64,000 bases of DNA from Favolaschia claudopus (lineage: Eukaryota; Basidiomycota; Agaricomycetes; Agaricales; Mycenaceae): contig JAWWNJ010000063.1 of the NCBI GenBank assembly GCA_037176885.1, forward strand, positions 434,001 to 498,000. Reading direction: 5' to 3'. The notes beneath the pieces are model-generated. The model was not told the origin of the DNA. It ran no database searches and saw nothing but the letters and a program-made list of their open reading frames with translations. Numbering within the stretch: position 1 is the first letter of the stretch; each line of letters begins with the position of its first letter. This document shows, one piece after another, positions 1 to 64,000 of the stretch. A program made the position numbers and the translations under genes.

Positions 1-564
1 AGCAAAGTTCAATCGAATAGGATTCGCAACTGACGTGACAAACGGAGACCCCTCGTCGTAGATTCCCGGAGTGTCAATGAAAACTCCGTCAAAATCCTGT
101 GATATTGGGATTTGATTGAAATTGGTTTAAAAGGCCGAATGAAAGCTACTCACGATAGAGGTCGAGAGTCGCATCGTGTTGTCGGTCTGCAAGCCGGTAA
201 AGCAACCACACGGAATCGTAGAATTCGTCATACCAATTTGTTATTAACTTTGACAACTAAGGTATCTCCCTTGTTGGCAGTAATGACGGGCCCAGGGAAA
301 CTGTAAACGTATCAGCTTCCAGCAAGCATAAATGGGAAGCAGTTCTTACGTTCCATTAGCAAGAACGGCGGCTGTAGATTGAACGATTCGTCAATTTAGG
401 AACGGAGCATGACTGAGTGGCATACAGCGGCTAAAACCATCGGGGGCGACATGGCCATTGACGATGTCAAGGGTGATATGCCTAGTGACCGGTCGGACGA
501 CTGCAGCCCTTGCAGGGTGCGGTGCCAAGAGGGCGAAAAGCAGGACTGAGGCAATGAGCTGCAT
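1..564 (-). CDS. Laccase-like multicopper oxidase, N-terminal part (runs off window start)
   Basis: Starts at 564 with a signal peptide (MQLIASVLLFALLAPHPARA) followed by the laccase N-terminal signature ending VAPDGFSRSAVLANGT-FPGP. Exons can be joined in frame as 426-564, 350-371, 234-300, 154-186 and 96-1, separated by introns of 47-57 bp with GT-AG ends. This is the usual exon pattern of agaricomycete laccases, which are secreted copper oxidases of phenols. The cupredoxin domain 1 landmarks ITANKGDTLVVKVNNKL, TDNTMRLSTSI and (D)EGSPFVTSVANPI are present. However, the place of copper ligand motif L1 (HWHG in active laccases) reads DFDG, so both histidines are lost. Motifs L2-L4 lie outside the window. 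The family assignment is strong; loss of normal trinuclear copper binding is inferred from the missing ligands. Confidence 0.85.
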
Positions 565-2099
565 GGTTCTTGCCAAAATCCCTCGAGACTCCCGCCTTTT
601 AACCAACGGTCTATGTAGATGAGAATTTTATGGATTCCTAGAAAAAGATGCCCTGAAAGTTCGAGTGGACTGGCTAAACGTTGGACTTACCTGATGCGGA
701 TGCCGGCCAATGAAGAAAATGCGGTTGCGACTGAAAGATCATGAGGCGGAAAAATCGGATCCTAATATGCGTGGTTTGTTGCGTCAAAAGAGACACTTGT
801 GCGCGATATGTTAAGGAACGCGTCGGTTCCGCGATGGACCTACCAAATTCGACATAAAGTTCCTGCAGTGAGAGACGAGAATTGCACCCAGAAACCAATG
901 GAATACGCTTCAATCCCATAAGCTTGCCGCACGCGAGAGTGATTGGATTTCGAGTCGCGGTTCTATTTCTTGAAACAGGTCAAAAATAGGTCAGAAAACA
1001 ATGGCACGTAGATGAAAGGTCGGTTAAACCCTTTCAAGGTCCGCCGCACTCACAGAGTAAGCAGTAAAAGGGAATTTGCTGCCCAATAAGGGGACTGAAA
1101 ACTGTAATTCGGAATTCAGGTATCTATTTCTGGAGAAACTCGTGTTGGTTTGATGGAAGACACGGCGACCTTGCTGATCAGATCTGAAGCTGGAGGGCGA
1201 GAATTTGTACAGGAACGTTCGAGCATGCGTCAGAAGCATGAAGCAGTAACAAAGGTCTCGATTTTTCTCTGAGCGACGAAAGTGTGTTTGAATCCATGCA
1301 TACTGGCTATTTGGAGGATCGACGAGACGAGACACGAAGAAGAAGGATGCTATGGCTTCCCATTCGAATTGGAGATGCGGAACCCAGGACAAGTGCGTGT
1401 ACACAAGATGCGTTGCAGGTACCACATATTACTTGATCAGGATTGGACGCCCAAGAATAGATATTTGCAGGGTGGTCATGGGGCTTCACGAACTTGCACA
1501 TCCCGCTTATTCATCCCTGGTTGTGAGAGAGGATCTAGAGAAGTCCCCCAGTTGTTCTAAGTCTCTGCAGTGGCTTCGCTCTAGAGACGACGAGAAATAT
1601 CATGATTTCACAGGGATGGCAGGCTGGCCCAGACACAACCTGAGCACATCTTGAATAACGAGCGCGGCGGGGAAGAGGAGAAGGCCTAGTCTCGCGGAGA
1701 ACTTTCTTGCTAGCCCAAAGTGTGCCATCTCCGAGTCCGAACTCCTGCCAGTGGCCGTTTACCGAGTCAGTCGGGGTCACATCGCTGACTCTTTGATAAT
1801 CTTGTATTTCCCGTGCCACCCGAATTTTCATGCTCAGCAGCAAAATTGAGACATTTTAACACAGCCAGAGCAGGGCGTCCGCAGCAGATTCCAAGCGTCG
1901 GATGAGAGAGCGGGTCAAGGTGCAAGACGATCACGTGAATCACGTGCTGCTGAATAATTGATGACGGACGATGCGATTGCGAATGCGGCTTGTCGTCAAC
2001 CATCTTGTTCGCTATAAATCCGCAGGACCAACAAGTGGAACCTCCATCTTTCCCTCCTTACACCGAAACCGAACCCCCAACTTCAATCTCATACGGTCC
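565..2099. other. Intergenic, no gene recognised
   Basis: Only short frames are present here, most without an ATG, and none gives a recognisable protein. The left part should contain the promoter of the laccase-like gene (reading leftwards) and the right part that of msrB; a TATA-like CTATAAATCC lies at about 2010-2020, roughly 85 bp before the msrB start. Confidence 0.5.
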
Positions 2100-2686
2100 A
2101 TGGCAACCAAAGTAGAGAAATCTGAGGACGAATGGAGGGCAATTTTGAGCCGGGAGCAGGTATGTGGGCTTGATCTTGAATTCAGGAATCACAGCGAGTT
2201 CGAGGGGCTGATGAAGTTCCTTAGTTCCGCGTCATCCGACAGAAGGGCACAGAACGCGCTGGCACGGGGGAATACGACAAGCACTCTGAAGCAGGTGTAT
2301 ATAACTGTGCAGCTTGCTCGACCCCATTGTATAAGAGCACAACAAAGTTCAACGTACGTCTCATTTCACTATACGTATATCTAAAAAATGGCTTATGTCG
2401 ATTCATGTACAGAGCGGATGCGGATGGCCCGCCTTCTTTGACGCAATCCCCGGTGCAGTCACCCGCCATGTCGACAGCTCCTGGGGCATGGAGCGCACAG
2501 AGATTGTCTGCACGGCTTGTGGAGGACACTTGGGACACGTTTTCAAAGGCGAGAAGTTTGACACTCCCAGTAAGTCATCCCTTTATTCTTTATTATCTTC
2601 CCTCATTTCTTGATGCAGCCGATGAGCGACACTGCGTCAATTCCGTCTCGCTCACATTTGAGAATGGAGATGGGACGGAAAAGTAA
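2100..2686 (+). CDS. msrB: Peptide-methionine (R)-S-oxide reductase (MsrB)
   Basis: Repairs oxidised proteins by reducing the R epimer of methionine sulfoxide. Four exons join cleanly to 137 residues: 2100-2159, 2225-2353, 2413-2569 and 2619-2686, with introns of 49-65 bp. Sequence landmarks are [14 protein letters not shown] at the start, [10 protein letters not shown], the structural zinc pairs CAAC and [12 protein letters not shown], the substrate motif [10 protein letters not shown], and the resolving segment RHCVNS, whose cysteine is the catalytic position of MsrB. There is no targeting peptide, so a cytosolic protein is likely. The length matches free-standing fungal MsrB. All motifs are intact. 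It has no functional link to its neighbours. Confidence 0.95.
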
Positions 2687-2833
2687 GCGCTGTAGTCCCC
2701 GTCGACTTGCTGTCTGAGCTCTTTTTCTTCTTTCTCCGAGACCTCCGCCCCCGATGAACAACTCGATGTGGGCGAGGCTGCAACGTGCTGTATTTGGACG
2801 GATGTAATATCATACACAATGGAATGGATTATT

Positions 2834-4963
<2,130 letters not shown>

Positions 4964-5266
4964 GGCTTGAATTTTTGAGGGTGTGGTTGGGGGAAGAGCG
5001 AGCCGACTCGACACAAATAACCGCGCGCATCAAGGAGATGATTATCAGAAAAGATGCCGCAGCGATTCCGATCATTGTGTGCTAACTTGATGCTAACTCT
5101 CTCTCTTTGCGTTCATGGCTGAACGTTTGACACACGGAGCAGCTAATTCAAAACCGAGGTTTGAACCAGACTGAAACAGAAAACTATAGACATTGAAAGC
5201 TACCTGGCAGTCCGGAGATTTGGTCGGCATACAGCATTCGAGCCATGGATGGTTCAACTCACTGTC
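4964..5266. other. Short intergenic spacer
   Basis: Holds the 5' flank of the carboxylesterase and the 3' flank of the F-box/ankyrin gene, both read leftwards. No gene seen. Confidence 0.5.
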
Positions 5267-6292
5267 CTTTCAATCTCCCTGGGTCTGCATCTTCGTCACT
5301 TGGCGCTCTGCTTCCTTGAACATCTCTTCGACGATCTCGAGGTACCTCTTCTCCTCGCGAATACTGACCGCCCCCGCCAACTCTGTCAAGTGTTCAGTGA
5401 CTACCTCCATAGTGTCTGTTTTGCTCGCTCCATGCACCAACAAGAGCGCCATGATTTCTTCCTGTTGCCAACTCAGCGGAAACCCTCTCGGAGGCGAATT
5501 ATCCATTCTCCTCGTCGATGGGTAGTGCCGGTGATGGCCCTCGGTTGGATGAGGCAATTGCATTGCGACGTAGAGCAAAGGCGCAGTATGGGGAGGAGGA
5601 AGCCTGCCTACGGGGTTCAGCAAGAGAGGAACACTTATATCTGCTTTGGCGCCGAGATTCAGAAGCCTTTTCACGCCTTCTACATTCAAGCTGCGCACAG
5701 CAAATCCCAAAGGAGGTCCAAAATGGCCAAGTTGTTCCGGATTTGCCCCGCGCTGGAGTAGTAAGTCCATCATTTCGATGTCTGCACGCCATCAGGCGTA
5801 GTGAAGCGGGGTCATGTCGAGCCCGCCGTATCCATAGCTCGAGTCTATGGGCGCGCCGTAATCCAAAAGCAATGTCATCATCTCAATGCGATTCTTCTCG
5901 ACTGCGAGATGTAACGGCTGATATTCGTCGGAGCCCCACGTTGCCGTGATGTCTGCACCGGCGTCGAGGAGCAGATCCGCTATCTCGAGATTGCCGGCCG
6001 TGGCAGCCGCATGTAGAGGTGTTTTGCGAGCCCATTGGTGGTGGCTTGAGCTGGGGGGGATTGAGTGTGGGGGCGCCAATAATTTGGCTACAAATTGAGG
6101 ACGCGAATCGGACGCCCACAATAACAGATCTTCTCCCCAGTCCGGCGTGATGCGATCCTCCAGTTCAGGTTGGAGGATCTGGTGAAGACGGTGGCATGTG
6201 CGAGCGAAGGCATCGAGATCTGGGATCGAGAGCAGAGGGGCAAGGAGCAAAAGTAGTTCGGGCGGAAAGTCGCCCAGGTAGTCTCTCGACAT
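5267..6292 (-). pseudogene. F-box/ankyrin-repeat protein with an in-frame TGA
   Basis: Single-exon frame from ATG 6292 to a stop at 5267. The N-terminus (GDFPPELLLLLAPLLSIPDL) is an F-box-like segment. Ankyrin repeats follow: KTPLHAAATAGNLEIADLLL, QPLHLAVEKNRIEMMTLLL, then TPLHYA, a TGA stop (5792-5794), WRADIEMMDLLLQRGANPEQ, and LGFAVRSLNVEGVKRLLNLGA. The frame is identical on both sides of the TGA, and the stop takes exactly the place of one residue in the ankyrin consensus, so one substitution explains it. A long tail with EREEKRYLEIVEEMFKEAER-like helices ends the protein. There is no room for an intron. It could be a recent pseudogene, a read-through codon, or a sequence error. F-box/ankyrin proteins act as substrate receptors of SCF ubiquitin ligases. 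Confidence 0.75.
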
Positions 6293-6531
6293 GGTGAGAA
6301 GAAAAGAGAAGCTGTGGGTCCGATTGTCATAGATAGAGCGCTTCAAGTTCTGCCACGAATCGAATGGTATACTACGGAAATCAGCTCAATTAGAGAATGG
6401 AACATGATGGCACGAATAGCTGTAGAAGTAGAAACTAGCGAACAAATATAGGTGACTGATTCAAGCCAAGATAAGCCAAACACGTGCTAATCGCCAAAAC
6501 GGGAGGGTCAAAGCGATTTATTTCAGGTACA

Positions 6532-6546
6532 TAGGGTTAGGGTTAG
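6532..6546 (+). promoter_or_regulatory. Telobox-like motif (TTAGGG x2)
   Basis: TAGGGTTAGGGTTAG lies 240 bp upstream of the F-box/ankyrin start. Similar motifs precede three other F-box genes in the window. It is too short to be a telomere remnant with confidence; a telobox promoter element is the alternative. Confidence 0.4.
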
Positions 6547-7447
6547 ACGACCGGAATTTCATTAAAAAAAAAAGGCCCACCCAGCCGAGTGGCCGTGGTG
6601 GGACAGGAAAATATTGAGACGGTGCATGCACCTAAGCACATACAAGCCGCAGGCGCACTCTGTATGGACAGGGTCGCCGTGCTATGGAGTGTTCCCACGG
6701 CCCACAGACCCAGGTAGATGAAGGGGCCTGTGCCATCAAGGTAAGTATGAGTTGCTCGGAAGATGAGGCGGAGAATTTATACCGAGGCTGAAGTGCACGG
6801 ACCAGGTCGCGTAGCGATTGTTTGGTTAGGATCAATTACGAAAGTTGAACTATTCACGTGATGAGTGGTTGAATTTTTCTTTCTTCGCCAAATCCTCGTA
6901 GACGACGAACGACCGGCTCATGTTAAATTCACTCTAAGGCTCAAACTGCTAATTGCAGACTCCTGTGCGGCTCTTTTGAAAAAGCAGGATGAACAAAGGG
7001 TCGAGAGTTCGAAATCAAACTTGACCAATTATCTTTGTGGTCCACTTTTCGGCGGGTTCAGCTTGAAGCCGCCCGGAGCAACAGAGAAATTATGTTCTAG
7101 CTCTGCGTTTCTTTAGATGCTCGCTCACGCCGAGCGCCTTAAGGAAGCTCAAGGAAAGCGGAAGGCTTGGCGCATCACGATCGGACTCACATCACCACCG
7201 CTTAGTGTTCGGGCATGCATCCGCGCTCCGACATCGGCTTGCTGTTGTGGTTCCACTGGTTATGTATGTTTGAGTCGCGATTTTCCGTTCTTTACACAAT
7301 TTGGGATGTGTAGCAATTAGCAAATGTTGTTTCGGTTCATCTATACGCCCCACGGCTGCACAATTTCTATAAAGGCCAAACTACTTTTCTTCGTCTTTCA
7401 ACAAATATTCAACTCTACAACCACCATTGGTTCACGCATTTTAAAGA
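6547..7447. other. Intergenic, no gene recognised
   Basis: Short frames only. The right end is the promoter of the SnoaL-like gene, with a TATA-like TCTATAAAGG at about 7367-7376, roughly 75 bp before its ATG. Confidence 0.45.
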
Positions 7448-7986
7448 ATGTCTACTACCGCCGAGAAACAACTGCAGAATGCTCATAGTTTCGTGTCGCT
7501 CTTAAGCGCTCGCGACTTCGTGGCGATGGCGGAACTCATGTCCCCGGACTTCAAGTGTGAATTCCTCCCCGCGAGCTTCCCTCCACCCTGGGGCAAAGTC
7601 ATCAACAACAAGGAGGAGACCCTGGCGTCCTTCAAACATGCCTGGGAGGCTGTTTTCGAATATATGAAGGTGGGTCTAACTTTTGACTCGCCCGTTATAA
7701 TTCAAGTTGAACCTTTTTTCTCTTTCTTTCTTCAGTTCCTGCCTCCCATTGACATAGTTCAAGGGAAAGACGCCGTTGTGTTCCACGTCAGATTATTCCA
7801 TTTGTGCAGTCGCAATTTTTCTCATCTTTGATCTAGCTTAAATCGGACGGAATGTCCAAGTCGGGCAAGAAATACAACAACGAGTATATGTTGACTTTCC
7901 ATTTTGATGGAGAGAAGATTGTGAAATTGAGGGAGTTTGTGGACTCTAAATATGCTTCAGAGTACTTTGCCTCTCTCCACGCTTGA
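7448..7986 (+). CDS. Small SnoaL/NTF2-like fold protein
   Basis: Three exons (7448-7669, 7736-7786, 7837-7986), all phase 0, give 140 residues. The order of elements fits the SnoaL-like/NTF2-like alpha+beta barrel: an N-terminal helix pair (NAHSFVSLLSARDFVAMAEL), the MSPDFKCEFLP strand with PASFPPPWGK, a helix TLASFKHAWEAVFEYM, then strands DAVVFHVR/LKSDG, YNNEYMLTFHFDGEKIVKLR and EFVDSKYASEYFASL. Such proteins bind small ligands or act as cyclases or isomerases; the function here is unknown. There is no signal peptide. A TATA-like box lies about 75 bp upstream. Confidence 0.75.
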
Positions 7987-8519
7987 TAGCTAGTAGTAGC
8001 CTCGCCGCTTTTGATGTTCAATTTGTCAAGCTTCAGTCGGCTTACGCCGGCAAAGAGAAGTGATGTCCATCAATGATGCGATCATGCCACGCCTTGACGT
8101 TTTTGCGTTATTTCTGGACTCAGCTCGTCGACTCGGACGCGGAGTGGACGTAACTTTGCCCCTGCCAGCCTGCCGGCCCTGGAACTCAAGACTCCCGTAT
8201 CTGTAATATGCCCCCAAGATCCCGTAACCTACCAACCAAAGCTCTTCTCGACGGAGTTCTCGTCCGAATGTCTGTCATTCAAGTCTCCCCCAATGACGTT
8301 GCATTGTCTCCAGGTCTATGTATCCGGCTCTCATTTTGCATCTTCAGAGTATCCATAGCGCAGGAGGAGCAAATTTGGTCTACAAAATGCCCCTCGTCTA
8401 CATTTCTCCGAGTCAGACATTGATTCACGCCAAACTCGAAACTTGCGTCTAAGTGGCAAGCTCCTTGCAACCGTTGAAGCTCTCGAGTCTCCCGTGAAAC
8501 GACTTCCTTCTTCGTACTC
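7987..8519. other. Intergenic, no gene recognised
   Basis: Contains no convincing reading frame on either strand; the right half should carry the promoter of the next membrane-protein gene. Confidence 0.4.
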
Positions 8520-9615
8520 ATGGCTGGTATATTACGCTTCTCGTTGCGACCAGCAATCGTCTTCCTCGCCTTCTCCTCGGCATCTGGCGGTACAATAGAA
8601 CCATAGAAGGCAAGACTCTTCCCAGATAATTGACGGGTTCCTCGGCACGTTCAGTTCTAATTCAAGTTGGTGCGACGTTTGGTGCTACATTAAAAGCTTG
8701 TCTCGGGTCCCGCTCGCGTTGAAGTTCTCCCCCTTGCTCTTCGAGTCGCACCTTGCTCATGTCCTTTTCCTCATGACAGAGCTACTCGGCCTCTCGTTCG
8801 ATCCGGATAGCAGCGTCATCGAGTACTCGGCGGCGGCAACTTGGACCCATACCCTAATTGCCTCAGGCAGTCTTTACCAAACGCAGAATCTAAACGCTAC
8901 GGCGACATTTCATTTTCAAGGTGCGCTGAATAAACTGGTTAGCGGAAGTGTGGCTCATAAGACTTTGCAGGCACATCCATAGCGGTCACCGGGACAGTCC
9001 AGTTTGATTCACCCGTCCCGCCTCAGGCTCTCGACTTTTCGCCGTTGTCATACAACCTCGATGGCGGCGTGGACCTCACATTCATTTTCAATGCCTCGTC
9101 TCCGGTCATTTACTCATCGCCCGAGCTGTCGCTGGGGATCCATACCCTATCCATCCGCCTCGTCTCCAATAACACAGCGCTTTCCATCTCCGGCGGCGTC
9201 ATTGCAACTCCGCGCGCCGTCGAATCCGCCGGCGGCACGCACCACCGCACCGTTGCCATCGTCGCCGGAAGTCTTGGTGGATTCATCGTGCTCGCTGTCT
9301 TGCTCATAGGTTTCATCATCTTGCACCGTCGTCGACGCGAAGACCCCTCCGGTGCGTTATCGTTTCCCTCATATAGCTTGCTATTAACTCAAGTTTTCAC
9401 CCTCAGCAATCTACGCCCTCGGGCCCCTACAGCCCAACTTACCGTCGACGAAGGAAGCGTTCACGTCTCCGAAATACAGCAATCACGGGATCGTGTTTAC
9501 TCAGTCTAACGAGTCTGTGGACATCCTCCCGCATATCAAGGCTCCTGTTGCTCCGCAGGAAACACCGACCAAGGCCCGAGCTGCGCGCCCCGTGCGCACT
9601 GCGCATGTTATCTGA
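8520..9615 (+). CDS. Single-pass membrane protein with beta-sandwich-like ectodomain
   Basis: The 3' part is clear: an ectodomain (DSSVIEYSAAATWTHTL, NLNATATFHFQG, TSIAVTGTVQFDSP, YNLDGGVDLTFIFN, LGIHTLSIRLVSN), a membrane segment AIVAGSLGGFIVLAVLLIGF, a basic anchor HRRRRED, an intron of about 56 bp from 9353, and a cytoplasmic tail ending VRTAHVI at 9615. The spacing of TATFHFQG and YNLDGG matches the ectodomain of the neighbouring gene at 11024, a common agaricomycete surface-protein design. The ATG at 8520 begins a good signal peptide (LRPAIVFLAFSSAS), but I could not find a splice that joins it to the ectodomain without a stop, so the 5' structure is uncertain. Function unknown; a cell-surface or sensor role is inferred from topology. 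Confidence 0.6.
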
Positions 9616-11023
9616 GAGCTGGTATCTCGCTCTCAGTCCATCGCATTTGCTTCTGAATACTCTTGTCACTTTTCCCGCGGCACATTTGTACCTCCCTCAT
9701 TGCTATCCTATCTGCTGCCACATTCCTATTCACGGACCACTTGTACCTACTTACCCGTTACGCTCCGGCGGCGGGCGCATTATTGAATATTTACCTTACA
9801 ACATTCTTGTACTTACTCTCCTTGTGACAAACGACTTGTATACCACTTAGAATTTCATACGTCAAGTTTCGCTGCAAATAATACTTTTTACAGTCACGTT
9901 GGAAATGCTGAGCTGAAAATTTCCAAATATGGAATTCGGCGTTGTTTTCTTTGCTCCTGTTTGGATTCAGGCTTTGGTCCTAACACTAGCCCTTGCCATC
10001 CTCAACGCGAGTCTGCTCTGGATATTCTGATAGGCTGTCAACGTTGAGCAACGACCACAATTTAGAGAGCTCTCTGCCAACTTACCCATTCTCTTTTCGG
10101 AATCCCATCGTTGCTCGTCTGGACCAGTTTTCCCACTCGACTCTTGACTCCAACTTGACTCGGAGTCTTGAGTTCCCTCAAATCAAAGGTTGCGCGGCAG
10201 AAGCTAAGCTAAATCCAACAGCTTTAACATTGACTCTTGCAAGAACTCGGCGGTCTTTTGCCGGAAAAATGGACTCTGCTAGTCACCGCTCGATATCATT
10301 TCTTTCCAAATTTAATTTATTCCTATTGGATTGGTGAAACCCCGCCGGCGCGACTGAGGCGCAATCCCAACGGGACAGCCCGAGATCAACCAAAGTCTCG
10401 CTGCGCGGACTTTAAAGTGCTACGGAGCTTCGCGAGGACCGATTCTCTCACTCACGACATCAATTGACAGCGACATTGCTTCTCCCTATCTCTCATCACA
10501 ACTCGCCCGGCAAACCCATGTCTTTCCGCTGGTGGCGCTCCTTCTACGACGGTCGGCACTTCCTTGGGCAATAGGTATGTAAATTTCCTTGAAGAGTGTC
10601 CGTCACCATATTGAGTGATCAAATGACCAGGTATCTCGAAACTGTGATGTTTTTTTGTTCTCATTGGCGAGCTCCCGGCGCCAAATCTTTCATTTATCAC
10701 ACACCAACGGTCTGGAACTGTCAATCTATGGGGAACGCCTCCGCACAAGCGCTCCTGGCTCCAGCGCCCGCAAAGTCGGGCATCATTGAATACCAGTCAT
10801 TCGAACCTGGTCATTTGGTGAACTTTCCGTGAGTGAATGTATTCCGAACGATACAGATGGATCATCATATCGTTCCTGCATCCGCGCACGCCACATCATG
10901 AATCATGATGAAAGTTCCACATACATTCCAAGTATAACTCATTTTTCCCTCCTGCCTCAGGCTTCCCCTCCGCCTTCCGCGTCTGCGAGCTCTGGCTTCC
11001 CCCGAGCACTCGGCGAGGCTACC
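9616..11023. other. Intergenic, no gene recognised
   Basis: Only short overlapping frames without family resemblance. The right end carries the promoter region of the gene starting at 11024. Confidence 0.4.
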
Positions 11024-12533
11024 ATGGTAGCCCTCCTTCCACTCTTTTTCAATCCACTTGCCCTATCATCCGTCCTCATTCATGTCGCTCTTTCATCCGG
11101 ATCTGTGAAGACCGCTATAATCGACGACACCACGGGCGATTCTAATACGGGGGCGCAGCCGGTGTATACAGGCACATTCTCTTCGGTATATCTTTCGTTT
11201 GCGTATTTTAAGCAAGCGCCCACGACTGACGCCTTGCCTCCAGAATTCCGATTGCAGTAGCTGCGTTGTCCATCCGGATCCCAGTCGAGCTCACGGAGGT
11301 ACATGGCACGATAGTTCTCAGTTCAATGGTGCTCCCGCAATCGGAGTTACCCTTTCATTTACTGGCGCGCGTCTCTCGTTTTGGGGATGATATTTTTCCT
11401 AATTGATGTTTGCAGGAACTGGCATCGACGTATTCTGCATCCTTGCGAACACGCTCCCGAATACAGATACAATCACGTCTCTCGCGATCACTCTAGATGG
11501 CTCGCCGCAACAGCCATTTCTACACACTCCGGATTTATCGTCGAGTTATGTGTACAATGCGAAAGTTTTTTCAACGAGCGGGCTGAGCCAAGGTCCCCAT
11601 GAAGTCGTTCTCTTGACGAATCGGCCTGAGGGATCGCTTTTGCTGTTTGACTACGCTCAGTACACGTGTGTCGAGTCTTTCGCTGGGCGTAATATAAACT
11701 GACTGTCATTTGTCGCCAGCTTTGAAGTCGCAGATCCTCCCCCTCCTGCTCCTCCACCAACTACAACCGTCACCACGGGAGTTACAAATACCGTTACTCA
11801 CGTTTCGACGAAACAAGTCACACAAAGCCAGAAACCCACGACCCCATCATCATCACCCGCAGATGGTGCTTCCTCCATCTCATCTCCCAACAACGCAGCA
11901 GGATCTAATGCGCCGCTGGCTTCCTCTGCGACGGCAGGGGAAGTTTCCGCCGCTCACAGTACAGGCCCGGAGGCCTCTACTGCTTCAGACACACCTCCAT
12001 CGATAGGAGCCTCCGGCGCTGCCTCGTCTAAGAAACCGAGTCATGTTGGCTTGATAGTCGGCATTCTCGTCCCTATCCTCCTCTTACTCGCCGCTTTCAT
12101 ATTCTTCTGTCGCCGCCGACTCGTGCGGCGAAATAACGCCGATAAAGAGGCGCAGGACGGGCTCAGTGCTCGGCCGTTTACGGTTTGGTCTGGTAGCACC
12201 ACTGTCTCAGCGCTCCCTCAGCGGCAGCCGGTATTGGGGCCAAACAGAGCAGCAAATCATGCCGGTGCCAGCGGGCATGAACGAAACGCTTCTCGATGTG
12301 ATGATAGCTCGGGGGAGTGGGATAGCTCGGTGCTCTCCAACACATCTTCTCCTACGCAGGAACCTTCATATAACGCACCACTGCCGCCCGGGCCGCCCTC
12401 AGCTTCGATATACACTTTCGACCTTAATCCTCCTCCTCTATACACTGAGCAGCAATCGCCACCGGCGATGCCGGGCATACCCTTACCTCCTTCACAATCT
12501 GCGAACGAAAAATTACGGCGTAACCCTGTGTAG
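11024..12533 (+). CDS. Single-pass membrane protein, agaricomycete surface family
   Basis: Four exons join in frame: 11024-11185, 11244-11370, 11416-11665 and 11720-12533, giving 450 residues. The order is: signal peptide (ALSSVLIHVALSSGS), an ectodomain starting AIIDDTTGD with a CSSC pair, GGTWHDSSQFNG, GVTLSFTG, GIDVFCILANTLPNTD, SLAITLDG and SLLLFDYAQYTFEV, a Ser/Thr/Pro-rich stalk of about 100 residues, a membrane span (VGLIVGILVPILLLLAAFIF), a basic stop-transfer CRRRLVRRN, and a Pro/Ser-rich cytoplasmic tail with PPPLYTEQQSP. The WHD and FDYA signatures are typical of this family, widespread in mushrooms and of unknown function. Surface sensing or adhesion is inferred from the layout. 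The donor at 11371 is weak, so two residues there are uncertain. Confidence 0.8.
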
Positions 12534-14166
12534 TCAGTACGTCGGTTTCTAGTGGACAGTTTCTGGCGAGTATCATTGAGAGGGTCAATGTGGAGGTGAT
12601 TTGTTTGTGAATACATGCGCCGTCGATGTATGCTATGGATTTGTTATATACATAATCCTGCTATGCGGTAATCAAAGCAATGCGCTGTCTTTTCTGTTGT
12701 CAGTGTCTGAGGTGCAATTTCCTCTGCTCGACAAATCGCTGGGACCACGCATCCACTTGAGTTGAGCATGTTAAATAAAGCCTGCGGATATTCCGTCGGA
12801 TCAGATGTTCCGTGAACGGATCGAACGGAACACATTGACAACACCGAGCCTTGTCATCCGAACTTTTCGGAACTACGACGAATTGCTGCTTGCAAGCTTA
12901 ACTAGTACCTGCTGCGTTTCTGCCCTTCCCGACCTCTGGGCCTCATATCTCGCTTGAAGTCTGAAGAGCGAGCCTTCGCTGACCTTCGCTGCGTCGCAAT
13001 CTGGCCCCACCAGAAAAACGAGACTCATGTAGGCTGAAGACTGGAAGTTCTCTGCCCTTTCCATGGTTAGAGGTGGGTTCGGGTTGGAATGAAAGTTACT
13101 ACAGTGAATTTCGTGGAGCTGGTCACACCAGACTATACTATAGCCCTCTGACGGTCTGCACGAACGACGACCCGAAATTGCAGTCAAGGAGAAGCCCAAG
13201 AATTCTCAAGATGAAAGTTTGCTGAGTCCGAGTTGCCCTAGCTCCCTGCGTGCTGTAACTCATCCGTTGGAGCCGTTCATAACATCGCTGTTATGGTATC
13301 CACTACTGTCCAGTCCACTTTAGCATCAAGTCAAAACTATCTCTGGGTCACTCAGATAGGTCGTACGAGCCGGTCTCCTTCAAGCGGAGTCGCTTCAGGT
13401 TGTTCCTGGTTGTCTATTCGAGCCCGCATGATATCATGGAAGTTATCTGCAAGTGTCTTATCCTCCAAATTCGGGCCCGTTGGCGAAGGACGATGATCAC
13501 TAAGTCGCTTCTTTTCCTCGTGGTGTATGACAAGGTGCTGATTTTATTCAGGAGATGCGCGGACCTATCATCGAATCGAACGGGCCCGATTCTGAATTAA
13601 TTTCTTGTCTTCATTCCCTTCATGCACTATAACGCCGGCAGGAGCAACTCGTGTAAACGCCGTACAAAAGCAATAGCTCTCTGAACACTTCGTTTCCAAT
13701 ATTTTGATATCATACCTGTCTCGGTGAGCACGGGTTATCTGTGCATCAATTCTCCATCGTATCTCTGATGTCGCTTCGAAGTCAATCGGACTGAAAGTCA
13801 TATTGGACAAAAATACACCAGCATGACTGTACGCTTGGCAGAGCTCTCAAAATGGTCCCTGCAGTCATATCAGCTCGATTCCCGCTGTCTTTCCGCTAGA
13901 GGAAGCTAGAAACATCACAACTAATATCGCAGACCTTGCGGCGCGTGACATTCGTATGATGGAGACGCGCGCCCTTAAGCTTGCAGTTTCTCACAGTCTT
14001 CGCCTTATCGTCCGCATCTGAAATGACCCAACGTCGGAACCCACACGATACAGCTTCTTGAATCTTCTTCTGGCCCGACTCTGTCCGCTCACTCGTCCAC
14101 TCTCGACTATATAACAGTATGCAGTTCCCCCCTTGACTTCAAGCGGTCTTTCGCTCCCATCTAGCA
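12534..14166. other. Intergenic, no gene recognised
   Basis: No frame here has a recognisable product. A TATATAA box at 14108-14114 lies about 55 bp before the peptidase start and is its likely core promoter. Confidence 0.5.
14108..14114 (+). promoter_or_regulatory. TATA box of the S53 peptidase gene
   Basis: TATATAA within CGACTATATAACAG, 53 bp upstream of ATG 14167, a normal distance for a highly expressed fungal gene with a short leader. Confidence 0.55.
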
Positions 14167-16757
14167 ATGCGCTTGTCCTCGCTGTTTACACTCGCGACGG
14201 CCGTGGCCACCATCCACGCGAACCCCATGGATCGCCGTGCAATGGCTGTCCACGAGAGTGTCTCAGCAGTTCCCTCCGGCTTCGCTCATGCTGGCTCCAT
14301 CTCTCCCAACCAGGAGATCACCCTCCGCATCCAACTCGCCCAGTCGGACATCGCCGGCCTCCAGGCAAAGACCTACGCCGTCTCCGACCCCGCGAATGAG
14401 CTGTACGGGCAGCACCTCACTGTCGAGGAAGTACGTATAGCTTATATTTCATTGTCTTCCCCGCTCAATCCCCCCTCGACAGGTTGCTAAATTCGTGCGA
14501 CCGTCAGCCGTGACTGTTTCTGAGGTCTCTGAATGGCTTTCCGAGCACGGAATCACCGCAAAGACAGTATCTCCCGCTGGTGATCTTCTGGAAATCACAG
14601 TTCCCATCAGCAAGGCCAATGTGCTTCTTGGCGCGCAGTTCAATGCTTTCAAGCATGTCGAGAGCGGGAAGACTAGCATCCGCACGCTCTCGTACTCTGT
14701 GCCTGCCTCTCTTCAGCAACATATCAACTTTGTCCACCCCACCGTGGCGTTTGTGCCGCCTCTTCATGGTGTTCCAGCTATCAAGGCCGTCGAGGTCAAG
14801 CGCTCTGCTCCTACTGCCGATGCTGTGCCTGCATCGTGTGCCAGTGTTGCGAACCCTGTAAGTGTTGTTAGGTTTCTCCGAATATCAAAGCTCACAATTT
14901 TGTACCAGTCGTGCATTCAGCAAATTTACGGCTTGCCGACTGCGAAGGCCACCCACTCGGCTGAGAATACCATCGGCGTTGCTGGGTACATCGAGGTTCG
15001 TGCATTTGTTTGAATCTTACTGCTGTTCGATTAACTTACGATGAATAGCAATACGCAAACTTTGCTGACCTGGCTGTAAGAAATAGAGCTCGAATTATTG
15101 TTTCGCGATTAATTATTTTTACAGCTCTTCCTGAGGAATCTCCGCCCCGATCTTGTTGGTGCCAACTTTTCTGTAGTCTCGATCGACGGCGGGATCAACG
15201 ACCAAACACAATCGTAGGCATACTTTCAACAAGATATTTTACCCAAATCAAGCCAATGAAATCAATTTTTAGAAACGCTGGTATTGAAGCCAACCTTGAC
15301 GTCGAGATGACCGTAGGACTTGCAGGCGGTGTGCCAACCACTTTCATCACAGTTGGTGAAGACTTCCAAGATGATGTCGATGGATTTATTGTGCGTCCGC
15401 TTTTCATTCAACCATTCTATCCAACCTTTTCTGACAAGACATTTCTTAGGATATCGTCAACTCAATCCTGAATACGCCGGTTGAAAGCCGTCCCACTGTT
15501 CTTACCACCAGCTACGGTTTTAATGAACGGGATCTTCCTCGCTCGTTGGCTATGTGAGTTCAATCAATTGCTTCATCAAACATCGCGGTTCTGATTAGAT
15601 GAGTTAGCGGTATTTGCGACGCCTACACCCAACTCGCTAGTGTAGGGATCAGTGTTTTGTTTGCATCTGGCGATGGTTCGGACTTGTCTTATTCCAAGTT
15701 TCAAGTAGAATTGACTTCCTGTAGGTGGTGTTGGTGGTGTGCAATCAGTTCAGTGCACGACTTTCGGTTCGTGAGATTTTCTTCGGGTTGGATTTCTATG
15801 TTGAAATATCCCTTCTAGTCCCCACCGCACCCAGCGGTTGCCCTTTGTCCGTTCACTCATCTTCATTCTCCCTTATCATCTCACTTATCCAACCCTCAAC
15901 AGCATCACCTCAGTCGGCGGCAGCACCGGCGTCCCCCCTCAGACCGCCGCAGCCCTCTCCGGCGGCGGATTCTCCAACTACTTCGGAATTCCAGATTACC
16001 AGGCCGCCGACGTTGCGGCGTACATCAGCTCCATCGGCACCCAGTATGATGGATTGTACAACAAGACTGGACGGGGGATACCCGATGTTGCGTTGCAAGC
16101 GTTGAATGTCGAGATCGCTTGGGGTGAGTTTTTGATTTAAATTTCTGAGACGGGGAAAGATTAAACCTTGATGTTTTCTAGAGGGCAGCGTGCGTATCAA
16201 TCTGCATAGACACAATTTTGGTGAGAGGCTTATGAACGGATATGACTAGTTCTGGCTTGTCGGAGGAACTAGCTGCGCCAGCCCGATCTTCGCAGGTGAG
16301 ACACACCAGAAAATCGAATCATCTTTGCTCTCGGATTGATGTTAATTCGCAGCCATGATCGCGCTCGTCAACGACCGGTATGAACAAATTAAAAGACGCC
16401 GTTCATACAGCTTATTGATCTTGTTGTGTAGCTTGATTGCGGCTGGGAAGCCAGTCTTGGGATTCCTCAATCCCTTCCTCTACAGCCCCGCCGGCAGAGC
16501 TACATTCACCGACGTGACCTCCGGTACGCTGCTCCCTTGGATTGTCCCGTATGAATCGAAGTGACATGCTGATTTTCACGTAGGCAACAACCCCGGATGC
16601 AACACCAAGTACATATATTTCTTTTGTTTCCTCGCCTGAATGATCTACATGCTAAATATTCACTTACAGCGGATTCTCGGCAAGCGCAGGATGGGACCCT
16701 GTCACTGGACTTGGGACACCTAATTTCGATCTTTTGCTTTCTGCTCTTGGGATCTAA
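14167..16757 (+). CDS. Secreted S53 family serine-carboxyl peptidase (sedolisin / tripeptidyl-peptidase type)
   Basis: A gene with about ten short introns. The signal peptide is MRLSSLFTLATAVATIHA. The S53 propeptide follows (ITLRIQLAQSDIAGLQ, YGQHLTVEE, VAKFVRPS, VSEWLSEHGI, LEITVPISKANVLLGAQF, HINFVHPTVAF). The mature domain starts near CIQQIYGLPTAKATHS and carries the catalytic Glu/Asp pair in GIEANLDVEM, the oxyanion Asp in FASGDGGVGG, APSGCPF-ITSVGGSTGV, GRGIPDVALQ, and the serine nucleophile in GTSCASPIFAAMIAL. The C-terminal calcium site region GNNPGCNTNGF-SASAGWDPVTGLG ends at LLLSALGI. All catalytic elements are intact. It probably acts outside the cell at acid pH, releasing peptides for nutrition. 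Exon 1 is 14167-14430 and exon 2 begins at 14483. Confidence 0.92.
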
Positions 16758-17230
16758 GGTTTGATATGGTTTAAATACATGTACAATGTGTACAATTACG
16801 AATTCAATGTCAACAGTGTTTTTCTGCTGTGGGATTCTATCTAAAACAATAAAGCGTCTGTCTAGAGAGACTAATTTCCGACGCCTATGCGAGAATCAGG
16901 GAGTAAAACTTTTACTTGGAAACAAATCCATAGAGCTTCGAAAAATCGAATGCGTTGAAGACGAGTGAAAGAAGATTTCAACCAGTTTGAATGCGAGCTA
17001 ATCCACACTGACAATAGGTTCTTCTCTGTTCTTCTTCAGCGCAACGAAAAATCTGAACAAAATATGTAGGTACTTACCTAATCTGTGGCTATGGCCGGGC
17101 ATTGCCGGGAAGAGCAAAGCGCGGTTGGGGTTAGGGTTGGGTTAGGTTCTTCCCTCAACTTCTCTTCCCTCCCGGCTCCGCTTCCCATACGCGTCATTAC
17201 TTTGCTGCTGGAACTGCTCTTAAAACTGGC
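16758..17230. other. Intergenic with telobox-like run
   Basis: No gene. A TTAGGG-like run (GGTTGGGGTTAGGGTTGG and GTTAGG, 17123-17147) lies 84 bp before the next start codon. Confidence 0.45.
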
Positions 17231-18475
17231 ATGAAACTTGAAAATCTACGCCTCCGCATTCGTTTGGATGACATAGAAACGCTGCTTTTCGAATTACAAA
17301 CCCCTTCGTCTTCGCAAAATCCAGTAAATACTCGACAAGGAACCCGGCTGAAGCAGGAGCGCTGCCGTCGTCTCAGAGAGGAGAAAGCAAGCATAAAGCA
17401 ATCGCTAGACCGTATCATCTATCCCATTCTCACCGTCCCCGTCGAAATCACGTCCGAAATCTTCCTTCAGTGTCTACCAGACTATGCCACCGAACCCAGA
17501 GCGTATTCTGCGCCATTCCTCTTGATCCAGATCTGCAGTGTTTGGAGACAGATAGCGTTGAACGATCCCCGACTCTGGGCGATGTTACACGTTGATTTAG
17601 GCAGCAGACACCATTCCCAGAATTTGATCCAGAATTGGCTCCCCCGTGCAGGCAGCGTGCCGTTTTCCCTCAGTCTGACACTACCACTAGATCATTGCTA
17701 TTTCTTCAGCCCCCGAACGTGCTACTGCCCCTCGTCTGCTCCGTTCGTAGACTACTGGAGTCGCTTGACCTCCTTCAATGGCAGATACTTTACCTCGCAA
17801 GAATGCATCGACCTGCTTTCTCGAACTCCCAACCTCACCATTGGCAAATTCTCTTTTCTCAAAGGGTTTCTTTCGTCCACCGAGACGGCGACTCGCATCA
17901 TTCAACTTGACCATGTCAAAGACCTTTTCTTTCACATGTACAACTCCACGCCGAGTTCACTTCTAGAGTCTCTTAGCGCACTGCCCTGCCTTCAGTCGCT
18001 CAGAATCCATTGCTTCTTTGGCAATGTCGCCGACAAACCCTTTCTCTCGTTCCTCCGGAGATGCTCCTGCATCCACACGTTCAGCCTCAAACTAGAGCAC
18101 ATATCGCAGGAAGCTGCCATCGCCATGCTCAAAGCCATGCCCGCCCTCGAAGTCTTTTCTCTATTCTTTCATTGTTCCCCCGCGATTGTATTCGCCATAC
18201 TCAAACTCCTCGGCGACGAAGAATCAGCCACTTTCCTCCCCCGTGTCCGAAAACTTGCCTTCGGTACCCTTTGGAGATTCACATGGGAGGACAGCTTCAC
18301 TAGAATTCTCTTTGACGCTCTGGATTCGAGATGGGATTTAGCAGCGAAAGCAGGGACCATCGCGCAGTTGGGGAGCTTTGAATTTCGATGCTCTATCACA
18401 AACCCGCAGGATGCGAAGCTGAATGACTGTCTCGAAAAGTTGAAGGCGAAGGGAATCCGGGTTTTTGTTGCTTGA
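17231..18475 (+). CDS. F-box-like protein (paralogue 1 of an inverted pair)
   Basis: A single exon of 414 codons. The N-terminal coiled coil (MKLENLRLRIRLDDIETLLF, then REEKASIKQSLDRII) runs into an F-box-like helix set, YPILTVPVEITSEIFLQCLP, followed by ICSVWRQIALNDPRLWAML. This is the arrangement seen in the many agaricomycete F-box proteins. The rest is a degenerate leucine-rich region (FSFLKGFLSSTET, LPCLQSLRIHCFFG, CIHTFSLKLEHIS, MPALEVFSLFFH) ending KAKGIRVFVA. It would act as an adaptor in an SCF-type ubiquitin ligase; the target is unknown. A close paralogue lies inverted at 39089-40330. Its 3' flank is interrupted 173 bp downstream by the LTR retrotransposon. Confidence 0.82.
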   Translation: MKLENLRLRIRLDDIETLLFELQTPSSSQNPVNTRQGTRLKQERCRRLREEKASIKQSLDRIIYPILTVPVEITSEIFLQCLPDYATEPRAYSAPFLLIQICSVWRQIALNDPRLWAMLHVDLGSRHHSQNLIQNWLPRAGSVPFSLSLTLPLDHCYFFSPRTCYCPSSAPFVDYWSRLTSFNGRYFTSQECIDLLSRTPNLTIGKFSFLKGFLSSTETATRIIQLDHVKDLFFHMYNSTPSSLLESLSALPCLQSLRIHCFFGNVADKPFLSFLRRCSCIHTFSLKLEHISQEAAIAMLKAMPALEVFSLFFHCSPAIVFAILKLLGDEESATFLPRVRKLAFGTLWRFTWEDSFTRILFDALDSRWDLAAKAGTIAQLGSFEFRCSITNPQDAKLNDCLEKLKAKGIRVFVA

Positions 18476-18644
18476 TACACATCATTCGGTATGCGACACA
18501 CTCTTCGTACGAGCCGTTGAACGCTTATTCAACGTTCCAACAGATTCAGGCTTCCTTTCATGTTTTTTGTTTCCGTGAATGAATGCGAGCATAAATTGTC
18601 TTACTGTACTGGGTGAGGGCCGAATTATCCTGTAACTGTACAAT

Positions 18645-18648
18645 ACGA
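18645..18648 (+). repeat. Target-site duplication, left copy (ACGA)
   Basis: ACGA precedes the first LTR base and recurs at 36677-36680 directly after the last LTR base. The inverted paralogue region (about 38900) has a single ACGATGTATCAC, the unoccupied form. Confidence 0.8.
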
Positions 18649-20446
18649 TGTAACGACTGGCCATTTTTGCGCGTTATATCTGGCTATTTTAAGTCAAGTG
18701 CGGCCCTAAACAACCCAACTACCCGCCACGACTATAGTCTTACTCGACTATCAATAGGAAGTCAGTACCTCTGTTGGTGACACTAAGGAGGGTCAAAGTG
18801 AGCTCCGAGCTGTTGACCGTAAAACCCATCACAGGAGAAAGGCATTATATTAATAGCCCACTGCAGTACTATGGATCTGTTCCATAACAGAACCCTCAGA
18901 AGAGTGACGAAGAGTCAAGTACTTGTGTACTACGGACTTAGACAAAGGTCTACGAGGATATAGGAGGCGCCGCGGGGGCTATCAGAGTCAACATCAGTCA
19001 AAAGACAGATGCCGCGGGCTGCCGACTATAAATAGACGGCTGGAACAGCGGAAAGGGATCTCATACAGGAGATGCCGATGCTAGGATCAGAAGGCAGAGT
19101 TATGGCAAGACATGAGGTCTTTGACAGGAGAGTTGATGATGTGATGCTGAAGCCGGACAAGTGCGGCAACTTCATTAGAAATCTATTTCTATATTGGAGT
19201 CAGCGCGGATGACTTGGTGGCTTGATAAATTGGACAACAGACGAGCCTGTGATATTGCGAGTGAATTGGAATGTCCCAAGAATAGTCTTAGGAGTTATTA
19301 GAGGCGTTGATGGCACCACCGGAAGGGTTGCCGCCAGTGACGGATTGACGGGATCACCAATGATGGCGTTCCGCGGGCTTCCGCAATTCAGTGATTCAAC
19401 CGTGAGAGTCATAATTGCTGACTTTCTACCGTTGGATCGACAAGCCAAGAGGCTGCCGAAGGTCCGCCGGGACACCCAAATACCAATATACCATCTCTCT
19501 ACTCAATTGGATCGACATTGCTTACTCTGTACTATTTATGTGATGTATTTCTTGGCATTAGTATAAAAGGACCTGTATTTCTCGTTGAGCTAGAGGACAT
19601 CGCGCTCAGTCTATTGGACAGCGTTGGTGAACTCAGGCAGCAACGTAGAGGCATATATAAAGATATTGTCTACTCGTTTGTCTTAATAGAAATTGTGTTG
19701 AAGTTCAGTTCAAGTGTGAATCTAAGCATTGTTTCGAGAGTGTTCACCCGCGGAGGCTTTGCATTCGAGTAGCTTTGTCGTGGCCCTAGTGTGCAAGGAA
19801 CTGCCTGCCTCTACTGCCCGCGGACTGTCTATTTCGTTGTAAGGATACGTGTGCTCGAGAGTGAACTAGTATCTCCCTGAGTCTGAGGAAGAGTGGAACT
19901 GTCCATCTGCTGAAGCATTGCGTTGGGACTGCTGGCGCATAACCGGAAGAGATCTGATTAGTCCTCGTCTGAAAGGCTTGTGCTATATAAAGGAGTGTCA
20001 AAGGTTCCTGGAATTTGGAGGTTCAGGTCTATAGCGTAACTGGCGCTATAAGAATTGTGCATTCTGCCGCGGAAACTGTCTGTGGCCATTGTTTCAATCT
20101 CGCCCTGATATTCAACTGCGTTGGGTATCTTGTATCCTACCGTTTATAGTTCCTATTATTAAGGAAAGGTCCGCGGACGGAATCACTTCCATCTACGGTG
20201 TGTGAGAGCGTGTTTTGTGCAAGGTTCTTACTTGCAAGTCGACTTATATCCTCGTCACTGTGACATCTGGATTTCGGATCGAACCCCACGAACTCTTCGA
20301 GAGACATTTGAGTGTATCTTGTGGAGATATTTGTGTTGTAGTGTTGTGTGTGTTGGTTGATTGTGTTATATATATTTTTTGGTGGTAGATTCTCTGCTGC
20401 GCTATATTTAGCACTTCAGTTGATATATTCAAGTGTCAGCGTTACA
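18649..20446 (+). repeat. 5' LTR
   Basis: Begins TGTAACGACTGG and ends CAGCGTTACA. It repeats at 34879-36676 with an offset of 16230. A TATATAAA box at 19984-19991 and GTATAAAAGG at 19561-19570 are candidate core promoters. It contains seven CCGCGG sites. The small frames inside are identical in both LTRs only because the LTRs are. Confidence 0.95.
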
Positions 20447-20448
20447 TC

Positions 20449-20466
20449 TGGAGCCCACCGCGAGGG
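20449..20466 (+). other. Primer binding site
   Basis: TGGAGCCCACCGCGAGGG starts two bases after the 5' LTR. Its complement has the form of a tRNA 3' end: CCA, discriminator T, a 7-base acceptor strand GGTGGGC and a 5-base T-stem strand CTCGC. The tRNA identity was not assigned. Confidence 0.75.
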
Positions 20467-20540
20467 GTTCGGTGGTAATTTGTTGATAAACAAAACGCGT
20501 TGCTGTAGTTGGGAGAGTCTAGAGAAGGGACTTTCCTGGG

Positions 20541-22409
20541 TTGTCGAGAATTCCAGCCCAAACAAATCCTCGTACTAGAAAGACGTCGAGGAGAGGCAGA
20601 CACCAGCGTAGCCCGTCTCCATTAAATACAGGAGCAGGTGCCAGGAGTTTGCTAGAGCAAGCCAGGGTTGCACTACAAGAACCCGCTCAAACGTCGACTT
20701 CAAGGAACAGTCTTATACCCGAGTCTGTAAATTGGGGACCCTCGACGTCTGGCAGAAAACCGCGTACGACCAAAAATTCCAGTACAGGACGGTCGTCTAG
20801 TTCGTCACCAGTTAAGAAGAGAAGGAGAGCGCGTTCCGCGGAAGTTATAAATACTTCTGCAGCATTACCCTTTGAGGGACACGCAACCCACTCGGACGGC
20901 GAGCTATCTGATCATTTGAATCAGACCATCGAGGCTATTTCGAACTCCGTAGCCAAGATAAACCCCCCACAAACAAACACTATGGCTACCTACGACGAGA
21001 TTGATAAGAGCAAGATCCCGGATATTTTTGGGAGACATAACCTGAAATTCGATGACGAAACAGGGGATTTGCCCAAGTATTTGGAAGGGATCGAAGATAT
21101 CATCGCGAAGCAAGGAAAGCTTAGTGAGCAGAGTAAGAAGTGGATAGCACACCACTATGCGAACAGTAAAGTGCAGAAAGAATGGCAGGCTTTGCCCACC
21201 TATACGAACGGAACGTATGAGGAATGGAAGGCGGAATTGATGGATGCTTATCCTGAAGTTCGTGCAGTAGAGAAAGGTTCCCGCGCGGGCTGGGCATCTT
21301 TCTTGAAACAGTATACAGACCGTCCGGTGAGAATAGACGAGGAAGTTGAATTTGCCAACTATTGTCGAAAGTTCCGCGGACGAGTTGCAGTGATGAACAA
21401 GGACCGAGAGATGCTCTCAAGGCGCGAGTTGGCGCAAGACTTTTTGAAAGGTATTCACCCTACCTTCAGGGAGACTCTTCGCAATATTGTGCTAGCCAGA
21501 AGTCCGACGGAACTTACTTCGTATCAGCGAGCAAAATCTGAATATGAAGCGCTGCCTGCGAACAAAGGAAAGGCCTATAAACCGGCCTACACTCATCCTG
21601 ATGACCTGTACGAATGGGCAGACTTTGAGGAAATATTGAAGTCGTTGATCAAAAGTAATGACTCTATTTTCTTCACAACTCCCTCGGATACAAAGAGGAA
21701 GGCTGTTCTATTTTCGGGTAGTTCAGAGGGTGGAGATGAAGCTGCCAAGTTGAAGGCTAGATTGGAGAAGCTTGAGGCTGATTCCAAAGCCAGAGAGGAG
21801 AAAATTCTCCAGTCGAATAAGGAGATTGAGGACAAAATGGAAAAGACCCTTGCCAATCATCTGGACAAGTTTACGACGGACCAAAAACAGGTCATGTCCA
21901 AGATGCATGAAGCCTTGACAAAGGGGACCTCCAATTATCCTAGTCGTCCTGTGGAAAGAAGAGAATACGGGCCAGAAAGGTCATCGTATACACCGGATAG
22001 GCCGCCTCTTAGAGAAGGCAAGCCTACGGGCTGTTACTATTGTTGGGATCCTTCGCATTATGTTGCGGACTGCAAGCACAGAAGGGATGATATTACTGGG
22101 GGCCTGCTAATCCTGAAAGATGGGCGTATGTTCTTCTATGATGGAAAGGCGCTGCCGCGGGAACCCAAGAATAAGAGCTACATGACCAAAGTGCGGGATT
22201 ACTATAACAATCGTACTCAGGTGTATTATAACCAAGAGGCGTTTGAGTATTATTACGCTAGTGACCCTACTGCACCGTCCGCGGAGTCGTTTGCGAGTGA
22301 ATCCAGGGAAGAGTCAGACTCTCCTGCCACCGCGGATAGACTGGACAGAATCGAGGAGTCTGTTGCAAAGATAGCGCAGTTTATGGCGGCTCAGAAGGAT
22401 TTTCAGTGA
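20541..22409 (+). CDS. gag: Gag-like protein of the LTR element
   Basis: The frame is open from 20523 to the TGA at 22407-22409, but the first ATG in it is at 20982 (MATYDEIDKSKIPDIFGRHN). Translation may start there, at a non-AUG codon, or through a spliced leader. The upstream part is Ser/Arg/Lys-rich (SPVKKRRRARS). The capsid-like core includes WIAHHYANSKVQKEW, YEEWKAELMDAYPEV and RELAQDFLKGIHPTF. A coiled-coil stretch (AAKLKARLEKLEADSKAREE) leads to a CCHC zinc knuckle, CYYCWDPSHYVADC (CX2CX4HX4C), that would bind the genomic RNA. The protein would form the virus-like particle. It is followed, 5 bases after the stop, by the ATG of the next frame. Confidence 0.88.
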   Translation: MSRIPAQTNPRTRKTSRRGRHQRSPSPLNTGAGARSLLEQARVALQEPAQTSTSRNSLIPESVNWGPSTSGRKPRTTKNSSTGRSSSSSPVKKRRRARSAEVINTSAALPFEGHATHSDGELSDHLNQTIEAISNSVAKINPPQTNTMATYDEIDKSKIPDIFGRHNLKFDDETGDLPKYLEGIEDIIAKQGKLSEQSKKWIAHHYANSKVQKEWQALPTYTNGTYEEWKAELMDAYPEVRAVEKGSRAGWASFLKQYTDRPVRIDEEVEFANYCRKFRGRVAVMNKDREMLSRRELAQDFLKGIHPTFRETLRNIVLARSPTELTSYQRAKSEYEALPANKGKAYKPAYTHPDDLYEWADFEEILKSLIKSNDSIFFTTPSDTKRKAVLFSGSSEGGDEAAKLKARLEKLEADSKAREEKILQSNKEIEDKMEKTLANHLDKFTTDQKQVMSKMHEALTKGTSNYPSRPVERREYGPERSSYTPDRPPLREGKPTGCYYCWDPSHYVADCKHRRDDITGGLLILKDGRMFFYDGKALPREPKNKSYMTKVRDYYNNRTQVYYNQEAFEYYYASDPTAPSAESFASESREESDSPATADRLDRIEESVAKIAQFMAAQKDFQ

Positions 22410-22414
22410 TTCCG

Positions 22415-23791
22415 ATGAGGGAGACTCGCTCGCGGAAAGCTCCTGAGGATCCGAAAGCCAAAGACCGCGTTCCAGAAAAACAGAAAAACCAACAAAAAGA
22501 TACAGTAGCCGAGAAAGATAATGGGAAAGAGCCCATTAAGCCTGCAAGAGAGCATAGAGTTGAAGTGTTGATACCAAAGCGTGTTCCTCAACCTGCGAGG
22601 AAAGTCACCGTTGAAGAAGTCAGTGATTCTGAGGACGAGTCGGTTGAGGTCAGAAGGAAGAAAAGAGGAGAAGAACTTCCGTTCAAGGATGTGAAACCTC
22701 TGTCCGACCCTCCCGTACGACCCGCGTTCCCGCGAAAACCAGCAGAGGAGCAACATGGCCAAGGGTCATCAGGTTCACGAAGAACAAGAGTGCCTAAAGA
22801 TACTCAGCGGCGAGACAAAGCTACCGCGGAGATCGCAGACGCTATTCGGGAAACTGTGATACCAGTCAAAATAGGCACATTGCTGGATAGTAACGAGATG
22901 CTCCGGAAAACTCTTGAGATTGGGGGTCCGCGGAAGAACAAAGCCAAATTCATGAAGACTACTTCTGGTGATATTGTTCCGAGCAAGGTGCACAATTTTG
23001 TCGTTCAACGGGTGCCTGAGGATGAAGACTCAGACTCTGAGAGCCCCGCGGATGCCGAGAGTGAAGCAGAGGATAACGTTCGAGTTGAGACAACCACTTG
23101 TGAAGTTGTAGATGATGATGGAAAGACTGTGTCGGTGTTGATGTTTGACACGTTCCCTGAATTGGTTACCTCCAATGATCATGATTTACCGGAGGGAAGC
23201 GTTATTTGTGGGGACCCTGTCCTCCAATACTATGAGTCTCTACCAGAGGGAGAAAAAGCGAAAGCTGTTAAAGTCCCGGCCGCGGGCTCCTCTGCGAAGC
23301 TCAGATGCATTCATCCGTCAGTGAATGGCAAGTATGTGGAAGCCATTACGGATAGCGGCTCGCAGATTGTATCAATGAATGCTCAGTTGGCCAAGGAAAT
23401 TGGTTTAACTTGGAATACAAATATAGTCTGTGAGATGGTTGCTGCGAATAGCCAGATTCAGTCCACTTTGGGCTTGGCTATAAATGTGCCGTTTAATTTT
23501 GAAGGGATAGTGATGCACCTTCAAGTTCATATTATTGATGAGGTGCCTTATGAAGTTCTCTTGGGACGCCCCTTCGAAATTTTGTCAGAAGCTGTGTTTG
23601 CGAGCAAGAGAACCGGCGAAGTCGAGATCACAATTACGGATCCGCGCTCAGGGAACAAAAATACCTTTGCAACCTCTCAGAGGGGGGTCAAGATAGATCG
23701 AGACACAGGAAAGCCAGTCCAGACAGCTCCCGCGGAGACCAAACCGGATTTTTGCAAGTCTTCGAGGAACTCAAAGATGGGGGAGAAGTAA
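22415..23791 (+). CDS. Retropepsin-containing protein of the LTR element (ORF2)
   Basis: About 458 codons in the -1 frame relative to gag; the ATG at 22415 lies 5 bases after the gag TGA. The N-terminal half is charged and disordered (KDRVPEKQKNQQKD, VEEVSDSEDESVEV). The C-terminal part is an aspartic protease domain: YVEAITDSGSQIVSMNAQLA with DSG in place of the commoner DTG, then VHIIDEVPYEVLLGRPFEIL with the conserved I(L)LGRP flap-end segment. It would process the Gag and Pol products. It ends with TAA 23789-23791, whose last A is the first base of the next ATG (TAATG). No canonical -1 slippery heptamer was found in the 69-base overlap with gag, so termination-reinitiation is the simpler reading. 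Confidence 0.85.
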   Translation: MRETRSRKAPEDPKAKDRVPEKQKNQQKDTVAEKDNGKEPIKPAREHRVEVLIPKRVPQPARKVTVEEVSDSEDESVEVRRKKRGEELPFKDVKPLSDPPVRPAFPRKPAEEQHGQGSSGSRRTRVPKDTQRRDKATAEIADAIRETVIPVKIGTLLDSNEMLRKTLEIGGPRKNKAKFMKTTSGDIVPSKVHNFVVQRVPEDEDSDSESPADAESEAEDNVRVETTTCEVVDDDGKTVSVLMFDTFPELVTSNDHDLPEGSVICGDPVLQYYESLPEGEKAKAVKVPAAGSSAKLRCIHPSVNGKYVEAITDSGSQIVSMNAQLAKEIGLTWNTNIVCEMVAANSQIQSTLGLAINVPFNFEGIVMHLQVHIIDEVPYEVLLGRPFEILSEAVFASKRTGEVEITITDPRSGNKNTFATSQRGVKIDRDTGKPVQTAPAETKPDFCKSSRNSKMGEK

Positions 23792-24327
23792 TGGCCGCGT
23801 TTGAGTACAACGACCATGGGGAGTTGGTGTGCACAGGATATGGTTTACCGAAAGACGGGGATGTTGTTACGCAGGATGACAGGACGATGGCATATTTATT
23901 GGCGTCTAGGGACGCATTTGCAGGAGATAAGAATGCTAGTGTATTGTTGAATCAATACGCGGGGCAGGTAGAGAAAGATAAAGGCACAGATGTCTTCTTG
24001 TTCACGGAATCTGGAAGCCCGGGAAGCCCGAGAAAATCGAACCGTGGAAAGCATGCACCTAATCCGGGTGATAGCTCGGCTAAGTCTGCGTTTGCCTACA
24101 TGGAGCGAGATTCCCGCGTGAATGATGATAAAGATAGTTCCGCGGAGGCGGCGGACCGTGCGCCGAAAGTGAACCGTAGAAAGCGAAAATACAAGAAGAA
24201 GAAGAAGAAGAAGAAGTCTAAGAAGACTTCGAAGGCAGAGGGAGCTAAGACAGTCCCTGCTGCGAAGGGGAAGCTGAATTTTGAAGTACCGGTGCCGGAA
24301 GTACCAAGAGAGCAATTTAATTTTTGA
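23791..24327 (+). CDS. Basic linker protein of the LTR element (ORF3), in frame with pol
   Basis: 178 residues, starting at the ATG that overlaps the ORF2 stop. The N-terminus is MAAFEYNDHGELVCTGYGLP. The middle is Ser/Lys-rich, and the C-terminus has a lysine run (NRRKRKYKKKKKKKKSKKTS) followed by FEVPVPEVPREQFNF. It has no domain I recognise; RNA or chromatin binding is plausible from the charge. The stop TGA (24325-24327) is the only codon separating it from the polymerase frame, which continues NLGISMGKQ in the same phase. The two frames may thus be joined by read-through. Confidence 0.75.
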   Translation: MAAFEYNDHGELVCTGYGLPKDGDVVTQDDRTMAYLLASRDAFAGDKNASVLLNQYAGQVEKDKGTDVFLFTESGSPGSPRKSNRGKHAPNPGDSSAKSAFAYMERDSRVNDDKDSSAEAADRAPKVNRRKRKYKKKKKKKKSKKTSKAEGAKTVPAAKGKLNFEVPVPEVPREQFNF

Positions 24328-24342
24328 AATTTGGGCATCTCT

Positions 24343-27300
24343 ATGGGAAAACAGCGAGTATTTGCTACTAAGAAGTACAAACCGGTCGCGGAAAAGATTA
24401 AGCCTATCCTTGGAAAAGTGGATGAGAAGTTCAGGATTGTGCGGAATATCACGGGGGATCCTTTGAAGGATATGCCAAAAATAGAAACGGATATTCCTGA
24501 GATTCACCCAGTAGGAAGATATACCGCGGAGCGAATGGAGGCATTTGAAAAGACTCATAACACTGGGTTCTTATTGCCTGAAGAGATGAAGTTGCTTCAT
24601 CATTTTATGATGTTGCATAACGAGCATTTCGCCTGGGAAGAGGATGAGCGTGGGCAATTCAAACATGAATATTTCCCGCCCGTTGATATGCCTGTGGTAC
24701 CACATACACCATGGGTATGCTCGCAAATTCCAATTCCGCCTGGACATTTTGAAGAGTTCTGCCGCATCATCAAGTCTAAATTAGATGCTGGGGTGTATGA
24801 ACCATCCAACTCGTCCTACAGGTCACCTATTTTTGCGGTGATAAAGAAAGATGGAAAGTCATTGAGAATTGTACACGCGTTAGAGAGGTTGAATGAGGTT
24901 ACAATTCAACACTCTGGGGTACCTCCAGCCACGGAGAAGCTAGCAGAACATTTTGCTGGTCGAGCGTGCGGAGCTTCGTTGGATATGTTTGTCGGATATG
25001 ATAACAGGGACTTAGCGGAATCTTCAAGGGATTATACGACCTTCCAGACGCCGTTTGGGGCACTGAGGTTAGTAAAATTACCGATGGGATGGACCAATTC
25101 TGTTCCCGTGTTTCACGAGGACGTTTGTACCATCTTGAGAGATGAAATGCCGCATGTAACAATCCCTTACATAGACGATGTACCTGTCCGCGGGGGACCT
25201 ACGAGGTACGAGACACAAGATGGCGACTGGGAAAGGATTGCTGCGAATCCTGGAATTAGAAGATTTATCTGGGAACATCTCGAGAATTTAAATCGAGTTG
25301 TGACTAGAATGGCTTACGCAGGAGGGACTTTTTCAGGGAAGAAGTTAGTCCTCTGTGCGGATGAGTTTGAAGTTGTGGGGCATATTTGCTCTTACCGCGG
25401 AAGAATTCCCGATCCTAAGAGGGTGGACGTTATTAATAACTGGGGTTCCTGTGACTCTTTCACGCAAGTGAAGGCGTACTTGGGCACGGTTGGTGTTCTG
25501 AGGAGCTTTATTGAAGGGTACGGCGACATTGTTGCACCTATCAATGAGTTAACGAAGAAGGACGTTCCCTTTGTATGGACCGCGGACTGTGATGAGGCGC
25601 AGGCCAAAATTAGAGAAAGGTTGAAAAACTGCCCAGCTCTAAAACCCCTGCGGTACGACTGGGATTCGGACATATTAATTCAAGTGGATACGTCATGGAG
25701 AGCTGTGGGAATTATTATCTACCAGCTAGACCCAGATGAGCCTAAGAAGAAATACTTTGCACGATTTGCGAGTATAACGTTAGGGAAGACCGAGGCGAAC
25801 TATTCGCAACCTAAACGAGAATTGTATGGGTTGATGAGAGCTCTAGAGGCCATGTATTATTGGATTTTCGGAGCAAGGAAGCTTGTGGTTGAAACCGACG
25901 CGTTATACATCAAGGGCATGTTGAAAAACCCTGGAATGGGCCCCAACGCCACGATTAACCGCTGGATTGAAAAGATCTTGATGTTCCATTTTAAGCTGAA
26001 GCATGTCCCTGGTGAAAAGTTTGCACCCGACGGGTTATCAAGGAGAGATCCTTTCCGTGGGGATGAACAATTCAAAAATTCGGAAGAGGGTTATGACCAA
26101 AATGAACCTCCCGAGGACCATGAGGACGTTTCCGCGGAAGGCCCACAGCCGTTGGAATTCGAGGACTTTAAACACCTTATTGATACCAGAGGTGGATATT
26201 TCCAGTCGGAGGAGGAACAGCCAGAAATGGTGGACGTGGATGCAGTTTGTACGGATGATTTCCAGCGTGATTGCGAGAGTGCCAGAATGACTGAAGCTAA
26301 TCTGGCGAGAGCACGCAGAGAAGCGTACTCGAAGGAGAATAAGCAGATCCCTGAGTATATTTTAATGACGGAGCCTCTGATTCCAAATTTAGAATTGAAA
26401 TGGGATGAGTCGAAGCGAGAGCCTTATGATGAAGAGCATCGTTCGGATTGGATGAAAAAGCGAGATGCTAAATTACCATTGGTAAAGGAATGGCTAGCGG
26501 ACCCTATGAAAAGGCCCGCGGGAATGAATGATGATGCAGAGTATAGAAGTTTTATGCGCTTCGCCTCACATTTCTTTTTGAAAGGGGGGAGGATGTATAA
26601 GAAATCTTTTGGCACTGCGAATCAATTAGTTGTTGACAAGGAACACCGCATGTACATGATGAAGGCTGCTCACGACAGTCTGGGTCACCGCGGAAGTTAT
26701 GCAACTAGAGAATTGATTACGCTGCGATTCTGGTGGCCAGGAATAGAAGCAGATGTATTTTGGTACATTGCGTCTTGCGACGCTTGCCAAAACCGGCAAC
26801 ATACACTGTTGAAAGTCCCGCCAGTTTTGACCCATACTCCAAGTCTATTTCAGGTCATCCATACCGATGTAATGGTAATGGGGCAAGTGTCCAATAAATG
26901 TGGACTAGTTGTTGATGCGAGGGACTCTTTGAGTTCCTGGTTAGAAGCGAGACCGCTTGTGAGAGACACGGCTCACGCAATTGGAATGTTCCTATTTGAA
27001 GAAATCATTTGCCGTTGGGGTTGCCCAAAGCAGATTGTAACGGATAATGCGGGGCAGTTCAAGAAAGCTGTGGAATGGTTGAAACAGAAATACGGAATAC
27101 CAAATATTCAGATTTCACCATACAACTCTCAAGCGAACGGGAAGATTGAAAGTGGACACTTCCAAATGCGTCAGGCATTGTTCAAAGCGACTGGCAAGAA
27201 TCCATCCAAATGGTTCTGGTTCTTCCATGTTATGCTTTGGTCAGACAGAGTAACGGTTAGAAAAGGATTAGGTTGTTCACCTTATTTTGCGGTGACTGGA

Positions 27301-28014
27301 GCGCATCCAATTCTACCGTTGGATATTGAGGAAGCTACTTGGTTGGTTGAAATACCAGGTCGAGTGTTGACGACCGCGGAACTGATAGGGCTAAGAGCCA
27401 GAGCTTTAGCAAAGCATGTTGCCCATGTTGAACACATGAGGAAGCGTGTAGATCATGCTAAAATGGTTCAAGTCCGTAAACTCGAACGGTACAATGAACA
27501 TACGATTAAAAACTATGATTTCAAACCGGGAGATCTGGTTCTCGTGCGCCACACTGAAGTGGAGAAGTCTCTGAACTCTAAGATGGATCAGAAGGGGAGA
27601 TACCTTGGCCCAATGGTTGTTATAAGACGTACCAAGGGAGGAGCGTATATCCTAGCTGAAATGAACGGCGCGTTATTCCATGACAGGATAGCCGCGGGGC
27701 GTGTGGTTCCATACTTAGCACGTCGCCGAATGCAAATTCCGCTCAACATCCAAAAGTTTATTGATGTATCTACGGAGACACTCGAAAAGCTAGTGGACGA
27801 TATTCCCGCGGAAGGGGAAAAGACAAAGGAGCACAGCTCAAAGAAGATAAAGGATCTAGCCTTCGATAAAGTAAATATAAGGGTAACACCTGAAGACTTC
27901 GAAAAGGCTGAGTCCTCAGAATCGGAGACTGGGAACGATGATGATGAAGCAGAGTCGGACGATGAGCCAAAAGAGTCGGTTGGTCCTAGACGGTCCAAAC
28001 GCAGGAAGCATTAA
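24343..28014 (+). CDS. pol: Pol polyprotein: reverse transcriptase, RNase H, integrase
   Basis: 1223 residues from ATG 24343. Reverse transcriptase: YEPSNSSYRSPIFAVIKKDG, RIVHALERLNEVT, TPFGALRLVKLPMGWTNSV, catalytic YIDDV. RNase H: ILIQVDTSWRAVGIIIYQLD, QPKRELYGLMRALEAM, LVVETDALYIKGML, FAPDGLSRRDP. Integrase: HHCC zinc domain (H-SLGHRGSYATREL...CDACQNRQ), then the core D,D-E residues in VIHTDVMVMG, QIVTDNAGQFKKAVEW and NGKIESGHF. The C-terminal domain is PGDLVLVRHTEVEKS with GRYLGPMVV, and an acidic tail ends PRRSKRRKH. The domain order RT-RH-IN defines Ty3/Gypsy. There is no protease here; it sits in ORF2. All catalytic residues seem intact. Confidence 0.95.
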   Translation: MGKQRVFATKKYKPVAEKIKPILGKVDEKFRIVRNITGDPLKDMPKIETDIPEIHPVGRYTAERMEAFEKTHNTGFLLPEEMKLLHHFMMLHNEHFAWEEDERGQFKHEYFPPVDMPVVPHTPWVCSQIPIPPGHFEEFCRIIKSKLDAGVYEPSNSSYRSPIFAVIKKDGKSLRIVHALERLNEVTIQHSGVPPATEKLAEHFAGRACGASLDMFVGYDNRDLAESSRDYTTFQTPFGALRLVKLPMGWTNSVPVFHEDVCTILRDEMPHVTIPYIDDVPVRGGPTRYETQDGDWERIAANPGIRRFIWEHLENLNRVVTRMAYAGGTFSGKKLVLCADEFEVVGHICSYRGRIPDPKRVDVINNWGSCDSFTQVKAYLGTVGVLRSFIEGYGDIVAPINELTKKDVPFVWTADCDEAQAKIRERLKNCPALKPLRYDWDSDILIQVDTSWRAVGIIIYQLDPDEPKKKYFARFASITLGKTEANYSQPKRELYGLMRALEAMYYWIFGARKLVVETDALYIKGMLKNPGMGPNATINRWIEKILMFHFKLKHVPGEKFAPDGLSRRDPFRGDEQFKNSEEGYDQNEPPEDHEDVSAEGPQPLEFEDFKHLIDTRGGYFQSEEEQPEMVDVDAVCTDDFQRDCESARMTEANLARARREAYSKENKQIPEYILMTEPLIPNLELKWDESKREPYDEEHRSDWMKKRDAKLPLVKEWLADPMKRPAGMNDDAEYRSFMRFASHFFLKGGRMYKKSFGTANQLVVDKEHRMYMMKAAHDSLGHRGSYATRELITLRFWWPGIEADVFWYIASCDACQNRQHTLLKVPPVLTHTPSLFQVIHTDVMVMGQVSNKCGLVVDARDSLSSWLEARPLVRDTAHAIGMFLFEEIICRWGCPKQIVTDNAGQFKKAVEWLKQKYGIPNIQISPYNSQANGKIESGHFQMRQALFKATGKNPSKWFWFFHVMLWSDRVTVRKGLGCSPYFAVTGAHPILPLDIEEATWLVEIPGRVLTTAELIGLRARALAKHVAHVEHMRKRVDHAKMVQVRKLERYNEHTIKNYDFKPGDLVLVRHTEVEKSLNSKMDQKGRYLGPMVVIRRTKGGAYILAEMNGALFHDRIAAGRVVPYLARRRMQIPLNIQKFIDVSTETLEKLVDDIPAEGEKTKEHSSKKIKDLAFDKVNIRVTPEDFEKAESSESETGNDDDEAESDDEPKESVGPRRSKRRKH

Positions 28015-28070
28015 AGATTGTGGTGGTATGCGCCTCTGTAATCTTAAATTAGAACTTCTCCGCGGAAGGA

Positions 28071-28814
28071 TTAAAATGGGAGATCGTACTTGTCAGGCGA
28101 TTCGACGGAGTGAATGGAGATGCCAGGAGGAAGGAGCTTGGACATACGAAGCTCGACGAAACCGAGAGCGGAGTTGTCGTAGCCGTGAAGGATGAGTTCC
28201 TTGCGCATGTAGGCGAGTTCATGAAGATCATCGATCTTGTTGACCGCTTTGATGAACTGGGCCTTGCGAGCCTTGATGGAAAACTCATGGTGGTAGGCGA
28301 AAGCTTCGTCAAGCTGGTTAAGCATGGTCTCCAGGTCGACGGTGCTGCGACCGAAGATGATAGCTGAAGGGGAGGATTAGCGAGGGATAAGTCTGGACAT
28401 CTATAAATGGACGCACCAGGACCTCCGCGCTTCTTCCAACTCTCAATCATCTTGTCCTTGCTGGTGAAGTCGCAAGGATGGAATTGAATAAGACAGTTGT
28501 GGCAAGGAGGACCCCAACTAGTAGGAGCGCAAGGCTCGACGTTGTGTTTCTTGGCGCAGCAAGAGCACTGTTCAGTCGGCTGGTGATAAAAATAGATCAG
28601 TCGAAGTTGAAAGTGACAAGTACTAGGGACGCACCTTGTTATCTTCCATAAGATAGATGGCAGCTTGAAACTTGGGAAGGATCTCGCTGACCGGGACTAT
28701 GATATCGCGTGCGAAGGCTGCGAGGACTGCGGCAGGATCCATTTCGTCGGGGCTGTCGTAGAGATAATCGTAGTAGTCGTCGTTCTCTTCGTCGTCTAAG
28801 CCGTGGATGCTCAT
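28071..28814 (-). CDS. Antisense gene B of the LTR element: double CX2C Cys-cluster protein
   Basis: Three exons in gene order, 28635-28814, 28417-28579 and 28071-28363, join in frame to 211 residues; donors are GTGCGTCC. The start MSIHGLDDEENDDYYDYLYD is acidic. Exon 2 carries CSCCAKKHNVEPC followed 8 residues later by CHNCLIQFHPC, that is CX2CX8CX8CX2CX6C. This is close to the spacing of fungal Zn2Cys6 clusters but lacks the usual basic Arg/Lys loop. The C-terminal third is helical and charged (LNQLDEAFAYHHEFSIKARK, VNKIDDLHELAYMRKEL). No family was recognised. Zinc binding is likely; nucleic acid or protein binding is inference. A TATTTAAAC stretch about 50 bp upstream may be its TATA element. 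Confidence 0.7.
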
Positions 28815-29422
28815 GCAAAGAGAAAGGAATATTATGGGAGAAGACGTTCCTATGAGGCACTGTTTAAATAGTAAACACTGCTGAGGAGATGTCTTGCCTG
28901 TGATTATTTGAATCAGATTTTGTATTGATCATAAGCGGGACGGAGGAAAGTAAAGGAGTGAGACTTGAAGTCTAGGCTTACCCAGACTTAGAGGCGCAAA
29001 ATATCCAGTGGGATAAGGACTTCAAGGAGCATGTAGGCGGTCACGGCAATGGTGTCGTTCACAAAACGGCTTCCGCGGCGGCTTGAAGTACTTGAGAAGT
29101 TGAAGTAGAACTGGACGATTGGAGTTCTATTTTTAGAATTCTGAGCGCGGAAAAAGAGTCTTACCACTCCTGAGATGTCCAAGATACTGCGGGAAATCGG
29201 ACGAAGTTGGCTTGACAAAACAATTGTATTGCAAGCACTGCTAAGTATATACGAGACACCCGGGGATTTGGACAGTTGCTGGTTGAACAGCAAATATGTG
29301 CGGTTGAACGCACGACGATACGATAGGGAACACTGAGAGTCGACGGTTTATGTGTCTAAAGAGCGAAGGCACATAGGTATATAAGCCGCGGAAGGACGAT
29401 CAAGTCTAGAAGGCGGAAAGGT

Positions 29423-31096
29423 TTAACTGGAGAGCTATAAAAATAAACGCAGAGACATACCGCGGAACTAGCAGGGCGCATAATGGGATCCTCGTTGTCG
29501 GCGTGATGGATCTTCATGAGCTGCTCGAGCTGGTCATCCATCTCCTCGTAGGCGCGAAGCCAGTAGCGATACTTGAAGGAAGCGAGGGCCATGTTGCGGC
29601 GGAGGTAGCGCTCCCGAGCCTTGAAACCTTGCGCGTCCAAGTGCTTGAGTTGGTTCTGAGAAACCTTCCAGGTCTTGTTGACATCGTCCGGATGCATGAT
29701 GGCGATGAGGTCCTTGTCCATGGAGTCTATAATAAAATTTAGACGAAATTAGATCAAGGAGAAGGTGAACTCGTACCAGGGACTTTGGGCTCGTAGTCGA
29801 GGTCGACGTCATCCGGTTCGGTACGGGCACGCTTGTTGCTGCGGTTGGACACAGGGTTCAACGACAAAGCAGGCTATGAGCGAGAATTAAGCAGAGAAAC
29901 AGAGTTGACGAATATTTCACGCACCATAAGTGGTTCCGCGGGCGCCATCTACAACAATTGATGAACGTTAAGCGAGAATTCAACCGTGGGATATGGGTTA
30001 CGTACCTTCTCGTCCTCGTCAGGACAAGTGGAAGATGTGTCGGAGTTCTTCGCCTTGGGGCCTTTGCCCTAATAAAACGATGTTATAAAAATAGAACAAA
30101 GTGAAAAGGCGAACGCACAGGAACTTTACGAACATTTTTGAACATGTCCTCTGGAACGGGATCGTCAATGATGCGCACGGATTTGCCGTCGTCTTGAGGA
30201 GCCTTACCGGCAGGGATACCGTCCTTGGGTTTGACAGGGCAGTTGTCCTGGCCGTGCTGGTGAGAAGAGCAAGACGAACAAACGGAAATCTGGGTGAATG
30301 AAGAGGAAAGTGCAGAGGGATAAAAATAGACGCACAGTGTCGTTCTTGACCTTGGGCGCACTATTCTTCTGGAAGGAGAGACCAGGGGGCAAAGAGGAGC
30401 CTCCTGCGCGATAGTTGGCTCCCATGGCAGCGATATAGAGAGGGTTGATTCTACCTTCGTCCTTGTCGAGATCCATCTGGAGTTGGTTAATACCGTAGAT
30501 AATCTTCGTAACGTCTGAGGAATACCTGATCAGCGACGGAAGCTTCCTCCGCGGAGTCGTCGTCCCCGGAATCGTCGATGACTTCAACAGACTTACCCTG
30601 CATTATAGAGGACAGTTCAGGACCAGGAGGCATGCGACGAACACGAGAAAGCACCTGTTGAACTTGAGCCTTAGCACGGTGGCCCTTAATGGCTGCCGCG
30701 GCCTTGTCGCGCTTGCTATTCTTGGCGTTGTGGTAGTTGTTGAGCATGCGGTCGATAGCGCCAAGCTGGGAAGTAGGGATCTTGAACTTGGAGATCTTGT
30801 ACTCGTCCCTCATAGCGTTGGAGGCGGCAGTAAGAGCATTGACGACCTTCTCGTTGGAGGGGTGCTGAAGGGACTGAGCGAATAGTTTGAAGTCCGACTA
30901 AAAATAGACAGAGTCAGCGCGGAAAGCGTTTGGGCATGCAAAAATATGGACGAACCGCCGCGGCTGCGAACGTGCTGAGCGTAGAGTGAATGACAGCCGC
31001 AGGGAGAGAGTCTCTGAGGGCGAGGACCCGTTGAAAGTCGCGTTCAGCTTCAAGGATAAGGTTGGACGCTTCGATGAGCGCAGAGCGTGGTGCCAT
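29423..31096 (-). CDS. Antisense gene A of the LTR element: CCHC-knuckle protein
   Basis: Nine exons join in frame (gene order 30956-31096, 30526-30897, 30336-30476, 30119-30289, 30006-30068, 29925-29948, 29777-29873, 29461-29726, 29423-29434) to about 428 residues. Introns are 49-60 bp in most cases and several begin GTGCGT. The N-terminus is helical (LIEASNLILEAERDFQRVLA). Two copies of a GKSV-x-x-IDD motif (GKSVEVIDDSGDDDSAEE and GKSVRIIDDPVPED) look like SUMO-interaction motifs. CSSCSSHQHGQDNC is a perfect CX2CX4HX4C knuckle. NRSNKRARTEPDDVD could be a nuclear signal, followed by a helical region RYLRRNMALASFKYRYWLRA. The last tiny exon is the weakest part. It has no recognised homologue family; a nuclear zinc-binding protein is inferred. 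CTATAAATTG about 60 bp upstream is a likely TATA box. Confidence 0.7.
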
Positions 31097-32117
31097 GGCA
31101 TGCGATGAAGGCCTGTAGGCGACGAAGAGATGAGCAGAGAACAGAAGTCAATTTATAGTTTTTTGACTATGACAGCTTGGTTAAATTATTAAGGACCGGC
31201 TACGATCGTAGAAACGAGCCAAGGCTGTTGGTTGCACCTCTAACTGAATTGAATATGCGAGGACGCATCTTTTTTCTTTAGTGAGGGGGAGACTATAGAG
31301 CAACAGACAACCGCGGGAGGGTATTGCGCCACCGCGGGCCTTGCAAATTTACCCATAAAGAGACAGGGAAATTTCGTTTTGCTAAAATTAGACGATTGGA
31401 GCTGGAGCGTTGCAAAAGCCAAGTTGCGGAAGAGTTTTAAGGCTGAATAATGTCGATCGGTTCCTATACGATCGATTTTAAGAGGCAGTTAGGGATGATA
31501 GTGGTTATTCTATTAAGCAAGAGGCTTGTGGAATATACATGCGGGAGTACAGAACTCTCCGCTGAGTATCTACCGCGGTACTTAAGAGAGAGAGTTTAAA
31601 CTGTGCTATAAATAGACCCGCGGAAAACTGAAAGAAGAGTTGACTAGAGGAAACTTTTTGACGACTTGAAGAAAAGTGTCAAATAAGTGTCAAGCGTGAC
31701 TTCTGGTTGAAGTACAGGAGAAATTGGACTGATTCCAATAGAAGTTGAAAAAGGGTTTTGACGATGGACTTGGTCAAAATTCAGTCTTCGGCAATCTCCG
31801 AAGGATTGATGACGGCATGATGGCCGGTTGATGTGGACTTGGTGGATTTCTTTAAGACCAAAAGTCTTACGAAAGCGTTCACACGGTTGAATCAAGACAT
31901 CAATAGGCGCCAGTGGGCGCTAGTGTATTGGACTCGAAGTAGCGGGTTTACAAACAAAGTAAACTAAAACTATGGCTACTGAGTCGAGCTATATACAGAG
32001 TGGTTTTTTTTTGAATTGGTCTACGATACGGCTGGAGACGACAGCACAACAAGATATTCGTAATGATCAAAGAAATAAGATATAGCAAGGAAAAAGTTCA
32101 GTGTACGGCACGAGCGT
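31097..32117. other. Non-coding spacer within the LTR element
   Basis: Separates antisense genes A and C. It holds no convincing frame, several CCGCGG sites (about 31311, 31332, 31572, 31618) and the upstream region of gene A. Confidence 0.5.
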
Positions 32118-34039
32118 TCATCCGCGATCAGCCCCCTTGCCTTTATCCACCTTGGGAGACTTCTCCACCTCCTTCCCTTTGCGCGGACTGGCGGAAGCGG
32201 AAGGGTGGGCCTTTGACGAACTGGAAGTTGGTGTCTCCAACAAAGGCGCCGGTCCAAACGTAGGCGGAGGGGTGGAAGGCTTGGCTGCCGAAGTAGAAGT
32301 CGCAGGGGCAAGCTTGGACGAAGAAGGCCCCGCGGCAGAAAGGTCGTCGAAAGAAGCAACAGGACCGAGTTGAGGGTCCACCGTCTTCAAAACGCCTTTG
32401 AGATCTAAGTCGGGAATGATGCGCGCGGAGAACTTGGGATGATACATATAGCTCTCGACGTCGCCCGCCTCGTTCGTTACCGGAATCGCGCTTGAAGTAG
32501 CCTCATGAGCAACGAAGTCTCGTTCCAGCTCGTAGAAGGGCTTCTTCGACAAGACATGCGCCACAAAATCGCGAGCAAGATCCGCGCCTTCTTTATCCAC
32601 AAAGAACTCGTCGAACTGCTCGACGGCGAGTGAACGCTCCGCACCGGAGATCGTGAGGGCGGAGTCTTGGGCTTGCAAACGGAGATTGTTGAGAGCGCGG
32701 ACGTGGGCAAAGCTAGTGAACTGCGCATCCTCGTATGCCTGCACAAGACGTTGAAGTGCGGCGGCGATGGTGTGGGGAGCGACAGCGATGAAAGGGCGCA
32801 TGCATTCGGCGAACCGTTTGAATTCGAGAGGCGTCCAGTTGTGGGAGCACTGGTGCTTGCGTTCCGCGCAACGAGTACAGACGGAAGAACGGCCTCCGAC
32901 GGGCCTGCACTCGGCGAAATTGAGGACGCAGTTCAGGCAGGGGAAGGCGATTTTGGACAACATCGGTGGTACCAGGGACGACTGGACGTAGGAAGTAGGA
33001 ATCTTCATATGTGCTGGCAAAGGCATGCCTGGAATAAGAAGATAAGCCACCGTATAAAGAAAGAAGGAACCTTCAGGCTTACCGGTCTCGGGAATATCAA
33101 AGAACATATTGATGAGCTGAGCGCGAGTGGTAATGTCGAAGACGGGCCCCATTGGGGTCGCAGAACGCTCAGACGCGGGAGCTGGAGTCGGCGAGCGCCC
33201 AGGTGAAGGAGAGATGGCCATGCGCGGACGTTTCGCAGGCGGCTCCTCGGCGTCTGAATCTTCGCTATCAGAGAAAACGGGAGCCCGGGGCTTTCGTGTA
33301 GGCACGGTGACAATGCTGGGGACGCAGAACCCCGCACCGTAATGCTTGCCTAGCGGGTCCGCGGCGAGAATGGTATCCTGGATTTCAGATGAGGGACGAA
33401 GATCGCGGTAGAGTGCGATCAACTCCTCCGCTGCGTCGACGTCGGGGATAGTTTTGGCGATATGGCGAGCAGCGCGAGCGAGGGCCCACAAGAATGCCTC
33501 CACATTCAACGGGATGTTGGGGTGTTCGCGACGATAAGGGGTCTAAAAGAAGAATAAGTATTGGATTAAAAGAAGAAAAGGAAAAAGACACGCACGAGGA
33601 CTGGTGTCAACAATGCTAAGCTACGGAGCTGCTCGACCGACGGCGGCGGCGGCTTGTGAATGAAAAGCGGAATCAGGTCGCGCGCGAAAGAATTGTCGAA
33701 TGGGGCCCAGAAGGCAGCAGAGGGGTCGTCCGAAGGAATCTGCGGTGGTGGTTCGAAAAGAGCTGTACGAGTAGAAGGGCCGGCGACGACGACAGGCTCC
33801 TCCGCGGGTGGAGACTTGATTTTGCGAGAAGAAGAAGGCGCGGGAGGCTCTGGGGTCGACGCCGCTGACTCTTCTGATTCGGGAAGGTCTGGCTCGACGT
33901 CCTTGGGGACGACGACGGAGGAACGGCCAGGGCCCACTTTAGCCCCGGCTTTAGTCTTGCGCGGACGCTTAGTGGAAGCCATGGTGGTCTTGCGGGTAGA
34001 GCGACGAGTTGGTTCAGAGGTACCCTTCTTGACGGGCAT
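32118..34039 (-). CDS. Antisense gene C of the LTR element: Zn2Cys6-like protein
   Basis: Two exons, 33596-34039 and 32118-33542, with a 53 bp intron starting GTGCGTGTC, give about 622 residues from ATG 34039 (MPVKKGTSEPTRRSTRKTT). The N-terminal part is basic, Ser/Pro-rich and acidic in turn; a nuclear signal PPAKRPRM follows VFSDSEDSDAEE. The central cluster is CLNCVLNFAEC, nine residues, then CTRCAERKHQC: CX2CX6CX9CX2CX6C, exactly the spacing of the fungal Gal4-type binuclear zinc cluster. The first loop lacks the usual RKxK basic stretch. After it come helices (QRLVQAYEDAQFTSFAHVRA) and a Ser/Pro-rich tail ending KVDKGKGADRG. Similar Cys-cluster genes are frequent in mushroom genomes and often sit in repeats. 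DNA binding is plausible, not shown. Confidence 0.78.
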
Positions 34040-34868
34040 AAGTCCGGCGACGAGCACCAGAGGAAAGCGGTTGTTGGGCGAGGATTGCAAAAAGAGTCCA
34101 AGAAGGAGGCTACTCGGCGACGTAAGCGTCGAGGAGCGTGTCGAAGGGCCAGGAGAATAACCAAGAAGACGGCCACAGGGTGTAAGACACTGTGTGTGGT
34201 GGTGGTGGAAGGAAGGAAGAAGTGGGCGCTAAGAGACGCACCCACTCAAGCTATAAGTCAGCGCGGACTTAGAGAAATTTTCTCTAAGTCGCCACGCCTT
34301 CAGAAGAACTGAATTGAAATCTCAGTGACTCACCTAGAAGGAAGCACAGAAGGTGAAAGTTAATCTAGGGCGCAGCCGCAGTAATTAGAAGCCAGTATTA
34401 AGGTTTGATGAAAACCTGAAGCTGATTGCCAGGGCAGAGGCGGCCGCGGCAAAAGATAAGTCGGAAGTTCAGATTAGATAAAGCGGAAGTGCAAACGCAC
34501 TTAGGATTAGGGTTGGTGGAGTCCAGGACGGCGAAAATTTGACCGAGTCGAAAAATATAAGGAAAAGAGGTGAAAGACCCCTGTCCGAATATTTCAGACA
34601 GAAAGTGTCAATGACGTCATATGCCGTAATGATTGGCGTCCGCGGAAGCAACTGTCTAAATTAACAGGCGGAACGTCTTAGCGAGTAGTGCAGAAGGACT
34701 TGACTAAAAACAAGTCGCTCGAGGAAAAAGGGACAGAAAAGTAGTTTGCAGTTGGTCTAAAAATAGACGTCCGCGGGAGTTGTCATCCTTGCGGTCCACT
34801 AGATTTAAAGCCAAAAATAAGCACGGATTTTGGTGCTGGCTATAGACCGAGGACGGTCTAGATTTAGT
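34040..34868. other. Non-coding region before the 3' LTR
   Basis: Promoter side of antisense gene C. It contains a TTAGGG-like motif (34505-34516) and CCGCGG sites at about 34444, 34640 and 34771. No gene seen. Confidence 0.45.
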
Positions 34869-34878
34869 GAAGGGGAGA
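34869..34878 (+). other. Polypurine tract
   Basis: GAAGGGGAGA directly abuts the first base of the 3' LTR, the normal place of the plus-strand primer. Confidence 0.8.
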
Positions 34879-36676
34879 TGTAACGACTGGCCATTTTTGC
34901 GCGTTATATCTGGCTATTTTAAGTCAAGTGCGGCCCTAAACAACCCAACTACCCGCCACGACTATAGTCTTACTCGACTATCAATAGGAAGTCAGTACCT
35001 CTGTTGGTGACACTAAGGAGGGTCAAAGTGAGCTCCGAGCTGTTGACCGTAAAACCCATCACAGGAGAAAGGCATTATATTAATAGCCCACTGCAGTACT
35101 ATGGATCTGTTCCATAACAGAACCCTCAGAAGAGTGACGAAGAGTCAAGTACTTGTGTACTACGGACTTAGACAAAGGTCTACGAGGATATAGGAGGCGC
35201 CGCGGGGGCTATCAGAGTCAACATCAGTCAAAAGACAGATGCCGCGGGCTGCCGACTATAAATAGACGGCTGGAACAGCGGAAAGGGATCTCATACAGGA
35301 GATGCCGATGCTAGGATCAGAAGGCAGAGTTATGGCAAGACATGAGGTCTTTGACAGGAGAGTTGATGATGTGATGCTGAAGCCGGACAAGTGCGGCAAC
35401 TTCATTAGAAATCTATTTCTATATTGGAGTCAGCGCGGATGACTTGGTGGCTTGATAAATTGGACAACAGACGAGCCTGTGATATTGCGAGTGAATTGGA
35501 ATGTCCCAAGAATAGTCTTAGGAGTTATTAGAGGCGTTGATGGCACCACCGGAAGGGTTGCCGCCAGTGACGGATTGACGGGATCACCAATGATGGCGTT
35601 CCGCGGGCTTCCGCAATTCAGTGATTCAACCGTGAGAGTCATAATTGCTGACTTTCTACCGTTGGATCGACAAGCCAAGAGGCTGCCGAAGGTCCGCCGG
35701 GACACCCAAATACCAATATACCATCTCTCTACTCAATTGGATCGACATTGCTTACTCTGTACTATTTATGTGATGTATTTCTTGGCATTAGTATAAAAGG
35801 ACCTGTATTTCTCGTTGAGCTAGAGGACTTCGCGCTCAGTCTATTGGACAGCGTTGGTGAACTCAGGCAGCAACGTAGAGGCATATATAAAGATATTGTC
35901 TACTCGTTTGTCTTAATAGAAATTGTGTTGAAGTTCAGTTCAAGTGTGAATCTAAGCATTGTTTCGAGAGTGTTCACCCGCGGAGGCTTTGCATTCGAGT
36001 AGCTTTGTCGTGGCCCTAGTGTGCAAGGAACTGCCTGCCTCTACTGCCCGCGGACTGTCTATTTCGTTGTAAGGATACGTGTGCTCGAGAGTGAACTAGT
36101 ATCTCCCTGAGTCTGAGGAAGAGTGGAACTGTCCATCTGCTGAAGCATTGCGTTGGGACTGCTGGCGCATAACCGGAAGAGATCTGATTAGTCCTCGTCT
36201 GAAAGGCTTGTGCTATATAAAGGAGTGTCAAAGGTTCCTGGAATTTGGAGGTTCAGGTCTATAGCGTAACTGGCGCTATAAGAATTGTGCATTCTGCCGC
36301 GGAAACTGTCTGTGGCCATTGTTTCAATCTCGCCCTGATATTCAACTGCGTTGGGTATCTTGTATCCTACCGTTTATAGTTCCTATTATTAAGGAAAGGT
36401 CCGCGGACGGAATCACTTCCATCTACGGTGTGTGAGAGCGTGTTTTGTGCAAGGTTCTTACTTGCAAGTCGACTTATATCCTCGTCACTGTGACATCTGG
36501 ATTTCGGATCGAACCCCACGAACTCTTCGAGAGACATTTGAGTGTATCTTGTGGAGATATTTGTGTTGTAGTGTTGTGTGTGTTGGTTGATTGTGTTATA
36601 TATATTTTTTGGTGGTAGATTCTCTGCTGCGCTATATTTAGCACTTCAGTTGATATATTCAAGTGTCAGCGTTACA
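34879..36676 (+). repeat. 3' LTR
   Basis: Same length as the 5' LTR and identical apart from the one difference noticed, T at 35829 against A at 19599. Ends GTTACA, followed by the target-site copy ACGA. Confidence 0.95.
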
Positions 36677-36680
36677 ACGA
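36677..36680 (+). repeat. Target-site duplication, right copy (ACGA)
   Basis: Matches 18645-18648. If the first T of the LTR is counted with the site, the duplication reads ACGAT (5 bp). Confidence 0.8.
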
Positions 36681-36795
36681 TGTATCACCAAATACGTCGT
36701 CCTGTATATCAGAGAAGCACCCGATTTTCTCTCTATCTTGGCGATTGTCTACATGGTACAGACTCATGAGATTCTAGCCTTGAAGTGAGAAGAAC

Positions 36796-36808
36796 TAGGG
36801 TTAGGGTT
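36796..36808 (+). promoter_or_regulatory. Telobox-like motif
   Basis: TAGGGTTAGGGTT, 118 bp before the ATG of the disrupted F-box gene. Confidence 0.35.
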
Positions 36809-36925
36809 GACCGTCTTTTACCGCCACCTTCATCCTGTGAACACCGAATATCCTTCACAGTGACATATTGCCATAGAAGAGCCTCTACGCGCTTTCTCGA
36901 CATCTCACCTCGTCGTCGTACTCCC

Positions 36926-38787
36926 ATGCTCGACTTCTTAGCCGCAGATCGCGCTTTTTTGGCAGAAAAAGACGCAGAAATTCAAGAACTTCAGGCGCAA
37001 ATCTCAGCGCTCGAGCGGGCTATTTCCTTGCTACACGCAGCTCGGAGACCCGCGCAGGAGCGTCTCAATTCGTACAAGTACCCAATTCTAACACTCCCCA
37101 ACGAAATCATCGCGGAAATTTTCCTCCAATTCTTGCCGCCCTACCCGAGCGCGCCGCCACTTCTGGGCGCGCTTTCGCCCATCCGTCTCACGCATATCTG
37201 TCGTCAATGGCGTAGCATTGCGTGCAAAACACCTGAACTTTGGAGAGCCATCGATATGGATCCTATGAATGTCGACAAACGGCCCATTAGTTGGATAATT
37301 CTATTTGGCAACCCGGTTGCCAGCTAGTTTGGGGTTGCCGAATAGAATTTTGCTATTTGGCAACCCCTGCTGCCGACGGCATATCGGCCGGAACTGATCG
37401 AGCCCATGATCAGAGGTAGTCCATAGTTCGATTCAAGTACGAACAGTTGAATGGTCCGCACTTTGTACAGCCAGTGGCTTCTCAGGACTATAGCAGGCTG
37501 AGTATGTTATGATGGGCAGATGAGCAAGCTCTCCCGGGCCTATCTGAAATTTGAGTAACTGTGGTTGGATTAAGCCGGCAATCATTAAGAACCATTCCGA
37601 ACTCAGCCAAAGACAACGATTTTTGGATGCACCTCGGGTCAATAAATGATAGAGAGCACTCATAGAGAAAGGAGACAAGACATTTACTCTCATAAGCAAT
37701 GGACAATGGTCGTATGAACAGGAAGGTATGGACATCAATAATATCCAACCCTCTGCCGGCCAGCCGGCAGGGAGGAATGGGTGTTGTTGGAGCTGGTCAT
37801 GGTGTCAACAAATCGAATAATATGACATTAAAGCTCCCTTTGTTCGTCTACGTCCACTAGTAGGACTCACCTCAGTGCTGACTTGATAGATTTTGCACAT
37901 AGCAGATCCTCGGCAGCGCGGCACATTTGATGCCATCTTTGTTCTATTTGGCAACCCCGGAAAAAGTAGGGGGTTGCCAAACAAACCGGGTTGCCAATTA
38001 GAATTATCCCATTAGTTTGGAGGGAACTATCTTTTTGACTGGTTTGTGGGCATCAAGGTCCGGACATTGCCCGCTTTCCATTCGGCTAGGAGCATACCAT
38101 GATCCGCTATCCACCCTGGCGCCTCTCATTCCTCATCGCGACCGCTGGGAGCACCTCACTTTGAGGATCGAGAATACTCGGCCACTGCGCGCGATTCAAG
38201 GCGCATTTCCACTGCTCAAGAGCTTTGACATACGACTTGGCTCCCCTATCTCTGACGATGAGGTTGTCACCCTTCAGGATCTCCCTCTCTTGTCCACCGT
38301 CGTCCTTGACGACTTTCGGACCCCTCACATCAGCCTTCCATGGTCCCAATTGACCTCTCTAACTTTGAGCTGGATATACATCGAGCACTGCATCTCAATT
38401 TTACGACAAACAACTCATCTGGTGCATTGCACATTTGATCTCTATTTCCACCCAGGAACACAGAATGATCTCGTGGACCTCGTGCTTCCGCGATTGGAAA
38501 CCTTGGACGTCCAGACAGACGCTGTTAGCCCACTGTATGGCCATTTTTTCCAGTGTCTCGTCGCTCCCGCGCTTCAGCACTTGCGCCTTCCGGAGCACCT
38601 CCTCCAGCCGAGTCCCATCCAGTCTCTCAGCTCATTCATCTCGAGGTCTGGATGCCACCTTGACGAGCTACGAGTCACCGAAGCGTATGTTTCTCAAAAT
38701 GCATACCGTAATGCATTTTCTGCCATCCCTGATATTAAGATGGAAAGAGCTGAATCCGAATCCGAGTCCGAATCCGATTCCGATTAG
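36926..38787 (+). pseudogene. F-box-like gene split by a 0.7 kb transposon
   Basis: ATG 36926 starts MLDFLAADRAFLAEKDAEIQ, a coiled coil, then YPILTLPNEIIAEIFLQFLP (F-box-like) and LTHICRQWRSIACKTPELWR. The frame breaks at 37294 and resumes at 38016 as LEGTIFLTGLWASRSGH, continuing with leucine-rich segments (LLKSFDIRLGSP, LPRLETLDVQTDAV, APALQHLRLPEHLL) to an acidic ESESESESDSD tail. Removing 37295-38007 and one copy of the flanking direct repeat restores one continuous frame (RPIS-LEGTIF). The inserted DNA has no splice sites that would keep the frame, so the allele is probably null. It lies in the loop of the inverted F-box duplication. Confidence 0.82.
37295..38007. mobile_element. Non-autonomous DNA transposon (MITE/foldback-like) with GGCAACCC repeats
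   Basis: 713 bp. The left end ATAATTCTATTTGGCAACCC and the reverse complement of the right end, ATAATTCTAATTGGCAACCC, differ at one base. Both ends carry further copies of TTTGGCAACCC in both orientations (about six in total), forming nested hairpins. It is flanked by the direct repeat CCCATTAGTTGG (37283-37294) and CCCATTAGTTTGG (38008-38020). There is no coding capacity. The superfamily is uncertain: an 8 bp CCCATTAG duplication would suit hAT, while a 12-13 bp one would be unusual. Confidence 0.8.
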
Positions 38788-38804
38788 CCATCTACAGTCT
38801 CATA

Positions 38805-40330
38805 CGTACGGTCCGTAGATACTCATGTAGAGCATCGCGGAGATAGAGAAAGAAAATGGGTGCTTCTCTGGCATAGAGAGGACGACGTACGTCTTCAGTG
38901 ATACATCGTGTTGTACAGTCACAGGATAACTCCAGCCCTCACCCAGTACAGTACGAGACAAGTTATGCTCGCATTCATTCACGGAAACAAAAAAAAAACA
39001 TGAAACATGATGAAAGGGAGCCTGTTGGAACCTTGAATGAGCGTTTAACGATACACAGAGTGTGTCGCATACCAAATTGACAATTGTATCAGGCAACGAG
39101 AACCCTGATTCCTTTCGCCTTCCACTTTTTGAGACAGTCATTCAGCTTCGCATCCTGCGGGTTTGTGATAGAGCAGTGAAATTCGAAGCTGCTTAGCTGC
39201 GCGACGGTCCCTGATTTTGCCGCCAAAGAGTCCCATCTCGAATTTAGGGCGTCGTAGAGAATTTTAGTGAATCTGTCCTCCCAAGTGAGGATGAGCATGG
39301 TGCCGAAGGCGAGCTTTCGGAGGCGGGGTAGGAAGGTGCCAGACGCTGATTCGCCGCCGCCGCCGAGGAGAGTGAGTATGGCGAATACGAGAGCGGCGGA
39401 GCAGAAGTATAGTTTGAAGACCTCGAGGGTGGGCGTGGCTTTGAGTATGACGATGGCGGCGTGGTGCGATATGTGTTCGAGTGTGAGGCTGAAGGTGCGG
39501 ATGCGGGGGGAGGTTCGGAGGAAGGAGAGGATGGGGTTGTCGTCGGTGACGCGGCCGGACCGACAGTCGATGCTGAACGATTCGAGGCAGGGTGCGCTGA
39601 TGCTCTGGAGAAGTAGAGCCGAGAAAGAACTCGTGGTGCGCATGTGGAAGGACAGGGCTTTGAGATTGTCGAGTTGGACGGTGCAAGTGGACGAAAGAGA
39701 CCCGATGAGGTAGGTGAATTTGGCCGTGAGGAGGTTTGGCGTGTGAGAAAGCAAGTCGAGGCATTCTTGCAAGGTGAAGTATTTGCCATCGAAGGAGGTC
39801 AAGCGACTCCAGTAGTCTACGAACGGAGCAGACGAGGGGCAGTAGCACGTTCGGGCGCTGAAGAAATAGCAGTGTTCTAGGGGTAGTATCAGACTGAGGA
39901 AAAACGGCACGCTGCCTGCATGGGGGAGCCAGTTCTGAATCAAATTCTGGAAATGGCATCCGCTGCCTATATAGCGAACGTGTAACGTCGCCCAGAGACG
40001 AGGGGTGTTCAGCGCAATCTGTCTCCAAACACTACAGATTTGGCCCAAGAGGAGCGGGGCAGAATATGCTCTGGGCTCAGTGGGACCGGCTGGTAGACAT
40101 CGAAGGAAGATTTCGGACGTGATTTCGACGGGGACGGTGAGAATGGGATAGATGATACGGTCTAACGATTGCTGTACGAGTGCTTTCTCCTGTATCAAAC
40201 GACGACGGCGCTCCAGCTTGAACCGGGTTCCTTGTCGAGTATTTACTGAAGACGAAGGATTTTTCAGTTCAGAAAGTAGCATTTCGATGTCGTCCAGGCG
40301 GATGCGGAGGCGTATATTCTCGAGCTTCAT
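38805..40330 (-). repeat. Right arm of the inverted F-box duplication
   Basis: Reverse complement matches 17231-18648 plus 36677-36775. The flank contains the uninterrupted form of the retrotransposon target (ACGATGTATCAC). Confidence 0.75.
39089..40330 (-). CDS. F-box-like protein (paralogue 2 of the inverted pair)
   Basis: A single exon from ATG 40330 (MKLENIRLRIRLDDIEMLLS), about 413 codons, ending KAKGIRVLVA. It is alignable along its whole length to the gene at 17231: the same coiled coil, the F-box-like YPILTVPVEITSEIFLRCLP, ICSVWRQIALNTPRLWATLH, and a leucine-rich C-terminal region (APCLESFSIDCRSG, RIRTFSLTLEHIS, TPTLEVFKLYF). Compared with that paralogue it has lost or gained a few residues (GGGGESASGTFLPRL). 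The reading frame is intact. The inferred role is SCF substrate adaptor. An ATTAGGGTTGG motif lies 163 bp upstream. Confidence 0.82.
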   Translation of the reverse strand: MKLENIRLRIRLDDIEMLLSELKNPSSSVNTRQGTRFKLERRRRLIQEKALVQQSLDRIIYPILTVPVEITSEIFLRCLPAGPTEPRAYSAPLLLGQICSVWRQIALNTPRLWATLHVRYIGSGCHFQNLIQNWLPHAGSVPFFLSLILPLEHCYFFSARTCYCPSSAPFVDYWSRLTSFDGKYFTLQECLDLLSHTPNLLTAKFTYLIGSLSSTCTVQLDNLKALSFHMRTTSSFSALLLQSISAPCLESFSIDCRSGRVTDDNPILSFLRTSPRIRTFSLTLEHISHHAAIVILKATPTLEVFKLYFCSAALVFAILTLLGGGGESASGTFLPRLRKLAFGTMLILTWEDRFTKILYDALNSRWDSLAAKSGTVAQLSSFEFHCSITNPQDAKLNDCLKKWKAKGIRVLVA

Positions 40331-41285
40331 GACACAAGCGCACAAAATTTCGAAGGAAGCGGGTGAAAGCGATAACCCAGAACTTTGGAGCAATAATGTA
40401 GTTTCACTGGTTCAGAGCGCGAGGTAACCTCTGGCGCAAGCTCCTGTACCGTAGGTCGCTGTCTCGAATATGCTGAGGAATATGCTGAGTGAATTAGGGT
40501 TGGAGGTCGGAGCAGACAAATTTTTCGTCCCAAAAAGGAAATTTTGCACCTCTTCCTCCTCCTCCACTCCGATGCAGTCTCCAGCGTCGCAGAGAATGAC
40601 TCAAGCGACGATGATATACACTCCATACCGTTTGCAAGTCTGAGCTGGGTTGGACGAAGGAAATAGTGGCATGCGGCCGAACGGGAATGAACTATGGCTA
40701 GCCCTGGCAAAAAGGCTTATAGTTATACCTCCCAAGTCAGAGTCGGGCGATAGCAAGCAACCCATTTCATGCCTTTGACACGCCTCCCTGAGGCCCCAAC
40801 TGGTTATGAGCACTCTGGCACGATGTATCCAGTGTGGCGATCATGGTGTTCGTTTACGGTTTGGCCGACACGATTCGCGTCCACTATAATATGCTGACCC
40901 ATGCTCATCAAGGTCTTTCAAAATGGAACGGCTCTTTCCTACTGAAGCTCAGCTGCGAAACGGCTGGCTACTTTTGGAGTGCACTTACACGTGGAAGTCG
41001 ATAAGAAATGGTGGATGATTCCTCCACCTTCACAACTTCCTAGTGATCATTAATATTATTCTATGCAGGCCTCCGCTGTCAGCCCCGTGTGCCATCCCAG
41101 TCATCCCGACTGTCATGTGTTGAAAGAGAGACGCGTTATCGTGTCCTTCTCAACTTCTGTCGTCGATCACTGTATCATGATCCCTACTTCGCAAGACAGA
41201 GGCAAGCTTTGGTGAGCTCTTTCCACAAACCCCGAAGTGCGTCTTCTCGTGCGCGCTATAGCTTTCAGTCTGACCAGAACTACAG
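40331..41285. other. Intergenic, no gene recognised
   Basis: Holds the promoter of the F-box gene (read leftwards) and probably 5' exons of the following membrane protein, which I could not resolve. Confidence 0.35.
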
Positions 41286-42337
41286 GTGAGGGGCAGAGGC
41301 CGAAGAATGCGACATCGCCTACAACCACTGGTTGTACTGGGCACTTTGACAAATTCCTCGGCGGCCACTCCCCAGTTCTTCGGCGGGCATCATGCGCAGT
41401 TTCCACCACATCGAAGCCTGAGTTATTTGTCTGCTAGTCGTTCCAGCGATCCGTCGACTGCCTCCACGTCCACCATGTACGCTTCCTTGGTTTTGAAATT
41501 GGACTGAGACTGACAGCGGTTTTCAGATCGCGATCTACGCTAGCCACCATCTCGCTTTCGTCCAGATCGGCAACCACTATGAACTCCCTCGATGTCCAGA
41601 CCTTTCTGAACGCGGTTCACGCTTCGAGCGACCAGCCTATTTTACCGTCATCGCAGAGCGCATCGCGCTCCTCTCTCTCTCCAGCATCACCCATAGCTTC
41701 CTCAAGCACCACAACCCCCATTATATCGCCACCAACACCTGTAGATCCCGGATTCGCCTCTGTCTCAACCTCACCTCCGCCTCCCCCTGCTGTCTCCTCT
41801 CAATCTCATGCATTCGACTGGAGGAAACTCGTCGAAATCCTCCTTCCCGCGGTTGCCGCCGCGCTTCTAGCATGTATCGTCACCATCGCTGTCTTCCGAC
41901 GCCGGCGACGCGTCCGAGACAAGAAAGACTGGGAAGGGAGCCGGCTGCCCGACGTCGAGGACCAGGGTGGATTTTGGCAATGGCCGTTTGGACGACGGAC
42001 TACGATCCCACCCAGGCAGCGTTCTCGGACCACATATGTGAGCGGGGAAGACTGGAATCGGTCGGACACGTATTTGCGAAAGGAGGACGAGAAGCGAGAT
42101 GATGATGATGCCCGTTCTGAGATGGGATTGCACCGTCACGCACCGCCAGACGTTCGACACGATGATGTCTCCGACACAGGACATTCGGAGACCGGACATG
42201 ATTATCACAACGTACCAGGTTTTCACTCGGAGTCTCCGCTGCATGATGAGCCTGCGTTGGAGTCGCGTCCGGCGTCGCGTTTGCACCCTCTTCCCGTTGT
42301 CCCTGATTCGAGCTCGAATGCTCCTTGCGCGGTGTAA
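41286..42337 (+). CDS. Mucin-like single-pass membrane protein (array member 1, 5' end uncertain)
   Basis: The last exon is 41527-42337; a preceding exon ending at 41476 joins it in phase. Sequence order: a Ser/Thr/Pro-rich ectodomain (SPASPIASSSTTTPIISPPT), a membrane span LVEILLPAVAAALLACIVTI, a basic anchor FRRRRRVRDKKDWEGS, and a long polar cytoplasmic tail with many His/Asp (DVRHDDVSDTGHSETGHDYH) ending SSNAPCAV. The RxRDxxxW signature after the membrane is a weak version of that in the next array members. No signal peptide was located with confidence. Confidence 0.6.
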
Positions 42338-43036
42338 CAGCTGGATCCTATTTGCGCGCTGTATCTTCTCCAGTCCGGCTTATACAATGTCGCAGGCGTC
42401 CATGGTAGACTGGGGTGTTTCTCAATGTTGTGGAGGTTTTTGCAGGGCGGCGGGAGCGGTCGAAGAGTTGTCGAAGAAATCTTGTCAATCTTCCGATCAG
42501 CTGTCATGATTGACTCCTTCTTTCAATCACACATCAAGGATTGCGACGCGATCTTGTGTCTGCTGTTCGGAACTGAGTGTTTCGAATTCGTTGGGCCACC
42601 TCACCCAGGGCTTTCCCGCCCGAAAGTTGCGTCTAAATGTTCGTCCATGGAAGAGCGTCCCTCCGCTCGCGCAGACTGTCGACCTCATATGATGACCTCC
42701 TATGGAAGACGCGGGATTCCCTCAACCTCGCATCCAATGCATGCGCATGCGCGAGCTGATCGTCGAGAATCTGTGATTATATATATATGATATGCGCTGC
42801 CATGATCCTCTCACACATCACATCGGTAAGGTATCGCGACGCGTTCCATATAATTCCATCCAGTCTAACTTGGGCGCGTCACAGGCTCCCCCATCCATCT
42901 CGTCCACAACCCGACCGTCAGCGCAGTGCGTATTCTCGTCGCTTCCACTGCCTTATTTCTGCCCTACGGTGACTTGGCCAGCTACTTACTTACTACTCTG
43001 TTGTCGTTGCAGGCCCTGCGCTAGGTCGTTGCGGAT
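42338..43036. other. Intergenic, no gene recognised
   Basis: Only short frames. Contains a small TA run (TATATATATGATATG, about 42780-42795). Confidence 0.4.
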
Positions 43037-44184
43037 ATGAGGCAGGGATATGGACGCCTCCTTGCATTCGTTTTGAAATTGTACTTGGTCCTTTTCGTCG
43101 CGTCTTCAGCATTCGCCGGTGATCCTGGTGGCGGCTCGCAAGAGGGGCAGGGGTTCGATTCCCCCTTAATGCAGTATGGAGGTAGCGGACAATCTAAACC
43201 TCCTCCTAACTCTCCTCCTCCTCCTCCGCCGCCGCCGCCGCCTCCTCCTCCTCCTGATGAATCTTCTCTCACCCCGAGCTCTGTCTCTTCGGGTACTACC
43301 GGCCCCTCGTCTTCTCGGTGCGCAGTATGCTCGGGATCACTATTCAAAAGAACTCATATCATTCCAGATCGCTTCCTTCGTCTTCCACCGTCCAGGCCAA
43401 AAGCTCTACTCCTCGCACCAACCCTTCCTCCACTGCGGAAAGTTCCACTCAGACATCCGAGACATTAACGTCAACCAAGATTCTCTCTTCATCTTCAGCG
43501 GACGACGGGACATCTCCCAGCACCGCCAGCAGCAACTCGTCCACCCCAAGCGATTTTACTCCTCTGAGCCCCTCAGAAACCTTCACCCCTCAGGATAGCC
43601 CTCCTTCTTCGTCCCCACCGGCTCCGACCAACGCCGCAAATGCACTACTATCTAGTCATACCAACAATCACGTCGCCATCATCGCTGGCGTTATCGCCCC
43701 GGTCTGCGTGATTATCCTCGCGTTCATTACCTTCCTCGTCTACAAGCGTCGGCAGCGTGCGCGGGATCGTCGAGAGTGGGAGCTCACTCACGAGTCCATC
43801 GCAGACGCCGTCCGTCAGGTGGTTAGCCCTATCCCAGTTACCGCAGGGAGGAGCATGACCCCGGGCGGCTCGGGAGGGTGGAGCAACTATCACGTATCGG
43901 GCAAAAGTAGCGGCGACACCGTCACGGACCCCTTCAGGGATGAGCCTCTTGCCCACACGTCGGCGGAGTACCCTGCGCAAGTACCCATCTTCCGCGCTGT
44001 GCATTCGCCGACGTTACGGGCGGCACACTCGCCTACATTGTCTCAGCAGATGGTGTATACTCCGTTCCCGACACAGCCCGACCCTGAGCCCCAGTCACGT
44101 CGCGCTAGCTCGGCTTCGATCCAGTTCGATGATGATGGGGTTGCCCATTACGCGGATGACGGGATGCGGCATGTATCGCGCTAG
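43037..44184 (+). CDS. Mucin-like single-pass membrane protein with polyproline stalk (array member 2)
   Basis: Two exons, 43037-43317 and 43368-44184, give 365 residues. The N-terminal signal peptide is RLLAFVLKLYLVLFVASSAF. A Pro stalk follows (14 prolines in a row), then a long Ser/Thr region typical of O-glycosylated surface proteins. The membrane span is VAIIAGVIAPVCVIILAFIT. Directly after it comes the array signature YKRRQRARDRREWELTHESI-ADAVRQV, then a tail rich in Ser/Pro with repeated FRAVHSPTLRAAHSPTL. The function is not known. The strict conservation of the cytoplasmic motif against a fast-changing ectodomain suggests signalling or trafficking through that motif. Confidence 0.8.
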
Positions 44185-45116
44185 GTAACTCCTTGTCCGC
44201 GTTCGGGCTAGTCCGTACGTTCGTTGGCAATGTAATACCTCCTTGACTTCGGTTTTCTCGTATTTGATGCGGAACTATCGGATTCCGTCTAAATGACTCT
44301 GTTGTACCATTAGCAAGTGTATAGAAGTCCCGAGTCCTCCGTTCCGACTCTTTGTGCGTGGTTTTTCCCGATCGAGAAGTCTCTTGCTGGTAACCTCCAT
44401 CTTGATTCGCAGAACTGTTCACCTTTTTTTCACTCTTCCTGCGCATGCATAATCTTCCCATCCTACATCCTTCCCATCCATCTATCATTGATTTTACGTT
44501 CCTCAAATAGCCCGAGCTGTACCAGAACGCAAGAATCTCGTCCTCTCAACTTGGACTCTGACGTCTAAATTTGAGACTCTTCCACAACCAGCAACGGCAA
44601 GAACTTTCCCGCACTCGTTCGTCATAAAAGATCATGAAGTGGGAATACATCGAGATGAACTACAGTGACCCGTTGCTGGCGCAGCTACCCAATTCGCTGT
44701 CCGAAGCGATGTACTTTGTATGTCGTTCTCTTTCTTTAGTATTTACAATTCGACGAGCATTGACTCAGCACTATCTGTAGGGCCTATGTCTCCCATTCCA
44801 CCGCTTCCCGACTCGGCCGAATGTTGATCGACGTCGAGGCCGGGTGCAGCGGTGTTGCTTCTAGTAATTTGAAACCATTCAGGGCGCAGGGCACTGTCGC
44901 ATTTATAACCTCAGCCGGACCAACAGCGGCTCGATGAATTGACTGCTGAAAGATGGGGGATACCATTCGTTTCAAGATGGTCATCTGTCCACATTCTTCT
45001 TAGCTCTGCCTTCCACCACTTTCCTTGCTGCGCTGTGCAGCGATCTTTCCTTCATCGATTTGAGTGTACGATAGGAACCGACATCTCGACCTCGCCGACA
45101 CTTGTCGCCCACTACC
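44185..45116. other. Intergenic with possible remnant exon
   Basis: ATG 44634 opens a short frame (MKWEYIEMNYSDPLLAQLPN) ending in a possible donor GTATGTCG, which may be a 5' exon of, or relic related to, the next array member. Otherwise nothing recognised. Confidence 0.3.
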
Positions 45117-45845
45117 ATGCCAAACCAACCTACAGGTGGTAACTGCGAAAAAATCGCTCCAGGAACACCTCCCGATGTCTGGAATTGGCTGTTTAGCCCT
45201 GCCGCCAACTCCGAACTCAAGTCGAAGTGAATGAATTTGAATCATTGTGGCTTTTCGATCTAATATATGACTACTAGCCCGAAAACCATTCAAGTTCCCC
45301 CAGATGTTTTCTCATGGTATACGGCTACTGCCAGTGCTTTTTACGCGTATGTTCCATTTACTCGTCTTCGAGTTTGATCTCATACCATGGATAGCGGCTG
45401 TCCTTTACCAGTAGTGGTGGAGACGGGTGTTGTGATTCCAAGCGCTTCTAGTACCCCAATCGCCACCACCGCTGGCATTCCCAACTTGGTGACGACTGAC
45501 TCGACCCCAACGGACACTCCACTCCCCGCCCCCTCTCCCAATGATTCGACGACCAGCGCTCCCAGCTTCACTTCTACTGACTTGCCCCAAACGGGCATCA
45601 CTCAAGCCTCTCCTACTTTACACGACCATTCCTCGAGCCCATCGAAATCGGGTCCACCAGCCGCTACCACTAATGCGGCGAAATCCCATAGCAGAACTCA
45701 AGCGGCACCAGTCGCAGCGGGTATAATTGCTGCTCTCGTCTTCATTGCGATCTCCGCTGGTGCCTTCAGATATTACAAGCGTCGCCAGCGCGCCAAGGAG
45801 CAACGGGAATCTTTTGGCGAAACTGGCACTTTCTTGAAGCTATAG
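45117..45845 (+). CDS. Mucin-like single-pass membrane protein, short tail (array member 3)
   Basis: Three exons (45117-45226, 45278-45346, 45395-45845) give 209 residues. The N-terminal domain is GNCEKIAPGTPPDVWNWLFS with IQVPPDVFSWYTATASAFYA and a CP pair. A Ser/Thr/Pro stalk follows (TTDSTPTDTPLPAPSPNDST), then a membrane span APVAAGIIAALVFIAISAGA and FRYYKRRQRAKEQRESFGET. The protein stops soon after, at GTFLKL, so it lacks the EW(E)RTHAEIADAVRE part kept by its neighbours. Introns and exons match the next gene base for base over long stretches, so the two are recent tandem duplicates and this copy is truncated. There is no N-terminal signal peptide; an N-outside signal anchor is possible. 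Confidence 0.72.
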
Positions 45846-47051
45846 TGTTTGCGCAAAGTGGCTGTCAGCCCCCAAAACCCACCACTGCCATTTCATATCC
45901 TTCATTCTGAATACCTTCGAGGGCTGGCAAAGTACTCCAGCTTGTCCGAATCTCTTCAATTGGGTAGTGCCGACCTTAGTGTATCAGCATTGTGTAGTTT
46001 CAAACATTTTCACGCAGACTTAGAATACGCCGGAACTGCTAGCAGTCGGTGTGCAATCGCTGAAGAAAAGGATGTAAATGCGCCATCAGAATTATCGGCA
46101 ACTCGGCATTCGGACAAAAACGCCACAAAAACTCTTCACCATCATCATTCCCTCTCGACCATTCAGCGAGACGCAAGTCACTTGCGATTGAGATATTGAG
46201 ACTTGAAGAGTAGTACGGTTATCAAGGTCAACATGACAGTCTCTCATGAGTCAAAGCCGTTTCTTCAAGTCCTTGGAATCCAATTTGTATGTGCCACTAC
46301 TCAGTGCGAGGTTTGAAGCCTTTCTGGAGTTCTTCTGTCAGTCTGACAGTTCATCGAATCCTGGTTCGCGGAACCCGTAAATATAGGTTTTCGTCAAACT
46401 CCCGCACATCCCTCCTCGCCATCTTTGATAGATCATGGCTGTCCTTGCTCTATGTAGTCCCGGGATGCGATTGATTCGCAAAACTTGTTGAAGACACGCA
46501 CCAGACTAGTAACTGCGCTCACTGGTCGATTCGGATATCAGCCTGAGCAGTCATCTTTGTGCACCTCTGCTTGATATCGTGAAGCAAACACTACCTGTGA
46601 ACAGGATCTCAGCCTCAGCCTCTCTCTATCAAAGAGCATCCGTGACGACCGGAAACGATGGCATCGCCCCGAATACAAGAACGTTCGCCGCCTGGGATAC
46701 TTCTAGCTAGCTATAGCCTTCCTTGCTCCCAGCGTACGGGCTCAATGCACACGGATCCGCAAATATAGGCTGTTTCATGATATCATCTGCGTTGTCCGTA
46801 AGATGCAGTGATGAAAGTCGACTTCATTGATAACATCCCGACAGATTGAGGCGGCGGCTTCCCATCGGTTGACCGGCAGATGAGCAGGGACCATGAATGA
46901 AAAGTGATCATCGAGAGCCACGTCTTTCTTGCCTTCCACTTCTGCTTCCACCACCCTCCTTCCTCTCGCTGCGGCGTTTCTCCACCGTCTTGCATATGCT
47001 CAGGATTAGGAATTAACATCTCGACCTCGCCGGCACTCGTCGCTCGCTACC
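45846..47051. other. Intergenic, no gene recognised
   Basis: Spacer of the tandem duplication. The last 60 bp before 47052 (ACATCTCGACCTCGCCGGCA) closely match those before 45117. Confidence 0.45.
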
Positions 47052-48050
47052 ATGCAAAACCAGCGACCTAAAGGCGATAATTGCAAAGCTATTCCTCCCC
47101 ATGTTCCTCCAGGAACACCCTCCGATGTCTGGAGTTGGCTGTTAAGCCCTGCCGCCAATTCCGAATTCAAGTCGAAGTGAATGAATTTGAATTATTGTGG
47201 CTTTTCGTTCTGATATATGACTACTAGCCCGAAAACCATTGAAGTTCCCCCAAATGTTTACTCATGGTACACGGCTACTGCCAGTGCTTTCTACTCGTAT
47301 GTTCCATTCACTCGTCTTCGAGTTTGATCTCATACCATGGATAGCGACTGTCCTAGTCTACCAGCAGTGGTGGAGACGGGTGCTGTGACTCCAAGCGCTC
47401 CTGATCCCCCAATCACCGCCGACGCCGCTGGCACTCCCAACTCGACGTCGACTGACTCGACCCCAACGGACACTCCAGTCTCCCCTCCCTCTCACGACGG
47501 TTCGGCACCAGCTTCCACATCCGAGAATGCAACACCGAAGCCGTCCGATACTAGTAGTGCAGTCAACTCACGTGCGAAAACGTCCACTACCGGATCCTCT
47601 CGGTCCATGGACTCCGAGTTGCCACTGTCAACCTCTCTTGTTCCAGATCCCAATTCGTCGCCAGCTACACCTTTACCACTAGCCTCGTCTGGCGTACCCC
47701 CCCAGGCCCCCATTACCGCCACCTCCACTCATCATCGAAGCAATAAAACCGCCGGCATCGTCGCAGGCATCCTCGTCCCCCTCTTCCTCCTTGCCCTCTG
47801 CGCCACCGTATTCATCATCCACAAACGCCGTCGCCGCGCACGAGACAGGCGCGAATGGGAGCGGACCCATGCAGAAATTGCGGACGCCGTTCGTGAGATG
47901 CACGGCGAGGTTCCTTCGGCGGTGGCTCCGTGGAGCATGGCGCGCGTGGACGTGAAGGCACCGCCAGACTATGGCGGTGGTGAGAAGGCCGCATTGTTCG
48001 ATAAACACGGCGGGGAGGTGCTCTCGTCGCGCTCGAGCACCAGTATCTAA
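47052..48050 (+). CDS. Mucin-like single-pass membrane protein (array member 4)
   Basis: Exons 47052-47176, 47228-47296 and 47345-48050 give 299 residues. It is the close duplicate of the gene at 45117: DNCKAIPPHVPPGTPSDVWS, IEVPPNVYSWYTATASAFYS, DCPSLPAVVETGAVTPSAPD. The stalk is Ser/Thr/Pro-rich and longer. Membrane span TAGIVAGILVPLFLLALCAT, then the full array signature HKRRRRARDRREWERTHAEI followed by ADAVREM. The tail has PWSMARVDVKAPPDYGGGEK and ends SSRSSTSI. It is intact. The shared cytoplasmic signature with members 2, 5 and 6 is the best functional clue. Confidence 0.8.
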
Positions 48051-49310
48051 GTTGGAGATGAATTCATTTATACCCACTCCTGCGGAGACACTACGCACGC
48101 TTACCACTTCGTTTTTCAAAGTACTTTCGCATCAAGTTGCGTTTGTCAGCTGTATTATAATGTATTAGACGTTTGCGTTGAGCGATCGTTGCACACTGGT
48201 TTCAAAAAGTGAATCGCATTCGGTCTGACTCGAATTGAAGCTCGAAATCTGACTAAAATGCTCGGCCGGAATATTTATTTGCGAGCCAAGTCGGACAAAT
48301 TATTTCTGGTTTACGGACCGCCGGAGGGTCAACGCTGTTCTTGCTCTGTTATACTCGTGGCCAGTGCGGGAAGGCTCTGTCGCCTTCCTAATTGGGACGA
48401 GAGCGGTTGTTTGGCTGTGTTTCGGACCTCTCCCTTCCGACTGATATCATCCATATCCAAGATCTCACGCCCGCAGTCCTCTTGCGGGCGCAACCATTCC
48501 AGCTAAGAGATCGGCCTCTAAACTCTTGGATTTAGCTCGGGGCCTCCAATAGAAAAGGGATGCCAATATTATATCCTCAATGATTTATTCGATCCGTCGC
48601 AGCCGCCGGACTGCCCTGACGATGTATTGTCCAAGTCGGTCCAACACGCTATCTGTTATCGGAAATACTGTCGGTCAATCGCTGGAGGATGGCAATTCAC
48701 GGGGAATTTGGACGCCGATCGACTCTTGAAGAGCATGTCGGAAATTTGAAAATATGTAGCCTCATCGTGTGTCTCTTTTTCTCAATGCTGCGGCCGTCAA
48801 ATGTCGCGATTCGCAAGCTGAGTCGAATCCAACGCATCTCACTTCTTGTAAGTCTATTGACACCAGTGTATATACCTGTGCGAACTCTTACTCAACTTGA
48901 CGCTGTTGACAGACACCCTCGTAACGAGTACTAACCGGGGAACATGTGTCCTGAGGGAGACTCGGTCAGGTATGAGAGTGACCCAGTGCAAGGCTCGATT
49001 TGTGCTCTCTGTAAAATTAGGCCCTTCCAAGAACCTATTTTGGTCGGACGTGAGATGTAATGATCATCTAGGCTGATCAAGTCCCGCTGATAGAGACGGA
49101 CTCCGCCTTCTTGAAGATTGATTTGGCCAACCTGAAGATGAACAGAGCCTCCGAACGAAGATGATTATACAAATTCGAATGGACACCCTTGCCCTTTGCC
49201 TTGTAACCGCTCCTCTCTCTACTCGTGTTGGGCAAAAACGGTCGCCGCATTCTCGCATCTGCATTCTCGGCCTCACTATCGAAGTCCATCCTTGAGGGTG
49301 CGAGGAAGGA
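48051..49310. other. Intergenic, no gene recognised
   Basis: No gene seen. Contains one copy (about 48391-48424) of a 34 bp sequence repeated near 50425. Confidence 0.4.
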
Positions 49311-50161
49311 ATGCGCCAAACGATCTCCAGCCGACCTACCTTTGAACTCGAAAATCGGGATTTCCGAGAGGGTCTTAGTGCCTTGCTCTCTGAACATCCC
49401 GGGTTTGAAACTTTTGTTTCGGCAGGCAAGAGCATTGTTACCGCATTCCTGGGCTTCAGGTTACAGTACGTACTTTGTCGTGCCATTTCATTCTGCTCTG
49501 AGAAGATACATGTACCAGCCCACATTCTCACACCTCTCCGGTGTTCACCACCCCTCTCAGTACAAGCTCTTCTGAGTCTTCTCCAGGTTCACCCCTGTCC
49601 TCAACAACAAGCGATAATCCAACCACCGAGAGTGTTCCTTCGACTTTAAGCTTCATCTCTACCACTCTTTTCGAGCCGACTCGGAGTTCATCCGACATCT
49701 CTGCACCAAGCATACCATACGATTCGTCCACCTCACAACCCACCATCGGCACTACGTCTACATCTGCGTTTCCCCCTTCAAATACTCCTAGTAGCATCTC
49801 GCCATCGGCATCTCAGCCTCCTGCTGGTGACGTCTCATCCGGTACGAAGCAAAACAACCTCGCTCGCATCATTGCCGGGGTCCTCGTCCCGGTCCTGTTC
49901 CTCAGCCTCTGCGGTGTTGCATATGTCCTTTATAGGCGCCGCAGACGAGCGCGCGATCGAGGGGAATGGGAACGCACGCACGCAGAAATTGCAGATGTTG
50001 TTCGTGAGGCGGGGAATGGCGAGCTTCCTGCAGGACTCCCTGCATGGAGTCTCTCGCGAGTTGATACCAAAGTTTCTCCGGACATTCGCGGAGGTGATCC
50101 CACGGTCGTTGAGAAAAACGGCCCCGCAGAGACTCACTCGTCGCCATCGAGCATGATTTAG
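49311..50161 (+). CDS. Mucin-like single-pass membrane protein (array member 5)
   Basis: Exons 49311-49465 and 49519-50161 join in phase to 265 residues. The N-terminus (TFELENRDFREGLSALLSEH) takes the place of the N-terminal domain of members 3 and 4; further 5' exons are possible. A Ser/Thr stalk (STSSSESSPGSPLSSTTSDN) leads to a membrane span IIAGVLVPVLFLSLCGVAYV, then the array signature YRRRRRARDRGEWERTHAEI and ADVVREA, then PAWSLSRVDTKVSPDIRGGD and an end at SSPSSMI. The tail aligns with that of member 4 (WSxxRVDxKxxPDxxGG), marking a second conserved tail motif. Confidence 0.72.
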
Positions 50162-51482
50162 ATTCGAAAAAAAGTATAATTGTAATCTGTATGAGCTCTA
50201 GCTCGGACCTTTGATTTCTTCGCACCAAGTTGGCTAAATGTACCTACTCAGAATTATATTCAAAGCAATTTATGTATTACTTAGACAGCTGTGTTTACTG
50301 TCCGTGACTACACGATTAAAAACATTTGGTACAGTGTAGCGTAATGCTTTTGAGATCGTTTTATGCGTAATACTATGCTCTCTGTGGTCCGGGTGGCTCA
50401 TTTGCATCTGCGGATATCATCTCCTTCCTAATTCGGACGAGAGCGGTTGTTTGGCTACGCCAATGATAGCAAAGCTGGTGACACTTATACGTTTCTCCGA
50501 TCTCGTTCTCATTTCCATCGTGACTCGCTCTGAAATCCTCTGATAAGTGGGTGCTTTCGACAATGGGACGACAAGTGTTTGCCCCTTGACACCCTCAATC
50601 TTGTCAATCAATTGGATGTTGTCGTCCAGCCGACACTGCATTCAATTTTGGTTGACAGCCTGCAATCTGTTCACCCATGTCCTTCAAGCGATACACGCAC
50701 TCAAAGTTGAAGGTACCTAAAACTCAGCAGACCATGCGGGAGGCGGAGCGCCCCGGACGCGCCCAGAATCAGGTTCCAGGTGAGGTTAAATTTGATTCAG
50801 TAGCTGTTGAGACCATGAATCAGGTTTACGACGCATTTTCGAAGGTTTCTTGTCACTATGGAGCCCCAGCAGACCGGGAACAGTCTGTAACCCGCGATTG
50901 AGAGCGGTCTTTCCGGCTTCCGCGACATAGCGCGACATTGACAATGAAAAATTCAATCTTGATGAAACGATCCGGCGTCCCAGCTTGACAACTCATTTTG
51001 GCTCCTGGGAATTATGCGCGCTTGACCCTCCAGGACTGGACGCTGGTGGAGCTCAAAGATTTCCAAGCCTACTCGCGTCAGCTAGACTTGGTTTTCCTTT
51101 GCTTTCACTGGAGAATCTTGCGGAAGCTCACCCCGTTCGACATTTGCAAACAACTTTCATGCAAGTTGCTGGGCGGCTGTTTCTGATGGCCGGGATTCAA
51201 TGGACACAGATGGACACCCAAGATCAGCAGAGATCACCGCTCTGACAGGCATATTAGTATTCGGTGAGAACAAGACAAACTCACCGCGCTCTTTTCCCTC
51301 GTCCACCATTTCCCGCACGACGCCCTTCGTCTCGGGCAGGTCTAGGGCGTCGTCTGATTGTCTCGCGCACTCTGCATCCCACTGTCCTTTCATGGTCGCC
51401 TACTCGCACTAAAATTACATTGGTGGCACACCTTCTTCGAACTTCTCAGCTGAAGTATCGGCTGTTAGCAACCTGCTAGGAT
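50162..51482. other. Intergenic, no gene recognised
   Basis: No recognised gene. Carries the second copy of the 34 bp repeat (about 50425-50458). The right end may hold 5' exons of the next array member. Confidence 0.35.
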
Positions 51483-52375
51483 ATGGGCCACTTTCTGTCA
51501 AAACCAGAATCACCTGGTTCCAACAACAATAAACCAGGGGGAGGCGGTGACAAGCCACCTCCTCCCCCACCCGCACAACCTCCTCCCGCTCCTCCTCCAC
51601 CTCCACCCACAAGCACCCCTGCACCACCGAGTGACCCGCCTGTCACCCCACCGGCGAACCCTCCGCCCCCTCCGGCCTCCGATCCTGCTGAAGAATCGCC
51701 GTCCGTGCATATTACCTTTGGTGTGCATCTTTTGACTTTTTATGTAGAACCACCTCAACGTCAACCCCCCTCCCCACTCAAACCGCTGACGGCGGGTCAA
51801 ATGAATCCTCGACGGGCGAAGATACGAACATCAAGGGCGACAATGACAACGAGAGTCAGAATGTGAATGGCTTTCAAAGCAAAGCAAGCACCGCCCGATC
51901 CACAGGCGTTAGCCGAACTCTAGCTCCTCCTCCAGTGACTGGAGACTCGACGCCAAGCCATTCTTCCGCGTCCCAAACACCCGCATATATCCTCAGCAGC
52001 TCTGACATTGCCGCCGTATTTCCTGTCGCCTCCTCAACCCACGACTCCCCCTCCATCGCGGCCGCTTTCGCTACTAAATCTCCCAACATCGCACCCATCG
52101 TCGCCGGCGTCCTCGTCCCGCTCTTCCTCCTCCTCCTCGGCGCCGCCGCGTTCCTAGCGTACAAGCGCCGCCAGAAGGTTCGGGATCGAGAAGAGTGGAT
52201 CCGTACGCACGCCGAGATCGCGCACGCCGTGAGGGAGGTCGGTGGGCCTGTGACGGTGCCCCCGGCTTCGTGGACGCGTTTCGACGGGAGCAGTGCGGGG
52301 CAGTCGCAGGCGGATTTGGCTCAGCCGAGTGATTCGCAGCCGTTCTTTGGGTCGGATTATCAGGGCAGCAGATGA
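51483..52375 (+). CDS. Mucin-like single-pass membrane protein with polyproline stalk (array member 6)
   Basis: Exons 51483-51700 and 51748-52375 give 281 residues in phase. The polyproline stretch (KPPPPPPAQPPPAPPPPPP) resembles that of member 2. A Ser/Thr region (TADGGSNESSTGEDTN) follows, then a membrane span IAPIVAGVLVPLFLLLLGAA and the array signature YKRRQKVRDREEWIRTHAEI with AHAVREV, then PASWTRFDGSSAGQSQADLA and an end at DYQGSR. No signal peptide is encoded by the ATG chosen, so upstream exons are likely missing from this model. Confidence 0.72.
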
Positions 52376-52843
52376 GGGGCGGGAGCGCTATTGGAGTGTG
52401 CTAGGCATGCACGTCGTAGGGAAATGACGAGGGGACTATGGATGTTACCCAATTCGGCTTTTGGATTTTTGTGTTCCTGTCTGCTACTCGTCCAGGGAGT
52501 CATGGAGGTACCTGCTGGACAAAGTGCCCGCTGAGGCTCCACACACTTACCGTATTGACGTTTTATATTCGAACAATCCTGCCCCTCTTGTACCGCACGC
52601 TGCGTGCATGTTATGTTGTTAGTTAGCTCCCAATCCTGTTTGTTGTCCGTCGTCTCACGTTCGGGAGTCCGGTGTCAGGAGGAAACGAAAAACTAGTCTT
52701 TCGCCACAACCTCGCTTTGAGAGAAATGTCATGGAATAGGAAAGGAAGCGCTGATCATGACATCCAGACAGTCAAGAACTTGTCAACTTGCAGAATCCTC
52801 ATCAGTAGCGTTTACTTCGTAAGTACAATGATTTAACGTCCAT
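52376..52843. other. Intergenic spacer
   Basis: 3' flanks of the membrane-protein gene and of the F-box gene converge here. Nothing else seen. Confidence 0.5.
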
Positions 52844-54472
52844 TCATTCTAGCATCACCTCCGCGATCTCATATGGGTCGCTGTACAAGCAAAAATCACG
52901 AGGAACCATTCTTTCATACAATTTCATCGAGTCGTTCTCCAAAACAAACTCCATCCCTTCCTGGCGTAATACTTCCATGCGCTTGAGCGTACTCTCCGTG
53001 GCAGCAAATCTCATGGCATAAATTTGGAAGGAGCGTAGCTGACCGCCGCGCCAACGTGCTTCCACCGCACGCATTAGCTTGTCCTGGTCGATGGGTTCGC
53101 CCAGTGTGGCATTGTTTTCTGGGCCGAAGCACAGTCCGAGGGTTTGTAGCGCAGGAAGATTGGGGATGTCTTGGTTCTGGCAGGAAGGCGAGGAATCAAG
53201 GAGGTCGAATAGGGTGGAAGCGTGATTCATGGGAAGATACATGCAGAGAACGGTGAGAGCAGGAACGGAGTGCATGAAGGACTGAAGGTCAACAGGGATC
53301 CGCGGTTCACCGACGAACAGTTTCCGCAACTTGGGTAACTCCCTCAGTCGACCGTGTAGATCTGCGGTATGCTCGGAGCAGTACAACTCCTGCAGTGCTG
53401 GGGTGTCCAAGAGATGGAGGGGGTTGACGTCTGTCACGGCGAGGCGGCAGAGACGGGGAAGTGATATCTTATCGCCCGTCGTCGGGAAGAGATCAAAGGA
53501 TTCGGTGACACAGAGCACACAATCCACGAGATCGCTCGCGAGGCGCAAGACGTCTACATGGTGTCCCCATGGATTTTTTGCTCCATATCGGCGCAGACTG
53601 GAGATGTTTGGAATGAAAACAACCGGCGTATTGTCCGAGCTTTCGATATTGACAAAAACCTGTTCTAATCTGGGACTAAAGGCAAATACGTTGCCGATAT
53701 CCAGCTCGACATCTTCGTCTTGGCCATAAATGGTGATGTCCAATTTACGTAGAGCAAGAAACTCCGAGCTCCAGGTGCACAAGGATTCGTACATTGCTGG
53801 AGTGCCACGGAAAACCACCTCTTCCCAGCGTGCAACGTGCGGAGTGAGAAGATCAAGCACTTGCTGCTCGTATTCTGTGAGTCCATATTCATAGAAAGCG
53901 AAGAAAGCGAGACTGAGCGGGGCGTTTCGCGAGCGATCGACATGGATTTTTACTGCGGAGAGGACTTCTTCAAAGGGTACCGATTCCGGCAGCTCCTCTT
54001 GAAAGTTGAGTGGGAAAAAAGTCCACAGATTGGATTGTGAGAGCGCGATACTACGCCACCGACTGCACACTGCACTAAGAGGCAGTGGTCCCGATTTCAT
54101 ATCCATGAAACTTGAGAGCTGATACGCAAAGAAGCTGAATGGTTCGCCTGGATGGACTGTGTAGGTGAATATGAGTGACAGAATCTCTGTTGGCAGGTGG
54201 CGGAGGGGCGAAATAGCTCCTTCGTGTTTCCGAATCTCCACGTCGAGAGCATTTCGTTCCTCGAGAAGCTTGTCGAGTTCGGCCTTCAACGGGGAGATTT
54301 TGGAGTCTAGAAAAGCGCGACGCGCGCTTCCTCGAGCCACGAAATCTCGGAGAGCAGGGAAATCATGCTCATCGGGTGGATTGTTGGTGTCCAGTATCTC
54401 TTTGGATATCATGCTAGGTTCTACAGATATGGGTTCTGGCATCTGTATGGAGGATGCTTGCTCGATACCCAT
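52844..54472 (-). CDS. F-box-like leucine-rich protein
   Basis: A single exon from ATG 54472 (MGIEQASSIQMPEPISVEPS), about 542 residues. The N-terminal region ILDTNNPPDEHDFPALRDFV is shared with the two downstream paralogues. A coiled coil (LKAELDKLLEERNALDVEIR) leads to the F-box SPLRHLPTEILSLIFTYTVH and AVCSRWRSIALSQSNLWTFF. The C-terminal region is a degenerate leucine-rich fold (EFLALRKLDITIYG, SPRLEQVFVNIES, LPRLCRLAVTDVNPLHLLDT, PALQELYCSEH) ending YEIAEVMLE. It acts presumably as an SCF ubiquitin ligase substrate adaptor. The frame stays open upstream of 54472 but without another ATG. The reading frame is intact. Confidence 0.82.
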   Translation of the reverse strand: MGIEQASSIQMPEPISVEPSMISKEILDTNNPPDEHDFPALRDFVARGSARRAFLDSKISPLKAELDKLLEERNALDVEIRKHEGAISPLRHLPTEILSLIFTYTVHPGEPFSFFAYQLSSFMDMKSGPLPLSAVCSRWRSIALSQSNLWTFFPLNFQEELPESVPFEEVLSAVKIHVDRSRNAPLSLAFFAFYEYGLTEYEQQVLDLLTPHVARWEEVVFRGTPAMYESLCTWSSEFLALRKLDITIYGQDEDVELDIGNVFAFSPRLEQVFVNIESSDNTPVVFIPNISSLRRYGAKNPWGHHVDVLRLASDLVDCVLCVTESFDLFPTTGDKISLPRLCRLAVTDVNPLHLLDTPALQELYCSEHTADLHGRLRELPKLRKLFVGEPRIPVDLQSFMHSVPALTVLCMYLPMNHASTLFDLLDSSPSCQNQDIPNLPALQTLGLCFGPENNATLGEPIDQDKLMRAVEARWRGGQLRSFQIYAMRFAATESTLKRMEVLRQEGMEFVLENDSMKLYERMVPRDFCLYSDPYEIAEVMLE

Positions 54473-55273
54473 GGGTTCGATACAGGTCCGCGTGAAGCAC
54501 GGCCACTTGCCAGCCCAAATCTCGATAGTGGCCTTCAAGTGATTTTGCAGTTGAATACAAGGCAAGGAAAGTTTAGGCACCACGGCGACACCGCTACCGA
54601 CAACCGCGCCAACTACGCAGCTATTGGGTGCCAAGGTTGTGGTGGTTGTGAAAAAGAAGATCAGGTAACAACATCGATAGCGGTGCAAGCACCGGTCCCC
54701 TACTCTGATATATAAGGTGTCAGTAAAAAAAAAAAAAAGAGAGAGAGAGATACTAAGTTTTAATGTATACCAAGGCAGGCCGGCCAAAGCTCGCTCGGTC
54801 GACGCTTGCGCGTCGACCAGCTCTCATTGGCAGGTGAGGTTTAAATTTTGGTATACAAGACTGCCAAAGCTCGCCCGGTCGACGCTTGCGCGCCAACCAG
54901 CTCTCATTGGCTGGTGGGGCCAACCTTGGTGTCTTAATAGCTATATAATGAATGAATTGTCAAGTTTGAAGTAGTCAATATTTTTCGGTGAACAAGCTGG
55001 GCCAGAGCTCGCGACCAGCTCTCATTGGCTGGTGGGGGTACTTGACTTGGCAGCGGCCAGCACATAGTGACATCATATGAATTATGCGAAAATCCGCGGA
55101 GTGGAGTAAATGCTGTGATTATCAGATGCCATCATTTTGATGGGATCTGTGTGAGGGGGGGATTGGGAGTTCAGCACCACAGAACCCTACCTCTGTAAAC
55201 AGAGTAGGGGATGCGTATACGTAAACATTGAATAACCCAGAAACGCCAACAAGTGACTCCGAAATAAGTCGAA
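54473..55273. other. Intergenic with tandem hairpin repeats
   Basis: Contains an A13(GA)6-like simple repeat (about 54726-54750) and three copies of a hairpin unit described separately. No gene seen. Confidence 0.5.
54783..55034. repeat. Three tandem hairpin units with an inverted CCAAT box
   Basis: Units at 54783-54836, 54863-54916 and 55001-55034. Units 1 and 2 share GCCAAAGCTCGC, then GGTCGACGCTTGCGCG, then AGCTCTCATTGGC and GGTG. In unit 1 the centre GGTCGACGC-TTG-CGCGTCGACC is a near-perfect hairpin inside a larger GCCAA...TTGGC pair. Unit 3 lacks the central hairpin but keeps GCCAGAGCTCGC and ACCAGCTCTCATTGGC. ATTGGC is an inverted CCAAT box. Confidence 0.75.
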
Positions 55274-57020
55274 CTACGTTGTAGAAAACGAATAACACTC
55301 CCCGTGTCTCATACTATCCTTTATCAGACCGTACCCATCGTCGTACAGACGAAAATCCTCGGGAACCATTTCTTCGTACACATCCTTGGACGAGTATGCG
55401 AAATCAAATTCCATGCCTTCCTGGCAAAGCGCTTCCGCGCGCTTCCGCGCGTTTTCGGAGGGTTCAAACCCCATGGCGTACATCCGGAAGGATCGCAGTT
55501 GACCATACCGCCACTGCGCCTCCACCGCGCGCATTAGCTGGTCCTGGTCGATGGGCTTGCCGAGGCCCTTCCGCGAGTCCTCTGGGCCGAAACACAGCGC
55601 AAGGGTGTGCAGGGCGGGGAGGCCGATAGTCAAGTCTCTGTCATCGCTCGCCGGGGTGCAGGACGATTCGAGAAATTCGAATATGGCAGAAGCCGAGTTC
55701 ATGCGGAGATACATACAGAGAGAAGTGACGGTTCGCACGGAGCCCATGAACGAGGACCAGTTATCAATGTATGATTCGCCGACAAACAGCTTTCGCAGCT
55801 TGGGGAACTCTCTGAGATGGTAGTCCAGCTCCTCGGCGCGATAGTAAGGACAATATAATTCTTGTAACGCGGGGGTGTCCAAGAGGTCGAGGAGTCGAAG
55901 ATCCGACACGGAGAGGCGGAGCAGGCCGGGTAGCTTGATTTTATTCCCCTTCGGAAGGCGATAAAGATAGGGTTCGGGGAGGGCAAGCACGCAATCCACA
56001 AGATGGGGTGTAGCACGTAAGAGCTCTGCATGGCGCTCCCAGGTGGTTTGTGCTCTATACCGGCGCAGGCTTGTAGTGTCTAGAGACAAGACAGCTGCGG
56101 GAGATACATCCCCATACGCATACCCCTGAGGGAGATAAATCAGGGCCTCCTCCAATTTCGGGCATGATGAGAAGATGTGGCCAAAGTCCAGATCGATTCC
56201 TCCAGATTGCGAGTGAACATGGATCTTCAATACACGCAGAGCAGAGAACCTTCCGCTCCATGGATGGACAGAGACTCGTATAGGGGCGGAGTGGCGGCCA
56301 AACGGAGCTCCTCGCAACGAGCGAGGTGGGGAGTCAGAAGGTCAATCGCCTGCCGCTCGCATTCTGTGAACTCAGAATCCAACCTCGAGTCATGGGAGGC
56401 AATGAACAAGAGCTTGAGTGGGGCATTCCGCGAACGGTCAATCTGGATCTTCACAATCGTGAGGGTTTCTGCAACAAGCGCAGCTCCCCAGATGCTGTGG
56501 CAGATGTCGCTGTCGCCAACATAAAGGATGAAAAGAGTCCAAAGATCGGGTTGAGACACCGCGATGCTGCGCCATCGACTGCACACAGTACTCAGCGGCC
56601 ACGCCTCAGACGCATGTGGTAGTACTCGGTATCGTTGAGCGGCCCGTCCGGCTGGACCACAAAGGAGAAAATGTGAGACAAAAATTATCTCTTCGTTGGG
56701 ACACGACGAAGTGGTGACATGGCGCCTTTGTGTTTTCGAATTTCGAGGTCGAGGGCATCGCGTTCCGCGATGAGCTTGTCCCGCTCGGAGTCTGTATCCG
56801 GCAGCGTGGATATCCAGGCATCTAGAAGTATGCGATACGCGATGCCACGCGCCACGAAGTCTCGGAGAGTGGCAAGATTAAGTTTGAGTTCGAGCTCATC
56901 CGGTGGATCGTTGGTGTCCAGAATGTCGCGGGATATCGTGCTGGGTTTCATGTGAGGGTCCATGGATGGAAGCGTGCCGTTTTGAGATGATGCTGATTGT
57001 GTTGACAGTGGGGGGTACAT
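55274..57020 (-). pseudogene. F-box-like gene with several lesions
   Basis: Paralogue of the genes at 52844 and 58495. ATG 57020 opens MYPPLSTQSASSQNGTLPSM, then ILDTNDPPDELELKLNLATL, a coiled coil, and SPLRRVPT. There an in-frame TAA interrupts the F-box (the following LSHIFSFVVQPDGP aligns with LSLIFTYTVHPGEP of the paralogue). A frameshift precedes TVCSRWRSIAVSQPDLWTLF. Another 1-base shift lies near 56250, between PPLYESLSIHGA and FSALRVLKIHVH. Downstream the leucine-rich part is open and ends CYSFSTT. Three lesions in one gene beside two intact sisters argue for a true pseudogene rather than sequencing error. Confidence 0.8.
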
Positions 57021-57106
57021 GGTGGTAAAAGGTGGTAAAAGACAGAGGTGTCAAAATATCGTGACAGAGCCGTGACCAATCAAAGGAAAATTCCGAATTG
57101 GGTCAT

Positions 57107-58065
57107 TCATTGCAGCAAAAGCTTCGCTTTCAGCAGGTCCTTCTCCACTATCTCTGTCTTTCTCTTCACTAGCTCATCAACATCCCACCGTGCATTGAGC
57201 AGCCTGCCGCCCAACCATGTCTTCTCCGCCGCGTCCTTGCTAAGCCATACACACACCGCACCGCAGAGCTCAGGATCGTCCGTCAAATAAGGCTGCAACA
57301 CTTCTGGCGCGGTGTCGATGGCCTGCTCTGAAGCCACCGCGCCGGGGGTGAATGCTCGTGACGAGTAGCTCATGAACCACCTGCTGCTCGTGGATGTGCT
57401 CAACCAATTTGAGTTGAGCCGTCTTGCTGACGCAGTATTGGGTATTAGCGATGGGGCCGCGGACGATGAGTCCCGCGATGGAACCGACTGCGAGGAAGGA
57501 CTTGGCTTGGGATGATGACGATGCGAGGAGGATGGGGATGAAGTAGTGCGCGACGAGGTAGGTGCCGAAGTAGTTGACGTCGGTGACTTGTTTCAAAATC
57601 TCCGGGTCTCCTTGAGTGATATCTAATGTTACGGGGCCGGAGCTGTTGGCGTAAAAATTAGCGGACAGAAATAACGTGGTAATTTTGAGCCTACATTCTG
57701 GAACACAAAACAACAGAATCGAGCCTTCCACCAAACTGACTGTTGACCTTCTCCGCTATCGCCTTCACGTCTTCGATCTTGGCGATGTCGCACTGAACAA
57801 CCTCTGCATTCACGCCTTGGCGTAGAGTAGCGCATTTCGCCGCCACTTCACCTAGCTTCTCCACCCTCCTAGAAGCTAGTACGATGTTCGCTGCACCAGC
57901 CTTTGCATACGCAGACGCAATCCCAGCACCGATAGCTCCAGATGCTCCGAATATGCATACCGTGAAGCCGGTTTGAAGCGTGACTGACCCGGGGTAGATG
58001 GAGGGGTAGATACTGCTGTGCGTAGGAGAGATGAAGGAGTCGATGCCTTGTGATCCCCAATTCAT
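57107..58065 (-). pseudogene. Short-chain dehydrogenase/reductase with a frameshift
   Basis: ATG 58065 (MNWGSQGIDSFISPTHSSIY). The Rossmann motif is VCIFGASGAIGAGIASAYAK, then VVQCDIAKIEDVKAIAEKVN, an intron of uncertain borders near 57690, ANFYANSSGPVTLDITQGDP, DVNYFGTYLVAHYFIPIL, SFLAVGSIAGLIVRGP (catalytic Ser region), and the active-site YCVSK. At the canonical VTSIHPGAV the frame shifts: VTSIHP reads in one frame and GAVASEQAIDTAP in the next, at a run of five G on the plus strand (57344-57348). One base too many in that run explains it, so it is either a young pseudogene or a homopolymer error. The C-terminus KAKLLLQ ends at 57107. NAD(P)-dependent oxidoreduction is expected; the substrate is unknown. 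Confidence 0.78.
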
Positions 58066-58494
58066 GGCTGGAAGAAGGCAAGTTTGGCTGCAAAGGACGA
58101 TCCGCAGATTGAGTCATCAACTTCCATAGTAAAAGTACTGTAGACCCCCTCGACTCCGCATAAGCTTTTCCGGGACCGAGCTGAGTTGGGAGATCGCAGA
58201 GTGTCGAGGCAAAAGCCAACCTGAATGGTCGATAGCTTGAAACCATTGAATACTGGTTTTGCAGCGCAAAGATACTCGTCAAATACCACAGTAAATGCAG
58301 GGTATTCAGTGAACGCCTGTCAAGTTGTAGAATCGTTATTGGTAGTATTTCATCGGACCGCGGTAGAAAAAAGAGTCAAGTAGCTTCGTCAAATTGTGAT
58401 CAAAGGCAAGATTGACCTCAGTCGGAAGTTGCCGAACCTTTCACCTAACCGTCACTGCATCTTTCTCTGAGTCTTATAGTAGCTTGTCCTTGCC
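58066..58494. other. Divergent intergenic region
   Basis: Shared upstream region of the dehydrogenase (leftwards) and the F-box gene (rightwards). Nothing specific seen. Confidence 0.45.
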
Positions 58495-60276
58495 ATGGAC
58501 TCTAATCCGCCCCCGTCGCCGAAAAAACTCAAACCTCCGCCCGGGGAAACGCCCGTGGTACCCAGTACGATATCTCGAGATATTCTGGACATCAACGACC
58601 CACCGGCCGAGCATAATCTTCCCGCTCTTCGAGAATTCATCACCCGAGCCAGTGCGCGTCGCACATCTCTAGATGCAAAAATATTGGCCTTGAAGGCCGA
58701 ACTCGACGACCTTGTCAAAAAAGGTGATACTTCTGGTGCAGAGGTAGGAAATCAGGCCACGCCGGCCTTTCCGCCCCTTCGCGCTGTCGATGTCGAGCCA
58801 TCGCCGTTGAAAACAGAGCTGGACGAGCTGCTCAATGGGCGCAGAGATCTTGACATCCAGATAGGCAAGCATCTAGGAGCCCTCTCGCCACTCCGTCGCA
58901 TTCCAACAGAGCTTCTGTCCCTCATTTTCGAGTTTGCCATTGATCCTGGGGAACGTCCAGGTGCCCCGTTGGGCGAAATCCTCATGAATATGGTGCCTTG
59001 GGAACTGAGTAATGTATGCGCGCGTTGGCGCCGCATTGCATTGTCTCAGCCAAATCTTTGGACCTTCATCGGATTGACCTCTCATACCCGACCTCCGTCC
59101 AGCTCAACCCTCAGGATCCTGGAAGCGCAACTGGCGCGGTCTCAACGAATGCCGCTGAGGATCCATTTCTGTCCTTTCCGTGAAGACCGCCTCACAGCTG
59201 CTGAGCGGAAGGTTTTCCGGCTCCTTTCCCGTCACTGTGACCGCTGGCAGGATGTAAATCTGACCGGCCCTGTTTCTATGTATCATGGGCTGGAAGATCG
59301 AGGGTCGCAGTTTCCACTTCTGCGCAAACTGGAGATCGTCATCGGGAAGGAGGAGGAGTACGCAACGGAGGTCGAGATCGGTGGTGACCTCTTTGCGCAT
59401 TGCCCTAAATTAGAGGAGGTGTCTATGAACCTCGGAGACTGGGCATATTCAATCGATGCATGTTTAGACACCTCGAATCTTCGCCGATACTTCGCCTACA
59501 ACAGCTTGCAGGATCACGCCAATATTTTGAGCTCCGCAAATAATGTCGTGGACTGCGTCATGATGCTGCCTTGGCCGCTGGCATGGGACATGGATCACTG
59601 GCATTCTGGCGCGAAAATTCAACTTCCAAACTTGTGCCGTCTTGCCATAGACGATGCGAAACTGCTCGACGTTCTTGATGTTCCAGCCCTCCAGGAGTTG
59701 TATTGCTCACATAACAGCCCAGAGCTGCATGCTCACCTACAAAACATGCATGGGCTGCGAAAGCTGTATGTTGGGAAACCCCGGTCTCGCGTTATCATCG
59801 ATTTCTCCTCCTTCCTAAATGCGGCCCAGGCGATACCTTGTCTCTGTGCATACATTCCGCTAGCTTGTGCTTCTATGTTGTTCGAGTTCCTTGGATCGGC
59901 GACCACCCTTCAAGCGAGCACTCACGGTGTACCTTCTTCAATGACCTCGCGGAGCTTGGTCCTTTTCCTAGGGCCTCTAGATCTGCATGACAAGTTCGGA
60001 CTCCCTATTGACGAAGAGCAACTGCTCTGTGCAATAGAATCGCAGTGGCACCACAGACAATTGCATGCTTTCCAAATGTACGCAGCCAAGTTCATCCCCA
60101 CATCCAATACACTCGCGCGACTCGAGGCGCTTCGCAGCCAGGGCATGGACGTTCAGCTGGAAAGAGATTCAGAGCGTCTCTATGCGGCCAAGGTGGTGCC
60201 CAGCGATTTCGACACCCAAGACTGCCACTCTCCCTGCTATTTGTGTGAAGAGAAACCATGGATCGACCTATCTTGA
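58495..60276 (+). CDS. F-box-like leucine-rich protein
   Basis: A single exon of 593 residues from ATG 58495 (MDSNPPPSPKKLKPPPGETP). It shares ILDINDPPAEHNLPALREFI with the genes at 52844 and 55274. It has two successive coiled-coil segments (LDAKILALKAELDDLVKKGD and SPLKTELDELLNGRRDLDIQ), the first being extra relative to the paralogues. The F-box is SPLRRIPTELLSLIFEFAID with SNVCARWRRIALSQPNLWTF. A leucine-rich C-terminal part follows (FPLLRKLEIVIGKEE, CPKLEEVSMNLGD, LPNLCRLAIDDAKLLDVLDV, PALQELYCSHN) and a Cys-containing end CHSPCYLCEEKPW. The frame is intact. The inferred role is SCF substrate adaptor. Confidence 0.83.
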   Translation: MDSNPPPSPKKLKPPPGETPVVPSTISRDILDINDPPAEHNLPALREFITRASARRTSLDAKILALKAELDDLVKKGDTSGAEVGNQATPAFPPLRAVDVEPSPLKTELDELLNGRRDLDIQIGKHLGALSPLRRIPTELLSLIFEFAIDPGERPGAPLGEILMNMVPWELSNVCARWRRIALSQPNLWTFIGLTSHTRPPSSSTLRILEAQLARSQRMPLRIHFCPFREDRLTAAERKVFRLLSRHCDRWQDVNLTGPVSMYHGLEDRGSQFPLLRKLEIVIGKEEEYATEVEIGGDLFAHCPKLEEVSMNLGDWAYSIDACLDTSNLRRYFAYNSLQDHANILSSANNVVDCVMMLPWPLAWDMDHWHSGAKIQLPNLCRLAIDDAKLLDVLDVPALQELYCSHNSPELHAHLQNMHGLRKLYVGKPRSRVIIDFSSFLNAAQAIPCLCAYIPLACASMLFEFLGSATTLQASTHGVPSSMTSRSLVLFLGPLDLHDKFGLPIDEEQLLCAIESQWHHRQLHAFQMYAAKFIPTSNTLARLEALRSQGMDVQLERDSERLYAAKVVPSDFDTQDCHSPCYLCEEKPWIDLS

Positions 60277-63200
60277 GTCGGTTTCGCACAAAGAGAAGAA
60301 ACATATTAAATATACACCAGGCATGAAACATTGTGGGAGTTTTTTGGGTATCGCATATAGAATAATATACGAAACTACAATTCTCTAGAATAAGATATGA
60401 AACTACAGTCCTCAATTCACCGCGCGTAATAACTAACATGACAAAAAAGAAAAGGCGCTCGCACTGGTTGAGTCATGCACCTGGATAGATAGGTTCCTGG
60501 CAAGAGCCTTGGATATGCCTTTTGTCTGAGACGAGGGACGTCAAGACGTACGGTGGATGTCATTGGCGACATGGCGTGTCTCGAGCTGACGGAGTTTCAA
60601 CACCGGCTTTCTTCCAACGCGAGAGCGGCGAGGTGCGCGGGAAGTGCTGTTACGAGACTCCCCAATAGCGCTTTTGGCACGCACAACATGCTGGGGCAGC
60701 TGGGCGCGGAGAGAATTTCATGCTGGTAGCACCGAGTCCGCGCGATGGTGAGGTTCAAAGTTCAGGAGATGGTGATGAGCAGCGTTCCTGTGGTGCGACT
60801 TAGCACTTCAATTTATGATTGTGTAATTGCGATAGTCGTACCTCTCAACCAAATGCTTCGTCCAGCGACCTTTGCAGAACCAACGATAACACCGATCTCC
60901 ACGTAGGAGAGGAGAGTTGGACTTAGACTTGGAGTCGATACCGCCGGTCGCACGGCGGCTGAAGTACTGTCGGAGTCTCTCGCAAATTGGTCCGAGTACT
61001 AGTTCGCCTTGATGAAGGAGTCCTGGGTCTCCTTCGGGTCGGCGTCGGCGAAGAGTTCGAGCACACCTGCACAAGCAATCGAAGCTACACGAGGATCGTA
61101 TTGATGCGAAAAGGACAATGAGGGAGAGGCGTACCGTACGTACGTACATATCGACCGATGAGTTCGCGCCAGCGCCTAGTCTTTTTCAATTGCCTGCATC
61201 GCGGCAGGTTTCCATTCATTCCGATATCCATGCTGACTCAATTCGCGCAGCGATTTGTTGTTGGTAAACCGATTTATTCGTTAGGTAGCTACCGAAACGG
61301 TTCGTACGGTGGTTCGTCTCCTACTTACAGTGCGCCGGCTGATTGGGCTGGTTCGACGAATCAGGCGCGCTCGCACAATTGGGCAGCGGGCCGAGGTCGA
61401 CTGGGAGCCGCGACAGCGCAGCGCGGGCTTGAGCGGCGTGGGAACGAGTGGGAAGGCGGGATGCTGGCGCAGGGTTGAGACGAGGAGGCGGCAAGAGACC
61501 GGCTCGACGAGAAGGTGGTGACGACAGCGGCGCCTTGCAGATTGGTTGGTATGTGAACGACGCGTTGGTGTCGGCCTTGTACGTGGATTTTGAGGAGGTA
61601 AAGCGGAAATGGCGGAGGGGTTTGAAGTGGTGCGCGCTCGGGAGCCAGAGAGAGGGGTGTATGAGCGTGCAGGCGGCGGATCGGGTCGACAGTACCAGTC
61701 AGCGAGGCCGTGGGGCGGGGCTTGATTTGACTTTTCTCTGCTGGTTCCTTATCTCGGCGTAGGGCGGGAGCGAGTCGGGGAGTACGGAGGCGGCGAGTGA
61801 GACGACGGGATGTCGTTACAGGGCGGCGTTGGTGAGCAGATGTTGTCGAGAGTGTCGTGGACGTGGCAATTGCAAGCGAGTCGGATGTAGGGGTGGGTGA
61901 GGGGATGAGCGGCGTGTGCGACGCGGAATGCGCTTGAGATGGGGCGTGGATGGACGGCGCGCGGTTCGTGTGAAGCGGCGAATCGTCAGTGCAAGAGAGA
62001 GGAGCGTGTGGCACTTGGTTTGAGCTGGGGCGGCGGGAGCGTTGACGTTGCGGGATCGAGAACGGCCGGTAAGCTTGCTGGTGGTGGTGGAGGCGAGGAG
62101 AGGGCGGGAGATTGATGTCGGTGGTGGCGGGGAACCCGAGAGTGTAGTTGATGCGACTCCGTAGGTCGCGGATGTCGATGTTGGTGGTGGCGTTGTCAAG
62201 GCGGGGACGCGTAGAACGACAAGCGAGCGACTGCGGCGCGTCATGTCGAAATCGGAAACGGCGTTGGGAGCGATGGTGAAGTGCAAACACGACCAAGCGC
62301 GATCTCCCATCACTTCCGAGTCTACCTTATACTACTTACCTTATATTTCTCCGAGCATCGACGGTGACCATCACGTTTCGGCCAAGAACGCGAAGACCAA
62401 TGAAGAATCCTGAACGGACTTCGAAGTAAAAACTGTGAAATCCAGCTGGCAGCGTCGTAGCCCAGCAGGAACTGAAGCACTAAACATCCGCCGAGCCTCG
62501 CCGAGCTCGACAATCCGCTTGTGGCTGTCGTCGTCCGTGAAGCGCCAGAATGTATGTTTTGTTTGCTTGCTCAGACCGATGTCCGCTGACTTTCATTCCA
62601 AGCTCAGACAGCTGTACTTACCTCAACCTCAATCCTGACCCTCTTCTTGCTTGCACAGCGATGCAAGCGATGAAACCACAAGGGCTTTCTCTTATCTATT
62701 CTGGTTGTTACACGTTGCATTCGCCAAATTTGCGTGCCCACCCCCCTGCGATCTCAATCTTCCTCGAGAGAATGGCTGCCGGACCACCTGTTATCAAGGT
62801 GCTTACTCCCCTGATGTTTAACCTCCAGCTAATCTTTCTTTAGCGTGACTCGCTGCAAACGATGCGGAGTGTTTCGCAGTCTATGAATCGACCTTCTTCC
62901 ACACCTCGGCGCGAGAAGTTTGGTCGGCCATAAAGCCAAAAGGTATACTTCCCTCCAATGGTAAGATAACCGCTAAGAGTCAGCGCAGATCTTCCAACCG
63001 ACGGACGGTGTAACCGGGGCTTTGCTCTGGTCATATCCAAGTGTTGGTCAAGACGATACACGTCGAGGACGACCAGCAGTACGAGGGTATGCAGCGACCG
63101 CGCGAATAGTGTATCTGGATGCTGCGCGAGCCTGAGAAGAGTCAAGCGCAACGTGCGTTCATGGTCACTAAGCCTACGTATGGTAACCCTTTCCCCCTTT

Positions 63201-64000
63201 CACCCTCTTGTATTGAATAAGATTCTCATTATGTAGCTTCGGATGCGCGATCTACGCTTGCGCAGCGCAAACTCCTCGCCGAACCGAAGGAGGTACCGGG
63301 TAGACCGCTGCTGTGCGATATCCTATCCATCGCTGCTGCCCGGGGGTCTCGCAAGGCAAACTTGGTCCAAACCAATCTGCGAAAGACTCCTTTGCACCGT
63401 ACAAAGACGAAGTCCTGGGCGTACTCGTTCCGTTTTTGCGGCTACTCTACTAGTAACAACTCATGCGTCGTTGGTTTGTCTGACGGGACTAGTCTCAACC
63501 CCAACTCCCTCCGACGCGGAGGGTGGGCTTATCGTCTTCAAACCGAATGCTCCTGGATGAAGAGCATGTCGATGATAGGTACGGCTAACGCAATTTCACA
63601 ATCATAAGTGATTACCCGGAAGACCGTCCTCAAGCTGCTCATCATCATCTCCTCGACCTCACCAACGAGCGCTGCCCTTGCTATCTTCCGGTCTTCCCCA
63701 TGTTGTTCAGATGCTTCAGATGCCCGGACTCGTGACCTCTCTGTGCTCAGCACGCTATGCGGAACACTATCGCTCTTTGAAAGTCTCGTAATAGCACCTC
63801 CCCGCGCCTCGCTACTCTCGCGTTGGAAGAAGTCCCGAGCGATACTATCTGTGGAATACCCATATGCACTCCTACTTTCGTTCCTGCGTTGTACGGGTTG
63901 TGCGTTCGTGCGACGTCGAACGGTCGACCAGCGCGGCGGGCCTCGCGGCATCGGTGCCGGGGTCGAAATCGTCCAAGTTGGCGTTCAGAGCTTGATAGTT
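60277..64000. other. Region without an identifiable gene
   Basis: GC-rich, low-complexity sequence. A 312-codon open frame on the minus strand (61361-62296) is Ser/Pro/Arg/His-rich and overlaps equally open frames, as expected from composition. Around 62772-63600 on the plus strand there are short coding-like pieces (for example NDAECFAVYESTFFHTSARE and HIQVLVKTIHVEDDQQYEGM) that could be exons of a degenerate gene, but they do not assemble. A stretch near 60610-60650 (minus strand) is similar to 63788-63835 (plus strand). Confidence 0.35.
63538..63951 (-). CDS. Hypothetical small ORF
   Basis: ATG 63951 opens a 137-residue frame (MPRGPPRWSTVRRRTNAQPV to PIIDMLFIQEHSV) without introns. The composition is ordinary rather than low-complexity, but the opposite strand is also open over much of it and no motif is recognisable. 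It may be chance. Confidence 0.2.
   Translation of the reverse strand: MPRGPPRWSTVRRRTNAQPVQRRNESRSAYGYSTDSIARDFFQRESSEARGGAITRLSKSDSVPHSVLSTERSRVRASEASEQHGEDRKIARAALVGEVEEMMMSSLRTVFRVITYDCEIALAVPIIDMLFIQEHSV

Follow-up and report, generated by a model that had tools for sequence, protein, structure and literature searches.

The window, the 64-kb stretch of DNA that was analysed, carries at positions 18,649-36,676 a Ty3/Gypsy LTR retrotransposon, identified by its pol domains and by LTRs with a target-site duplication (Table 1). The LTRs are direct repeats of 1798 bp, and the 4-bp sequence ACGA is duplicated on either side of the element. The pol frame matched the Pfam families PF17921 (integrase zinc domain, 1.7e-16) and PF17917 (8.9e-13), and RVT_1 at 2.7e-4, which is below the cut-off. 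In the window copy a stop closes the upstream frame of pol; an open frame of 1486 amino acids is present in 34 of 38 scored copies. The window pol has 1212 protein relatives, and among the best 120 of these 1212 the top one stands at 72%; relatives from metagenomes lie at 67-72% pol identity. DNA relatives outside the host genome were found neither among the viral_contigs nor among the genome_contigs, and a search of a literature library, which does not cover all print, returned nothing on this element.

Table 1. Features of the retrotransposon (positions in the window)
Feature	Position	Strand	Details
5' LTR	18649..20446	+	TG..CA ends; 1 mismatch against the 3' LTR; 7 CCGCGG
gag-like ORF	20523..22409	+	CCHC-type knuckle read by eye; 5 CCGCGG
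aspartic protease ORF	22340..23791	+	PF13975, E 3e-7; 5 CCGCGG
pol ORF	24328..28014	+	RT, RNase H, integrase H2C2; 10 CCGCGG
gene A exon	28049..28696	-	six cysteines C-x2-C-x8-C-x8-C-x2-C-x6-C, by eye; first spacing non-canonical
gene B	32118..34228	-	ORFs 32118-33542 and 33566-34228, one gene by comparison with P0001
gene B Zn2Cys6-like cluster	32847..32939	-	C-x2-C-x6-C-x9-C-x2-C-x6-C; strict six-cysteine regex
3' LTR	34879..36676	+	TG..CA ends; 7 CCGCGG
53 dispersed CCGCGG	18970..36406	.	LTRs, leader, gag, protease and pol frames, antisense region

Genes A and B lie antisense to these frames. Gene A has no match in Pfam, Zn_clus included. Scanned with a strict six-cysteine regex, the element matches at the gene B cluster alone, and the 46 kb of flanks do not match at all. 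Zn2Cys6 domains (PF00172) have the spacing C-x2-C-x6-C-x5..12-C-x2-C-x6..8-C, which fits both this cluster and that of L045, a member of a sister family. Against Zn_clus the window cluster scored E 0.27, below the cut-off, and the whole protein P0001 gave no Zn_clus match; the basic residues present in the L045 cluster are missing here. Gene B occupies a sharply bounded block with 69-87% identity between copies, compared to 96-99% in the flanks. As judged by sequence comparison it is under constraint, with a dN/dS of about 0.1 in six pairs, the compared stretch opening with about 12 codons that are probably intron. The first cluster half, CLNC[VI]LN[FY]AEC, hardly varies among the five gene B alleles seen (the window and L031-L034). 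An AlphaFold model of the gene B homolog P0003, made with four relatives, had a mean pLDDT of 34 and was not usable.

CCGCGG in the retrotransposon

CCGCGG occurs 59 times in the window, 53 times inside the element and six times in the remaining 46 kb, exactly the numbers that the earlier note had given as approximate; the listed positions also bear out its division into seven sites per LTR and 39 in the interior. Among the element's 6-mers it is the most frequent. The interior and a single LTR (16,230 bases) together contain 46 sites, while Markov models of order 1, 2 and 3 expect 3.1, 4.2 and 13.3, thus the excess claimed before stands over low-order models. The order-4 model expects 37, since the 5-mers contained in the motif nearly all stem from its sites, and this order thereby absorbs it. 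With the sites masked, orders 1-3 expect only 2.3-2.8. The 18 words that differ from CCGCGG by one mismatch are not enriched (65 observed, 66.5 expected), and the CpG observed/expected ratio outside the sites is 0.98.

The coding examples at 24523, 25393 and 22928 were correctly read in the earlier note. Its statement that coding sites fall in all three phases was right in that all occur, but they do so unevenly: the 20 sites in the three main sense ORFs are distributed 2/14/4 over phases 0/1/2, with phase 1 (nCC GCG Gnn) predominant. The excess survives synonymous-codon shuffling in all three, with 5 sites against 0.32, 5 against 0.63 and, in pol, 10 against 0.70, confirming that codon bias is insufficient to account for it. 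On this evidence we discarded codon use, CpG depletion and low-order composition as sources of the excess.

The spacing of the sites is more regular than random (CV 0.72, P 0.017). Per kb there are 3.9 sites in the LTR, 2.8 in sense coding DNA, 3.1 between 28.0 and 31.9 kb and 1.25 in the antisense gene B block, which is not clearly enriched because it holds three sites with 1.2 expected. A repeat search (minimum length 60, seed 14) found the LTR alone, and CCGCGG is not arranged in tandem. The flanks of the sites have no sequence in common, thus no inserted unit was copied.

Copies and related families

Over the whole genome CCGCGG is not in excess (60,847 occurrences, compared to 68,711 of the word read backwards). 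Five 3.5-kb stretches of unrelated Gypsy elements, whose antisense-gene content was considered within those stretches, hold 1, 1, 0, 1 and 1 sites and are not enriched, an outcome in favour of the earlier note. The pols of four sister families contain 0, 2, 0 and 0. One of these four, the C92 family, has mildly raised CCGCGG (11 against 2.1 in 10 kb), so that words overlap between families. The sites in the window pol do not coincide in position with those of sister families.

In an alignment of 28 copies, which leaves out L017 and L026 with their diverged or deleted left ends, the 114 CCGCGG columns hold seven singleton and no shared variants, compared to 360 singleton and 278 shared variants in the 6570 columns elsewhere. 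This contrast is modest, with P 0.021 for the ratio in a two-sided Fisher test and 0.0076 per column in a one-sided one, and the copies, being related, are not independent. With all 30 copies there are 25 singleton and two shared variants at the sites and 1076 and 337 elsewhere. L026 had been considered a diverged lineage with six CCGCGG at new positions, which was rejected: blastn shows that in its left part an internal deletion has joined the LTR to pol, and it is therefore no evidence for independent gain of sites. The codon shuffles, the non-coinciding positions in sister families and the lack of shared site variants in the 28 copies together support the proposal of the earlier note that selection or spread acts at the DNA level.

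Other families carry other words. In a sister family whose pol is 57% identical to that of the window, TCGCGA is the top 6-mer in L040, L045 and L049, with 30 sites against 3.64 expected, one of the 30 being the second LTR copy of another; the word was chosen from the first two stretches and the third then showed the same top 6-mer. The word of another sister family, L041/L046, is CGCGGA/TCCGCG. In two further ones, L042/L048 and L043/L047, both with six-cysteine clusters, no word was replicated; L047 has TCGCGC/GCGCGA 18 times against 3.0, yet only two of these lie in its pol. The unrelated Gypsy stretches L035 and L036 carry a CCGGAG/GCCGGA word and no six-cysteine cluster was seen in the 3.5 kb of each, so that a word may perhaps be amplified in elements that have no gene of the zinc-cluster type.

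P values of order-1 models from single stretches are not proof, since an ordinary non-element stretch of the window gave CCTCCT at 2.7e-9. In a check with 60 simulations of 3-kb stretches, chance reached such P values in 1/60 for L040, 2/60 for L041 and 2/60 for L043, and in 25/60, 15/60 and 7/60 for L042, L038 and L039, which are not significant. Since lone 3-kb stretches can match such P values by chance, we placed weight on replication across stretches. In the same check AAGGTT of L037 was reached in 0/60.

An antisense six-cysteine cluster was found in the window, in L031-L034 and in L045, and in L046 it is interrupted by a frame change. The antisense protein of L045 adjoins all 13 of the pols classed with it (33 were scored), and a 37-39% relative adjoins five of six pols of the next class. 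Zn_clus is the best Pfam match for the L045 cluster (0.0077) and for the relatives P0127, P0128 and P0129 and the second for P0131, all below the cut-off; these four of six protein relatives bear the UniRef name Zn(2)-C6. The link to a Zn2Cys6-like protein drawn in the earlier note is strengthened by these names and by the presence of such a gene in the TCGCGA family. A comparison of the gene B profile with the sister profile by hhalign gave a probability of only 7%, although it aligned the cysteines and had an E of 0.005. L047 has a canonical cluster of a make-up similar to gene A, and a PDB search with it gave PUT3 at a non-significant E of 0.86.

Possible readers of the palindrome

On balance, we favour the view that CCGCGG is the recognition word of this lineage, read most likely by its own antisense zinc-cluster protein, and that the predicted binding marks self. 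The word would have accumulated along the element by point substitution. CCG abutting CGG corresponds to two classical Zn2Cys6 half-sites in everted order with zero spacer, and TCGCGA is laid out alike but with TCG/CGA, a further known half-site. With a site roughly every 350 bp, the predicted binding would cover the element and thereby serve as a self mark. The most plausible purpose would be to prevent host silencing from closing the DNA, in the manner of VANC proteins on VANDAL transposons; an effect on transcription, either activating or restraining, would be the second choice. Both the protein that reads CCGCGG and the effect of the reading are what we infer, and by analogy the element may possess a VANC-like self-recognition.

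It might also be possible that a host DNA-binding protein (a zinc-cluster activator, a CpG or an insulator factor) reads the word, and that the families have come to rely on different host factors for transcription or openness. The sites are present in LTRs and all other parts, CCGGAG-type words occur in L035 and L036 without a cluster, and in yeast a word of this type is bound by zinc-cluster proteins of the host. However, the 39 interior sites, many of them in coding frames, would be superfluous for promoter use, and the word differs among sister families of one host while an antisense gene accompanies them, making a host reader rather unlikely. It is unlikely as well that the word is read by a different element-encoded protein, be it Gag, integrase or the zinc protein of gene A, for instance in integration targeting or target immunity. 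Gene A does have six cysteines, with the similar canonical cluster of L047, and gene B varies strongly among copies with a near-identical CCGCGG set outside its block; but the near-invariant first cluster half would suit contact with one common word, and gene A has non-canonical spacing and no Zn_clus match.

A motif drive, in which a nuclease or conversion of element or host favours word-bearing copies and the word spreads without any binding benefit, seems very improbable to us. The elements do appear to recombine, as copies with almost the same backbone have different gene B blocks, but the site flanks have no common sequence, and cutting normally erodes its site instead of amplifying it. 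We give hardly any credence to a functionless excess caused by composition, codon use or mutation bias. The fourth-order expectation, the predominance of phase 1 and the extreme P values of simple-sequence 6-mers in ordinary flanking DNA could be cited for it; masked-site models, unraised one-mismatch neighbours, the codon shuffles and sister pols and the zero shared variants in site columns disfavour it, and it would need a neutral process yielding one exact palindrome per family.

Returning to the element's own zinc-cluster protein as the reader, we tentatively extend this view to giant Ty3/Gypsy elements of fungi that form one clade. Each family may pair an antisense Zn2Cys6-like protein with a private palindrome substituted into LTRs, introns and coding frames, and the two may co-evolve (CCG|CGG, in the sister TCG|CGA) as an anti-silencing address per family. 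If true, sequence-specific self-recognition with a co-evolving protein and word, known from the VANDAL elements of Arabidopsis, would have arisen again, in fungal LTR retrotransposons and with a different protein class, and a transposon would be able to rewrite its own coding frames so as to hold a protein-binding word. It would also provide a handle on how such elements fill large fungal genomes. Since CCGCGG and TCGCGA differ by the outer base on each side, a zinc-cluster code would be directly testable.

Comparison with known systems

AflR is a Zn2Cys6 protein. Its target is TCGN5CGA, with the TCG/CGA half-sites of the sister word, but AflR is a host regulator and the spacer is 5 as opposed to 0 in TCGCGA (PMC4329819). 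The zinc-cluster activators Pdr1/Pdr3 bind the PDRE TCCGCGGA, a target of zinc-cluster dimers in which CCG abuts CGG; those described are host promoter elements, two of them in the PDR5 promoter, and no transposon is involved (PMC11111045). Fungi also have DNA transposons that encode TET/JBP. These, too, are fungal transposons with a gene whose product might act against cytosine methylation, but it is an enzyme, and the summary entry names no family-specific word (PMC12730594).

The parallel with VANDAL transposons drawn in the earlier note holds for the family-specific words and fails for tandem repeats and confinement to noncoding DNA. VANDALs are Mutator-like DNA transposons, and their VANC proteins bind the word and remove DNA methylation. 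According to two papers on VANDAL21 and VANDAL6 of Arabidopsis, the VANC proteins are element-encoded and sequence-specific. The words crowd the copies of their own element, are seldom met in other transposons and differ between related families; they lie mainly in noncoding DNA, in many cases tandemly repeated and all facing one way (PMC5735166, PMC10398659). Compared with this description, the window element is an LTR retrotransposon with dispersed palindromes that extend into coding frames, and its predicted protein, the putative counterpart of VANC, is zinc-cluster-like. It has in common with VANDALs a short word that is dense in its own copies and rare in other elements, and related families that carry different words, as TCGCGA in the sister family, next to two other sister families without a replicated word.

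CCGCGG excess and its family specificity

The CCGCGG excess in the Ty3/Gypsy element is real and goes beyond composition. The earlier note had counted 53 sites within the element and 6 in the rest of the window, and both numbers were reproduced. One LTR plus the interior contain 46 sites, while 2.3–2.8 are expected from Markov background models fitted with the sites masked; the 18 one-mismatch words show no rise (65 seen, 66.5 expected). Codon bias, which the note had dismissed as a cause, indeed does not explain the excess, since pol contains 10 sites compared to 0.7 after a synonymous-codon shuffle preserving protein and codon use. The sites are spaced more evenly than random (P 0.017), and their flanks have no common sequence except a mild preference for A after CCGCGG, which is partly due to codon phase 1 (nCC GCG GAn).

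Features of the window discussed here
Feature	Position	Strand	Details
Ty3/Gypsy retrotransposon	18,649-36,676		LTRs 1,798 bp, one mismatch, TG..CA ends, 4-bp ACGA duplication
Antisense gene B block	31900-34300
Six-cysteine cluster	32847-32939	minus	one strict-pattern match
F-box-type-looking open frames (by eye), on both sides of the insertion	17135-18475; 36770-37327

Genome-wide, CCGCGG occurs 60,847 times, less often than the reversed-word control (68,711). Five 3.5-kb stretches from other Gypsy lineages are not enriched (1, 1, 0, 1 and 1 sites). Four sister lineages located with the Mycena chlorophos pol (pol 55–60% identical to that of the window) contain 0, 2, 0 and 0 sites in 3 kb each; the one with two, C92, has 11 versus 2.1 expected over 10 kb, within its own longer word. 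Thus, CCGCGG enrichment this strong is seen only in the window lineage.

Words of the sister families

In the C68 sister family (pol 57%), the palindrome TCGCGA ranks first among the 6-mers of the stretch with pol (7 versus 0.7 expected) and again in the next 7 kb (13 versus 2.1). With the word fixed from these stretches before the 5´ part was counted, it ranked top there too (10 versus 0.87). The total is 30 versus 3.64, leaving out about 1.1 kb between stretches and including one site that is the second LTR copy of another. This element spans about 14 kb between 1,329-bp repeats that are 100% identical. In C92, TCGCGG/CGCGGA rank top in pol, whose downstream region has TCCGCG as its top word, which is CGCGGA on the opposite strand; by eye, the C92 sites read YCGCGGAAGC.

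When the pols are aligned by codon, no sister site falls on any of the window's 10 pol sites (7 or 8 were comparable, depending on the sister), and where the residues are equal or nearly so (IRG/VRG, PAG, HRG, TAE), codons in the sisters differ from those in the window pol. C68 and C92 have three CGCG positions in common, so their words are partly inherited.

Two further sister families with six-cysteine clusters (L042/L048 and L043/L047) yielded no replicated word. L047 (C60 family, downstream of pol) has GCGCGA/TCGCGC 18 times versus 3.0 expected in the antisense region, against only 2 in the pol of that family, and carries two antisense clusters; L048 contains TTGAAC (12 versus 2.1) and one antisense cluster. 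Two unrelated Gypsy pol stretches exceed codon shuffles for a CCGGA-type word (L035, GCCGGA 21 versus 5.6; L036, CCGGAG 24 versus 9.5). Both pols (1-3501 in each stretch) are rich in CCGGAG/GCCGGA/CCGGAC, possibly another family word.

Copies of the element and variation in the sites

The genome holding the window (C63:434001-498000) comprises 264.6 Mb in 460 contigs, and a 36-base LTR probe matched 211 places at up to three mismatches. Protease, RNase H and integrase domains were matched in the element, the reverse transcriptase more weakly. The LTR was the sole repeat detected at a minimum length of 60. Of 2183 candidate pol copies, 38 were scored; the 37 besides the window pol match it at 99% identity. 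One copy (L026, 1-1462) is an internal-deletion derivative with pol fused straight onto the 5´ LTR. In another (L017), the left end (1-557) finds no counterpart in the window by blastn (E 1e-10), possibly reflecting truncation or a nested insertion. A CCGCGG run at G000:C1:23442-54299 includes three matches to the LTR probe, separated by about 16.2 and 13.4 kb, and looks like two element copies with one LTR in common.

Among 28 oriented copies (6.7-kb stretch), the 114 site columns hold 7 singleton and 0 shared variants, the 6,570 other columns 360 and 278. Singletons per column are alike (0.061 and 0.055), showing that sites mutate normally after insertion. Inheritance of variants in sites was not seen among these copies, a modest signal (P 0.021 two-sided for the ratio, 0.0076 one-sided per column, related copies not being independent). 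A clear sign of protection is absent from the CpG singletons, both in all 30 copies (19/76 site-CpG versus 117/620 other-CpG columns) and in the 28 (7/114 site versus 57/620 other CpG columns).

The gene B block is only 69–87% identical between the copies compared (the one in the window and L031-L034), while its flanks are 96–99% identical. With dS of 0.6–2.0 and dN/dS of about 0.1 in six pairs, the variants are old alleles of a constrained protein, apparently exchanged as cassettes among near-identical backbones. The block has few CCGCGG sites (13 versus 5.1 over five alleles).

Antisense zinc-cluster-like proteins as candidate readers

A six-frame scan with a strict six-cysteine pattern gave one match each in the window element, L045 (C68 family) and L031-L034; L035-L043 and the 46 kb flanking the window element gave none. 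In L046 (C92 family), the same cluster start is broken by a frame change. Among 33 scored pols, 13 were classed with C68 by frame length, and all 13 are followed after about 0.5 kb by the antisense protein of that family; in five of six C92-class pols, relatives (37–39%) lie 3.7 kb downstream. Four of six relatives of the C68-family antisense protein are named Zn(2)-C6 in UniRef; Pfam Zn_clus is the best match for several, yet under the cut-off. The gene B cluster of the window scores weakly on Zn_clus and lacks the basic residues typical of the class.

Each of the two palindromes directly joins, in everted orientation, two half-sites (CCG and CGG, or TCG and CGA) that are used by zinc-cluster (Zn2Cys6) proteins of fungi, of which AflR is one. 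CCG/CGG half-sites occur in the zinc-cluster target PDRE, TCCGCGGA (PMC11111045), and TCG/CGA half-sites in the AflR target TCGN5CGA (PMC4329819). Since two cluster-bearing sisters have no replicated word and two unrelated Gypsy stretches have a CCGGA-type word, support for a zinc-cluster link comes from the window, C68 and C92 families. We infer that the antisense protein would read its own family's word and coat the element. A simple promoter role is spoken against by the grid of sites over gene bodies. The self-recognition proposed in the earlier note is strengthened, although unproven. Our best guess for the effect of such coating would be anti-silencing, by analogy with the VANDAL transposons, for which it is described in PMC5735166 and PMC10398659.
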